Source: Pagrus major (lineage: Eukaryota > Chordata > Actinopteri > Spariformes > Sparidae). From it: 64,000 nucleotides of DNA. The stretch spans positions 13,872,147 through 13,936,146 of the forward strand of contig NC_133238.1 of assembly GCF_040436345.1 (NCBI RefSeq), given 5' to 3'. Below are positions 1 through 64,000 of the stretch, piece by piece (within the stretch, counting starts at the first letter, position 1; each line of letters begins with the position of its first letter). The notes below the pieces were generated by a model, which saw only the letters and a program-made list of their open reading frames with translations, did no database searches and was not told where the DNA came from. The translations under genes were made by a program, and so were the position numbers.

Positions 1-425
1 TCATCGGCACTTCCTTCCTGCTGGCAGGCTTCGTGTCGCTCTTCCGCATTCGCACCATCATGAAGCACGACGGCACAAAGACGGAGAAGCTGGAGAAGCT
101 GATGGTGCGGATCGGCGTGTTCAGCGTGCTGTACACGGTGCCCGCCACCATCGTCATCGCCTGCTACTTCTACGAGCAGGCCTTCCGGCCGCAGTGGGAG
201 AGGACATGGCAAATGCAGACGTGCAAACGCTTCGCTGTGCCGTGCCCGGCTGAAAACTTTGCACCACTGACGCCGGACTTCACCGTGTTCATGATCAAGT
301 ACCTGATGACCATGATCGTGGGGATCACCTCCGGCTTCTGGATCTGGTCGGGGAAGACGCTGCAGTCGTGGCGCAGGTTTTATAATGGACTGAGCAACAG
401 CAACCAGGGAGAGACGACAGTGTAG
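1..425 (+). CDS. fzd7: Frizzled receptor, C-terminal part (FZD7-like), 5' end outside window
   Basis: Seven-pass Wnt receptor of the plasma membrane. The open frame enters at the window edge (codons in the frame of base 3) and ends with TAG at 423-425; an internal GTG at 33 is not a start. Visible parts are the end of TM5 and intracellular loop 3 with the basic FRIRTIMK stretch, TM6 ([19 protein letters not shown]), extracellular loop 3 with two Cys (QTCKRF, VPCPAE) and TM7 ([16 protein letters not shown]). The tail has the KT-x3-W Dishevelled-binding motif (KTLQSW) and a C-terminal PDZ ligand (ETTV). [10 protein letters not shown] favours FZD7 over FZD1/FZD2, which have KTLNSWRKFY or KTLHSWRKFY. 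Frizzled coding regions are commonly one exon, consistent with the absence of introns here. The family is certain; the paralogue is likely. Confidence 0.88.
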
Positions 426-730
426 CGCCGGAGCTTTTACTGCTCGACTCCTGGATGTAAACTCTGTGTTAGACTGATCCCGGATGGATCTGAACACTCC
501 TCTCAGACAGAACATGAGCCAAGGACCTCGCTGTGTGTTTGAGTCTGCCCCAAATTCATTTTACACTTGTAGCTCTTTAATCTTTTTCACTCGTACGCTG
601 ACGGGATTATGAGCCTCTGCCGCGTCCAAGTAACAACTTTATTTCACGGGTCTGTAGAAGAAAATCTAATGTGATGCTGAATATTTACTTGTGCTCTTAA
701 GATCACGTACCGGGTCCAGTGGACATTGAG

Positions 731-1052
731 AGGTCGACTGATCATCGGGGCTGATATTCAGCATTTTTCAGATTATCAGTATCATTAATTTTTCCGTCAG
801 ATTGCTGATAAATTAAAGAAATTAACTACTAAAGTTATCAAATAACTGTCATGGAGAGGAAGAACTCGAGGAAAGTACCTGAAAAAATTGTACTTGAGTA
901 AATTCTACTGTTTTAATTCCATTGCTGGTTATTTGACACAAAGATTTTCATTTTTACTGTAAATGAAAATATCAGTTTTCAGTCTCTAATTATTAGATGA
1001 TTATTATTTCTAATAATCAATATTGGTCCTGAAAAGCCACATCAGTCGACCT
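731..1052. mobile_element. MITE-like element with 12-bp perfect terminal inverted repeats
   Basis: AGGTCGACTGAT at 731-742 is exactly inverted as ATCAGTCGACCT at 1041-1052, enclosing about 300 bp of AT-rich, non-coding DNA. The similarity extends loosely inward (GGGGCTGATATTC versus GATTATTAG-type ends). There is no transposase. A related palindromic vocabulary (CCGATTAA, GGTCCGACAG) occurs at 23430-23670 and 53560-53800. The superfamily is not assigned. Confidence 0.5.
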
Positions 1053-1477
1053 CGAGTTAAATTCAGAGCTGAAGCAGAGAGACAACAGGAAGTTCAGACG
1101 CTGCTGTGGTTTGTGTCTGATTCATGTTGAAGTATTAACGACATCCCAGTCAGAAGATTTAGATCAACACTGAGGATCATCAGGCTTTTAATTTGAAACT
1201 CAATCACTGAATCCACAACGACATGCACTTTATTCTGAAAGTAAATGGAACATCTGAACACGAGGACGAAACACTGAACCGATCAACTGATCAATAAATC
1301 CAGAAAATAATTGACAATGAAAAATAAAATTAGCTGCTTTTATTTTAAATAATTTGTTGGTTTGAGTCTTAACGTCTCAGAAATCCACGACTTTGCTTTT
1401 CTCACGTCTTCAACTGATTTTAGATCAGTTTCACTAAAAATAATAACTTTTCAGTTTTTTGTGGCAGAAATGAAGAC

Positions 1478-2052
1478 AAAAGAGAAATGTTTAAAGATAA
1501 AAGAGACAAACGTTTAAAGATTAAACAGACAAATGTTTAAAGATAAAACAGACAAACATTTAAAAGATCAAACAGACAAACGTTTAAAGATAAAACAGAC
1601 AAATGTTTAAAGATAAAAGAGACAAACTTTTAAAGATAAAAGAGACAAACGTTTAAAGATAAAAGAGACAAACGTTTAAAGATCAAACAGACAAACGTTT
1701 AAAGATAAAAGAGACAAACGTTTAAAGATCAAACAGACAAACGTTTAAAGATAAAAGAGACAAACGTTTAAAGATAAAAGAGACAAACGTTTAAAGATAA
1801 AAGAGACAAACGTTTAAAGATCAAACAGACAAACGTTTAAAGATCAAACAGACAAATGTTTAAAGATAAAAGAGACAAACGTTTAAAGATTAAACAGACA
1901 AATGTTTAAAGATAAAACAGACAAACATTTAAAAGATCAAACAGACAAACGTTTAAAGATAAAACAGACAAATGTTTAAAGATAAAAGAGACAAACTTTT
2001 AAAGATAAAAGAGACAAACGTTTAAAGATCAAACAGACAAACGTTTAAAGTT
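1478..2052. repeat. 23-bp minisatellite, about 25 copies
   Basis: Head-to-tail repeats of the 23-mer GATAAAAGAGACAAACGTTTAAA, with variants that swap AGAGAC for CAGAC or ACG for ATG. A higher-order block (the set with ATG, ATT and AAAG variants near 1500-1620) recurs near 1870-2000, so the array has also grown by multi-unit duplication. Confidence 0.9.
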
Positions 2053-2158
2053 GTCACATAATTTAAATGTGTTCGTCTCCTGCGGCACCAACATGTACAG
2101 AATGTATCAACAGTTGATATTTAAATCTCTTTTTAACATTTTCTGTCATTTTATTGAC

Positions 2159-2528
2159 CAATCAATCAATCAATCAATCAATCAAGAAAATAATCAATGA
2201 CGACGATAAAGGTTAGCTGCAGTACATTTGTCATTATATCTGTCTGACTTTGATTTAGTTTATTTAAGAACGGACGGAACAAATTAATAAAGATTAATAA
2301 AGATTATATAACACGGGGAACCAGAATGGACTCCCTCACTCACAGATACCAAATCAATCTAAATACAGCTGATTTATTTCACCCAGGTCCATTAATTAAT
2401 TAAAAGAATTAAAGAAAGAGAGAAAAAATTAATTGCTGCATTCGTCCTTTAATCAGGATCAGCAGCAGAGTAACTGAGATCTGTTCTGGGCCTAGACGTC
2501 TGTTTACTGTAATCCTGCTGACAAACAA

Positions 2529-2567
<39 letters not shown>

Positions 2568-2633
2568 CAGGTGGAAACATTACCTCCCCGGTGGAGGTAA
2601 ATGTTGTTGCTGTTGTTGTTGTTGTTGTTGTTT
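2159..2633. repeat. Cluster of simple repeats (TCAA, CAAA/CAGA, GTT)
   Basis: (TCAA)n at about 2159-2185, (ACAA)n running into (CAGA)n at about 2521-2569, and (GTT)n at about 2602-2633. These are microsatellites without coding content. Confidence 0.85.
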
Positions 2634-2957
2634 ACCAGCAGCTGTCCTCTCTCACAGTGTTGACCTCCTGGTCGTCTGTCTCAGGACTGTTTCCAGGATA
2701 AATGACCTCCGACCAGTTTGATGAAGCATTACAGTCGTGTGTTGTGTCGGTGCCACTTCCTGTCTTTGTGGTTCTGACCCGTTTGTTCATGATTTTCACT
2801 TTAGAGTCGCTCTTCTTCTATAAAACATCTGTACGTATTTGTAAATATCCTCTCTGGAAAGAAATGATGTATTTATGTGAAGTTAATCTTATGAATAACG
2901 TTGTTGTCTCTTTTCTTTCATGCGATGCTTCTTGTACAGTTTTTCAGAATAAAACAT

Positions 2958-5028
2958 TGAAGTTTTTAAAGAGTTCTGGCTGCAGCAAACACTGGTGTGT
3001 ACACTGGACCTGGTTAATGACCGCTGAGTGTTACAGGAGGCTTGTTGCAGGCACCAGATTCCTCCTGAAATCTGAGCCCATTTTCTTTTTCCTTTTGTCG
3101 CGGCTGCTGAAAGCCTCCCTGAGCCTCAGAGACTGAAACCAGAGCACTCTGACCTCCTTACAGGGAAAGTACAGAAAACAGTTTCATCTTCTTCATCCAC
3201 TCATTTCATGTGAGAACTACTTTTCATTCAGAGCAGCGAACATGAAACACATATTGATCCGTTCACCTCCTGAGGGAACCGTTATCTCCGATCTCCATCC
3301 ACGATAAACGTCCATAAATCCACTGAGAGACACATTCAGAACTCCCCTGAGAATCTTCATGTTTTTAAGGTTTCTTCAGTATCACAGTAATCCAGTGATA
3401 GTCGTCTGTACATCCATGCTAACAGGAAGTGCTAACAGCTAATTCAGCACACTTTGTATAGAGATTAGTTGCTGACATTTGCAGCCAGTTAGCAGCTAGC
3501 AAGTAGTAGCAGAAACACAATAACTACTGATTATTTTTTGATGATTAATCATTTAATTAAGTCTATAAAATTAAAATTAAAATTAAAATACTTGTCACAA
3601 CTTCCCAGAATCCACTTAAAACATAGAATAAAGTTGCTCCTTATAGCTGCAGAACTCCACTGAGAATCTTCATGTTTTTAAGTTTTCTTCAGTATCACAG
3701 TAATCTATTACATCTGTGAGTACAGTGCAGACAGGAGCTGCTAAAGGTAAAAGTACACAAGTATTACAGGCTTCATGCAGTTACAGTAGAAGTACAGAAG
3801 TACTGTGTCTGATATCTCCTTTACCTGAAGAGTCTCTTCACTCGTGGTGATGTGGCGCCCTCCAGTGGTGAAAGCATAAACTGCACGATTCAAATATCCA
3901 TGAATGATCATGAGGAACAAATTCAGCTGAGTTACATGATGCATCATTATATAATTATGATATATCAGTATAGAAATTACCATTTCCTTGATTGATTGAT
4001 TGGTTTGTTCCACAGTTGAACATCTATAAATCTTTCATTTAGGTCAGAAACACTAAAACCAAAAGTCAAACAATCACACACTGATACAGGATTTTAACGT
4101 TGAACCTAACCGTCAGCCTGGATTTATTATCTCAGGTTCACTAAATCCACTAGATCTTGTCAGGACGCTGGTGGAAGCAAACTTTAAACCTGTTCAAGCT
4201 GCTCGAACATCGTTTGAAAGACAGACTGAAGTTAAAGATATTGTAAAAAGTGCCTGATCAGTACTGAGCATGTGCAACTGACAACAGAGATGAGAAAAGA
4301 AGCGAGATGTCTCACTCCTGAGCAGCTTCTGTCCTCAGATCCAGAATAAACGATGTGTCAGAATTTTAATGGATTAAAACTTACTGGTTTTCCATCCAGC
4401 TCACTCACATATAAACACAACTAAGCCAACATGCTAACGCCTCAGTTTAAGTGAGCAGTCAGGCCAAAGTTCAGATTCTTCAACTAACAAACAAACAAGC
4501 ACGAATAAAGTTTTGCCAACTCACAGATGAGGCGTCTTGGTGTTTCAGCTGTGCATCAAACCCTGAACTAGATCAGGTCAGTGACACGTTTAGTCCAAAA
4601 CACAGTTTTCATCATTAAATGTTGACGAGTTTTGGTCGTGTACGTTTTCATACGTCCAAAAAACACGTGATGACACTTCAAAACACCTTTCTTTGAATAC
4701 TGGAGATACCTAAGATGGCCGCTCATTTGACCAGTTGGGAGCTTCTATGCCCGCCCTAGAGCCTACAACAGCCAATGAGTGATGGTGTAGACCAGTGACC
4801 CACTCTCTCTTCTTTCTCCTCTCTCCTGAGCCAATCACATGCCAGCCTCCAGATGATTGGTGCATCATGTAGCCAATGAGATTTCAGTAATACATAATTT
4901 ATATATTTCCTCATAAAAACATGTGTAAAATTAATTTTCAGTGATATTGATCATATTGTGATCATTTGGGATAATGTGAGCACACAATTCAACAACATAT
5001 AAAACAAAGTCCGTTTGGTTTGGGCCAC
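2958..5028. other. Intergenic, nothing recognised
   Basis: About 2 kb between the Frizzled tail and the AKT-like gene on the opposite strand. Two short related segments (about 3340-3400 and 3667-3710, sharing CTTCATGTTTTTAAG) suggest an old dispersed repeat. ORFs here are short and lack recognisable domains. Confidence 0.5.
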
Positions 5029-5043
5029 TTTATTGCAGAATTC

Positions 5044-5244
5044 TTACATTCTTACATATCTTCTCACTCTGACTCTGATGGGATCCTGACCCACAAACCT
5101 GCCCGTGTTCTGCAGAAACATCATGAAGGAACTCCCATTAAAGGCGATCGTTAAGATGATCCGTGGTTCATCTGTGACCTGCTGAGGTTCACTTTGATCC
5201 GGTACAGTCAGCGGTGGCCTGCAGCAGAAGCTGATCGACGTCCT
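5044..5244 (-). pseudogene. Candidate last exon of the AKT-like gene, out of phase
   Basis: Preceded by a good acceptor (GGTTCTTACAG). The frame starting directly at the exon edge is open to a stop at 5044 and reads RPPLTVPDQSEPQQVTDEPR, faintly like TITPPDQ. The incoming phase, however, creates a TAG at the junction. No FPQFSY-type hydrophobic motif is recognisable. AATAAA follows ten bases beyond the stop. Confidence 0.4.
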
Positions 5245-5346
5245 CTGTAAGAACCAGAGAGCAGAACTCATTGGTCACATTCCAGCAGAGAAACCAGACA
5301 TTTGTCCTGGATGGTGGTGGATCCACCTCAGTGGGAGGATACTTAC

Positions 5347-5425
5347 ACTCTGAAGCGGTGGGCGAGAAGCTCTCAGGTGTGCCGTCCACATCGGTTTTCA
5401 CTTCAGGTATGAACGGGGGGGTGAG
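5347..5425 (-). CDS. AKT-like C-tail exon
   Basis: 79 nt. LTPPFIPEVKTDVDGTPESF matches [22 protein letters not shown], with a gap of about eight residues. The donor GTAAGT leaves a single T; joined to the next exon (starting AG) this would make TAG. Confidence 0.7.
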
Positions 5426-6504
5426 CTGCCGCAGAGAGAGGAGAAGACTGGTGAGCCATTCAGTTCTGATCACGGTGGATTCATGGGATGATGATATGTC
5501 TAAAATATATCGGCTTGGTGTCGGTCGGTCGGTCGGTCAGTTTGTTGGTTTTTCAGCAGGATTACACAAAAACAACAGCACAGATTTCCGTGAAACTTGG
5601 ATGGAGGATGGCCCAGGATAGACCTCATTAACTTTTGGTGCTGATCCAGATAAAGGGATAGATCCAGGAAAGTTTTCTCATTTTTTTTTAACATTGTGAG
5701 ATCGGACGTTTTTAACATTTTGGGTAATTCCTCGGGGAATAATGTCTGAGTGGCTGGTATTTATTTTTTTAGCCACCAATGTGCAGCTGAGATCATTGGG
5801 ATTCAGAACGGTACCAACAGTTTTCACCTTTCTTTCATAGGTTTATCCAAGCAGATCCAGATCTGTAGGGAGAGTAAACTGGACTACAGTCAGCAGCTGG
5901 ATGTTTTTGCAAACGATTTTAAATCTTCTCCCCGATGGGATCAGCTTGATTTACTGAAAAGCAGTTATGGGTGATACAGGACTGCCCAGTTAGATACTGG
6001 TGCAGGTCTGGGAGGTAACTGGGGAACGATTATGAGTGATGGATTGTAGATTCAGTAACGAAGAATTACAATAACTGACGCACCGGCGGCACTTTCGAGG
6101 CTTTAGCGTTAGCAAAGTGGGCAAAACAGTAACAGTAGTTTTGTATCAGAGGTGGTTGTGTTCCCACGTCATTAGCCAGTTTAGCTAGCTGGCAGCTTCA
6201 GGACTGAACGACATGCCGTACCACTCGCTCTTAGAAGAAGGGTCGGCTTCCCGTTACCATGGAAACCGGTTCTGGTTCGGTGACAGGAGGCGCTGGGAGT
6301 CGCGCCGATACTTTGCGTATCATGGAGACGGGGAACAAGGTTCATTAAAAGACATGACGAGATCTGCTGAGTGTATTCTCACGCCGCCGCCGCCATCAGC
6401 TGACTCCCGCTCAGTGTGACCTGAGTGTGCGCTGTTGATGGTGTTTGGTGGTGGATGTGAAGGTGAGGATCAGTTTTACTTCCTCCAGCCTCATCGTGTC
6501 TCAC

Positions 6505-6592
6505 CTTCTTCTCTGCCACATCCTGCCAGTTGATGGCGCTGAAGAACTCGTGACTCTTTACTTCTCCAGCATCGGTGGGACCTCCGCCCAGC
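6505..6592 (-). CDS. AKT-like C-lobe exon (LGGG ... WQDVAEKK)
   Basis: 88 nt, the canonical AKT exon size. (R)[20 protein letters not shown] then NWQDVAEKK corresponds to [29 protein letters not shown]. Donor GTGAGA. Confidence 0.9.
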
Positions 6593-6683
6593 CTGTCAGT
6601 CCAAACAAGATCATGTAAGAATCAAGAATTTATATAGTATATTATCTAACAGGACTCTCACTCAGGATCAGCAGGTCAGATAC

Positions 6684-6898
6684 CTCTTTGTGGGGTCCTT
6701 GGTGAGCAGGCCAGCCAGCAGTGACCTCGCCTCGGTCGACAGGCTGCTGGGGAAGCTGACCTCCTCGCTGAGAATGAGCTTAGTCAGAACCTCATGTTCC
6801 CGGTTGTAAAAAGGCAGACAGCCGCACATCATCTCATATAAGATGAGACCCAGACCCCACCAGTCCAAAGACTGACTGGGGTCGTTTTCCTCCAGGAC
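6684..6898 (-). CDS. AKT-like C-lobe exon (DWWG, helix F-H)
   Basis: 215 nt. [20 protein letters not shown] then [16 protein letters not shown] and [13 protein letters not shown] match AKT [36 protein letters not shown]. Phase and length are canonical; donor GTATCT. Confidence 0.93.
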
Positions 6899-7281
6899 CT
6901 GTATGAACACAGCTCAGTCACACTTTGGTCTAATGTGCAGCACAATTATAAGAAGGGTTTAATTTCACTCTTATTGTGAAAAGATTCAGTCTCATGTTCA
7001 GACAGCTCCACAGCTCCCAGTTAGGACTGAAGCTCGCCTTTGTGGTGAATCTGCCCAAAAGAAGGCACACCTCAGAGGAAAGAGCTGTCTGTCACAACTT
7101 TGTGACCCGGTGATGTTGTAACTTCAGTTTAGATGGTTGAAAAGACGTTCAGACTGAATATCAGCCAGTGTTAGATTAGAAACCTGAGAAATCAAGGTTG
7201 AAGTCCTGCTTGCTGCTCGCTGGGTGACTTGCCTGAGCTAAGGAATCTTCTTGACTTGACATTGACTTTGGACTTGCTCAC

Positions 7282-7380
7282 CTCAGGTGCCATGTATTCA
7301 GGACTGAGGACTCCTTCCTCACCGACACCAGAGTCAGTGAGTTTGATGTGGCCGTCATGATCCAGAAGCAGCTTCTCCAG
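7282..7380 (-). CDS. AKT-like exon with DSG for DFG and a shortened activation loop
   Basis: 99 nt against 129 nt in [23 protein letters not shown] then [13 protein letters not shown]. Asn of LEN is Lys, DFG is DSG, and ten residues including the PDK1 target Thr (KTFCGTPE) are missing in frame. APE is intact. Clean acceptor CTCTCAG and donor GTGAGC. Confidence 0.9.
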
Positions 7381-8031
7381 CTGAGAGAGGAAGACAACAT
7401 CAGCTCACAGACACAGATGTGGTTGATCTTGTGAGATTTGTTGCTTTTAAACTTTAATGAAACACGTCTTCATTCTGGCCTGTAGTGTCCAACAAACCAA
7501 CAGAGAAAACATTTCTTTGTGCTTTATAGCTGTTAGAAATATCATCAAGACGACTGTCCTGACTGACTGCTGAGTTTTCACCTAAAACTACCGTAGACTT
7601 CTTCTCTAACGGAGAGAATCAATACAGAACAAATAACCTGAGATGATTTTCATTTCATTGTCAAATCTGACCCTTGACAATGTTCACATGTCTGCAAACC
7701 ACAGATACGTCCACATCTGTACAGTTTCATATCTCGTTCACATGACGTGTTTGAGCTGAGGGAGGTGGAGGAGTTACAGCTGATGATGTTGGCAGCCCAG
7801 AGACCACTGTTCAAAAAGGTCTTCTAACATTTATAAGCGTGACACTACTGGGTATTTATAAGGAGACCTAAGGTGATAAAAAACAAATGTTTTGGCAGGA
7901 AGTCGGATCATTTCAGCTGTTTTTGTGGCAACTAAAACAGCTATTTACCTAACCCAACCCAACCCAACCCATTTATTCTGGTGATCAAGCTGCCAAGTTT
8001 CAGAACTGATGAATGTATGAGGAGTGTTCAC

Positions 8032-8154
8032 CTTCATATTGCCGTAAATGATGTCATGTGAATGGAGGAACTCGAGCACTGACACAATCTCAGCAGCGTA
8101 GAAACGAGTCCGATCCTCTGTGAACACTTTGTCCGTTGACAGGTGGAAGAAGAG
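8032..8154 (-). CDS. AKT-like exon with mutated catalytic loop (YGNMK)
   Basis: 123 nt. [20 protein letters not shown] is followed by [23 protein letters not shown] has ...VVYRDLK here, so both the Arg and the catalytic base Asp of YRD are replaced (G, N) while the Lys survives. Acceptor CTTTCAG, donor GTGAAC. Confidence 0.9.
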
Positions 8155-8228
8155 CTGAAAGAGGCGAGAGCAGACGGAGTAAAACAGGCGATGTGATTAA
8201 TGTGACATTCACCTGAGCGTTAACTCAC

Positions 8229-8297
8229 CTCGCCTCCGTTTGTGTAGTCCATCACAAAACACAGTCGACCCTCAGATCTGAAGGCATGAAGCCTCTT
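8229..8297 (-). CDS. AKT-like kinase hinge exon
   Basis: 69 nt, exactly the AKT exon size. KRLHAFRSEGRLCFVMDYTN then GGE corresponds to [23 protein letters not shown], the b4-b5 and hinge region. Acceptor CCCTGCAG, donor GTGAGT. Confidence 0.9.
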
Positions 8298-8598
8298 CTG
8301 CAGGGAGAAGACGATCCCATTAGAGGCAAAGATGGACCTGAACACATCACCATCACCAGCCCAGGTGAAAAGTCATGTGCATCAGAGGAAGCCCATCGTC
8401 AGGCGTGATAAAAGAAAAAGCCTTTTAACGGTGTAATGTGTAAGAAGGTCGCTCCAAGCAAACAGAGGGAGTTTATTATCAGTACTTTTAAAATGAAAGA
8501 AAAAGCCAAGAGGGGCTCAGCACCGAGAGCTTCCAGACCGACCCGAAGACGATTTGGCTCATTAGAAAGAAAACAGCAGAGCTGGAAGTGTTTCTCAC

Positions 8599-8664
8599 CT
8601 GAAAGAAGGGGGGTTCAGGCACTTCTTCAGGGGCGTCACTCTGCCAGCAAACACATTATTATCA
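8599..8664 (-). pseudogene. Degenerate AKT-like aC-helix exon
   Basis: A 66-nt in-frame segment, the expected exon length, ends NPPFFQ just before donor GTGAGA where AKT has RHPFLT, and it joins the next exon in phase. The remainder is diverged, with Val at the position of the aC Glu. TCT, not AG, precedes the 5' boundary, and nearby AG sites shift the frame. This looks like an exon that has lost its acceptor. Confidence 0.5.
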
Positions 8665-8977
8665 GACACGTTGAAAACACTTGTCTCACACACACTGCAG
8701 CATTCATGGTATGAAGGTCTAGATGAGAGCGGGTCTCCTAACCCAGAACCACCACGGCCCTGTTGTTGCCTACGAGCTGCTGACCGGAGATGTGGTCAGT
8801 TAATACATGTCTGTGACACGTCGTCATGTCATATCTCCAACCCTGACAGGTGACGAGGTCCACTCATCAAAAAGGTGATTTAACATTTCTGAGCGTGACA
8901 CTAGACAGTGACACTGTCCATCTGTGGCAACAAAGAAACAGATATTTGTGATGGGAATGGGATCATTGATCACTCAC

Positions 8978-9109
8978 TGTGGCTGTGAGGTACTCGTGTT
9001 TCAGAAGTTTCAAGGCGTGGTACTCTCTGGTGGTCTTGTTTCTGGCCAACATCACCTTCCCAAACTTCCCCTTTGCGATCGTTCTCAGGAGGTCAAAGTC
9101 ATTCAGTGT
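8978..9109 (-). CDS. AKT-like kinase N-lobe exon (P-loop and ATP lysine)
   Basis: 132 nt, the canonical length for this AKT exon. NDFDLLRTIAKGKFGKVML corresponds to NEFEYLKLLGKGTFGKVIL, so the first Gly of the Gly-rich loop is Ala. YHALKLLK keeps the ATP-anchoring Lys. Acceptor TTTCAG, donor GTGAGT. Confidence 0.9.
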
Positions 9110-9475
9110 CTGAAATGAACAAAAAGCCGAGCTGAGAGGATTCATGATGTTTGTGATTGTACTGATTCTGTAACAGTTTGTAAATCTAAACCAACACGGG
9201 TCCAACTGCTTTCTGACAAATGTAATGTAAATATCTGTTGGTGCTGTTTTATTTTTAGAGATAAAATGTTTAAATATTATTTGTATATCAGCGTCTGACC
9301 TCATGTCGAGGGTTAAATCTGGTCTCCTCAGATCAGGTTGATCTCTGTGATCACAGACGAGCTGATGGAGACGTCTGATGTTTAAATCATCTCCAGCTGC
9401 TTCAGCTGTTCAGCAGAACGCTGCAACTCTGTTTTACTGTGAAGCTCCAGAAATGTTCTGTGGACGACGAGACTT

Positions 9476-10810
9476 CACCTGACTTTATATCATCAGGAGG
9501 AGATGATGGCTGAGCCTGACTTTATATCATCAGGAGGAGATGATGGCTGAGCCTGACTTTATATCATCAGGAGGAGACGATGGCTGAGCCTGACTTTATA
9601 TCATCAGGAGGAGATGATGACTGAGCCTGACTTTATATCATCAGGAGGAGATGATGGCTGAGCCTGACTTTATATCATCAGGAGGAGATGATGGCTGAGC
9701 CTGACTTTATATCATCAGGAGGAGATGATGGCTGAGCCTGACTTTATATCATCAGGAGGAGATGATGGCTGAGCCTGACTTTATATCATCAGGAGGAGAT
9801 GATGGCTGAGCCTGACTTTATATCATCAGGAGGAGATGATGGCTGAGCCTGACTTTATATCATCAGGAGGAGATGATGGCTGAGCCTGACTTTATATCAT
9901 CAGGAGGAGATGATGGCTGAGCCTGACTTTATATCATCAGGAGGAGACGATGACTGAGCCTGACTTTATATCATCAAGAGGAGACGATGGCTGAGCCTGA
10001 CTTTATATCATCAGGAGGAGACGATGGCTGAGCCTGACTTTATATCATCAGGAGGAGGTGATGGCTGAGCCTGACTTTATATCATCAGGAGGAGATGATG
10101 GCTGAGCCTGACTTTATATCATCAGGAGGAGATGATGGCTGAGCCTGACTTTATATCATCAGGAGGAGACGATGGCTGAGCCTGACTTTATATCATCAGG
10201 AGGAGACGATGACTAAGCCTGACTTTATATCATCAGGAGGAGACGATGGCTGAGCCTGACTTTATATCATCAGGAGGAGACGATGGCTGAGCCTGACTTT
10301 ATATCATCAGGAGGAGACGATGGCTGAGCCTGACTTTATATCATCAGGAGGAGATGATGACTGAGCCTGACTTTATATCATCAGGAGGAGACGATGACTG
10401 AGCCTGACTTTATATCATCAGGAGGAGATGATGACTGAGCCTGACTTTATATCATCAGGAGGAGACGATGGCTGAGCCTGACTTTATATCATCAGGAGGA
10501 GACGATGACTGAGCCTGACTTTATATCATCAGGAGGAGATGATGACTGAGCCTGACTTTATATCATCAGGAGGAGATGATGACTGAGCCTGACTTTATAT
10601 CATCAGGAGGAGATGATGACTGAGCCTGACTTTATATCATCAGGAGGAGACGATGACTAAGCCTGACTTTATATCATCAGGAGGAGACGATGGCTGAGCC
10701 TGACTTTTATATCATCAGGAGGAGACGATGACTGAGCCTGACTTTATATCATCAGGAGGAGATGATGGCTGAGCCTGACTTTATATCATCAGGAGGAGAC
10801 GATGACTGAG
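9476..10810. repeat. 37-bp minisatellite, about 36 copies
   Basis: The unit begins GACTTTATATCATCAGGAGG and ends GATGATGGCTGAGCCT. Copies differ mainly at a GATGATG/GACGATG position and at GGCTGAG/GACTGAG/GACTAAG, giving an interspersed variant pattern. The array lies in the intron between the AKT-like PH and kinase exons. Confidence 0.95.
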
Positions 10811-10959
10811 GTTACAGATTTAAACTAACAGACGACTCATGAAGTACAAATCAAACTTGAAGTGGCAGAAATGTCTCAAACTGCTTCCATGTTCCCTGAT
10901 GAGGGAAAATCAAACCCTGCCAAAATGTCGTCCCGCTGCCGTCATCATGATCATCTCAC

Positions 10960-11056
10960 CACTTCGCCGTCCCTCTTGGACACATTCGCATTCTTCTCCT
11001 CTTCCTGCGACCGGGCACTATTGATCATAGACTGGATTGCTGATATCCACTCCTCT
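10960..11056 (-). CDS. AKT-like PH-domain exon C (C-terminal helix)
   Basis: About 97 nt after acceptor CTCCTCAG. EEWISAIQSM followed by SQEEEK matches the AKT PH C-terminal helix (EEWTTAIQTV...KKQEEEE). The exact donor (GTGAGA at 10954-10959) is less certain. The following linker exon of AKT was not found. Confidence 0.75.
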
Positions 11057-11138
11057 CTGAGGAGCAAAGATCCCATCGATTGTTAGTACGTCAGAGGCCA
11101 CTCAGAGGTGAGAAGCTTTTATTCGAGCCTGTTCTTAC

Positions 11139-11250
11139 CTCTCCTCATGGCTGTCGAAAGCAAAGTTGCGTTCAACCAATGTGGTCCACTGAAGGCACCG
11201 TATAATTAAAATGAAGGGTTTGGGTTTGTCAGCCTTCATAATCTGCGCCT
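11139..11250 (-). CDS. AKT-like PH-domain exon B
   Basis: 112-nt exon. It reads in frame from exon A through [13 protein letters not shown] and [15 protein letters not shown] to SHEER, matching [31 protein letters not shown]. The Arg of IIRCLQW (human R86 position) is present. Donor GTAAGA. Confidence 0.88.
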
Positions 11251-11335
11251 CTGTGAAGAACACAACTCAGATGAGTGTTAACAGGAAGACGCTGGGCACA
11301 GGACAATGCAACACCAGGCCGTTGTTCAGACGTAC

Positions 11336-11446
11336 TCTTCACTGTGAAGATGTTGACTGCAGGCCCGTTCTTGTCCTTGTGACCCAAGAAGGATCCATCG
11401 CTCTTCAGGACGAAATACCTGGGCCTCCAGTTTTTTATAAATTCAC
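11336..11446 (-). CDS. AKT-like PH-domain exon A
   Basis: Minus-strand exon of 111 nt with acceptor CTCAG before it and donor GTACG after it. It encodes [20 protein letters not shown], the start of the AKT PH domain (human [20 protein letters not shown]), and keeps both Arg of WRPRYF that line the phosphoinositide pocket. Confidence 0.85.
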
Positions 11447-12179
11447 CTGAGTCAGAGAAACAGAACGACAGAATCAACAAGATTCAACATTCAAAGGTTT
11501 ATTTGTCACATGCAAGTGTAGAAGTACAGCAGCAGTGAAATGAGACTGCAACCACTCCATCAACTGTGCAACAAATAGTGCAACCAGAAAATACAAGGCA
11601 AAGACATTAACAATAATAAATAATAATAATAATAATAATAATAAAATAACAGACTTAAATTGAAATAGAAATATATATATATACATAATGTATATGTATA
11701 TATTATAAACAAGTAATAGATATAAATAAGACACAAAGACAAGTATTTACAGAAAGTCCGTGTGCACAGTAGCAGGTTGTGTCTGCATGTGTGTCATGTT
11801 GGTTTATTGTCAGTTCGGCCTGAGGGAAGAAGCCGTGACACTGCGTCGGCGTTGGCCAGAGGGCAGCTTCACAAACAGGCCGCAGTAAAACCCATATAAC
11901 ACATTCCCCTCTACACTGTCATGTGTCCTCCAACCTTCAGCTTCTGGTGAAAAACATCTTTCACTCTGCGTGCTGTGATTCACTGTTAAAGCCAGCACCG
12001 CAGGTCAGTGTCAGCTTTTCAAAAACACACCTTCTCTGGTTGCTGATGGTGATCAGACTGAACCAAAGGGCTTCTGTGATAATACTGACTGATCCTCATC
12101 CTCCTTACCTCTCTTTAGGGTCCAGCCCTCTTTCACTGTGCTCATGTCAGTCATGGTGAGAGATGATTCAGATGTGCTC

Positions 12180-12264
12180 AGGATCAGGAGGCCCGGTCAG
12201 GATCAGGAGGTCCGGTCAGGATCAGGAGGTCCGGTCAGGATCAGGAGGTCCGGTCAGGATCAGT
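12180..12264. repeat. 19-bp minisatellite, about 4.5 copies
   Basis: Repeats of GGATCAGGAGGTCCGGTCA; the first copy has GCCCGGTCA. Confidence 0.9.
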
Positions 12265-12518
12265 AGTTCACAGTAACTGACGTACAAACACATCAGGATG
12301 TCTGATAATCTGCCTGTGAGACTTTATGAAGCTCAGTGTGAAACATTTCAGATCATCGTTGTTATTAAGTTCTTTTCTCTTGTTTCGTCCGAATGACTTC
12401 ATTAACAGGTTCTGAGTACTTTGTCATGTCCGGGATGTTTCTGGGTGACGGCCAGTATCAGTAACAGTCTGTGCCCACGAATAAGACCCGAAGACTGAGT
12501 TCTGACTTTTTTTTTTCA

Positions 12519-12737
12519 GCGACAGGCGGACAAAGCAGCAGCGACAGGCGGACAAAGCGACAGGGGGACAAAGCAGCAGCGACAGGCGGACAAAGCGACA
12601 GGGGGACAAAGCTGCAGCGACAGGCGGACAAAGCGACAGGCGGACAAAGCGACAGGCGGACAAAGCAGCAGTGACAGGCGGACAAAGCGACAGGCGGACA
12701 AAGCGACAGGCGGACAAAGCTGCAGCGACAGGCAGAC
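12519..12737. repeat. 16-bp GC-rich minisatellite, about 13 copies
   Basis: Repeats of GCGACAGGCGGACAAA, with interspersed GCAGCA/GCTGCA insertions and GGGGGA variants. It is open in several frames, giving spurious Ser/Cys/Leu-rich ORFs on the minus strand. Confidence 0.92.
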
Positions 12738-12982
12738 ATTCGCCTTTTTTTCAGACGTAAGCAACTAGACACCTAAAAAGTAGTGCTATGGTCAAAATGA
12801 GCGCGCTAATTTTTGAATGAATGTGAAACAATTATCGCGTTTCAATGGCTCAGTATTAAAGCTAGAATAAAGATACAGGTATCATAGAAACTAGAATATA
12901 TAAGGCATCCATTGGTGCCAGCATGGCACGATAGCTGGTCGGAAAATGGGCTGAATAATGCCCCAAAGTTAGGCTAAATTCA

Positions 12983-12983
<1 letters not shown>

Positions 12984-13033
<50 letters not shown>
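12984..13033. repeat. (TG)n microsatellite
   Basis: About 25 uninterrupted TG dinucleotides. Confidence 0.97.
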
Positions 13034-13034
<1 letters not shown>

Positions 13035-14192
13035 TTAAACAGGCTTGGTAAGGTTAAAGCAAATAACACTAGCAGCAATAAAAGCAGAATATTCAGAATA
13101 TGCATCACATTAAATGATGCATGATGGAGGGAGAGGACACAGAAGACGGCATCACTTTGGACCAGTATCTGCACCGTGGTTCTGCCTGTACGGAGCACGT
13201 CTGAGGGTTTCACTGTGATCTTTGGTAAATTATGAAATGAAGATTGATTGTGTTGTGTGTTAATCACAAAAGCAATTAGGCAATTTAAATATAGCGTGAT
13301 TTGAGCATTTCATACTAATATTCAATGCAGACATTTCATATGTGAATGTAAACAGTTGTGTAATTTGTGTAAAGACTAATTTCACAGTATTTATTTAAAT
13401 TTGACCATAAAATGTGATTAAGGTTAAAAAGTAATTCATGTTAAAATACATAGTTAATGGTTAAATACAGTTTGAGACAATTTCTGTTAAAATGCAGTAA
13501 ACAATAAATATTAAGAAGTGAAATTCACACTTACCTGACAACAAACAAACAAACAGCTGTTTGCTGGCAGCAGTGGGCAACTTTATGTTACTTAATTTGC
13601 AATTTAAACAGGTTTGTGTTTCACAGTATTTATTTATTTAGGTGTTTATTTTTCTGCTATTTTGTAAACTTATCTTGTATTTTTGTATACTTAGTTCCTG
13701 TTACAATCATTTGAAATATCATTGGCATTATGTACAGAATTTAAACATGTTTTCTTGTTGTGTGTTTCTATGATTGGAAGGTGTTTCACCTAATGGCTGA
13801 TGGCTTCACCTGCCTGCACTTGGAAAACAAAAGGAAGAAAAGGAAAAGCTGCCTGGTCATTTGAGTGAACTCCAGTTAAACCTCTGGGTAGATGACTCCG
13901 TCCCTTTCAGGTGGGGATATCGCAAGGCAAAGCTTAAGAAACTTGACAAATGTCGAGTTGTTTTTACACATTATAGCAGAAATCTGACAGATTATATCTT
14001 TAACAGAAGTCTGAAATGGAGCTGTTCCCTCCTCTGCTGTCCGACCGTATGGACGAAGCATCTCACCCAACTCTGCTCATAAACTATTCAGAAAGAGGCG
14101 AATGTGCTGCTGCTCATTCTTCCCTCTATATTTCTGTTAACATAACTCACTTCTGGAAAATGATAAACAATATGATCCATTTTTATAAATAC

Positions 14193-14498
14193 CTGTAACA
14201 GCAGCTGATGGAGGACTCAGACAGACCCTCAATCAAAGACTCGTCGTCTTGCAGAAGGTTTGGTACGCCGGGAGTCAAGTCGAAGACAACTACGGTAAAA
14301 AGGTAAAGGTGAAACTGAGCGGAGAGCAGAAACACCAGGATGACAGCAGGGAACACACAGACTGAGTAGAGCAGGGAGGGACGGTCAAAGCCTGCAGGAC
14401 CAGCTGGTGAGCAGCTGTACTGGTTTCTGCAGGTTTTTCCAGCGGGGACCTTGAACCCCTCTGGGCAGGGTAGAAGACATGGGCAGGAAATGAAGGGT
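14193..14498 (-). CDS. Possible exon of an unidentified membrane protein
   Basis: A minus-strand frame of 306 nt is bounded by a plausible acceptor (CATGTTTCAG) and a strong donor (TTACAG/GTATTT). It reads as a Cys-rich segment (CPCLLPCPEGFKVPAGKTC) followed by a hydrophobic run (YSVCVFPAVILVFLLSAQF) that would serve as a membrane span, then an acidic tail. I do not recognise the family and no flanking exons were found, so this may be chance. Confidence 0.25.
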
Positions 14499-17400
14499 CT
14501 GAAACATGACAACAGGCTGACAGGATGAAATGACATGATGGTGAAAAAGATAAGCTAAAGAGCGAGACGTCAACCTCCGGCACCAAAAACTGCTTGAGGC
14601 TCTAAAGGTGAGTAAATGTCACCAGAGCCCATCGTCAAACTTTACAGCAGAACTAACCGTGTTTACAGCTGCTTTCTGTAGCTGATTTATCAGCTCATGA
14701 CAGCTTTCATAAAACTCAAAAAACGCACAAGTTGACTGAATGACAAGCGACCTTTGATATTCACCTTTGTGTTTTCAGATACATGTTTTCACAAGTCGGT
14801 AAAAAGGCTTGAAGCTCTGTGACGGGACAACAGTGACGTCTTGGACAGAAAGTTATGACTGTGGAGCTGCAGCCTGTTGTACTACTTGTACAATCTTACA
14901 ACGTGACGTGTTTTAGCATCTCTGTTCATCATTTACAAAACCCACAATATTTCCTTTACCACACACAGGACACTACGAGGTCTTTCAGTGATAAACATGT
15001 ATGATGCTGCTATTCAAGCTTCCAGTGCAGGATACTGTCGTACGCTCATATAGAGACGGAGGAGCCAACCAGTTGTTTTTCACCAGCTTCAGAGCACAAC
15101 CAGCATTACATTACATTAACAGAAATTAAAAATTGCATTTAAAATCCATTAAAACAAGTAGGAAGACATCAAGAAACAAAACATTAAAACAAGTTAAGAA
15201 ACAGGAAAGTGGGCTAAAATAGAACAGACTAGAAAATAAAAGTCAGTAAATGTAACTGAAGGCAAATTCACACTAAGACACTGAACTTCATTGCTGCCTT
15301 GAACTGTTGAATACAAACAATCCAGTATGAAAGATGTGGAATGGTTGAAGGTTATTTAAAAAGCTGACGGCTGTCGGACCGGTCCGAGTCTAAAAGCCCA
15401 GGGCCATTTCTCATTGACAGTACGTCCCTGCCTGGAAGCTAAACTGCGTTGTTTGAATAATGCCTGGAAGCTAAACTGCGTTGTTTGAATAATGCCTGGA
15501 AGCTAAACTGCAGGAGTAGTTTTTAACGCCCCCTGCTGTCGGACCACACATACCAGACCAAATCTTAGCGCAAAATTAAATTTGGGGATTTTTATCAAAG
15601 CAGCTGGTTTGTTCTACACTTGTTCCGGCTCGTTTGACTCTGTCTGACTCAATTTGACCCAAGGAGAGGAAGAAGGAGAGAAATTCTCCAGACTCCCTTA
15701 TAAAATCACTTAATTTAGTCAGTTGTTGAGTCCGGAGAAACTTTATAAACTGTATGAAGTGATGAATGCTTCATTATTTGGGCCTCCTTGTAAATTGGGT
15801 ATGTTACAGCCTTGGGTTAGTGGATGCTGCAGCCCCCTCAGCACTCCTGGTTCCCACATCCATGAATCCTCCAGATGTCTCATGTCAGCTTTGTCTCATG
15901 TTTTGAGTTCCCGTACTACAGCTACAAAATGGCAGCTCTTAAAAACAAGAAAAAAAAATCCCTCTAAAAAAGCAAAATGATCTGACATCAGAACAGGAAA
16001 GTGTAAATCTGTGGTGCAGACGGCCGCATGCTGCTTCAGATCAGTCTGTAAAACATCTCTGAATCAACAACTGCACTGAGGTTTTCACCACGAATCGTGG
16101 ACGGGAGGTGTGTCTCTGAACAGTTTGGGATCCATTGTCGGCAACATCCAATTATTCGTAGAAAACTCATCATTTGCTTTTGTGTGTTTTCTTCAGCTGT
16201 GAGCGCGTCTCAGACATGTAACACAGGTCTGAGCAAACTGCAGTTTAGATCATCAACATATTAAGTGAGAAGGCTTTGAAAATTGTGAGGAGACGCTCTG
16301 TGGAGGACTCCAGGACTATCAGAGTGTCCAGTGGGTCCGAGTGTAGCCTGTACCATCACAGGAGATGCAAACCAGAGACGGATGTTCTGACGGGGGAGTC
16401 ATCACACTGAAACTATAACTCTCAGAACAGAGTCATAAACGGGCCTGATACCGTTCAGTGTTTCTTGCTTCAGGTGGATATTGTTTCATGGTGTGACCTG
16501 ATTTCACAGGAACTACAGGGGGGGGGCTCCTCCCAGCAGGGAGTCAGGACTGTACGTCACCACTCGCAGGGTCAGAGGTACTTTATCCCATCTGGTGTTG
16601 ACCTCAGAATTATGCTGAAATGACACATAAGATCAATTAACAGGACAAAGGTCAAACAGCAAAAAGGATGAAAGTTCAGCGGTGGAATAATCTAGAAGGC
16701 AGGACAGCGGCGCAGTGTAGGTGTCCACAACAGAACCTCCAGCACCTGTTGTAAATGTTCTGCCACTCTTCTTTGGTGGTTTTGACAGTGCGCATGATTT
16801 CCAAATGGACATCGTAGCGCCTGAGTCTACGTAACTTCATGAGAAACTTCTCGTGAGCACGAGAAACGTTTACGTTTTTTTTCTTCACGTGCCCAAATGA
16901 TGCGCGACAGTCAGTGGCGTCCCTGCGCCTCGGATACTGTTTGACAGGTGAACGCTGTTTATTCGTCCAGTGTAGTTACGAGAACTGGGCCTGCATCGTG
17001 ATCAGGACTCACACCGAGCTGCCGCTGACTTCACTGACAGGCTTTCATGAATCACACAGTCCATCCTGCAGCTGCTGAGGACGCTCCACACGAGCTGTGC
17101 CCTCAAATCCAAAAACTACAATCGTACGTGGTGAAACATGAACAGCTGTTCATTCTTTAATGCTTTTTGATTTAGTCTTGTGTTTCTACATCGATTACGA
17201 TGACTGGATCAGTTAGTTACCAAAGAGCCCGGCCCTCTCTGCTGCGCTCCAGGACACAGGATGTGAGGACGCTCAGCGGGAAATATTGATTTAAGGTTTT
17301 TGTTGGCTGATATTGTTTCAACTGAAGGGAGTGGAGTAATTATTAATACGAGGCTGTTACATATACAAGGTTCATGAAAAGGCTCATGAGAAAAGTATCG

Positions 17401-17549
17401 TGAGCGTTTTCATGAACATTCAAAGCAGCAGTGTTACTCGGGTACTTGTGTTTGAGCTCATAGTCTGTGGTGACGGCAGACATTTGGATCACAGCTGCTG
17501 TGGACAACCTGGACCACCTCTGCTCGGACTCTGCCGCTTCTGCGTCCAG
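14499..17549. other. Unassigned stretch
   Basis: No coding exon is supported. A 32-bp unit (TGCCTGGAAGCTAAACTGCG...) is repeated about 2.5 times at 15427-15512. Minus-strand frame 16676-16888 (YDVHLEIMRTVKTTKEEW) looks protein-like and has a GT site at AACAG/GTGCTG, but I cannot identify it. Confidence 0.4.
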
Positions 17550-17689
17550 TCAGTGCTCGACACGTAGTGAGGCGGCTGCTATGAAGCTGCTTTGGTCATT
17601 TTGTTTCCGTCCTGCTCGGCCATGTGATTTCTGCATGTGCAGCCTGATGGAGACGCTCTGTAGGAAGCTGCTCTCCGTCACATGCAGCT

Positions 17690-17985
17690 TCTTCTTCTTC
17701 GGAGGAGGAGGAGGAGGAGATGTCTGTGTGTCTTCTCTGCCTCCTCTCCTGCTGATTTCTCTGTAACTCACTGATATAGAAACTCCTCCTCTCCACTCGA
17801 CCTCCCAGTAACAGCGACCAGTCAGACCAGTTCTACAGCAGCTGACACCAGGGGTCAAACCTCTCTGGATGATCAGGATGTGACTGATCCTCCTCCTGAT
17901 CCTCCTCTTCCTGCTCCTCCTCCTCCTCCTGCTCCTCCTTCACACGTCTCATCTTCCTGTTGTTGTCAGACAGTTTGATGTCTCT
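17690..17985 (-). pseudogene. Broken B30.2 (PRY-SPRY) fragment of the NLR-C type, inverted
   Basis: On the minus strand, HPDHPERF, then [16 protein letters not shown] and [15 protein letters not shown] are near-identical to the B30.2 exons of the two NLR genes. At the junction of QLLC and RTGLTG two bases are missing (CTGCTGTAGAAC instead of CTGCTGTGTAGAAC), shifting the frame, and similarity ends after about 50 codons. It lies opposite in orientation to the intact genes, so the locus has seen an inversion or inverted duplication. Confidence 0.85.
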
Positions 17986-18249
17986 GCTCCTCTGAAGTTC
18001 TGGTTCTTATCAGTGTCAGCTGAACGCAGCCGGACAGCAGAGGAAGCTGCCACCAGTCCACTAGATGGCGTCATGGAGCTGCAGTGACAGGACCTCTGTT
18101 ATATGACTGTGTCACTGTGTCACTGATCTGGAGTCAGCTGAAGTGTTTCTTTAATGTTCAACACTCACATTTCATTTATTTCACTTTTCATCAGCAATTT
18201 AAATGTCCAGAAAATGAAAGTAATTGAAACTGTTGCCAAAGTTTCTATG

Positions 18250-18305
18250 TAAGGTGTCACATAGAGGTGTCACATAGAGGTGTCACATAGAGGTGTCACA
18301 TAGAT
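18250..18305. repeat. 15-bp tandem repeat, about 4 copies
   Basis: Repeats of GAGGTGTCACATA, directly next to a hAT-like terminus at 18309-18355. Confidence 0.85.
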
Positions 18306-18308
18306 TTC

Positions 18309-18355
18309 GCCCCGGGCGGTCGCCCACATTGTCCATAGCAAAAACCGGCCCTGTC
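18309..18355 (-). mobile_element. hAT-like transposon terminus (CAGGGCCGG...)
   Basis: Read on the minus strand from 18355, the sequence starts CAGGGCCGGTTTTTGCTATG and continues with GGGCGACCGCCCGGGGCG. CAGGG starts and GGGCG-rich subterminal stretches are typical of hAT ends. It abuts the truncated transposase reading frame exactly where homology to that transposase stops. The matching other end and an 8-bp duplication were not found. Confidence 0.5.
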
Positions 18356-19182
18356 ACAGATGCTCCGCCGTAGCATTGACCGACACAGCGATGTGTATCA
18401 ACATCACACTGACTGAGTGTGTGTTTGCTGCTGGCAGAGAGTCCAACACATCTGCAGCAGTGAAATGCAAAACCTCCTCATGCACTTCCCCTGACTGGCT
18501 GCAAATACTGCACACAACAGAAATGTGCTCCTTTTTACTTTTATCTTTACTCTCATCCACCAAAACAGCAAAGCACTCGGCATCTGTCACCTCATCACTT
18601 CTTTCTTATCAGTTCTGCCATTACAGCAAATATCTCATGTTGAATATCCTGGTGAGCGTATTTGGCGTTTGGTGGGTTAGTAGCTAACTTCTTGTCCACC
18701 GTTGGATCAAACTCAGCAATGACGTGCAGCAGCTGTCATCTGTCCTCCATGACTAACGCAGGATGTCCCTTATCAAGCATGTTTGCTATTTTAGATCCGC
18801 TTGTCTCCACCGTCCTTCCATAGACAGTGTGTGCCCCGTGCTTTCATGATGGCTCCTCAGAGATGCTGATGCTTTCCGCCAGTTGTTAAATCCGTTGCTG
18901 CTAAATGCTCTACATGAAATCCGTGCCCTCGTTTCACAAAATGTCTGCACGCAAAACAAAATGCTGCATCTTTGGCCTCGCTGTGCTCCAGCCATGAATA
19001 CTGATCCATCCAACTTCTGTTAAAAGTTCTCTGCTGATTCCTGAGTTGCCGTGTGGGGTGTTTTTGAAGGACTGGCCGTCTTGGGCCGTGTTGGAGATGG
19101 TTGCTGATGTCACCTGCAGCACAAACCGTAACGTTGGCATCCTCAATGGAAACCGCCGCCGGTGATTCTCCTTCGTCTTCAT
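18356..19182 (-). pseudogene. hAT transposase, N-terminal half (TTF zinc finger + DUF4371), decayed
   Basis: Read across frameshifts: a TTF-type zinc-finger region (SWMDQYSWLE-like, AAFCFACRHF-like in shifted frames, AFSSNGFNNWRKA), then DUF4371 (ECFAVLVDESKDKSKKEHIS, EVHEEVLHFTAADVLD), ending at CVGQCYGGAS at 18356. This matches ZMYM1-like domesticated or hAT transposases. Stops and shifts make it non-functional. It ends abruptly at the CAGGG terminus. Confidence 0.8.
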
Positions 19183-19281
19183 CCTCCGGATGTTCTTGTT
19201 CCTGGGGCTCCTGACAACGAGCGGTGTGTCTGCACCTTCACAGCCTCGTTTGCCTTCAGGTTGTGACTCGGAACGTGGACT

Positions 19282-20432
19282 TTAGGGAGCAAAAAACGAT
19301 CCATTTCGGTGTATTTTAGGCTTCTCTGCTATATTTTCAAACTCAATCAAAAGAGATTGTTTTTCAAAAGTTGAGAAAGATCTTTCAGCTGATGCTGTCG
19401 TGACTGGGATCGTGAACAACAGTTTGTGCACTTCTGACTCTAGTGCTTTGGCCACAGGGTCAGCAGTCATCGCTTCACTTAAAAGCCTTACTGATGTTTT
19501 TCAGACTTGGTTTGAATCCCTGATGTCTTTATGGTGTCTGGCAACATGCTCAACTGTGCACGCAGACTGTCGCAGTCACAGGAGACGGGAGCGTCACCTG
19601 TTTGCCAGAGGCCGCTGCGACAAGCCGTAACCTGGACGTGTGGAGCTGTGGGCCTTCTGTCAAACCTTGTCACTGACTTGAAGAAGCTGTCAAATGCTTC
19701 ATCTGACCTCTGTGGCTGAATCAAAGCTCCCTCTGCGTCTTGTAGTATTGTGTCAGTGGCTTGTGATGTCTTGGACAGCTGTTCGGTCGGATAGAAACCC
19801 AGATAAGCGAGGCGCAGACCGAAATAGGTGCTGAACTTTTCAAGCATGGCCAAAATGCCTCCAGCTCTCCGACCGCATCCATCACGGGATCCTTCTGAAA
19901 ACTCTTCATCGCAGAGTAGTTGTCAGTAACGGACTTTAAAGCGCCAGTTCTCCCCGTCCATGTGTTGGACAAAGGGTTCGCAGGTTTTGTGTGTCGGGTT
20001 TCATTTTGTGTTGTAGTGACTGAAATGGTTTCGTTTGGGGGATTTGCTTAATCAGGTGTGTCACATCATGCACAATATCCAATGCATCTGGCATCACTTT
20101 GCATTTTTTCCCAGCGTCTTGGAGGCATAAGTTTAGGCAGCGTGGCAAACAGTGCACAAATACAGCTGCAGGATCGTGCACGTTAAAGCTCGCAGCGACT
20201 GCCCTCAAGTGACCTGACGTGTTGGCAGCGCCGTCGTAAGCCTGCCCTCTGCACAACACAGGCAATAATTGCACCGTCTCAAAATGTCATTCAGCACAGT
20301 GAGACTTGTGTGTGTCTGTTGTGTATGTGTCATCCACCCAGCGAAGTGCAGTAACAAGCTGCTCTTTGTTAGCAATGTCACCTCAGTGAAGTTAGTTTTA
20401 AGTTGGATGTTCGACAGACATTCACAAGCCAC
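19282..20432 (-). pseudogene. hAT transposase, C-terminal half (catalytic core + hATC), decayed
   Basis: Descending: VLNDILRRCN, then CRGQAYDGAANTSGHLRAVA, VFVHCLPRCLNLCLQDAGKK, TWTGRTGALKSVTDNYSAM, FSTYFGLRLAYLGFYPTEQ and the hATC dimerisation motif TIPVTTASAERSFSTFEKQS. Several frameshifts separate the blocks. The piece sits 5' of the N-terminal half on the same strand, so the two halves are in the wrong order for one element. Confidence 0.85.
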
Positions 20433-20530
20433 TCCAACATTTCAAGTGCACCCGCATTGCTGCGGAAGTGTTGATGTTACTGTGAGGAGATAGTCGACCA
20501 CAGATAAATGTACACGTTGAGGCAAACTTA

Positions 20531-21230
20531 ATGTTAGATGGTATAAATGTAACAGACAAAAAATGCACCAATAGACATATAAGGAAACTCTGCCAAGAAA
20601 TGATGACCCCACCAGCTGAACTGCTCTGGGACTCAAAATGTATCGGCAGGAACTGGACTCAGTGGACTTCAGGCAGCAGAAACTGTGTCACAGACAAGAT
20701 AAAGGACGTTTCTTTTAAGATCATACATTCAGTTTATCCTGTCAATCATCTCCACATTTGTGTTAATGTCAACTGCACTTTTTGTGAACAGGAGGAAAAT
20801 ATGTGTCATCTTTGTTTTGAATGTCGTTACACTTATTTGTTTTGGATGGAACTGGGAAACATGTTTGAACCTTTGACAGGCATCGAGCTTAAACTTAAAA
20901 ACAAGATACAATTCTCACTCATGATGAAAAAAACTTAAGGGAAAGGAATTGTTTGTGTTGAATCTTTTTATTTTACAAGGAAAATATTACGTCCATAAAT
21001 GTAAATGGTCACCAAAAAAACACGTTTATGAATCTAAAATAGAAAACAGATTTTACATGCAGCTACTAAAAAACATGAAAGACAGAAAAGCTGTAAGAAC
21101 CTTGAAATATTATAAATTATTACAAACAATTATATGATTTGCTAAAACTCCTCTATGTATATATGTATATATATATTTGTTTTGTTTGTTTATTGTCTGT
21201 TTATGCAATAAATGTTTTGTTTTTTTAAAT
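20531..21230 (+). pseudogene. L1-like LINE ORF2 C-terminal fragment and 3' end
   Basis: 20531-20938 has the zinc-knuckle-like end of an L1/Tx1-type ORF2 (DKIKDVSFKIIHSVYPVNHL, CTFCEQEENMCHLCFECRYT, FWMEL). After a frameshift, 20949-21137 gives GKYYVHKCKWSPKKHVYESK and RTLKYYKLLQTII. It ends in a T-rich tail with AATAAA near 21208. The fragment is severely 5'-truncated and lies about 50 bp upstream of the probable NLR gene 1 promoter. Confidence 0.8.
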
Positions 21231-21278
21231 GAATCCCGCCCCGCCCCCCCCCCCCCCAGCTGTTTCCGGTTTAGAGTT

Positions 21279-21300
21279 GACTTTCACTTTCACTTTCACT
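21279..21300 (-). promoter_or_regulatory. IRF/ISRE-type element, three GAAAGT units
   Basis: On the minus strand AGTGAAAGTGAAAGTGAAAG matches the GAAANNGAAA core bound by interferon regulatory factors, twice over. It lies about 40 bp before the donor of the probable first exon of NLR gene 1, so it is well placed to make that gene interferon-inducible. Function is inferred from motif and position only. Confidence 0.7.
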
Positions 21301-21342
21301 GATCCTCGTCGTGTCGCAGCAGCTTCTTCTCTCCGTTTGAAG
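21301..21342 (+). promoter_or_regulatory. Probable non-coding exon 1 of NLR gene 1 (3' part)
   Basis: TCCGTTTGAAG/GTAATT gives a clean donor. A similar GCTGAAG/GTAATG lies at 44691 upstream of NLR gene 2. The transcription start is not visible; placement rests on the IRF element upstream and the first coding exon at 22294 downstream. Confidence 0.45.
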
Positions 21343-22293
21343 GTAATTTAACGGTCATTTCTAATGTTTCACACTTTAATGACGCGGTGAAATCAGAGTA
21401 GAAGTGGAGTTAGTTGGTCAGTATCTGAGCACAGAGTGGTTGTCACTGTGTAGCTCCACTTACTGATGACTGAAGGCAGCTTTTCCTGCCTGAATCAGCC
21501 TGTGGAGGAGGCCGAGACGAGCCGCCGCTCTCCCGCTGTCTGACGCACTAAACGCGGCTGGAGAGCAGCTGTTCGCCTGGATGCGGGAGCTGGAGGTGCT
21601 GAGGGGGCTGCAGCACCCCCTAAAACGAGGCTGTAACATGGGCCGAACTTACGAGAAGGCCCGAATCATTCAGAATTTGTCATCGACAGCGTTTCACACA
21701 GTTTATAAAGGTCCTCTTAACTCAACAACTCACAAAATGGAGCGATTTTTCAAGGGAGTCTGGGGACTTCCTGTCCCTCCTCCTCTCCCTGCTGCTGCTG
21801 ACTGCAGCTGATGTGACTTATAATATGTTGGTGTTCAGGTTCTTGTTCATAATGATCAGATACGTGTTGTCCTGGAGATTCAGATGAGTCCAAACACATG
21901 AGTGTGGCCCACCATTTACTATGACGTCATCATACAGACTGAGCCCTCAGCAGCAGCTGCATGAAGTGGAAACACGTGACTGAAGTACCTCAGGATTGTA
22001 GTTACGTGTAGTACTCGAGTAAATGTACTTTCCTCCACTGTTACTGGTGTTTCTAGAACAGTGAGTCCAGTCGTGTCTCGCTGGTTAAACTGGTGTTCAG
22101 AGCAGACGACTCACTTCCAGTCTGATGGCTCCATGACACCATCTAGTGGACTGACAGTAGAAGTGCAGCGTTCATGTGACGCTGATATGAAGCAGCCAAT
22201 CAGTGGAGGAGCAGCTGATGTTCTGACAGGAGACATGATGGAAAGGCTGATTTCAGTTGATGTGCAGATGAATGATTTGTGTTTCCTCTCCAG

Positions 22294-22537
22294 ATGAAAG
22301 TGTGTGTGAGCTGAGCAGCATGAATCAGTGTGAGGACAGAGAGGAGGGAGGCCCTCCCTCTAAAACCCCTGGACCTGGACCTGGACCTGGACCTGAACCT
22401 GAACCTGGACCTGGACCTGGACCTGGACCTGGACCTGAACATGGACCTGGACCTGAGCCCAGCTGTGTGTCCTTCAGGAGTGACCAGTCAAAGGAGATTG
22501 TTACTAATTTTAAACAACAGCGTTCATCAGACAGACA
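22294..22537 (+). CDS. NLR gene 1, first coding exon with GP repeat
   Basis: Acceptor CTCTCCAG; ATG at 22320 (a short upstream ATG at 22294 hits TGA after six codons). Encodes [15 protein letters not shown], then about 13 GGACCT-type hexamers read as Gly-Pro with Glu-Pro interruptions, then [12 protein letters not shown] and [10 protein letters not shown]. Donor GTGAGT. Likely disordered. Confidence 0.85.
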
Positions 22538-25500
22538 GTGAGTTGTCCTCATGTTGCTCTCTGTTGATGTTTGTCCTCATTAAATCCAGTCTGACCAGTT
22601 GTCCTGATGGTCTTCATGTCCTCAGAGTGATGATGGAGGACAAACTTCAGTCCTTGTTCTGTGTAAAAATACTTTATAAAGTTCAGTTGAGGATAATATG
22701 AAGCTTCAGAAGTCTGAGCTACACAGAACAAGTGGAGATCCTCCAAAGACTTGTTAGTCTGATGTACCGACAGTAAAGTTTGTTGTCTGTCAGAATGAAT
22801 TCAGGATCCACAGACTGAAATCATTCAGCTTCATGTTTACTGAACTCTGGTGTGTTGATCCTTTTCTTGTTGATAGCTGCTAGTTTCTCCAGCAGCTTCT
22901 GTGTCTGAAGAATAAAAAGTCAATTAACATCTCTGGTGGTCGTCTTCTCTGTCCAACAGGAGACCAGCCTCTACTGGACCTGGACCTGGACCTGGACCTG
23001 GACCTGGACCTGAGCCCAGCTGTGTGTCCTTCAGGAGTGACCAGTCAAAGGAGATTGTTACTAATTTTAAACAACAGCGTTCATCAGACAGACAGTAAGT
23101 TGTCCTCATGTTGCTCTCTGTTGATGTTTGTCCTCATTAAATCCAGTCTGACCAGTTGTCCTGATGGTCTTCATGTCCTCAGAGTGATGATGGAGGTCAG
23201 AGCAGGATCAGTATTAAAGGACAGGTTCACAGTTTTTCATGTCTGTCCCTCAACAACTCTGACGACAGTGTTCCTCCTGTGTACAAACAGCAGTGACTCA
23301 CCTCCTGCTGAGATCTGACCCCTGCTGCTGAGGAGAGGAGAGGCTGTGTGTTATATCTAACGTTACAAGGGCCCGACCCATCCGGGCTTCATGGGGCCGG
23401 TACCGGAACCCATATTAAGGAGTAGAAAACTCTGATAACTGATATCAGCCGATTAAACTTTTCAATTATTCAAAAAAATATAGAAAAACAAATAACTTCA
23501 TTTTTGACCTGTTAAATATAGTTCAACACTTGAGACAAAGATATGAACTGAAGGCAGAACATTTTACTGTTTTACAATATTTATTAAATATGCAAAGGTC
23601 AACTTCTGCCCAATAATGATTATTATCAGATCGGCTATAATCACCTGATTAATCTGTCGGACCTCCAATTTTTACTTCATATAGTGTTTGTTTGTGAAAC
23701 ATGCAGTTAAAACACTTCAAATAGTTTTATTATGAAGCTTCATTTCAAAATATCAAGACACAAAACTGTTATTACAGTGCTTCTTTTTTATGTAAACAAC
23801 ATATCAAAAAGGACATGAACAACAAATACAAATATAAATAAATAAAAGTAAAAACAGAGACCCACATCCCGACTTACAACAACCCACCCGGGACTGCAAG
23901 ATGTTGCAGGTTTTTCTTTTAGTTTGTCCTGAATGAAGAACCGGATCATCTCAAGGTGGAGTGTGTCCATCAGCTCTGTGAGCCACAACTTCAGTGTAAA
24001 AACAATTTGTAGTTGTTATTCTCACTTTGATTCAGCTAATCTGAGCTCAGTCTCAGTCTTTGACAGTTTGTGTTAGCAGCCGACTCCTCCTGTCATTTTT
24101 TAAAGTGTCCTCAACTGTTAAATCAGCTGCTGTAGTTGATGTGAAGTTCACAGACTTTCCATTCAAACACCAGTTTGCAGCGAGCGTCCATGTTTTTCTG
24201 AGCAGATCCACTGGGACACTTTTAGATTGGATGTCGGGAATACCTTGCAAAGGAACGCACCATGAAGCCAGTGTTTCCCCCTCACTGTTCGTCGGTGCGT
24301 CTGTTTTGCTCCTGTGTTTCCTGTGTGTCTCACCTGTTCTCCAGTGCTGTGTTCTCCTTCTGTCTCCCTGGTTTGTTTATTTTAGGACTTATGGATTTCT
24401 GTTTTGTTTTGACTGCTTTGCCTTTTGGATTTTTCTCTGCCTGCCTTTTTTTGCTTGCCTTTTTGATTTTTGGGATTTTACTTCAAGTATTAAAGAAAAA
24501 ATTATTAATATGACAGGAAACAGGATGAGAGAGGGGGAAGACATGCAGCAAAAGGCCACAGGTCAGACTCAAACTCCTGAACCACCTCAGCTTGGCATAG
24601 AAAGGAGAGAGGGATTTTCCACAATAGCTTTCAGCTTTCCTCTCGTTCTCTTCTCTGTCACGGCCTCCAGACTGTCCAGGTCCATCCCCACCACAGAGCT
24701 GGCCTTCCTGACCAGCATATTCAGTCTGATCGTACCACAGCTGCTGATGCCACCTCCCCAGCTCACCACAACAAAGATGACACTGGACGACAGACTGGTT
24801 GAACATCCATAGCAGCCTAGTGCTACACTGAAGGACCTGAGTGTCCTCAGAAAGAACAGGCTGCTCTTTCCTTTCCTGTCGAAGGCTTCAGTGTTGTCCG
24901 ACCAGTCCAGCTTGTTATTCAGTTGCACCCTTATGAACTCTTGTAGGTGTCAACCATCTCCACCTCCTCCCCATTTATTGTAACAGGGATGTGGGGGCTC
25001 CTTCAACATCAGAAGTCCACCAGCAGCTCCTTGGTTTTCCAAATGTTGAGGTGTATGTGGTTCCTCTCACACCATCCTACAAAGTCCTTGACTAGGTCTC
25101 TGTACTCCTTCTTATCACCTGTGATGCAGCCAACAATGGAGGAGTCATCCGAGAACTTCTGCAGGTGGTATTTTCCTGAGTTGAAGCAAAAGTCAGAGGT
25201 GTAGAGGCTGAACAGAAACGCTGACAGTACAGTTCCCTGGGGTGTGCCGATGTTGCTCGTCACCATGTCAGACAATTAGCCGTGAAGCCTGATATACTGC
25301 AACCTGTCTGTAATCCATGCCACGAGGTCCTGATCCATCTGCATCATCCAGAGCTTCAAGGCATGCCGGTGTGGCTGGAGGGTGTTGAAGGCACTGGAGA
25401 AGTCAAAGAACATGATCCTCACTCCTTAACTTTGGCATACATTAGGTCCAAGGTCTTATCACCTCTGGTGTTGCAGGTCACACCAGTGGTTCTGTGTCAT

Positions 25501-28500
25501 CCACCCCTGCTGATGCCCAGGCAGACCTCCAGTGGTCTCTGGTGCACTCTCCAGCCCATCCTCCCGCGGGCTTCTGTCTGGTCGCCTCCTGACCTGCTTT
25601 GCCTTTTGCCTCAGCTTCCTTGTTGCCCCCTGGGCCTGCTTTGCTCTCCAGACATGGTTTGCCCTTCGGCTCTGGTTGCTGGTCGCTCAATGCCCACCCT
25701 CTGTGCCTTTCACCCAAACATCCCCAATTGGCAGTTTTTGTCTTTTCTAGTTTCTCCTCACAGGGTGTTGGGGTATCTATTTGTTTTATCAAGTGAATGC
25801 AATATGCTTCCGTAGGTTCCAGTGTGGCCATTGTGTCAATAATCACCCAAAAGCAACACAGGAAAAAGTCAATGAATAACTTTCGGGTCACACAAATCAG
25901 ACAGAATAAATATCAAAATCAAGTTTGGCCTGAGGCCCATTTTTTCTTCTTTTCATCTCCTGTTTTTGATCTGAGCATAAAATAAAAGGTACGAATAACA
26001 AACCAGTATTTGCTTTTTTGGAATCAGATTCATAAACAAACAACTAAATAATGAATCATTTTTTCATTCTCCAATGTTGGAATCTCAACTGAATACAAGT
26101 TTATTGAGACTCTTCACCAATTTGCACTGGACAGTTAGCATCCAACTAGCTTGTGTTAGCTGTGTGTTCCTGTCCACAGTATTTTAGGGGTCAAGAGCTG
26201 GAGGGACTAAACCAGACAAGCTGCTGAACCAACCCAGTAAACTGACTGACTGTTGGTTCACAGTGGGATCAGCAGTACCACCAACACTTTGATGTCAGGG
26301 GAAACCATCTGATTCAATGATGTCATCAACACTTTAACTCAAAGGACCTTCAGCTTGTGTTTGTCTCTGAGTGGACAGACATAATGTGGCTGATTCTTCA
26401 TGATTCCTCCACAGAGTCGACCAGGAGAGCTCAGAGGTTCCCAGAGGTCCGTCTGCCCAGCAGCATCAAACACACCTGGACTCCATATTTATGGTCTGTA
26501 CATGAACAACAACTGCTTTTACATCCAGTCTGTTCACAATAATCTCCATGCTGCACTTTACAGACCAGTGGTGAATCTGTCAACCATGGATCTGATGTTT
26601 GGCTCCATGATGTTAAATGTTCTCATTCACATAATATTCTGTTCCAGCTGCTGGAGGAGAACATTGTGACCTTTGTGAAGAACGAGCTGAAGAAGGTCCA
26701 GAAGGTTCTGAGTTCAGATTACCCAGAATGCTTCGAGAGTCAGAGGGAGGATGAGGAGGTGTTGGATGGTGAGGATGAAGAGCAGAGGAGGAGCAGCAGA
26801 GAGGCATTTCTGAAGATCACACTTCACTTCCTGAGGAGAATGAAGGAGGAGGAGCTGGCTGACTGTCTGCAGAGCAGTAAGAGGATTTCTCTAAAGATGT
26901 AACATGATGGATCAATGAGACTTTAACTGAAGTCTTTTTTTTATTTTTTTTTTATTATTTTTTTATTGGAGACCAGCATTATACAAGTATCAGTACAAAA
27001 GATACAGTTATTCCGCAGCTGTTATCCACTCTTTTTCCTTTTTTAAATGGAACATTAGAACAAAGAACCAGGGAGGTGAAAAAGGAAGACTGACAATAGT
27101 AATAAAGATAATAGATAAATAAATACAGGATGCCCAGTATGTTCGCTAAAAATAAATAAATAAGTAAATACAATAAAATAAAAAATAAATAAAAGAAATT
27201 GGATGCATCAGATCGATTCAGTCGGGGTCCAGAGAGGTGAGGGTATTAACATGCGTGATGAGAGGTTGCCATCTTTTATAGAAATTAGCTGCTGAGCCTC
27301 TTAGGGAATGTTTAACTTTTTCCAAAGATAAGAAGGACATTAAATCACTTAACCAAGAGGTAGTAGGAGGGGCGCTTGGGCTTTTCCAATGTAATAGAAT
27401 ACGTCTGCGGGCTATGAGCGAGGCAAAGGCGACAACATCAGAGTTTTTCTTAGTGAGTCTAGTTGGAGCACGAGGTACTCCAAAGATGGATATCAAAGGG
27501 CACGGTTTTAACGTGATATTGAGGGCTTTGTTTAACAAATAAAAAAAACAAGACCAAAAATTGACTAGTTTGGGACAAGAAAAAAACATATGAACATGAT
27601 CTGCTGGAGACAAACCACATCTGTCACAAATATCGTTTGTGCCTGGAAATAGCCTACTAAGTCTGCTTTTTGTAAAATGAATTTTATGGAGAACCTTAAA
27701 TTGGATTAAACTAAGACGAGCACAAGAAGACGTAGAATTAACCCTAAACAATGCCTCCTCCCACCACCCATCTGTCAAACCGAAGCCAAGCTCCCTCTCC
27801 CAACTATCCTTGGCCTTCTCAGGGGAAGACGTATTCGAAGATGATATGAGGTCATATAAAACTGAAATCTTGCTACGAGCTAATGGAAGAGAGAGCACCT
27901 CTGTGATAAGAGATCCCGTTGGAGCTTGAGGAAAAGATGTAAAGTTTGTGCGAGCATAATTCCGTACTTGAAAGTATCGAAACAAATGAGCTTGGGGTAA
28001 ATTATATTTAATACGGAGATCATTAAATGCAGCAAAAAATCCCTCCAAGTATAAATCTGAGAAATGAACCAGACCTCTCTCTCTCCACAAAGTGAAAGCT
28101 ATATCTGTGTTGGAGGAGGGAAATAGATGATTGTTGCGAATAGGACTTAATGGGATGGGTGTTGAAAGTCTGAAGTGTTGCCTGAATTGTTTCCAAATTT
28201 TCAAAGACGAAAGTACAATCGGGTTTTTAATATAACTAGGATAACGAGAGGCAAGAGGGGAACAAACCAGAGCTGTCAGAGAAGAAGGATGACAAGAAGC
28301 ATCTTCCATTATGCACCAGTCCAGGCTGGGAGAATTACACCAGGCATGGATTTTTTGAAGATTGGCAGCCCAATAGTAAAATAATAAGTTGGGCAGGGCA
28401 AAGCCCCCTGCTGATTTGCTTCTTTGGAGTGTTGTTTGACGCACTCTTGGATTCTTACCGGCCCAAATAAATTTTGAGATCATTTTGTCTAACATTTGCA

Positions 28501-31500
28501 AAAACGATTTAGATAAAAAGATTGGAAGACACTGAAAAAGAAACAAAAATCTCGGAAGAATATTCATTTTAATAGAATTTATTCTGCCTATCAAAGAGAG
28601 AGGGAGAGAGTCCCAGCGCGCCAGATCAGTCTTAATTTCCGTAACCAACTTTGTAAAGTTATTTTTGTGTAGTAAAGGGAGGGAGTGAGAAATATTAATA
28701 CCTAAATAGCGAAAGCTATTATGAGCTAATCGGAATGGTAATGCATCTGATGAGATCTGTTTAGCTGCTATGTTTACTGGAAAACACTCGCTTTTACTAA
28801 TGTTCAATTTGTAACCTGAAAATGATCCGAAAGTTGTCAAGGTTTGTAAAATATTATCTACACAACTAACTGGGTCTGTGACATATAGCAACAAGTCATC
28901 AGCATAAAGAGATACCCGATGTTCCAGTCCAGCTCTAAAGATGCCAGTAAAACAAGAAGAGGATTTGAGAGCAATGGAAAGAGGCTCTATTGCTATGGCG
29001 AAAAGCAGGGGGGACATTGGGCAACCTTGGCGGGTCCCTCTTGAAAGAGGGAAATATTCAGACCTATGAAAATTAGTTGACACACAGGCAGAAGGGGCAG
29101 AATATAAAAGTTGTATCCAGGAAATAAATTTAGACCCAAAGCCAAATTTCCCCAAAGCAGAAAACAAGTAATCCCATTCAACCCAGTCAAAGGCTTTCTC
29201 CGCATCTAAGGATATGACCATTTCAGCAGTTTGGGACGTGTTAGGAGATAGCACAATATTTAGAAGTCTCCTAATGTTAGATGATAGTTGGCGACCTCTA
29301 ACGAACCCTGTTTGATCCAATGAAATTATATCAAGAAGACAAGGGTCCAAACGGCATGCTAATACTTTGGCTAGAAGTTTTACATCTGAATTTAATAAGC
29401 TTATCGGTCTCCAGCTGCTACATTCATCTAAGTTCTTGTCTTTTTTAGGAATGAGTGAGATTAAAGCCTGATTTAAAGTTGGAGGCAGAGAGCCTTGCTT
29501 CAGTGAGTCTTGAAACATGTCTAATAGCAATGGAGCAAGTTGATGGGAAAACCTTTTATAAAAGTCAACCGGAAATCCATCCGGCCCTGGAGCTTTGTTA
29601 TTTTGCATTAATTTAAGACAAGAAGTTAATTCTTCCAATTGTATAGGCCTTTCCAACTCCTCTTTAATACAAGGATCTATGGTAGGTATATCAATGTTAT
29701 CCAAGAAGTTATCCATTGTAGTCTTATTTACAGGAGGTTCAGACTGATATAGGTTAGAATAAAAGGAAGCGAAGGTGGAATTTATTTCAGCTGGGATGGT
29801 AATTAGGGAATGAGAGGAGTCATAAATTTGTGATATGAAATTTGAGGCTGATTGACGCTTAAGTTGAAGTGCGAGGAGACGGCTGGCTTTATCACCGTAT
29901 TCATAGTATGTCCCTTTAGTCCGTCTTAGAAGGTACTCTGCTTTATCTGTAGAGAGAAGGTCATAATCAGATTGTAATTTGACCCTTTTAGCATACAGTT
30001 CTGGACTGGGAGAGTCTGAATATTCTCTATCTATGCTGAGAATTGCATCGATAAGCTCTTGCTGTTTTTGTTTATTTTTCCTAGCGAGATGTGTGCTGTA
30101 TGAGATAATGTCTCCCCTAATTACTGCTTTTAATGTTTCCCATAACAGAGAGGGTGATGTGGACTCAGTCTTGTTATTCTCAAGGAAAACATCAATCTTC
30201 TTTGAAATATACTCACAAAACTCATTTTTAGCTAGCAGCCCTGTGTTGAACTTCCATTGTTTTATAATATTAGGTAAGAGTGCTAAGTCTAAAGTGTGAG
30301 GCGCGTGATCGGAAATAACGATAGCAGAATATTCAGTGGATTTTACAGCAGGTAGGAGAGCCCTGTCTATAAAAAAATAATCGATGCGGGAATAAGCTTG
30401 GTGTACTTTGGAGAAATAAGAAAATTCTTTTGAGAGTGGGTGGAGCAAGCGCCAAGCATCTATGCAGCCCAACTGACTCATAATAGATGAAAATGTCTTC
30501 GACATGGCAGAGGGTATAAGCACTTTCGGGTGGGAACGATCGAGTTTGGGATTTATTACTAGGTTCAGGTCTCCCCTACAATGAGACGGTGAGTATCCAA
30601 GTTGGGAATTTTTGAAAAAAGAGAAGTCATAAAGTTTGGGTTGTCCCAATTTAGTTGGCCATAACCTGGTGACTTTTAACCATATATAAAGTAGCGGCGG
30701 ATTTTGATACCCTCATGTCAGGGAATTAAAGTGCGTTTCCTTGAGTAAATGAGACGTTTTATATATAAACAAAACAAAAAAGCCCATGAAGTAAAGCAAA
30801 ACAAGTCACAGTTGACCATGCTACTTAAACACTGTCTACATTTAGCTGGAAATGAAATGGAGTGATATGTGGTACTGTTCATGGTGTATGGTCCATTTCA
30901 ACAGTGTAGCCGCACCTCACCTCGAGAAAGTCCAGCAAAGGAAAAATAGTAATAGAAATAGTGGTCCCAAAAGAATCGCCAGGTCACATACATCAGTGAT
31001 CGTTCCGCTCGCTCCCTCTTTCACTTATGCGTTCCTCGAAAAACCGCTCCGCTTGCTCCGGGGAGTCAAACATGTGGGTCACACCGTTGAAGGTGACGCG
31101 CAGCCGGGCAGGGTAGATCATGCCGAACCGGATCCCTTTCTTAAAAAGCAAGGATTTCACCTGGTTGAAAGCAGCTCGCCTCTTCGCCACTGCAGGACTG
31201 AAGTCTTCGTAAAACTTTATGTTATGACCCCGATAAGTCATATTGCGGTGCTCCTTTGCCCATAGTAACACTCTCTCTTTATCGATGAAGCGGTGAAAGC
31301 GCACTATCACAGGGCGGGATCCCTGGCGAGGTTTCGGTCTGAGACTACGATGTGCCCGGTCGAGTTCAGGTGTGGAGTTCAATAGTGCCTCTGCAGCCAC
31401 TTCCTTGAATAAATCTGTCATGAATTGTCTCGGATTAGTACCTTCAATGTCTTCAGGAAGCCCAATCTCTTAGAACTCTCAAACTCTTAGATTTTGACGC

Positions 31501-34500
31501 TTTGAGCGAGACACCAAGTCCTCCACCGTAGCCTGGAGAGCACCGTGCTCTTCTGTTATCGAGGTTAGCTTGGAGCGTAGCTCCACGACTTCTTGCTCCA
31601 GGCTAACGATGTTATCCAAGTGAGTCGAGAGGGCCGTTTCCATCTCCGAGATTGTAGAGGTGTGTTTAGCCACGGTGGTGGTAATGGATTCAAGAGTTGA
31701 GTTAATCGGGGCGAGGGCCGTGTTCAGAAAGGCTGTGAGCTCCGCAGTGGTGCTTTTCCTAGATTTTTCCAGTTCGATGATGAGTGTTTCCAAAGTGAGG
31801 GGGGAAGGCTCTGACGCCATGTTGCTAGCTTCCCGACCAGAAAAGGGGAGAGTTTGCTGTTGTGCCTGGCCTTTCCGAGATTGTTTGCTCATTCTTGTGT
31901 AGGTTCAGCGCAACGTTAATTAAAACAGGTAGTTACACTAAAGATATATTTGAAAAAATTACATCGTAATTAACAAACTATCACGAAGATATACGGAGGT
32001 ATGCCCCACGCGTCCGTCCTCTACATCGTCAAACCGGAAGTCTCCCACATTTACTGAAGTCTGATGATGATGATGATGATGATGGAAAATCTGTTTATAG
32101 ATGCAATCTTTAGGGGAAGGAAATTGTCTTATTGTCTTTATAAATAACTTAATGATCTTGCTTGTTGTGTGTTTATTCAGGAAGTCATTCTGGAGTTTAT
32201 CAGCGTAAACTTAAATCTAACCTTCAGAAGAAGTTCCAGTGTGTGTTTGAGGGGATCTTTAAAGCAGGAAACCCAACCCTTCTGAATCAGATCTACACAG
32301 AGCTCTACATCACAGAGGGAGGGACTGCAGAGGTCAATGATGAACATGAGGTCAGACAGATTGAAGCAGCATCCAGGAAACCAGACAGACCAGAAACAAC
32401 AGTCAGACAAGAAGACATCTTCAAAGCCTCACCTGGAAGAGACGAACCAATCAGAACAGTGATGACAAAGGGAGTGGCTGGCATCGGGAAAACAGTCTTA
32501 ACACAGAAGTTCACTCTGGACTGGGCTGAAGACAAAGCCAACCAGGACATACAGTTCACATTTCCATTCACTTTCAGAGAGCTGAATGTGCTGAAAGAGA
32601 AAAAGTTCAGCTTGGTGGAGCTTGTTCATCACTTCTTCACTGAAACCAAAGAAATCTGCAGCTTTAAAGAGTTCCAGGTTGTGTTCATCTTCGACGGTCT
32701 GGATGAGTGTCGACTTCCTCTGGACTTCCACAACACTGAGATCCTGACTGATGTTACAGAGTCCACCTCAGTGGATGTGCTGCTAACAAACCTCTTCAGG
32801 GGAAACCTGCTTCCCTCTGCTCGCCTCTGGATAACCACACGACCTGCAGCAGCCAATCAGATCCCTCCTGAGTGTGTTGACATGGTGACAGAGGTCAGAG
32901 GGTTCACTGACCCCCAGAAGGAGGAGTACTTCAGGAAGAGGTTCAGAGATGAGGAGCAGGCCAGCAGGATCATCTCCCACATCAAGACATCACGAAGCCT
33001 CCACATCATGTGCCACATCCCAGTCTTCTGCTGGATCACTGCTACAGTTCTGGAGGATGTGTTGAAGACCAGAGAGGGAGGAGAGCTGCCCAAGACCCTG
33101 ACTGAGATGTACATCCACTTCCTGGTGGTTCAGTCCAAAGTGAAGAACGTCAAGTATGATGGAGGAGCTGAGACAGATCCACACTGGACTCCAGAGAGCA
33201 GGAAGATGATTGAGTCTCTGGGAAAACTAGCTTTTGAGCAGCTGCAGAGCGGCAACCTGATCTTCTATGAATCAGACCTGACAGAGTGTGGCATCGATAT
33301 CAGAGCAGCCTCAGTGTACTCAGGAGTGTTCACACAGATCTTTAAAGAGGAGAAAGGACTGTACCAGGACAAGGTGTTCTGCTTCATCCATCTGAGTGTT
33401 CAGGAGTTTCTGGCTGCTCTTCACGTCCATCTGACGTTCATCAACTCTGGAGTCAATCTGCTGTCAGAAGAAGAGCAACCAGCATCCTGGTGGTCGGAAA
33501 TGTTCGGAGGCAAATCAACACGTTTCTACCAGAGGGCTGTGGACGAGGCCTTACAGAGTCCAAACGGACACCTGGACTTGTTCCTCCGCTTCCTCCTGGG
33601 TCTTTCACTGCAGACCAATCAGACTCTCCTGCGAGGTCTGCAGACACAGACAGGAAGTAGCTCACAGACCAATCAGAAAACAGTCGGTTACATCAAGAAG
33701 AAGTTCGAAGGGACTCTGCCTGCAGAGAGAAGCATCAATCTGTTCCACTGTCTGAATGAACTGAACGACCGTTCTCTCGTGGAGGAGATCCAACAGTCCC
33801 TGAGATCAGGAAGTCTCTCCACAGATAAACTGTCTCCTGCTCAGTGGTCAGCTCTGGTCTTCATCTTACTGTCATCAGAAGAAGATCTGGATGTGTTTGA
33901 CCTGAAGAAATACTCTGCTTCAGAGGAGGCTCTTCGGAGGCTGCTGCCAGTGGTCAAAGCCTCCAACAAAGCTCTGTAAGTGTGAAGAAGCTTTTTCAGG
34001 ATGCAGTAAATGTGCTGTTATTGACCCAAATAGAAATAATGTTCTTGTTCTGATCATTATTCTTTATCCAGACTGAGTGTCTGTAACCTCTCAAGGAGAA
34101 GCTGTGAAGCTCTGTCCTCAGTTCTCAGCTCCCAGTCCTCTAGTCTGAGAGAGCTGGACCTGAGTAACAACGACCTGCAGGATTCAGGAGTGAAGCAGCT
34201 GTCTGTTGGACTGGAGAGTCCACACTGCAATCTGGAAAGTTTGAGGTCAGATCATGTTACTGTTTGTTGTGAAATCATTTATATATTTCTGGTAGATTTT
34301 TTTGCTATCAAACTTGTCCTTGAAACTCTCAGGTCAGTTAGTTCAATTTGTCTCAAATTATCTCAGGATTCAATATGTCATGTAACTTTACAATTGGAGC
34401 AGGTCTTGATCATACTTAGCCAGACAGGGTCCGCTATTTGAAATAGAAAATATTTTGTCACTTTTCACCTGCATACATATAAATATAGATCTAAATATAT

Positions 34501-37500
34501 ACAGTATATATGTATATACACATAAAATGTGGGTCTGTCAGTCTATTCTGCACTTTGGTCCCGACTTACTAATCTCAACAACCATTGGATGGGTTGTCAT
34601 GAGGTTTGGTTTAGACAATCATGCTCCCCTCAGGATGAACTGTAATTACTTTGGTGATCCTCCATCATCAGGTCATCATTTTAATCTGTACAATATGTTG
34701 GTTCATGACCAAGTATTTGCAAAACTAATGGCATTTCCATCAGCTTCAGTTATACTCTGTGTTTAGTGCTGATTAGTGAATTAGTGAAAACTAAGATGAT
34801 GAATATAATAAACGTTAAACCCTTAAACACAGATGTGCACTGAATCATCAGGACCCTCAGCTGATCTGTGATGTGTGTTGTTTTGTGTGTCTGCAGGCTG
34901 TCAGGCTGTCTGATCACAGAGGAAGGCTGTACTTCTCTGGCCTCAGCTCTGGACTCCAACCCCTCCCATCTGAGAGAGCTGGACCTGAGCTACAATCATC
35001 CAGGAGACTCAGGAGTGAAGCTGCTGTCTGCTCGACTGGAGGATCCAGGTTGGAGACTGGACACTCTCAGGTATGAAGAGTCCTGCTGCAGCCACAGACA
35101 GTCAGTGTGAGACTCTGTATCTCGACTGTAGATGGTTCAGTGTCGGGAGGTCTGCTTCGTTTACTCCACCTCCAGTTGTTCAGTTCAGGAGAAAAGGCAG
35201 CATGGCACGAAGCCAAGAGTTACAAGTGAAGAGAGGAAGATGAGAAGAAGAGATGAAGAGAGAGTCTTGGCACAAACACTAAAGTTACACCTCTTTTTTC
35301 AGACTAGTTTAGTGCCCGTTCAAAATGTGCCTGTTTGATTTGTTGGCCTCTGGCTTTGCTGCTTGATGAACCGTCTTCCAAACTCCTTGACACTCCAAAC
35401 TGATTGCAGAGGGTTATCAAAACATTAACAATAAATCTAATTTCCACCACGTCACCGCTGTGTTATGATATTAATAATAACAATAGACCCTCTGTGTCAG
35501 ATGTGTGATCAGAAAATACTGAACCTCAAATTCAAAAGATTTCTGTGACACATGAATGAATTTCATCACTGAATGTTATAGAAACTCTTTCCCTGAACTG
35601 GAGAATCAGTGTTTCTGCCAAAGTGCTTGACTTTGACCTTAAAATGGTTCTGACATGGATCTTTATCAACACTGGAGTAACTGCATTCTAGATCATCACT
35701 GACAAGTGTATCTGTGCCTCAGTGTGAAACCATTTACAGACTGTAACAACTGTCTGTGGCATCAGTTTAAAGTGAACAGAAGATATAAAACAGTCCAATA
35801 ACAACGTCAGATGACACAAGGTGGAACATTCCCGTCCCATCACCATAACAGCAGCAGTGCATAGATTAATTTAAGATGGGTCAGTGGTGCCGTCTTGGCT
35901 CCTGTCATGAGGAAACTGCTGCTCCAGCTGAGTTTGGGCTGTTTTGGGTAGTTCTCATTATAACAGCCTGCAGGGGCAGGAAAGCTTCAGTGTTTTGCAC
36001 CATCAGCAAAATCAATGACAAAAGAAAATAAAACATTCAGCGATCAATCATCTGCTCCATTGATTAACATGATATGTGACCTGTGCAGAGCCTATGTAGG
36101 AGGGATGTTGGAGGGAGGCAGAGATCATCTGAGAGGGATTAAAAAGAGTATTTTTTAAACGGACATCTCGGGACACATGTCAGATTTTATGAACTTGCTG
36201 TGAAGCAGGAACTGGACGAGACTTCTGCCTCACAACAATCACTAATCACGTCGGCCATTTTCACCTGAAGCTAACGTGTGCAGCCATAAATAATAACTGT
36301 TACAGCAGCCCAGCTGATCAGCCGAGATCTGAGGAGGTGCTGTCAACTCTGCTGTCCAACTCTGAGAGAGGTGTGTGCAGCAGAGTCAGTAAATGTTTCA
36401 TCTTAAAGCTGCCATGTGAAAACTATATTATTGTAGACACACGTGAAAGACGCTGCAGATGGGTACATGTTTTGTTTGATTACTGAAAAGATGCAGCTTT
36501 TATTTTGTAGCCTACTGTAGTCTGATTATTGGAAGGACTTTCAGAATAAAAGGGGGATTTAAATGATGAAAAGTAGCCGTGTGCAGTGATACAGATCATC
36601 GAGGATGACGAACACTGAGATGCATCGAGAATCGTCGACAGCTAAATCGTAATCGAATCGTGAGGCCAGTGAAGATTTTAGTTTAGTTTAGTTTAGTTTA
36701 TTAAGATCAGTTTAAGATTAGTTTATTTGTTTTCTAAAGTGCACATAGCACTCCTTCATCCTCCACCATTGATAGTGGCCTCATGTGTGTTAGCAGCATG
36801 CTGAGGATAGCATCAGTCAGAGCAGCTGCTGGCTGTGGTGTCATGGGGCATCCTTCCTCACAACGTAGTCGCCACGTTGACTTGTTTCTTTGTGAAGTGA
36901 GAGACACAATATTATATAATATCAGTATGCAGAGTAGCACAATTCACATGAAGCTCAGTGAACTCAGTAACTGCCTTGTTCTTTGAGGTAATATGTGCTG
37001 ATGTAAAGGGCAAATACAGATCAGGCCTGTACAATAAAACACAACAACAACAGAGCAGCACTTCCTCACAACATGTGAAAAGTATCAACACATTAGAGAA
37101 ACACATGTTCAACATGTAATAGATTACAAAGGGTTTGTTGAGCCAGTAGATGAAGAAACATGAACAGTCCTACTAGGGGAGAACCCAAAGAGCTGTGATC
37201 CAGCAGCAGTCTATGTTCTGCTGCCACAAACTGAGGGACAGTGAGTGACAGCTGAGAGTTGTTCATGTTATATGTGACGACACTTATTATTTAGTGTCGT
37301 GCTGTTATTGTCAGCTTTGGTTATAGTTCTGTCTCTGTTGTGTTTTGATCTACTGTAATCGTCTTTACACCAGAATGTTCTTCTTCTTTATCTTCTCAAT
37401 GTTTGTGCGCTTGCTTTGGCCACATGTTTGTGTTACATGGTGCCAATAAAGACAGTTTTGAATTTAGGAAATGAAATAAAACAATAACTGGACATTGTGA

Positions 37501-40262
37501 ATGCAGCCTGAGCCATGCACTGAGAATAAAAAGGACATGTAATATATATTTGAACAGAACAGATATGCTCAAGTTTCTATTGTGCAGAAATAAAGACTTG
37601 ACTTCAGACGATCTCTTACTATGACATGAAATATTGTAAAAACTCCTCTTATGTCCTCCAGTGTCTCTGAGCGTACTTCAGCTAGTTACCCAGCAGGGGG
37701 CGACACTGATCCATCACAAACCTGAGAGCACAGGTGGAAGGTGTTTCTGTCTTAAACGCTGCTTTTTAAATTGAAAGCTGTGATGTAGCCGGGCCCTAAT
37801 CTTGTGTTTGCAGGAACAACAGGTTTACTAATGGATGAAGTTCATCAGCTCCAAAAGTTCATCCTGTCCAAACTTTTGTCAGTCAGCCTGTCCAACAAAC
37901 AAACACTGCTGCTCATTAAAACACTGAACAATCAGTGACTAAAGGGACGGACACTACGGATCAGTGTAGACAGGTTCTGGGTTTGAAAGGTTTACTAAGT
38001 TACCGTGCCGAGTCTCCTTCACCCGTAGTGGCTCCGACCTGCTTTCTCTTCAGCTGCTCAGTGATGTGGTGCTACCGGGCCATGTGAGAGCAGCTCTGCA
38101 CATCTTGTAGCTGTTTTCTTTGAACACTTTAATATAAAGTGCTGCCACTTTTGATGACTTGGCTCGTACACTTTTCTCTTCTGTAACGTTTGTAGTTCCC
38201 GTTGCCTCCGTGGCCTCCGCTATATTGCAAATGCTAACGGAGCCCATTCAGAAAGGAGACGGCGCGACTCCGAGTAGCTTCCTGTTTCATCACCTGAGCT
38301 ACGCGAGGCGCCATTGGCTGGCTTACTGCTCCCCACCGCAGGAGACCAGAACTGCTGCACTGAATGTGTTTTCCTGACGTATCTTCGGCTCGACCGTCTT
38401 TGACTATGAAGTGAAGCAGCTCGCTCCGTGCCACAGCGCCTGCATCGTAACGTCAACCAGCTAATCCACCGTGAAACTGGTCGGCAGCTGTTTTTATAAT
38501 GGATTTAATGGGTCAGTTGTCGCGGCCCTAAAAACTTCTAACATTGAATTCAAAGTCAACACTGCACTTCTGTGAGTCCTCAGCATCAAACCTGCCAAGT
38601 ATAAAGTAGACTGGATGAACGGTTCTGGAGACATGTGGACCACAGACGGACAGACAGAAAGACAGATTCCTGGCTTCATAGTCAGATGTTCCTCTGTCAC
38701 ATCTGGACACATCATGTTTACCACAGCAGATTTCACACTAAGAGACATGTTCTGTCATTTGTTGTGTTTTAATGGCATCAAACATGACATGAAGTTCTCC
38801 TCACAGTAACTATTACTGCTGTAACATCCATCAGATATCAATCCAGCACCAAACTATAGTAACATGAACATGAACACATGAAATGATGCTGTTTCTACCA
38901 CAAACAGCTTCAGTGACACTTGTGAGCTTCTGGAGGGAAACAGTCTGGGAGTCTCTGTCTCTTGGTTTTGTGGCAGAGGTCGGGAACCAACGTCCAACGT
39001 TTCCTGATGATTTATTACGTATAAACTGTGTTTGTTTCTTTGCACAGTGAAACAAAGCAGCAGAAACACAGCGAGAACAAAAAGCAGACTGTGCAGGTGA
39101 GATTCAGAAAAGCCCTGGAAGCTTCAAACAGGAATCTGACCTCAAAAGTTCTGACATCCAAATCCAAAAGTCCTGTAATATACAAACATAAGCACAAGCT
39201 GACATTGGATCAGACAGCAAGCGTCAGGTAGCCCACAGGAAACAGCAGCAACATCCAGTAACATAAAGATGAAGTCATAAATCCAAACAGAGGTTTGTGT
39301 GTGTCCTCACATGTTGTCGTCCTCTTTCACACACACCAACATCCTGTGGCTCACTCTCAGTGTGTGAGGAGAGTGGCAGAGGTGAAGAGGTTCAGGGAAA
39401 CAGGGAGAAGCAGCCTGATGGACATGTTGTGTTTCTGTGTATGAGTCATGTCATGTCCATGTTTGCATGCTGAAAGAGGATGTGCTGCTCTGACCCCCCT
39501 CCTCCTTTCAGGGTGGAGCCTGCTGGAGTCCGATGGTTGACACCAGGTCTGAGGAAGTGTGAGTGTGTTTTTACTTTGATTCAGCTTCACACTGTGACAT
39601 CACTCGGTCACATCTGTGATGTCATCATCACACTGATGATACATTAATAACTGCAGCTGTGTTGTGTCTTTTTCTCTCCATCAGATTCCTGTGAGCTCAC
39701 AGTCGACACAAACACAGTCAGCAGACTCATCAAACTGTCTGACAACAACAGGAAGATGACACGTGTGTTAGAGGAGGATCAGTCACATCCTGATCATCCA
39801 GAGAGGTTTCAGTACTGTCGTCAGCTGCTGTGTAGAACTGGTCTGACTGGTCGCTGTTACTGGGAGGTCAAGTGGAGAGAAAATGTTTCTATATCAGTGA
39901 GTTACAGAAGAATCAGCAGGAGAGGAGGCAGTAATGACTGTGTGTTTGGACTGAATGATCAGTCCTGGAGTCTGTGGTGCTTTGATGGTCGTTACTCTGT
40001 CTGGCACAATAACAGAGGAACAGTCATCTCCTCCTCCTCCTCCTCCTCCTCCTCCTCCTCCTCCTCCTCCTCCTCCTCCTCCTCCTCTGGTAGAGTAGCA
40101 GTGTATGTGGACTGTCCTGCTGGCACTCTGTCCTTCTACAGAGTCTCCTCTGACTCACTGATCCACCTCCACACCTTCAGCACCACATTCACTGAACCTC
40201 TTTATCCTGGATTTGGGTTCTTGTCCAGTTCTGGTTCCTCAGTGTGTCTGTGTGGTGTTTAG
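22320..40262 (+). CDS. NLR gene 1: FISNA-NACHT-LRR-B30.2 (NLRC3-like, NLR-C family)
   Basis: Exons 22320-22537, 22960-23094, 26415-26493, 26648-26876, 32181-33975, 34072-34245, 34897-35070, 39512-39558 and 39685-40262. These sum to 3429 nt, an uninterrupted frame of 1142 codons plus stop with matching phases at every junction. Order: GP-rich repeats, charged helical stretch, FISNA, NACHT ATPase, two LRR exons, linker, PRY-SPRY. Such genes form large, fast-evolving teleost families of presumed cytosolic innate sensors; the ligand is unknown. An IRF-type element precedes exon 1. Compared with gene 2 it lacks seven GP exons and one LRR exon, has a longer Ser run in B30.2 and carries an antisense LINE in intron 4. 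The start ATG (AGCATGAATC) opens [15 protein letters not shown], the usual start in this family. AATAAA at 40357 is the likely poly(A) signal. Confidence 0.88.
22960..23094 (+). CDS. NLR gene 1, second GP-repeat exon
   Basis: 135 nt, a multiple of three with symmetric phase. Reads [12 protein letters not shown]...[12 protein letters not shown]...[10 protein letters not shown]. It is the same cassette that is repeated eight times in NLR gene 2. Acceptor GTCCAACAG, donor GTAAGT. Confidence 0.85.
24587..25413 (-). pseudogene. L2/CR1-like LINE reverse transcriptase fragment (copy in gene 1)
   Basis: Descending: [20 protein letters not shown], a stop after RLHG, then [32 protein letters not shown] (DD of the catalytic box), [14 protein letters not shown], and after a shift [18 protein letters not shown] and [17 protein letters not shown]. 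Stop codon and frameshifts show it is dead. The same fragment at 54726-55552 shows it was present before the duplication. Confidence 0.85.
26415..26493 (+). CDS. NLR gene 1, linker exon
   Basis: 79 nt. Reads (Q)[20 protein letters not shown] then LDSIFM, a conserved stretch before the FISNA region in fish NLR-C proteins. Its phase joins the GP exons to the next exon, which confirms the chain. Confidence 0.85.
26648..26876 (+). CDS. NLR gene 1, charged helical exon
   Basis: 229 nt. Reads [20 protein letters not shown], then acidic [20 protein letters not shown] and [20 protein letters not shown]. Strongly helical and charged, typical of the segment just upstream of FISNA. Donor GTAAGA. Confidence 0.88.
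27218..30649 (-). CDS. LINE ORF2: endonuclease (C-terminal part) and reverse transcriptase
   Basis: 1143 codons uninterrupted. N-terminal part retains the end of an APE-like endonuclease ([39 protein letters not shown]) but lacks its first half. Reverse transcriptase blocks: [79 protein letters not shown], and the catalytic YADD ([11 protein letters not shown]). C-terminal Cys box: [20 protein letters not shown]. This is the L1 clade layout. The region 30650-30990 does not restore the missing endonuclease part, so retrotransposition competence is unlikely. Confidence 0.9.
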   Translation of the reverse strand: MGQPKLYDFSFFKNSQLGYSPSHCRGDLNLVINPKLDRSHPKVLIPSAMSKTFSSIMSQLGCIDAWRLLHPLSKEFSYFSKVHQAYSRIDYFFIDRALLPAVKSTEYSAIVISDHAPHTLDLALLPNIIKQWKFNTGLLAKNEFCEYISKKIDVFLENNKTESTSPSLLWETLKAVIRGDIISYSTHLARKNKQKQQELIDAILSIDREYSDSPSPELYAKRVKLQSDYDLLSTDKAEYLLRRTKGTYYEYGDKASRLLALQLKRQSASNFISQIYDSSHSLITIPAEINSTFASFYSNLYQSEPPVNKTTMDNFLDNIDIPTIDPCIKEELERPIQLEELTSCLKLMQNNKAPGPDGFPVDFYKRFSHQLAPLLLDMFQDSLKQGSLPPTLNQALISLIPKKDKNLDECSSWRPISLLNSDVKLLAKVLACRLDPCLLDIISLDQTGFVRGRQLSSNIRRLLNIVLSPNTSQTAEMVISLDAEKAFDWVEWDYLFSALGKFGFGSKFISWIQLLYSAPSACVSTNFHRSEYFPLSRGTRQGCPMSPLLFAIAIEPLSIALKSSSCFTGIFRAGLEHRVSLYADDLLLYVTDPVSCVDNILQTLTTFGSFSGYKLNISKSECFPVNIAAKQISSDALPFRLAHNSFRYLGINISHSLPLLHKNNFTKLVTEIKTDLARWDSLPLSLIGRINSIKMNILPRFLFLFQCLPIFLSKSFLQMLDKMISKFIWAGKNPRVRQTTLQRSKSAGGFALPNLLFYYWAANLQKIHAWCNSPSLDWCIMEDASCHPSSLTALVCSPLASRYPSYIKNPIVLSSLKIWKQFRQHFRLSTPIPLSPIRNNHLFPSSNTDIAFTLWRERGLVHFSDLYLEGFFAAFNDLRIKYNLPQAHLFRYFQVRNYARTNFTSFPQAPTGSLITEVLSLPLARSKISVLYDLISSSNTSSPEKAKDSWERELGFGLTDGWWEEALFRVNSTSSCARLSLIQFKVLHKIHFTKSRLSRLFPGTNDICDRCGLSPADHVHMFFSCPKLVNFWSCFFYLLNKALNITLKPCPLISIFGVPRAPTRLTKKNSDVVAFASLIARRRILLHWKSPSAPPTTSWLSDLMSFLSLEKVKHSLRGSAANFYKRWQPLITHVNTLTSLDPD
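30993..31892 (-). pseudogene. LINE ORF1 (coiled coil + L1-type RNA-binding domain), interrupted
   Basis: 31892-31479 gives a Ser/Thr-rich start and a long heptad-like coiled coil ([20 protein letters not shown]) ending KRQNLRV. 31421-30993 gives the nucleic-acid-binding part ([39 protein letters not shown]). Between them, NLRV is followed by an in-frame 15-nt insert containing TGA and TAA before [18 protein letters not shown] resumes. Without the insert the frame would be continuous. Confidence 0.85.
32181..33975 (+). CDS. NLR gene 1, FISNA-NACHT exon
   Basis: 1795 nt. [49 protein letters not shown]: Walker A GVAGIGKT at 32471-32494, Walker [13 protein letters not shown] around 32681-32710, sensor TTRPAAA, then HIPVFCWI and the winged-helix motif [15 protein letters not shown]. 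All ATPase motifs are intact. About 95% identical to the gene 2 exon by eye, with a six-residue net length difference near the winged-helix/HD2 boundary. Confidence 0.95.
34072..34245 (+). CDS. NLR gene 1, LRR exon 1
   Basis: 174 nt, the standard fish NLR LRR exon. Encodes [20 protein letters not shown] and [20 protein letters not shown], two ribonuclease-inhibitor-type repeats. Confidence 0.93.
34315..34332 (+). pseudogene. 18-bp remnant of a deleted LRR exon
   Basis: TGTCCTTGAAACTCTCAG followed by GTCAG equals the last 18 bases and donor of the middle LRR exon of gene 2 (60492-60509). The preceding sequence jumps directly from intron sequence ending CTATCAAAC, so about 1.1 kb including the exon is gone from gene 1. 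Confidence 0.85.
34897..35070 (+). CDS. NLR gene 1, LRR exon 2
   Basis: 174 nt. [40 protein letters not shown]. Acceptor TGTCTGCAG, donor GTATGA. Corresponds to the third LRR exon of gene 2. Confidence 0.93.
35071..39511 (+). other. NLR gene 1 intron before the B30.2 exons
   Basis: 4.4 kb against 1.4 kb in gene 2. The first kilobase is homologous to 61315-62160. The extra roughly 3 kb (about 36090-39330) shows no recognised element beyond (AGTTT)n at about 36672-36700. A cassette at 39046-39096 between CACAG and GTGAGA could be a small exon but is not needed for the frame. Confidence 0.6.
39512..39558 (+). CDS. NLR gene 1, 47-nt linker exon
   Basis: Encodes (R)[15 protein letters not shown], the standard link between LRRs and PRY-SPRY in fish NLR-C proteins. 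Acceptor CCTTTCAG, donor GTGAGT. Confidence 0.88.
39685..40262 (+). CDS. NLR gene 1, B30.2 (PRY-SPRY) exon with 20-Ser run
   Basis: [114 protein letters not shown]. Stop TAG at 40260-40262. Codons 40029-40088 are 19 TCC plus TCT (20 Ser) in the loop before GRVAVYVD; gene 2 has six there. B30.2 loops are usually the recognition face, so this length change may matter. Confidence 0.93.
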
Positions 40263-41277
40263 TCTGCAGAGTCTCCTCCTGTCACAGAAACATTGTCAGT
40301 GCTGAACAGTTGAGTCTGTACAGGATCACAGTCACATCAATCTTTCAGCTTCTTGTAATAAATTCATCAGTGAACTTTGTACAAAATGATTCAAACTGAT
40401 TGTAAAGATTGATGGTTTCCTCGTCATCAATGATTCTGTTCTGCACATTAAAACTGAGACATCACTTCACTTTGTTCTGCACTTGTTGTATTTGACAGTC
40501 GTCAGCATGAAGCTGGTGACTCACAGAAGGACTTTAACAGGCAGCCGCTGTAAAGACTTTAAAACAGGCGTAACGTGCGTCTCCTTCTGGTCTGAGTCAG
40601 CAGTCGTGCAGCAGGATGTTGAATTAGCTGCTTTCATAATGTTTCTGTGTGAGTGTTACGGCCTCCGTTCATAAAAGTCAGAGCTGAGGCTCAGAAGGGG
40701 CTGGAGGAGGCAACATATGAAGGACACCAGACACAAGGTTCATAGTTAACTCACAGCTTTTATTACATCGTTCAAATTATTCCCAAAAGAAACCCAGGAA
40801 CAAACAAAAAGGGGCTGAAAGGAACAAAAGATGGGGAGATGCTGGACCAACCAGGCAGTGGGCCGTCGTTCCCCGCGTCTCCCCCTGAACCACCTCGATG
40901 AAGACTGATCCTAAAACAAAGAAAAGGAACAACTGAACCAGCGGTGACCTCCGGCCCAAACTAACACAGTGAACTAAAATAACACAACCCCAGCACCGAA
41001 ACTATGGAGGCTGACAAACCAACCTGTTGGAGGAGAGGAGGAAACTCTCTGCTCATGTGTGTGTCTCCTTAGCTACAGACTGCAGTTAATGTTGGCTAGC
41101 TACACACTGAATGTTGGCTAGCTACACACTGAATGTTGGCTAGCTACACACTGTAAGCTATGTACAAAGTAGAGACATTTTCAGCTAGTTGTAGAGCAGA
41201 GGCACTGTTAGCTAGGTGTAGAGTAGCATTTCTGTGGGATTGAGGAGGAGGCTGAGAGGAGAGGGAGGATGGGGGAG
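40263..41277. other. 3' flank of NLR gene 1
   Basis: AATAAA at 40357-40362. Homology with the flank of gene 2 continues to about 40630 (63730 in gene 2), marking the duplication edge. Beyond it no gene is visible; a 21-bp repeat (TGTTGGCTAGCTACACACTGA, three copies) lies at 41085-41157. Confidence 0.6.
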
Positions 41278-41753
41278 TGATAGAGTTTGCTTATATGTAA
41301 GTTACAGTTTATATCATTATGTACTCATAACCTTTTATTGGCCTGCTTACTGTCTCTGTCTCATCCAAGGTCGCTTCGTCCTGTATCCTGTGTTCTGAGG
41401 AAGTTGGGGCTGCGCACCCACTTGCGAAACAGTTTTCAAGAACTCAACCACAGAGAAGCAAAGCACCTGTTGTCTGTGTTTGCATCCTTGTATGGTGTCA
41501 TGTTTTACACTCACATTTTGTTATGACGTTGCTGTACACAGCTGTTAACCGTCATGCAAGCAATTCCCATGTAACTAAGAGACACCCAACTTCTAATAAA
41601 AAGAGAGGAGACGAACGAGTGTGCTCAGAGCGGTGTGGAGATTTGTAACTGTGCACATCTCTGTCCGTTCTCCTCGCAAGTAAGAAATTGAACGCCTTGT
41701 CTGACTCTCTTTGTGTGTGTTTCTAATAATGTTTTAGGTGCTTTAACCTGACA
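41278..41753 (+). mobile_element. Solo LTR of a retroelement, 476 bp
   Basis: Begins TGATAG and ends CTGACA (TG...CA termini) and is flanked by GGGAG at 41273-41277 and 41754-41758, a 5-bp target-site duplication. Internally it has a poly(A) signal AATAAA at 41595-41600, followed by a GT-rich stretch, as in an R-U5 region. No internal retroviral genes adjoin it, so it is the product of LTR-LTR recombination. The lineage is not assigned. Confidence 0.75.
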
Positions 41754-42197
41754 GGGAGGAACCAGGGAGGAGAGGGAGGATGGGGGAGGAGGCTGAGAGG
41801 AGAGGGAGGATGGGGGAGGCTCAGATGGGAGCGATGGTGAATCAACAGGTTTCAGGTGAAGAACAGATTCTGGTTCTGGTCCTGGTCCAGGCTGACTGTC
41901 CACAGGGGGGCACAGTCGTCCATTACAGGGACCAGCTTGAGATCCAGGAGTCGGTGCCAAAGCTGCTTGTGGAGCCAACAACTCTGCAAATATTGCAAAT
42001 AAAATAAAACACTTTTTAAACAGAATATTGATCTTGGCTTGATTTCAGGGCAGAACTTAGACAACTAGCAGTGAATTGATTTTGTATAAAGCTCCTTTAA
42101 CAACTTGGTTTATTTATTACAGACCATCATCATAATGGAAATGTAGTTACTGTCACTTAAAACGTGTTGAAATGATATGATTTAACTTTACAATAAC

Positions 42198-42266
42198 ATC
42201 CAGCTAACGAGCTAACATCCAGCTAACGAGCTAACATTCAGCTAACGAGCTAACATCCAGCTAACT
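42198..42266. repeat. Short tandem repeat CTAACATCCAGCTAACGAG, about 4 copies
   Basis: Tandem 19-bp units with single-base variants, in unassigned DNA between the solo LTR and the truncated LINE. Confidence 0.8.
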
Positions 42267-42671
42267 AGCTAACATTCTGACCAGAGTGAAGAAACAACAG
42301 TGTTGACGTCCTGTCAAAGACGTCTCTGTTGTCCTGTCTCCTAACAGCACTCTGTAGCTCAGAGGTGACAGTCTGACAGCCTGTAGTTTCAGCTGGAGAT
42401 GTAAAAGCAGCCAGTTCACTCCTGAGTCTAACAAGTCAACAAGATAAACTCACAAAATGTGAAGAAAGGAAATATTCTGACACCTATTTTCCTTCTGAAC
42501 AGAAAAATCCAACCGTCTGAACTCAAGTTTCTCTCTGTGACTGAACCGAGACGAGTTTAATCGTCTCGTTAACTCATCGTCAAACACACTTCATTCAAAC
42601 TGGACCTGAACTGAACCACAGTCACAAACACTAACATGTAACTTTACTGTGTGTTTGACGAGGTTCTAGTT

Positions 42672-44339
42672 AAAAACTGAAGGATTTTTCTCCCAGCCCT
42701 CATTTCACCCGATCAAACAGGATTTATTCAGGGACGACACTCCTTCTTGAACACCCGTAGGCTCCTTGACATAATGTACACCCAGTCGGAGTCTTGTTCA
42801 CCTGAAATTATTGTAGCCTTAGACGCAGAAAAGGCTTTTGATCAGGTGGAATGGAGCTTCCTTTTCGACACCCTTTCAAGATTCGGCTTTGGACCCACTT
42901 TTATTTCCTGGGTCAAATTACTTTACAGCGGCCCCTTAGCCTCGGTTCGAACAAATGAGGTACAATCAAGCTACATCCCTTTGTACTGTGGAACGAGACA
43001 GGGATGCCCCCTATCGCTGCTGCTCTTTGACTTAGTGATTGAGCCACTTGCAGTTTCCTTAAGACAGTGTCGCTCCTTCGAGGGGATAATCCGAGGTGAC
43101 AGGGTGCACAAGGTGTCACTGTATGCGGACAACCTTCTCCTATATATTACCAACCCTGCAATCTCACTTCCATCGATTCTATCTAGGCTGGAAGAGTTCG
43201 GGAAGCTCTCCAGCTTCAAGGTCAATATGCAAAAAAGTGAAGTTTTCCCTTTGAACCCCACTGCTCTTAATATCCCTGCCTTTATGTTCCCCTTCAAGAG
43301 AGTGACGTCCCACTTTAAATACCTGGGGATTACTGTTCCTCGCTCTTTTCATTTATTATATAAACTTAATTCCTCTCCTTTAATTGACAAATGCAAACGA
43401 GATTTGGAGCGTTGGCGCACATTACCATTATCATTAGCTGGGTGTATTAACTTGTTTAAAATGAATATAATTCCTAAATTCATATATCTTTTCCAGAATA
43501 TCCCTGTTTTCATTTCCAAAAAGAAGTTTAGTTCTCTTGATAGGATATTTCTAATTTCATCTGGGATGGCAGGCAGCCTCGGATTAGTAAGGCCTTTTTA
43601 CAAAGACCCAAAGCATCGGGAGGGATGTCCAACCTTCTCTATTATTACTGGGCTAGCAACATTCAGAAAGTTATCACACATGTCCAAAGTAATCCTCTTG
43701 AGCATGCACCTGAATGGGTGAAGATAGAAGCACATGGTCTTCCTTTTCACTCTTTAGTTACTTCCCCATTACTTCTGGCAATTCATACATCAAACATTAA
43801 TCCGGTCATTGCTCACACACTTAAAATTTGGTTGCAGTTTAGAAAGTAATTTGGCCTGCAAAAAGCCTCCTTAATGGCACCCATTGTGTCAAACCACCTC
43901 TTTACACCAGCCCAGTTAGATCTGTCTTTTCGTGCGTGGCACAGGAACGGGATACGAGTTGTTAAAGATCTGTATATTGAGGGGGTATTTGCATCATTCG
44001 CTCAACTGGCAGGAAAACCCCAGTCACATCACTTCCGTTATTTTCAGATTAGGGACTTTGTCCGAAAGGGTTACCATCCTTTCCCTGAGTTACCTCCAGA
44101 GACACCCCTAGATACTCTTCTAGCCACAAGGGTGCCATCACAAGGATCTATGAGACACTTACCAACATAAATCAGCCCACTGCCAATATTAGGACTCTCT
44201 GGGAGGAAGATCTTGGCAAACCTCTCTTTAATGATCTGATCTGATTTATTGTGTACATTTACTGAATTTGTGATTTGTATATGTGAATAAACCGATTTTT
44301 TTTAAAAACAAGCAAACAAAGAAAAAACTGAAGGATTTT
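42672..44339 (+). mobile_element. 5'-truncated L1-like LINE with 17-bp target-site duplication
   Basis: AAAAACTGAAGGATTTT occurs at 42672-42688 and again at 44323-44339, bracketing a LINE fragment that begins inside the reverse transcriptase and ends in an A-rich tail (about 44301-44322). This is the expected product of incomplete target-primed reverse transcription. Confidence 0.93.
42690..44170 (+). pseudogene. L1-like ORF2 fragment with mutated YADD (YADN)
   Basis: Starts at SPDQTGFIQGRHS, then [40 protein letters not shown] and SLYADNLLLYI, in which the second catalytic Asp is Asn. After 43721 the frame shifts (LLYYYWASNIQKV, then WHRNGIRVVKDLYIEGVFAS). Same clade as the LINE in NLR gene 1 but clearly diverged from it. 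Confidence 0.88.
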
Positions 44340-44589
44340 ATAACACAAGTTTTTACTTGAATGTTTCTTCATGACAACTTGTGAGTTGTGTGTGAGTTGT
44401 TGTGTAGTGACCTCATAGAAACTAACAGTCAGTTAAAGTGATGTTTGTCTCTAAAAGTCACTAAATCTGCTTTGTTGAACCAAAGTAACTACAACTGAAC
44501 ATGTATTTGACCTTTACACTCTCATTAAACACACAAGTCATCAGATTTCACTGACACTTCACAGATATGATTCATATGATGTGATTAAT

Positions 44590-44691
44590 GTGTAACTCTA
44601 ACAGCCTCTTTGGGCGGCGCCGGTCCAAAGTCTCATCCACTGTGAACGTTGTGGTGCAGACAGTTGTGTCCGTGTGAACCTCCAGCTGAAG
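44590..44691 (+). promoter_or_regulatory. Candidate first exon / promoter region of NLR gene 2
   Basis: CCTCCAGCTGAAG/GTAATG at 44691 resembles the first-exon donor of gene 1 (TCCGTTTGAAG/GTAATT at 21342). No GAAAGTGAAA-type IRF element is present just upstream. From here to the first coding exon at 48739 is about 4 kb. Speculative. Confidence 0.3.
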
Positions 44692-44729
44692 GTAATGTAA
44701 CACATTTAAAATGTTTGACTCGTTAACAC

Positions 44730-44995
44730 AAGCTATCGTTAGCTTAGCGACACTAGAAACAGAGACAAGCTGTCGTTAGCTTAGCGACACTAGAAACAGC
44801 AACAAGCTGTCGTTAGCTTAGCGACACTAGAAACAGCAACAAGCTGTCGTTAGCTTAGCGACACTAGAAACAGCAACAAGCTGTCATTAGCTTAGCGATA
44901 CTAGGAACAGAGACATGCTGTCGTTAGCTTAGCGACACTAGAAACAGCAACGAGCTGTCGTTAGCTTAGCGACACTAGAAACAGCAACAATCTGT
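44730..44995. repeat. 37-bp minisatellite, about 7 copies
   Basis: Units of AGCTTAGCGACACTAGAAAC plus AGCAACAAGCTGTCGTT, with CAACAAG/AGACAAG/CAACGAG variants. No spacers, so not a CRISPR array. Confidence 0.93.
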
Positions 44996-45099
44996 CGCTC
45001 CATTGTTCATTTCTACAAACTCTCAGCTGTGAGTTCAAACAGCCGCCATTACAAACATCATCCTCCATGTTGAGAGGAGAACGGTGCAGGAAGAGCAGA

Positions 45100-45990
45100 G
45101 GTGGAGTTAGTTGGTCGTCAGTAGTTGGTGTGGAGACAGCAGGAAGCAGCATTCAGAGGACGGTGAGCAGATGAAAGCTTTTATTTTGTAATGAAAGAAT
45201 AAAAATGTAAGTGTGTCACTAAATGAGCTGTCAGAGCTGTGAACACTCCTCCAACAGGAAGTGTCGCCTCTTTCTGTCACTGTCCACTGAATGTGATCAA
45301 TAATCAAATCAGACACATTTACTTTACATCAGTCTGTTCCACATCAACTGACAACTTTTATTTTGAAGGATTTGTTCCACAGGTGCAAAGTAACTAAGTA
45401 CATTTACTCTAGTACTGTAGTTGAAGTACTTGAAGTATTTCTGCTCCGTTGTACTTTTCCTGCGCTACATCTCAGAGGAGATATTTGACTTTTTACTCGA
45501 TTTAGTTACTTTTGAGATGAAAAGTGAAATAAATGAAATGTGAGTGTTGAACATTAAAGGAGCTCAGAGTGAAGAAACACTTCAGCTGACTGCAGATCAG
45601 TGATACAGTGACACAGTCATATAACAGACAGAGAGGAGACGCTCACATCAACATGTTGCTGCCTCATCAGTTTGTCTCAAGTTAAAGTTTAACAGCCGCG
45701 CTGAACTTCAGCTCCTTATCAAGACTCAACGTTCAGCTTTATTGTCTTTATAACACAGACACAGTTTAAATGTAACTGTTGTTTTAGCTGCAGATCAGTG
45801 AAACAGAGACACACAGCCGATAACAAGTTTTCACCCTCTTAGATGTTTCACACTTTTATTGCTTTTATAAATGGAGTCATGTTCAAAAGACAAAACAAAA
45901 CCTCTTCACTGTCAAAGTGAAAACAGATTTCTACACAGTGATGTCAATGAATTAAACATATATAATGTAAAATAAGTGATTGTATAAGAA
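45100..45990. other. Unassigned DNA with fragments shared across the locus
   Basis: 45101-45125 repeats GTGGAGTTAGTTGGTC seen at 21410 and 47850. 45520-45625 (GAAATAAATGAAATGTGAGTG, then CACTTCAGCTGACT) is an inverted match to about 18080-18190. These are traces of earlier rearrangement within the NLR cluster. Confidence 0.55.
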
Positions 45991-45999
45991 TTGAGCCCC

Positions 46000-46915
46000 T
46001 TCAAGTCTTTGGCTCGATCACAGCACTGAGTCTGTGTGGAGTCTCAATCAGGCTTCAACATCTGGACGCTGCAATTTTACTCATTCTTCTTTGTAAAACT
46101 GCTCCAGCTCTGTCAGGTTGAGGGGATCAGGTGTGAACAGTACTTTTCAAGTCCAGCCACATGTTCTCTATTGGACTGAGGTCTGGGCTTTGACTGGGCC
46201 ACTCCAGAACATTCACCTTGTTGTCTTTAAACCATTTCTGTGTAGCTTTCTCTGTTTGCTTCGGGTCATTGTCTTTCTGGAAAATAAATCTTCTCCCAAG
46301 TCGTAGTTCTCTTGCAGACTGGATCAGGTTGTCCTCCAGGATCAGGGTTAATCAGTTGAACCCTCTACCTTTACAAGCCTTCAGGACCTGCTGCTGAGAA
46401 GCATCCCCACAGCCTGATGCTGCCACCGCCCTGCTTCACGGTGGAGATGGTGTGTTTGTGGTGATGTGCAGTGTTTGGTGATCCTTCTTCCAGTGGACCT
46501 TGGAGTCTCCCACATGTCTGTGGATGAACTCTAGTGGAGATTTAATGAGCTTTCTTCAACAGTGGCTTTCTCTTTGTGACTCTCCCATAAAGCTTTGACT
46601 GGTGAAGAACCCAGCAACAGTTGTTGTATGCAGAGTCTCTCACATCTCAGCTGCTGAAGCTTTAACTCCTTCAGAGGAGTCACAGGTGTCTTGTCGGCTC
46701 CCTCACTGGTCTCCTTCTCCCACCATCACTCAGTTTGTGAGGACGACCTGCTCCAGGCAGATTTACATGTGTCATAGTCCTTCCATTTCTTAATGATGGA
46801 GTTAACTGAACTGGGGGATGTTCAGTGACGTGGAAATGTTTTTGTATCCGTCCCCTGACTCATACTTTTCAGTAACCTTCTCACAGAGGTGCTTGGAGCG
46901 TTCTGTTGTCTTCAT
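46000..46915 (-). pseudogene. Tc1/mariner transposase, decayed
   Basis: Minus strand. N-terminal helix-turn-helix region from ATG at 46915 (MKTTERSKHLCEKVTEKYES, IIKKWKDYDT) with frameshifts, then the C-terminal DDE-region hallmark [20 protein letters not shown] and [20 protein letters not shown], which in Tc1 is NDPKHTS...[15 protein letters not shown]. The element may span about 45985-47105; GGGGTGAATACTTACGCAA at 47085-47103 resembles Tc1-like end sequences. Confidence 0.85.
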
Positions 46916-48738
46916 GGTGTAATTGTAGCCATGAATACTGATTAACAGTGACTGGACCTTCAGACACAGGTGTCTTTATACTACAGTCACTGAGACACAT
47001 TCACTGCACTCAGGTGATCTCAAGTTCACTAAGTGTGACACTACTAGCACCAACTGGACCTCTGTTGAATCAGGTCAGTCACAAGGGGGTGAATACTTAC
47101 GCAATCACTTATTTTACATTATATATTTCTAATTTATTGACATAACTTTTTTTCACAATAAGTGTGGACTCATTACAGACAACACAATCACTAAAATGAT
47201 GACATTTAGCTCAAAAACTCACAACTAACAAAGTTTTTACTTGTTTTGTTTTTTCAAAAGAAACAAGTGAAGAAACAACAGTGTTGTTTTTGAGTCTTTG
47301 AGTCGAAAACAACTAAAGTGAGAAGTGAAGTCATGTCAACAAACCAAGTCGACCTGTTTGTTCAGATGAAGGTTTGTTAACTTGTCGTCAGTTTGTCAGT
47401 GAAAACCAGTTTTCAGTCTCGGCTCTGATGCAGCATGTAATCTGTAATGTAACTAATGTTATCAAACAGATGTAGTTGAGTAAAAAGTAAAATATTTGCC
47501 TCCAAAATGTGAAAGAATAAAGTTGCAGTGCAGAACAGACCGATCAGGAGCTGCAGTGTCCGGCTTAGCAGGATAGACTGACGAGAGAGAAGCTGCAGGC
47601 TGGAACATGAACTAATGTTTACTGCTCAGTGTCATGGTGCTTTTTCCTCTTCTGGTGACCAGAAGGATCCTGATGAGATGAGAGGACGAAGCACAACCTG
47701 CCATCAAAGCTTTAAACAATTACACCTGCATTCACACGAGGGGAAGACGTGTTGCATCATTTCTGGGGCCCAACGCAACTTAAATAGTCAGAATGCAGCG
47801 TCGTTATAGGATCATTGTGGGAGTGTAGCCGGTGAAATAAGAGTAGAAGTGGAGTTAGTTGGTCAGTATCTGAGCACAGAGTGGTTGTCAGTGTGTAGCT
47901 CCACTTACTGATGACTGAAGGCAGCTTTTCCTGCCTGAATCAGCCTGTGGAGGAGGCCGAGACGAGCCGCCGCTCTCCCGCTGTCTGACGCACTAAACGC
48001 GGCTGGAGAGCAGCTGTTCGCCTGGATGCGGGAGCTGGAGGTGCTGAGGGGGCTGCAGCACCCCCTAAAACGAGGCTGTAACATGGGCCGAACTTACGAG
48101 AAGGCCCGAATCATTCAGAATTTGTCATCGACAGCGTTTCACACAGTTTATAAAGGTCCTCTTAACTCAACAACTCACAAAATGGAGCGATTTTTCAAGG
48201 GAGTCTGGGGACTTCCTGTCCCTCCTCCTCTCCCTGCTGCTGCTGACTGCAGCTGATGTGACTTATAATATGTTGGTGTTCAGGTTCTTGTTCATAATGA
48301 TCAGATACATGTTATCCTGGAGATTCAGATGAGTCCAAACACATTGGTGTGGCCCACCATTTACTATGACGTCATCATACAGACTGAGCCCTCAGCAGCA
48401 GCTGCATGAAGTGGAAACACGTGACTGAAGTACCTCAGGATTGTAGTTACGTGTAGTACTCGAGTAAATGTACTTTCCTCCACTGTTACTGGTGTTTCTA
48501 GAACAGTGAGTCCAGTCGTGTCTCGCTGGTTAAACTGGTGTTCAGAGCAGACGACTCACTTCCAGTCTGATGGCTCCATGACACCATCTAGTGGACTGAC
48601 AGTAGAAGTGCAGCGTTCATGTGACGCTGATATGAAGCAGCCAATCAGTGGAGGAGCAGCTGATGTTCTGACAGGAGACTTGATGGAAAGGCTGATTTCA
48701 GTTGATGTGCAGATGAATGATTTGTGTTTCCTCTCCAG

Positions 48739-48940
48739 ATGAAAGTGTGTGTGAGCTGAGCAGCATGAATCAGTGTGAGGACAGAGAGGAGGGAGGCCCT
48801 CCCTCTAAAACCACTGGACCTGGACCTGGACCTGGACCTGGAGCTGGACCTGAACCTGAGCCCAGCTGTGTGTCCTTCAGGAGTGACCGGTCAATGGATG
48901 AGATCATTAATTTTAAACAACAGCGTTCATCAGACAGACA
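48739..48940 (+). CDS. NLR gene 2, first coding exon (GP array exon 1)
   Basis: Acceptor CTCTCCAG; ATG at 48765. [19 protein letters not shown] repeats, [28 protein letters not shown]. Donor GTGAGT. Confidence 0.85.
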
Positions 48941-51900
48941 GTGAGTTGTCCTCATGTTGCTCTCTGTTGATGTTTGTCCTCATTAAATCCAGTCTGACCA
49001 GTTGTCCTGATGGTCTTCATGTCCTCAGAGTGATGATGGAGGACAAACTTCAGTCCTTGTTCTGTGTAAAAATACTTTATAAAGTTCAGCTGAGGATAAT
49101 ATGAAGCTTCAGAAGTCTGAGCTACACAGAACAAGTGGAGATCCTCCAAAGACTTGTTAGTCTGATGTACCGACAGTGAAGTTTGTTGTCTGTCAGAATG
49201 AATTCAGGATCCACAGACTGAAATCATTCAGCTTCATGTTTACTGAACTCTGGTGTGTTGATCCTTTTCTTGTTGATCGCTGCTAGTTTCTCCAGCAGCT
49301 TCTGTGTCTGAAGAATAAAAAGTCAATTAACATCTCTGGTGGTCTTTTTCTCTGTCCAACAGGAGACCAGCCTCTACTGGACCTGGACCTGGACCTGAGC
49401 CCAGCTGTATGTCCCTCAGGAGTGACCGGTCAATAGGTCGTTTCATTGATTTTAAAGGACAACAACCTCCTGCTGTAAAGAGGTGAGCTGTTAATAACAT
49501 TAATATGTGACTGATTCGTGCTTTAACTGTGGAGAAAGATGTTTTTTGAAACCTGATGTTTATTTTCAGCTTCGTTCTTCTTCACTTAAATTCATATTGT
49601 CACTTTAGAAAGCGGCCCAACAGAACCAGTCTTCAACTCTTCATTTCACTTCATTGAATTAGTTTGGTCCAATATTCTCTGAGGTTTATTCCTCATGTTT
49701 TCCACTATTTTATGGACACAAGCTTCTGTGTCTGAAGACTAGAAAGTCAATTAACATGTCTGGTGGTCGTCTTCTCTGTCCAACAGGAGACCAGCCTCTA
49801 CTGGACCTGGACCTGGACCTGGACCTGGTCCTGGACCTGGACCTGGACCTGGACCTGAGCCCAGTTGTGTGTCCTTCAAGAGTGACTGGTCAATAGGTCA
49901 CCTCATTAATTTTTTTGAACGACCACAACCTCCTGCTGTAAAGAGGTGAGCTGTTAATAACATGAAAATATGACTGATTCATGTTTTATGTTGTTTATTC
50001 AGAGAAATTTGTTTAAACTTGTGTTTTTCAGCATCGTTCTTCTTTACGTACATTTATATTGTCACATGTGAAGCTGCCCAGTAGAACCAGTCGTCATCTC
50101 TTGAGACTAGAAAGTCAATTAACATCTCTGGTGGTCTTTTTCTCGGTCCAACAGGAGACCAGCCTCTACTGGACCTGGACCTGGACCTGAACCTGGACCT
50201 GAGCCCAGCTGTGTGTCCTTCAGGAGTGACCGGTCAATGGATGAGATCATTAATTTTAAACAACAGCGTTCATCAGACAGACAGTGAGTTGTCCTCATGT
50301 TGCTCTCTGTTGATGTTTGTCCTCATTAAATCCAGTCTGACCAGTTGTCCTGATGGTCTTCATGTCCTCAGAGTGATGATGGAGGACAAACTTCAGTCCT
50401 TGTTCTGTGTAAAAATACTTTATAAAGTTCAGCTGAGGATAATATGAAGCTTCAGAAGTCTGAGCTCCACAGAACAAGTGGAGATCCTCCAAAGACTTGT
50501 TAGTCTGATGTATCGACAGTAAAGTTTGTTGTCAGAATGAATTCAGGATCCACAGACTGAAATCATTCAGCTTCATGTTTACTGAACTCTGGTGTGTTGA
50601 TCCTTTTCTTGTTGATCGCTGCTAGTTTCTCCAGCAGCTTCTGTGTCTGAAGAATAAAAAGTCAATTAACATCTCTGGTGGTCTTTTTCTCTGTCCAACA
50701 GGAGACCAGCCTCTACTGGACCTGGACCTGGACCTGGAGCTGGGCCTGGGCCTGGACCTGAACATGGACTTGAACATGGACCTGAACGTGGACCCCGACC
50801 TGAGCCCAGCTGTGTGTCCTTCAGGAGTGACCGGTCAATGGATGAGATCATTAATTTTAAACAACAGCGTTCATCAGACAGACAGTAAGTTGTCCTCATG
50901 TTGCTCTCTGCTGATGTTTGTCCTCATTAAATCCAGTCTGACCAGTTGTCCTGATGGTCTTCATGTCCTCAGAGTGATGATGGAGGACAAACTTCACAGT
51001 CCTTGTTCTGTGTAAAAATACTTTATAAAGTGCAGTTGAGGATAATATGAAGCTTCAGAAGTCTGAGCTACACAGAACAAGTGGAGATCCTCCAAAGACT
51101 TGTTAGTCTGATGTACCGACAGTGAAGTTTGTTGTCTGTCAGAATGAATTCAGGATCCACAGACTGAAATCATTCAGCTTCATGTTTACTGAACTCTGGT
51201 GTTTTGATCCTTTTCTTGTTGATCGCTGCTTGTTTCTCCAGCAGCTTCTGTGTCTGAAGAATAAAAAGTCAATTAACATCTCTGGTGGTCTTCTTCTCTG
51301 TCCAACAGGAGACCAGCCTCTACTGGACCTGGACCTGAACATGGACCTGGACCTGAGCCCAGCTGTGTGTCCTTCAGGAGTGACCGGTCAATGGATGAGA
51401 TCATTAATTTTAAACAACAACATTCATCAGACAGACAGTGAGTTGTCCTCATGTTGCTCTCTGTTGATGTTTGTCCTCATTAAATCCAGTCTGACCAGTT
51501 GTCCTGATGGTCTTCATGTCCTCAGAGTGATGATGGAGGACAAACTTCAGTCCTTGTTCTGTGTAAAAATACTTTATAAAGTTCAGCTGAGGATAATATG
51601 AAGCTTCAGAAGTCTGAGCTACACAGAACAAGTGGAGATCCTCCAAAGACTTGTTAGTCTGATGTACCGACAGTGAAGTTTGTTGTCTGTCAGAATGAAT
51701 TCAGGATCCACAGACTGAAATCATTCAGCTTCATGTTTACTGAACTCTGGTGTGTTGATCCTTTTCTTGTTGATAGCTGCTAGTTTCTCCAGCAGCTTCT
51801 GTGTCTGAAGAATAAAAAGTCAATTAACATCTCTGGTGGTCTTTTTCTCTGTCCAACAGGAGACCAGCCTCTACTGGACCTGGACCTGGACCTGGAGCTG

Positions 51901-54900
51901 GGCCTGGGCCTGGACCTGAACATGGACTTGAACATGGACCTGAACGTGGACCCCGACCTGAGCCCAGCTGTGTGTCCTTCAGGAGTGACCGGTCAATGGA
52001 TGAGATCATTAATTTTAAACAACAGCGTTCATCAGACAGACAGTGAGTTGTCCTCATGTTGCTCTCTGTTGATGTTTGTCCTCATTAAATCCAGTCTGAC
52101 CAGTTGTCCTGATGGTCTTCATGTCCTCAGAGTGATGATGGAGGACAAACTTCAGTCCTTGTTCTGTGTAAAAATACTTTATAAAGTTCAGCTGAGGATA
52201 ATATGAAGCTTCAGAAGTCTGAGCTACACAGAACAAGTGGAGATCCTCCAAAGACTTGTTAGTCTGATGTACCGACAGTAAAGTTTGTTGTCTGTCAGAA
52301 TGAATTCAGGATCCACAGACTGAAATCATTCAGCTTCATGTTTACTGAACTCTGGTGTGTTGATCCTTTTCTTGTTGATAGCTGCTAGTTTCTCCAGCAG
52401 CTTCTGTGTCTGAAGAATAAAAAGTCAATTAACATCTCTGGTGGTCTTTTTCTCTGTCCAACAGGAGACCAGCCTCTACTGGACCTGGACCTGGACCTGG
52501 AGCTGGGCCTGGGCCTGGACCTGAACATGGACTTGAACATGGACCTGAACGTGGACCCCGACCTGAGCCCAGCTGTGTGTCCTTCAGGAGTGACCGGTCA
52601 ATGGATGAGATCATTAATTTTAAACAACAGCGTTCATCAGACAGACAGTGAGTTGTCCTCATGTTGCTCTCTGTTGATGTTTGTCCTCATTAAATCCAGT
52701 CTGACCAGTTGTCCTGATGGTCTTCATGTCCTCAGAGTGATGATGGAGGACAAACTTCAGTCCTTGTTCTGTGTAAAAATACTTTATAAAGTGCAGTTGA
52801 GGATAATATGAAGCTTCAGAAGTCTGAGCTACACAGAACAAGTGGAGATCCTCCAAAGACTTGTTAGTCTGATGTACCGACAGTAAAGTTTGTTGTCTGT
52901 CAGAATGAATTCAGGATCCACAGACTGAAATCATTCAGCTTCATGTTTACTGAACTCTGGTGTTTTGATCCTTTTCTTGTTGATCGCTGCTAGTTTCTCC
53001 AGCAGCTTCTGTGTCTGAAGAATAAAAAGTCAATTAACATCTCTGGTGGTCTTCTTCTCTGTCCAACAGGAGACCAGCCTGTACTGGACCTGGACCTGGA
53101 GCTGGACCTGGACCTGGACCTGGACCTGGACCTGAGCCCAGCTGTGTGTCCTTCAGGAGTGACCAGTCAAAGGAGATTGTTACTAATTTTAAACAACAGC
53201 GTTCATCAGACAGACAGTAAGTTGTCCTCATGTTGCTCTCTGTTGATGTTTGTCCTCATTAAATCCAGTCTGACCAGTTGTCCTGATGGTCTTCATGTCC
53301 TCAGAGTGATGATGGAGGTCAGAGCAGGATCAGTATTAAAGGACAGGTTCACAGTTTTTCATGTCTGTCCCTCAACAACTCTGACGACAGTGTTCCTCCT
53401 GTGTACAAACAGCAGTGACTCACCTCCTGCTGAGATCTGACCCCTGCTGCTGAGGAGAGGAGAGGCTGTGTGTTATATCTAACGTTACAAGGGCCCGACC
53501 CATCCGGGCTTCATGGGGCCGGTACCGGAACCCATATTAAGGAGTAGAAAACTCTGATAACTGATATCATTGATATCAACTGATCAGCCGATTAAACTTT
53601 TTAATTATTCAAAAAAATATATAAAAACAAATAACTTCCTTTTTGACCTGTTAAATATAGTTCAACACTTGAGACAAAGATATGAACTGAAGGCAGAACA
53701 TTTTACTGTTTTACAATATTTATTAAATATGCAAAGGTCAACTTCTGCCCAATAATGATTATTATCAGATCGGCTATAATCACCTGATTAATCTGTCGGA
53801 CCTCCAATTTTTACTTCATATAGTGTTTTTTTGTGAAACATGCAGTTAAAACACTTCAAATAGTTTTATTATGAAGCTTCATTTCAAAATATCAAGACAC
53901 AAAACTGTTATTACAGTGCTTCTTTTTTATGTAAACAACATATCAAAAAGGACATGAACAACAAATACAAATATAAATAAATAAAAGTAAAAACAGAGAC
54001 CCACATCCCGACTTACAACAACCCACCCGGGACTGCAAGATGTTGCAGGTTTTTCTTTTAGTTTGTCCTGAATGAAGAACCGGATCATCTCAAGGTGGAG
54101 TGTGTCCATCAGCTCTGTGAGCCACAACTTCAGTGTAAAAACAATTTGTAGTTGTTATTCTCACTTTGATTCAGCTAATCTGAGCTCAGTCTCAGTCTTT
54201 GACAGTTTGTGTTAGCAGCCGACTCCTCCTGTCATTTTTTAAAGTGTCCTCAACTGTTAAATCAGCCGCTGTAGTTGATGTGAAGTTCACAGACTTTCCA
54301 TTCAAACACCAGTTTGCAGCGAGCGTCCATGTTTTTCTGAGCAGATCCACTGGGACACTTTTAGATTGGATGTCGGGAATACCTTGCAAAGGAACGCACC
54401 ATGAAGCCAGTGTTTCCCCCTCACTGTTCGTCGGTGCGTCTGTTTTGCTCCTGTGTTTCCTGTGTGTCTCACCTGTTCTCCGGTGCTGTGTTCTCCTTCT
54501 GTCTCCCTGGTTTGTTTATTTTAGGACTTATGGATTTCTGTTTTGTTTTGACTGCTTTGCCTTTTGGATTTTTCTCTGCCTGCCTTTTTTTGCTTGCCTT
54601 TTTGATTTTTGGGATTTTACTTCAAGTATTAAAGAAAAAAATATTAATATGACAGGAAACAGGATGAGAGAGGGGGAAGACATGCAGCAAAAGGCCACAG
54701 GTCAGACTCAAACTCCTGAACCACTTCAGCTTGGCATAGAAAGGAGAGAGGGATTTTCCACAATAGCTTTCAGCTTTCCTCTCATTCTCTTCTCTGTCAC
54801 GGCCTCCAGACTGTCCAGGTCCATCCCCACCACAGAGCTGGCCTTCCTGACCAGCATATTCAGTCTGATCGTACCACAGCTGCTGATGCCACCTCCCCAG

Positions 54901-57900
54901 CTCACCACAACAAAGATGACACTGGACGACAGACTGGTTGAACATCCATAGCAGCCTAGTGCTACACTGAAGGACCTGAGTGTCCTCAGAAAGAACAGGC
55001 TGCTCTTTCCTTTCCTGTCGAAGGCTTCAGTGTTGTCCGACCAGTCCAGCTTGTTATTCAGTTGCACCCTTATGAACTCTTGTAGGTGTCAACCATCTCC
55101 ACCTCCTCCCCATTTATTGTAACAGGGATGTGGGGGCTCCTTCAACATCAGAAGTCCACCAGCAGCTCCTTGGTTTTCCAAATGTTGAGGTGTATGTGGT
55201 TCCTCTCACACCATCCTACAAAGTCCTTGACTCGGTCTCTGTACTCCTTCTTATCACCTGTGATGCAGCCAACAATGGAGGAGTCATCCGAGAACTTCTG
55301 CAGGTGGTATTTTCCTGAGTTGAAGCAAAAGTCAGAGGTGTAGAGGCTGAACAGAAACGCTGACAGTACAGTTCCCTGGGGTGTGCCGATGTTGCTCGTC
55401 ACCATGTCAGACAATTAGCCGTGAAGCCTGATATCCTGCAACCTGTCTGTAATCCGTGCCACGAGGTCCTGATCCATCTGCATCATCCAGAGCTTCAAGG
55501 CCTGCCGGTGTGGCTGGAGGGTGTTGAAGGCACTGGAGAAGTCAAAGAACATGATCCTCACTCCTTAACTTTGGCATACATTAGGTCCAAGGTCTTATCA
55601 CCTCTGGTGTTGCAGGTCACACCAGTGGTTCTGTGTCATCCACCCCTGCTGATGCCCAGGCAGACCTCCAGTGGTCTCTGTTGCACTCTCCAGCCCATCC
55701 TCCCGAGGGCTTCTGTCTGGTCACCTCCTGACCTGCTTTGCCTTTTGCCTCAGCTTCCTTGTTGCCCCCTGGGCCTGCTTTGCTCTCCAGACATGGTTTG
55801 CCCTTCGGCTCTGGTTGCTGGTCGCTCAATGCCCACCCTCTGTGCCTTTCACCCAAAAATCCCCAATTGGCAGTTTTTGTCTTTTCTAGTTTCTCCTCAC
55901 AGGGTGTTGGGGTATCTATTTGTTTTATCAAGTGAATGCAATATGCTTCCGTAGGTTCCAGTGTGGCCATTGTGTAAATAATCACCCAAAAGCAACACAG
56001 GAAAAAGTCAATGAATAACTTTCGGGTCACACAAATCAGACAGAATAAATATCAAAATCAAGTTTGGCCTTAGGCCCATTCTTTCTTCTTTTCATCTCCT
56101 GTTTTTGATCTGAGCATAAAATAAATATAAGTATTTGCTTTTTTGGTATCAGATTCATAAACAAACAACTAAATAATGAATCATTTTTTCATTCTCCAAT
56201 GTTGGAATCTCAACTGAATACAAGTTTATTGAGACTCTTCACCAATTTGCACTGGACAGTTAGCATCCAACTAGCTTGTGTTAGCTGTGTGTTCCTGTCC
56301 ACAGTATTTTAGGGGTCAAGAGCTGGAGGGACTAAACCAGACAAGCTGCTGAAGCAACCCAGTAAACTGACTGACTGTTGATTCACAGTGGGATCAGCAG
56401 TACCACCAACACTTTGATGTCAGGGGAAACCATCTGATTCAATGATGTCATCAACACTTTAACTCAAAGGACCTTCAGCTTGTGTTTGTCTCTGAGTGGA
56501 CAGACATAATGTGGCTGATTCTTCATGATTTCTCCACAGAGTCGACCAGGAGAGCTCAGAGGTTCCCAGAGGTCCGTCTGCCCAGCAGCATCAAACACAC
56601 CTGGACTCCATATTTATGGTCTGTACATGAACAACAACTACTTTTACATCCAGTCTGTTCACAATAATCTCCATGCTGCACTTTACAGACCAGTGGTGAA
56701 TCTGTCCAACATGGATCTGATGTTTGGCTCCATGATGTTAAATGTTCTCATTCACATAATATTCTGTTCCAGCTGCTGGAGGAGAACATTGTGACTTTTG
56801 TGAAGAACGAGCTGAAGAAGATCCAGAAGGTTCTGAGTTCAGATCGCTCAGAATACTTAGAAAGTCAGAGGGAGGATGAGGAGGTGTTGGATGGTGAGGA
56901 TGAAGAGCAGAGGAGGAGCAGCAGAGAGGCATTTGTGAAGATCACACTTCACTTCCTGAGGAGAATGAAGCAGGAGGAGCTGGCTGACTGTCTGCAGAGC
57001 AGTAAGAGGATTTCTCTAAAGATTTAACATGATGGATCAATGAGACATTAACTGAAGTCTGATGATGATGATGATGGAAAATCTGTTTATATATGCAATC
57101 TTTAGGAGAAGGAAATTGTCTTATTTTCTTTATAAGTAACTTGATGATCTTTTTTGTTGTGTGTTTATTCAGGAAGTCATTCTGGAGTTTGTCAGCGTAA
57201 ACTTAAATCTAACCTTCAGAAGAAGTTCCAGTGTGTGTTTGAGGGGATCGCTAAAGCAGGAAACCCAACCCTTCTGAATCAGATCTACACAGAGCTCTAC
57301 ATCACAGAGGGAGGGACTGCAGAGGTCAATGATGAACATGAGGTCAGACAGATTGAAGCAGCATCCAGGAAACCAGGCAGACCAGAAACAACAGTCAGAC
57401 AAGAAGACATCTTTAAACCCTCACCTGGAAGAGACGAACCAATCAGAACAGTGATGACAAAGGGAGTGGCTGGCATCGGGAAAACAGTCTTAACACAGAA
57501 GTTCACTCTGGACTGGGCTGAAGACAAAGCCAACCAGGACATACAGTTCACATTTCCATTCACTTTCAGAGAGCTGAATGTGCTGAAAGAGAAAAAGTTC
57601 AGCTTGGTGGAGCTTGTTCATTACTTCTTCACTGAAACCAAAGAAATCTTCAGCTTTGAAGAGTTCCAGGTTGTGTTCATCTTCGACGGTCTGGATGAGT
57701 GTCGACTTCCTCTGGACTTCCATAACACTAAAATCCTGACTGATGCCACAAAATCCACCTCAGTGGATGTGCTGCTGACAAACCTCATCAGGGGAAACCT
57801 GCTTCCATCTGCTCACCTCTGGATAACCACACGACCTGCAGCAGCCAATCAGATCCCTCCTGGGTGTGTTGACATGGTGACAGAGGTCAGAGGGTTCACT

Positions 57901-60629
57901 GACCCACAGAAGGAGGAGTACTTCAAGAAGAGATTCAGAGATGAGGAGCAGGCCAGCAGATTCATCTCCCACATCAAGACATCACGAAGCCTCCACATCA
58001 TGTGCCACATCCCAGTCTTCTGCTGGATCACTGCTACAGTTCTGGAGGATGTGTTGAAGACCAGAGAGGCAGGAGAGCTGCCCAAGACCCTGACTGAGAT
58101 GTACATCCACTTCCTGGTGGTTCAGGCCAAACGGAAGAAGGTCAAGTATGATGGAGGAGCTGAGACAGATCCACACTGGACTCCAGAGAGCAGGAAGACG
58201 ATTGAGTCTCTGGGAAAACTGGCTTTTGAGCAGCTGCAGAAAGGAAACCTTGTCTTCTATGAATCAGACCTGACAGAGTGTGGCATCGATATCACAGCAG
58301 CCTCAGTGTACTCAGGAGTGTTCACACAGATCTTTAGAGAGGAGAGAGGACTGTATCAGGACAAGGTGTTCTGCTTCATCCATCTGAGTGTTCAGGAGTT
58401 TCTGGCTGCTCTTCATGTCCATCTGATGTTGATGAACTCTGGTGTCAATCTGCTGGCAGAGGAACAAACAACAGACCATCAATCTGCAGAGACGTGTCTC
58501 TACCAGAGTGCTGTGGACAAGGCCTTACAGAGTCCAAATGGACACCTGGACTTGTTCCTCCGCTTCCTCCTGGGTCTTTCACTGCAGACCAATCAGACTC
58601 TCCTAAAAGGTCTGCAGACACAGACAGGAAGTAGCTCACAGACCAATCAGGAAACAGTCGGTTACATCAAGAAGAAGTTCGAAGGGACTCTGCCTGCAGA
58701 GAGAAGCATCAATCTGTTCCACTGTCTGAATGAACTGAACGACCGTTCTCTCGTGGAGGAGATCCAATGGTACCTGAGATCAGGACGTCTCTCCACAGAT
58801 GAACTGTCTCCTGCTCAGTGGTCAGCTCTGGTCTTCATCTTACTGTCATCAGAAAAAGATCTGGACGTGTTTGACCTGAAGAAATACTCTGCTTCAGAGG
58901 AGGCTCTTCTGAGGCTGCTGCCAGTGGTCAAAGCCTCCAACAAAGCTCTGTAAGTGTGAAGAAGCTTTTTCAGAATGCAGTAAATGTGCTGTTATTGACC
59001 CAAATAGAAATAATTTTCTTGTTCTGCTCATTATTCTTTATCCAGACTGAGTGGCTGTAACCTCTCAGAGAGAAGCTGTGAAGCTCTGTCCTCAGTTCTC
59101 AGCTCCCAGTCCTCTAGTCTGAGAGAGCTGGACCTGAGTAATAACGACCTGCAGGGTTCAGGAGTGAAGCAGCTGTCTGTTGGACTGGAGAGTCCACACT
59201 GCAATCTGGAAAGTTTGAGGTCAGATCATGTTACTGTTTGTTGTGAAATCATTTATATATTTCTATACACTCAGACATCCATACACTTTAAACAGCTTCT
59301 CTGATATGAGTTTTTGAATTGCAGATTTTTTTGCTATCAAACTATCAAACGTTTTCTTTCAATGTACCTTTCAATAATTCATCTCCTGCACAGCACGAAC
59401 AATGAGGAGGGAGAACCTCATTTATGTTTGATATCATATGACTTTGACAACTGGATGTCCATTTATTCTCGATTCAGTCATGATTTATTGCCACGTTGAC
59501 ACGTTGCTTAGAACTGAACAGCAATGGAGCAAGAGATTATATATACCAGTCATTACCAGAGAGGATTTTATTTGGGCTGCCAAATATATTTGCAGACCTT
59601 CGTTCATAGTCTTCAATTTAAGATTTCTATCTGCAGTACACCTTTGACCCACATGGGGGAGCTTGTTAGTATCCACTGCTTGATTTGTAAATCAGGAGAT
59701 CTCGAGCACAGAGACAGTCCTACTCTGATGGGTCCATCCTGTGGACTGCTACAATGGTGGGGAGAAATGGACTTTAGGCCCAATGTTTTATTTACAACCA
59801 CAAAAAGCAGCAGGCCAAGAAACCCTATGAAGTGACATGTTCCATCTGTCTGTCTATCAATCCATCTCTGCTCCATCTCAGTGAGATGGACAGCGTCACA
59901 CTTAGACACACATCCTGATTGAGTTCATCATTTCACTGATTCACAGCTAAAATACCCACTTGCTTGTAGGACTTACAGTGATCATGTGCCAAAATATTTA
60001 GACACTAAGAAGTATTGATCTCATTTATAATGTATTTGTCACATATATATGTTTTTGGTAGCACAAGCATTAAACACAGTTGTTATTTATTAAACTATAT
60101 CTTTGAATTGGCTGGTGTATTCAAGACAATATAAGGGGATGTGGAAATGACAGTAAAAATAGTTTGGAAAGTCAATTTTTGCGCAAATCTGCTTTTTTCA
60201 AGTTCATTGGGCCTATTGTGAATATGGTTGCATTTTTAAACAGTGGGTCCCTGGAAGAAAAGTTTGGGAAACACTGATACTGTCTCAATAAAATTCAACA
60301 TTTTAACATATTCTTATTTATTATTTCCTGTGCAGACTGGGTGTCTGTAACCTCTCAGAGAGAAGCTGTGAAGCTCTGTCCTCAGCTCTCAGCTCCCAGT
60401 CCTCTAGTCTGAGAGAGCTGGACCTGAGTAACAACAACCTGCAGGATTCAGGAGTGAAGCAGCTGTCAGTTGAACTGAAGAGTTCACATTGTGTCCTTGA
60501 AACTCTCAGGTCAGGATTTATTATTTTAATTAATTATTTCATGTAACTTTACAATTGGAGCAGGTCTAGACCATACTCAGCCAGACAGGGTCCGCTATTT
60601 GAAATAGAAAACATTTTGTCATTTTTCAA

Positions 60630-60721
<92 letters not shown>

Positions 60722-63418
60722 GAGAGGAAAAGTCAGAGGATCACCCAAACAAATTACATTTCATCCTGAGAGGAGCATGAATGCATTTTATATAAATGTG
60801 GGTCTGTCAGTCTACTCTGCACTTTGGTCCCATTCGATGGCCTGCCATGAGGTTTTTGACTTTCGTGCTCCCCTCAGGATGAACTGTAATTACTTTAGTG
60901 ATCCTCCATCATCAGGTCATCATTTTAATCTGTACAATATGTTGGTTCATGACCAAATATTTGCAAAACTAATGGCATTTCCATCAGCTTCAGTTATACT
61001 CTGTGTTTAGTGCTGATTAGTAAATTAGTGAAAACTAAGGTGATGAATATAATAAACGTTAAACCCTTAAACACAGATGTGCACTGAATCATCAGGACCC
61101 TCAGCTGATCTGTGGTGTGTGTTGTTTTGTGTGTCTGCAGGCTGTCAGGCTGTCTGATCACAGAGGAAGGCTGTACTTCTCTGGCCTCAGCTCTGGACTC
61201 CAACCCCTCCCATCTGAAAGAGCTGGACCTGAGCTACAATCATCCAGGAGACTCAGGAGTGAAGCTGCTGTCTGCTCGACTGGAGGATCCAGGCTGGAGA
61301 CTGGACACTCTCAGGTATGAAGAGATCAAGATCAGCGACCAGGAGAGTCTTGGCACAAACACTAAAGTTACACCTCTTTTTTCAGACTAGTTTAGTGCCT
61401 GTTCAAAATGTGCCTGTTTGATTTGTTGGCCTCTGGTTTTGCTGCTTGATGAACCGTCATCCAAACTCCTACACATTCCACACTGATTGCAGAGGGTTAT
61501 CAAAACATTAACAATAAATCTAATTTCCACCACGTCACTGCTGTGTTATGATATTTATAATAACAATAGACCCTCTGTGTCAGATGTCTGATCAGAAAAT
61601 ACTGAACCTCAAATTCAAAAGATTTTGTGACACACATTTTGTGAATTTAATCACTGAATGTCATAGAAACTCTTTCCCTGAACTGGAGAATCAGTGTTTC
61701 TGCCAAAGTGCTTGACTTTGAACTTAAAATGGTTCTGACATGGATCTTTATCAACACTGGAGTAACTGCATTCTAGATCATCACTGACAAGTGTATCTGT
61801 GCCTCAGTGTGAAACCATTTACAGACTGTAACAACTGCCTGTGGCATCAGTTTAAAGTGAACAGAAGATATAAAACAGTCCAATAACAATGTTAGATGAC
61901 ACGAGGTGGAACATTCCCGTCACATCACCATAACAGCAGCAGTGCATAGGTTAATTTAAGATGGGTCAGTGGTGCCGTCTTGGCTCCTGTCATGAGGAAA
62001 CTGCTGAGTTTGGGCTGTTTTGGGTAGTTCTCATTATAACAGCCTGCAGGGGCAGGAAAGCTTCAGTGTTTTGCACCGTCAGCAAAATCAAAAGACAAAA
62101 GAAAAGAAAACATTCAGCGATCAATCATCTGCTCCATTGATTAACATGATATGTGACCTGTGCAGAGCTGCAGCTCTCTACAGTAGCTGGTGGACCTCTG
62201 GTTTAATGCTGTTGTAATGTACTTCAGCCTGGCTCGTAGCTGCTGACTCAGCTTCACTTTCAGCTGTTCTGGAGTCGTGTTCAGGTTCTGCTGGTGGAAA
62301 TCCAATGTTTCCTGATTTTGCTGCTTCACAATAAAAGCTTTCAAATAACTACATCATGCAGGACCTTTATTGTGAAGGATTTATAGGAAGTGTTAAACGC
62401 AGGAAGATGGCGTGACAACGTTGCATGAATGGACTTTTAATTTCTCTTGTGTGGCAGCAAACAACACACATGGTTTCAGTTACTAACTGAGTCTATCCAC
62501 ACACTTTATGGCCGACTACAGTAAAAACAGCGTGCACTTAACTGTGACTGCAGCAACGTGCTCGGTTCAGGGAGAACAGGGAGAAGCAGCCTGATGGACA
62601 TATTGTGTTTCTGTGTATGAGTCATGTCATGTCCATGTTTGCATGCTGAAAGAGGATGTGCTGCTCTGACCCCCCTCCTCCTTTCAGGGTGGAGCCTGCT
62701 GCAATCCGATGGTTGACACCAGGTCTGAGGAAGTGTGAGTGTGTTTTTACTTTGATTCATGAAAACAAAGCAGCTTCATACTGTGACATCACTCAGTCAC
62801 ATCTGTGATGTCATCACCACACTGATGATACATTAATAACTGCAGCTGTGTTGTGTCTTTTTCTCTCCATCAGATTCCTGTGAGCTCACAGTCGACACAA
62901 ACACAGTCAGCAGAAACATCAAACTGTCTGACAACAACAGGAAGATGACACATGTGAGAGAGGATCAGTCACATCCTGATCATCCAGAGAGGTTTGAGTC
63001 CTCCTGGTCTCCTCAGCTGCTGTGTATAACTGGTCTGACTGGTCGCTGTTACTGGGAGGTCGAGTGGAGCGGAGATGTTTCTATATCAGTGAGTTACAGA
63101 GAAATCAACAGGAGAGGAGACATTAATGACTGTTTGTTGGGATGGAATGATCAGTCCTGGAGTCTGTGGTGCTCTGATGATGGTCGTTACTCTGTCTGGC
63201 ACGATAAGAGACAAACAGTCATCTCCTCCTCCTCCTCCTCCGGTAGAGTAGCAGTGTATGTGGACTGTCCTGCTGGCACTCTGTCCTTCTACAGAGTCTC
63301 CTCTGACTCACTGATCCACCTCCACACGTTCAACACCACATTCACTGAACCTCTTTCTCCTGGATTTGGGTTCTTCAGGTCCAGTCCTGGTTCCTCAGTG
63401 TGTCTGTGTGGTGTTTAG
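48765..63418 (+). CDS. NLR gene 2: FISNA-NACHT-LRR-B30.2 with a nine-exon GP array
   Basis: Exons 48765-48940, 49363-49482, 49787-49945, 50155-50283, 50702-50884, 51309-51437, 51860-52042, 52465-52647, 53070-53216, 56540-56618, 56773-57001, 57173-58949, 59046-59219, 60336-60509, 61141-61314, 62688-62734 and 62874-63418. The sum is 4608 nt, 1535 codons plus stop, with all phases matching, so the gene looks intact. Same architecture as gene 1 but with nine repeat exons, three LRR exons and a short Ser run. Presumed cytosolic innate immune sensor with NACHT ATPase and B30.2 recognition module; the ligand is unknown. AATAAA at 63513-63518. Confidence is high for domain exons, moderate for inclusion of every GP exon in one transcript. 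Confidence 0.88.
49363..49482 (+). CDS. NLR gene 2, GP array exon 2
   Basis: 120 nt, symmetric phase. [20 protein letters not shown], then [14 protein letters not shown]. With exon 3 it forms a separate subtype ending PPAVKR rather than RSSDRQ. Confidence 0.8.
49787..49945 (+). CDS. NLR gene 2, GP array exon 3
   Basis: 159 nt, symmetric phase. RPAST, ten GP dipeptides, [29 protein letters not shown]. Confidence 0.8.
50155..50283 (+). CDS. NLR gene 2, GP array exon 4
   Basis: 129 nt, symmetric phase. [43 protein letters not shown]. Confidence 0.82.
50702..50884 (+). CDS. NLR gene 2, GP array exon 5
   Basis: 183 nt. Carries a distinctive variant, [20 protein letters not shown] then GPRPEPSCV, shared with exons 7 and 8. 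Confidence 0.82.
51309..51437 (+). CDS. NLR gene 2, GP array exon 6
   Basis: 129 nt. [43 protein letters not shown]. Confidence 0.82.
51860..52042 (+). CDS. NLR gene 2, GP array exon 7
   Basis: 183 nt, virtually identical to exons 5 and 8, including the [15 protein letters not shown] variant run. Confidence 0.82.
52465..52647 (+). CDS. NLR gene 2, GP array exon 8
   Basis: 183 nt, starting exactly 605 bp after exon 7 and virtually identical to it, with near-identical introns. Confidence 0.82.
53070..53216 (+). CDS. NLR gene 2, GP array exon 9
   Basis: 147 nt. RPVLDLDL-type DNA read as [24 protein letters not shown] GP repeats, then the [12 protein letters not shown] variant, as in the two GP exons of gene 1. 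It is the orthologue of gene 1's second GP exon. Confidence 0.8.
54726..55552 (-). pseudogene. L2/CR1-like LINE reverse transcriptase fragment (copy in gene 2)
   Basis: Duplicate of 24587-25413 with the same stop and frameshifts ([50 protein letters not shown]). Confidence 0.85.
56540..56618 (+). CDS. NLR gene 2, linker exon
   Basis: 79 nt, (Q)[20 protein letters not shown] and LDSIFM, identical in protein to the gene 1 exon. Confidence 0.85.
56773..57001 (+). CDS. NLR gene 2, charged helical exon
   Basis: 229 nt. [51 protein letters not shown]. Differs from gene 1 at a handful of residues. Confidence 0.88.
57173..58949 (+). CDS. NLR gene 2, FISNA-NACHT exon
   Basis: 1777 nt. Walker A GVAGIGKT at 57463-57486, Walker [20 protein letters not shown] and [15 protein letters not shown] all intact. 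After [10 protein letters not shown] the HD2-side segment differs strongly from gene 1 ([20 protein letters not shown] versus [18 protein letters not shown]), a local divergence in an otherwise near-identical exon. Confidence 0.95.
59046..59219 (+). CDS. NLR gene 2, LRR exon 1
   Basis: 174 nt. [40 protein letters not shown]. Confidence 0.93.
59220..60335 (+). other. NLR gene 2 intron between LRR exons 1 and 2
   Basis: 1.1 kb, no recognised element. Most of it is missing from gene 1 together with the next exon. Confidence 0.6.
60336..60509 (+). CDS. NLR gene 2, LRR exon 2 (lost from gene 1)
   Basis: 174 nt. [51 protein letters not shown]. Acceptor CTGTGCAG, donor GTCAGG. Confidence 0.92.
60629..60718. 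repeat. (CATA)n/(TA)n microsatellite
   Basis: About seven CATA units followed by roughly 29 TA dinucleotides, in the intron between LRR exons 2 and 3. Gene 1 has only a short imperfect AT-rich counterpart near 34495-34520. Confidence 0.95.
61141..61314 (+). CDS. NLR gene 2, LRR exon 3
   Basis: 174 nt. [40 protein letters not shown]. Confidence 0.93.
62688..62734 (+). CDS. NLR gene 2, 47-nt linker exon
   Basis: (R)[15 protein letters not shown]; two residues differ from gene 1 (GV to AI). Confidence 0.88.
62874..63418 (+). CDS. NLR gene 2, B30.2 (PRY-SPRY) exon
   Basis: [80 protein letters not shown], six Ser, [20 protein letters not shown], stop at 63416-63418. Compared with gene 1, differences cluster in predicted loop segments ([47 protein letters not shown]). 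Confidence 0.93.
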
Positions 63419-64000
63419 TCTGCAGAGTCTCCTCCTGTCACAGAAACATTGTCAGTGCTGAACAGTTGAGTCTGTACAGGATCACAGTCACATCAATCTT
63501 TCAGCTTCTTGTAATAAATTCATCAGTGAACTTTGTACAAAATGATTCAAACTGATTGTAAAGATTGATGGTTTCCTCGTCATCAATGATTCTGTTCTGA
63601 GACATCACTTCACTTTGTTCTGCACTTGTTGTGTTTGACAGTCGTCAGCATGAAGCTGGTGACTCACAGAAGGACTTTAACAGACAGCCGCTGTAAAGAC
63701 TTTAAAACCGGCGTAACGTGCGTCTCCTGGTCTGAGTCAGCAGGATGTTGAACTAGCTGCAGCTGGTTTCTTGTTTTGTTTGGTCGAGCAGAAAGGAGAC
63801 GGTTTCATTGTTATCAGAGTGTCATCAGTGTCTCTGCTGTTCAGAGAGAAGTGGCCTCACTGTGGAAATTTTTGCTACATGATAAAATGCCTTCAAATTC
63901 AAATCAGAGTCAAACATCACTCCTAGATGTGTGTCTTGGTGGCTCAGGTTGAGTCCTGAGTTCAGTCTGGAGGCCAGTTTCTCTCTGAGCCTTCGAACCA
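63419..64000. other. 3' flank of NLR gene 2
   Basis: AATAAA at 63513-63518. Homology to gene 1's flank ends near 63740; nothing is recognised in the last 260 bases. Confidence 0.6.

What the first reader, a model, noticed from the sequence alone, without database searches (positions are those of the whole stretch)
48739..53216. Tandem amplification of a GP-repeat exon cassette inside an intact NLR gene
Nine exons in gene 2 encode the same module, (G-P)n-EPSCVSxRSD...[10 protein letters not shown] or ...PPAVKR. Exons 2-9 each have a length divisible by three (120, 159, 129, 183, 129, 183, 183, 147 nt) and identical 2/1 phase, so any number can be gained or lost without breaking the frame. Exons 7 and 8 start exactly 605 bp apart with near-identical introns, pointing to recent unequal crossing-over. 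Within each exon a GGACCT hexamer run varies independently. The gene is thus variable at two nested levels, and the sister gene has only two such exons. Repeated short N-terminal exons are known in fish NLR-C genes. A nine-copy GP array as a length-tunable disordered arm ahead of FISNA-NACHT is, to my knowledge, not described functionally.
Basis: partly seen in the sequence, partly recalled or inferred. Interest (0 to 1): 0.85.

Follow-up and report, generated by a model that had tools for sequence, protein, structure and literature searches.

The report
Nine-copy N-terminal cassette in fish NLR
A sea-bream immune-receptor gene carries nine near-copies of a short exon that encodes a probably floppy, serine-rich arm; the exon type is already known from fish, and this is an unusually long and recently amplified example.

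Summary
Gene 2 (48765-63418) reads as a complete 17-exon NLR-C gene with GT-AG introns (1535 aa). Nine successive exons encode the (GP)n-EPSCVSxxSD...FK module; exons 2-9 have exactly the stated lengths and lie between phase-2 introns. The sister gene has two. Seven array introns are 97.6-99.8% identical; a 605-bp-shifted self-match has 3 mismatches in 936 bp, so amplification is recent.

The kind is known: this is the ~30-aa N-terminal peptide repeat of fish NLR-C genes (PMC4852459), one per exon, variable in number. Among the 120 relatives listed, one has 11 modules in a row. The Gly-Pro run elaborates the spacer.

Additions: the most constant feature of the module is a serine ladder SxxSxxSxxS (349 of 388 unique cores), spaced like casein-kinase-1 multi-serine sites; and the 5' blocks of the two genes differ by about 0.8% against 4.7% in their NACHT exons.

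Against: the deposited Pagrus major model of this locus is identical over all 1065 residues after the array but skips most of the array, in a way that looks mis-annotated. Transcript evidence is missing.

The parts
48765..48940 (+). Gene 2 exon 1: start [11 protein letters not shown] plus module 1 (a splice-acceptor AG lies at 48737-48738)
49363..49482 (+). Module exon 2 (120 nt, PPAVKR type)
49787..49945 (+). Module exon 3 (159 nt, PPAVKR type)
50155..50283 (+). Module exon 4 (129 nt, SSDRQ type)
50702..50884 (+). Module exon 5 (183 nt)
51309..51437 (+). Module exon 6 (129 nt)
51860..52042 (+). Module exon 7 (183 nt), identical to exons 5 and 8 in its 100-nt GP part and 83-nt core
52465..52647 (+). 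Module exon 8 (183 nt), 605 bp after exon 7
53070..53216 (+). Module exon 9 (147 nt, KEIVTNFK core, same core as both gene-1 modules)
51423..52963 (+). 605-bp-shifted self-match (51423-52358 against 52028-52963): 3 mismatches in 936 bp, the footprint of a very recent duplication
56540..56618 (+). Exon 10, linker [26 protein letters not shown]
56773..57001 (+). Exon 11, [16 protein letters not shown]..., predicted as long helices in relative P0001
57173..58949 (+). Exon 12, FISNA-NACHT-winged helix-HD2, Walker A GVAGIGKT
59046..61314 (+). Three 174-nt LRR exons (59046-59219, 60336-60509, 61141-61314)
62688..63418 (+). 47-nt exon (62688-62734) and PRY-SPRY/B30.2 exon (62874-63418)
22320..40262 (+). 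Sister gene 1, two modules (22320-22537, 22960-23094), complete reading frame, 1142 aa

Best explanation
This is a fish NLR-C (FISNA-NACHT-LRR-B30.2) gene of the percomorph 'group 5' type. Its known N-terminal peptide-repeat exon has been amplified to nine copies by recent unequal recombination between near-identical exon-intron units; because every cassette lies between phase-2 introns, copies can be added or lost without a frameshift. The product is inferred to be a long unstructured arm in which Gly-Pro spacers present nine copies of a constrained ~20-residue linear motif ahead of a helical segment and FISNA-NACHT. I think the arm most likely works as a multivalent docking or modification platform whose valence and reach scale with copy number, and that the core is phosphorylated on its serine ladder. 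Shown: anatomy, phase, copy number, recent duplication, motif constraint. Predicted: lack of structure. Inferred: translation of all nine copies, multivalency, phosphorylation. The confidence given is for the whole; the anatomy alone I hold at about 0.9, the function at about 0.3.
For: Open 1535-aa, 17-exon model with GT-AG introns; the deposited Pagrus major model agrees with it at all 1065 residues after the array. Pfam FISNA, NACHT, NOD2_WH, NLRC4_HD2, LRR, PRY, SPRY. Exon lengths and phase. Seven introns 97.6-99.8% identical and 3/936 mismatches at shift 605. The module in 187 of the 196 proteins retrieved by my two searches (they were retrieved by likeness to this gene, so this is not a census), including a cyprinid (P0046) and a salmonid (P0107). 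Module counts of 0-11 among the 120 listed relatives. No secondary structure in the modules of P0001 (mostly pLDDT under 50) or P0121 (pLDDT about 23-30). Constraint on the P, S, C, V, S, K, S, D, S, F and K positions. Described repeats: PMC4852459 passages.
Against: The deposited Pagrus major model P0091 maps to this locus residue for residue but uses only parts of exons 1, 5 and 7 (5 and 7 in a shifted frame), an 8-nt piece of intron 7, and exon 9. No transcript or protein data were available. The AlphaFold models are of relatives, from 33 and 45 sequences; in the second one much of FISNA-NACHT also falls below pLDDT 50, so low confidence there is not specific to the modules. The six Pagrus major models among the 120 have only 1-2 modules each. 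Copy number itself shows no sign of selection in these data.
Confidence: 0.6

Rival explanations
1. Neutral expansion: the array is a by-product of recombination between similar introns and of replication slippage in GGACCT. Symmetric phase makes extra copies harmless, and copy number has no effect on the receptor. (Shares the anatomy of the best explanation and denies its function.)
For: Copy number varies 0-11 in the 120 listed relatives and 2 versus 9 between the sister genes. GP length differs between exons with identical cores. The recent duplicate differs by 3/936 bp, so selection has had little time to act.
Against: Core positions are strongly constrained across distant fish, so the module itself is not free to drift; this does not exclude neutrality of the number.
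Confidence: 0.4
2. Alternative splicing device: most transcripts include only some cassettes, so the array gives a set of isoforms with different arm lengths.
For: Two Acanthopagrus schlegelii models given as isoforms 1 and 2 of AB9X84_004674 differ by one 35-aa module (P0129 with 8, P0132 with 7). The deposited model of this very locus skips most cassettes.
Against: Both are database models, not reads. P0091 contains an 8-nt exon and frame-shifted GP exons. All nine exons here have GT donors and, for exons 2-9, AG acceptors.
Confidence: 0.25
3. Membrane or redox arm: the conserved Cys of each module is lipidated or oxidised, giving nine anchors.
For: Cys in 93.6% of 388 unique cores.
Against: Seven successive modules of A. 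schlegelii P0125 read PSSVS, with Ser for Cys, while keeping the serine ladder.
Confidence: 0.07
4. Assembly artefact: the nine copies are an expansion created by assembly.
For: Not excluded; no reads were available.
Against: All units can be told apart by intron or exon differences; the longest exact repeat in the array is 512 bp and the array is only 4.5 kb. The deposited model uses residues of exons 1, 5, 7 and 9, though it is probably from the same assembly.
Confidence: 0.05

Closest known systems
N-terminal ~30-aa peptide repeats of zebrafish NLR-C groups 2, 3 and 4 (Howe et al. 2016, PMC4852459; passages read)
   Same: Repeats of a short peptide found only in this NLR family, each on its own exon, variable in number, 'extensively duplicated' in groups 2b and 3b, upstream of FISNA-NACHT.
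   Different: Here each repeat is preceded by a Gly-Pro run of variable length, nine lie in one gene, and most units are nearly identical at DNA level.
Goby and croaker 'group 5' NLR-C (round goby genome paper, PMC6988351; passages read)
   Same: Walker A GVAG(V/I)GKT and exon end (L/M)PV(V/I)KASxK(A/V); gene 2 has GVAGIGKT and [10 protein letters not shown]. Group 5 can carry B30.2.
   Different: [quoted passage not shown] no PYD was found here. The passages seen do not describe the N-terminal repeats.
Sander vitreus LOC144533487 (P0086), 11 modules; Acanthopagrus schlegelii AB9X84_004674 (P0129), 8 modules
   Same: Long contiguous module arrays in full-length NLR-C models.
   Different: P0086 has no GP/EP run longer than 2 pairs; P0129 has a GP run only before its first module.
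PER2 FASP multi-serine region, a casein kinase 1 substrate (PMC9205208, passages; PMC12709424, passages)
   Same: Serines spaced three apart, S-x-x-S-x-x-S-x-x-S.
   Different: Unrelated protein; no priming site, kinase docking or phosphorylation is shown for the fish module; the ladder has 4 serines per module, repeated nine times.

Membership tests
Fish NLR-C / NLR-B30.2 family | FISNA directly before NACHT | tested here: met
   PF14484 at 583-654 and PF05729 at 664-830 of the gene-2 protein
Fish NLR-C / NLR-B30.2 family | One large exon holding FISNA-NACHT-winged helix-superhelical domain | tested here: met
   Exon 12, 57173-58949, 1777 nt
Fish NLR-C / NLR-B30.2 family | LRR exons followed by a B30.2 exon (not in all groups) | tested here: met
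   Three 174-nt LRR exons and PRY-SPRY exon
NLR-C group 5 | Walker A GVAG(V/I)GKT and exon end (L/M)PV(V/I)KASxK(A/V) | tested here: met
   GVAGIGKT and [10 protein letters not shown] in gene 2; no tree was built
NLR-C N-terminal peptide repeat | About 30-aa repeat, one per exon, upstream of FISNA-NACHT in this NLR family | tested here: met
   Nine single-exon modules; relatives carry it before FISNA-NACHT. Exon structure of the relatives was not examined
NLR-C N-terminal peptide repeat | Sequence homology to the zebrafish repeat types themselves | tested here: inconclusive
   No zebrafish row was among the 196 listed; a cyprinid, Leuciscus P0046, has PSCVSLRSDRSMDYPIHFK
CK1 multi-serine substrate | Serines repeated at three-residue spacing | tested here: met
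   349 of 388 unique cores have all four serines; seed profile also has them
CK1 multi-serine substrate | Phosphorylation by CK1, with or without priming | not testable with these tools
   Needs kinase assay or phosphoproteomics

The most novel reading that the evidence does not exclude
The NLR-C N-terminal repeat is a phosphorylation cassette: each ~20-residue core carries a near-invariant SxxSxxSxxS ladder suited to CK1-type sequential phosphorylation, and germline changes in exon number tune how many ladders one receptor carries (36 ladder serines here, 8 in the sister gene). Fish would then adjust receptor threshold or turnover by gaining and losing whole exons.
Probability: 0.15. Interest if true: 0.7.

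Novelty: new member of a known kind. Interest (0 to 1): 0.36.

Why it matters
Many fish NLR-C genes carry these N-terminal repeats, and the passages read here give them no function. A nine-copy array beside a two-copy sister with nearly identical 5' flanks is a natural dose pair for testing what the repeats do. The near-invariant serine ladder gives a concrete, cheap hypothesis for a peptide for which I found no function.

Tried and rejected
Pfam lists no fish-NLR family for the module. Two Pfam hits fall in the array: Baculo_LEF5_C (28 bits, above its cut-off of 24, best stretch 10 residues) and C2H2-2nd_BIRD-IDD (22.9 bits, below its cut-off, 17 residues); both were set aside as compositional. 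A search of solved structures with a two-module peptide gave one chain at E 1.3. Collagen-like reading rejected: the arm is GP dipeptides, not G-X-Y (sequence shows directly). Cys-anchor reading kept only as a weak rival. Whether gene 2 gained copies or gene 1 lost them could not be settled: gene 1 lacks the PPAVKR modules seen in several sparid models, and both its modules have the exon-9 core, so both gain and loss are likely. A regex count found fewer modules in some proteins than the profile, for instance 8 against 11 in P0086; I use the profile. Fold searches were not run because the module models have no usable confidence.

Literature: text searches of the held library for five module strings, for NLR-C with teleost, N-terminal and disordered, and for NLR, teleost, exon duplication, N-terminal, tandem and NACHT returned 0 papers each. 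FISNA with phosphorylat and fish gave 34 papers, 12 listed, of which I read passages of two. NLRC3-like with sea bream and N-terminal gave one review, seen as listing. Searches were seen as listings apart from the papers named in this report. This does not cover figures, supplements or subscription journals.
Full report
Observation. The nine module exons exist where stated. One search located the repeated acceptors and donors and gave exon lengths 120, 159, 129, 183, 129, 183, 183 and 147 nt for exons 2-9, all divisible by three. The full gene-2 model has 17 exons, GT-AG introns and one continuous reading frame of 1535 aa; all introns in the array are phase 2. Pfam finds FISNA, NACHT, NOD2_WH, NLRC4_HD2, LRR, PRY and SPRY in it and no PYD. 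Sister gene 1 also reads through, 1142 aa, with two modules. Exons 7 and 8, and 8 and 9, start 605 bp apart.

Species. The deposited Pagrus major protein P0091 is identical to the gene-2 model over all 1065 residues after the array, and its first 175 residues map residue for residue to the window with five GT-AG introns (the script also allowed GC donors, none was used). The window is therefore Pagrus major or indistinguishable from it here.

How the array grew. Introns 1 and 4-8 of gene 2 and intron 1 of gene 1 are 97.6-99.8% identical; introns 2 and 3 are 84.5-86.8% identical to the rest over the aligned part, with many gaps. A self-match at shift 605 has 3 mismatches in 936 bp. Between the two genes, the 5' flank differs at 3 of 435 sites, intron 1 at 5 of 422, the intron after the array at 27 of 3306, exons 10-11 with their intron at 13 of 462, the last LRR exon at 2 of 174, the FISNA-NACHT exon at 84 of 1777 and the B30.2 exon at 34 of 533 with 57 gap columns. 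In windows of 200-300 bp the rise is uneven: 0-4 differences per 300 bp up to about 55.9 kb, 7 at 55.9 kb, 11 of 244 from 56.8 kb, but only 3 of 200 in two windows at 57.3-57.7 kb. So the 5' block is either homogenised or younger than most of the rest, and the difference of nine against two modules lies within it. The 605-bp duplication, 0.32%, is younger again. Unequal recombination explains this; gene conversion may contribute, since intron variants are shared in a mosaic way. Assembly error is unlikely because the longest exact repeat is 512 bp and all units can be told apart, but no reads were seen.

What the module is. Howe et al. (PMC4852459, passages) describe repeats of an approximately 30-aa peptide in groups 2-4 of zebrafish NLR-C genes, each on a single exon and extensively duplicated in some subgroups; PMC11192531 (passages) says that their number varies. 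A search with the first five modules returned 76 proteins (only the 7984 candidates sharing most words were scored) and one with gene 2 returned 6905, of which the best 120 are listed. I counted only these 120. With a profile of the core built from the same 196 proteins, the 120 have 0 modules in 7, 1 in 14, 2 in 35, 3 in 29, 4 in 11, 5 in 10, 6 in 5, 7 in 4, 8 in 3, 9 in 1 and 11 in 1 (no hits in the reversed 196). The nine in P0089 are split 6 and 3 around a second start-like stretch; the three 8-module rows share one A. schlegelii contig and the same array; P0086 of Sander vitreus has 11 in a row. Gene 2 is thus near the top of the range, not outside it. The six Pagrus major models among the 120 have 1 or 2. 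GP runs occur in many but are mostly shorter: the longest runs of listed dipeptides among the 196 proteins are 14 and 12 pairs, against 15 in exons 5, 7 and 8 here; the dipeptide set used for gene 2 was one pair wider, so the comparison is approximate.

Structure. AlphaFold with 33 sequences gave a four-module relative (P0001) no secondary structure in the repeat part, mostly pLDDT under 50, and two long helices for the part that exons 10-11 encode here (10-residue means 46-87). A full-length relative with two modules (P0121, 45 sequences) gave pLDDT about 23-30 over the modules and no secondary structure there. That second model is poor overall (mean pLDDT 54.5, pTM 0.37): most of the exon 10-11 part and much of FISNA-NACHT are also under 50, so it adds little. 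Together they favour, but do not prove, a disordered arm; neither is gene 2 itself.

Constraint. Seeding a profile only with the 11 window modules gave 527 matches, of which 3 gapped and 4 incomplete ones were dropped, leaving 520 in 187 of 196 proteins and 388 unique cores. Consensus: [E/G]-P-S-C-V-S-[F/M/L]-K-S-D-x-S-x4-[I/L]-x-F-K. The four serines are each 95.9-98.5% conserved among the unique cores; all four are present in 349 of 388. Over the 520 matches, 2026 of 2080 ladder cells are Ser; the 54 others include 7 Thr, 2 Ala and 3 Asp. In an alignment of 33 chosen proteins, many of them N-terminal fragments, the only invariant columns are these four serines; in a second alignment of 45 mostly full-length proteins only the fourth is invariant and the other three are 90% or more, while the NACHT part has many invariant columns. 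The seed itself has serine at these places, which favours such rows. As a control, SxxSxxSxxS occurs 286 times in 22959 residues before the exon-10 anchor and 114 times in 128280 after it, in 111 of the 120 proteins (9 had no anchor); the second figure includes further modules in models with a second anchor (20 of the 120) and may include polyserine runs. The spacing equals that of CK1 multi-serine substrates such as PER2 FASP (PMC9205208, passages including Table 1; PMC12709424, passages). NLRP3 is known to be regulated by phosphorylation, including by CK1-alpha at S806 (PMC10654991, passages), and a disordered part of NLRP3 FISNA drives its condensation (PMC12134225, passages). These are precedents, not evidence for the fish module.

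Evidence against a long arm. P0091 is the only deposited model of this locus that I saw. Its path is 48765-48882, 50702-50833, 51860-51945, 52095-52102, 53070-53216, then exon 10: it takes three genuine array acceptors but internal donors, reads exons 5 and 7 in the DL frame instead of GP, and includes an 8-nt exon inside intron 7. The path is the one with fewest introns that fits; the database's own coordinates were not seen. I judge it mis-annotated, but it may reflect partial reads, and only transcripts can settle it.

Verdict. The kind of feature is known; the specimen is extreme and recent. The serine ladder is the point I would follow.

Noticed in passing
window 40028-40087: Gene 1 has a perfect CTC x20 run inside its B30.2 exon, giving a long polyserine stretch; gene 2 has six serines at the same place.
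   Followed up: partly
window 47830-56800 versus 21386-26700: The 5' block of the two genes is about 0.8% divergent while FISNA-NACHT differs by 4.7%: a mosaic pair, as if the N-terminal block had been homogenised or exchanged.
   Followed up: partly
window 27218-31469, minus strand: Long ORFs (1164 and 158 aa) of reverse-transcriptase/LINE type lie in the gene-1 intron between exons 11 and 12, where gene 2 has only a short intron; a second such ORF lies at 42681-43721 plus strand (type recalled from motifs, not searched).
   Followed up: no
window 17730-17988, minus strand: Short B30.2-like matches with stops between them, a probable remnant.
   Followed up: partly
window 9478-10810: 37-bp minisatellite, 36 copies at 97% matches.
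   Followed up: no
window 51107-51601: The GGACCT runs are open in more than one frame; the DL frame stays open through exon 6 and parts of both neighbouring introns for 164 aa, which may explain the faulty deposited model P0091.
   Followed up: partly
proteins P0041, P0044, P0057, P0068: Modules joined to LRRs or to B30.2 without NACHT in some database models; real shuffled genes or faulty models.
   Followed up: no
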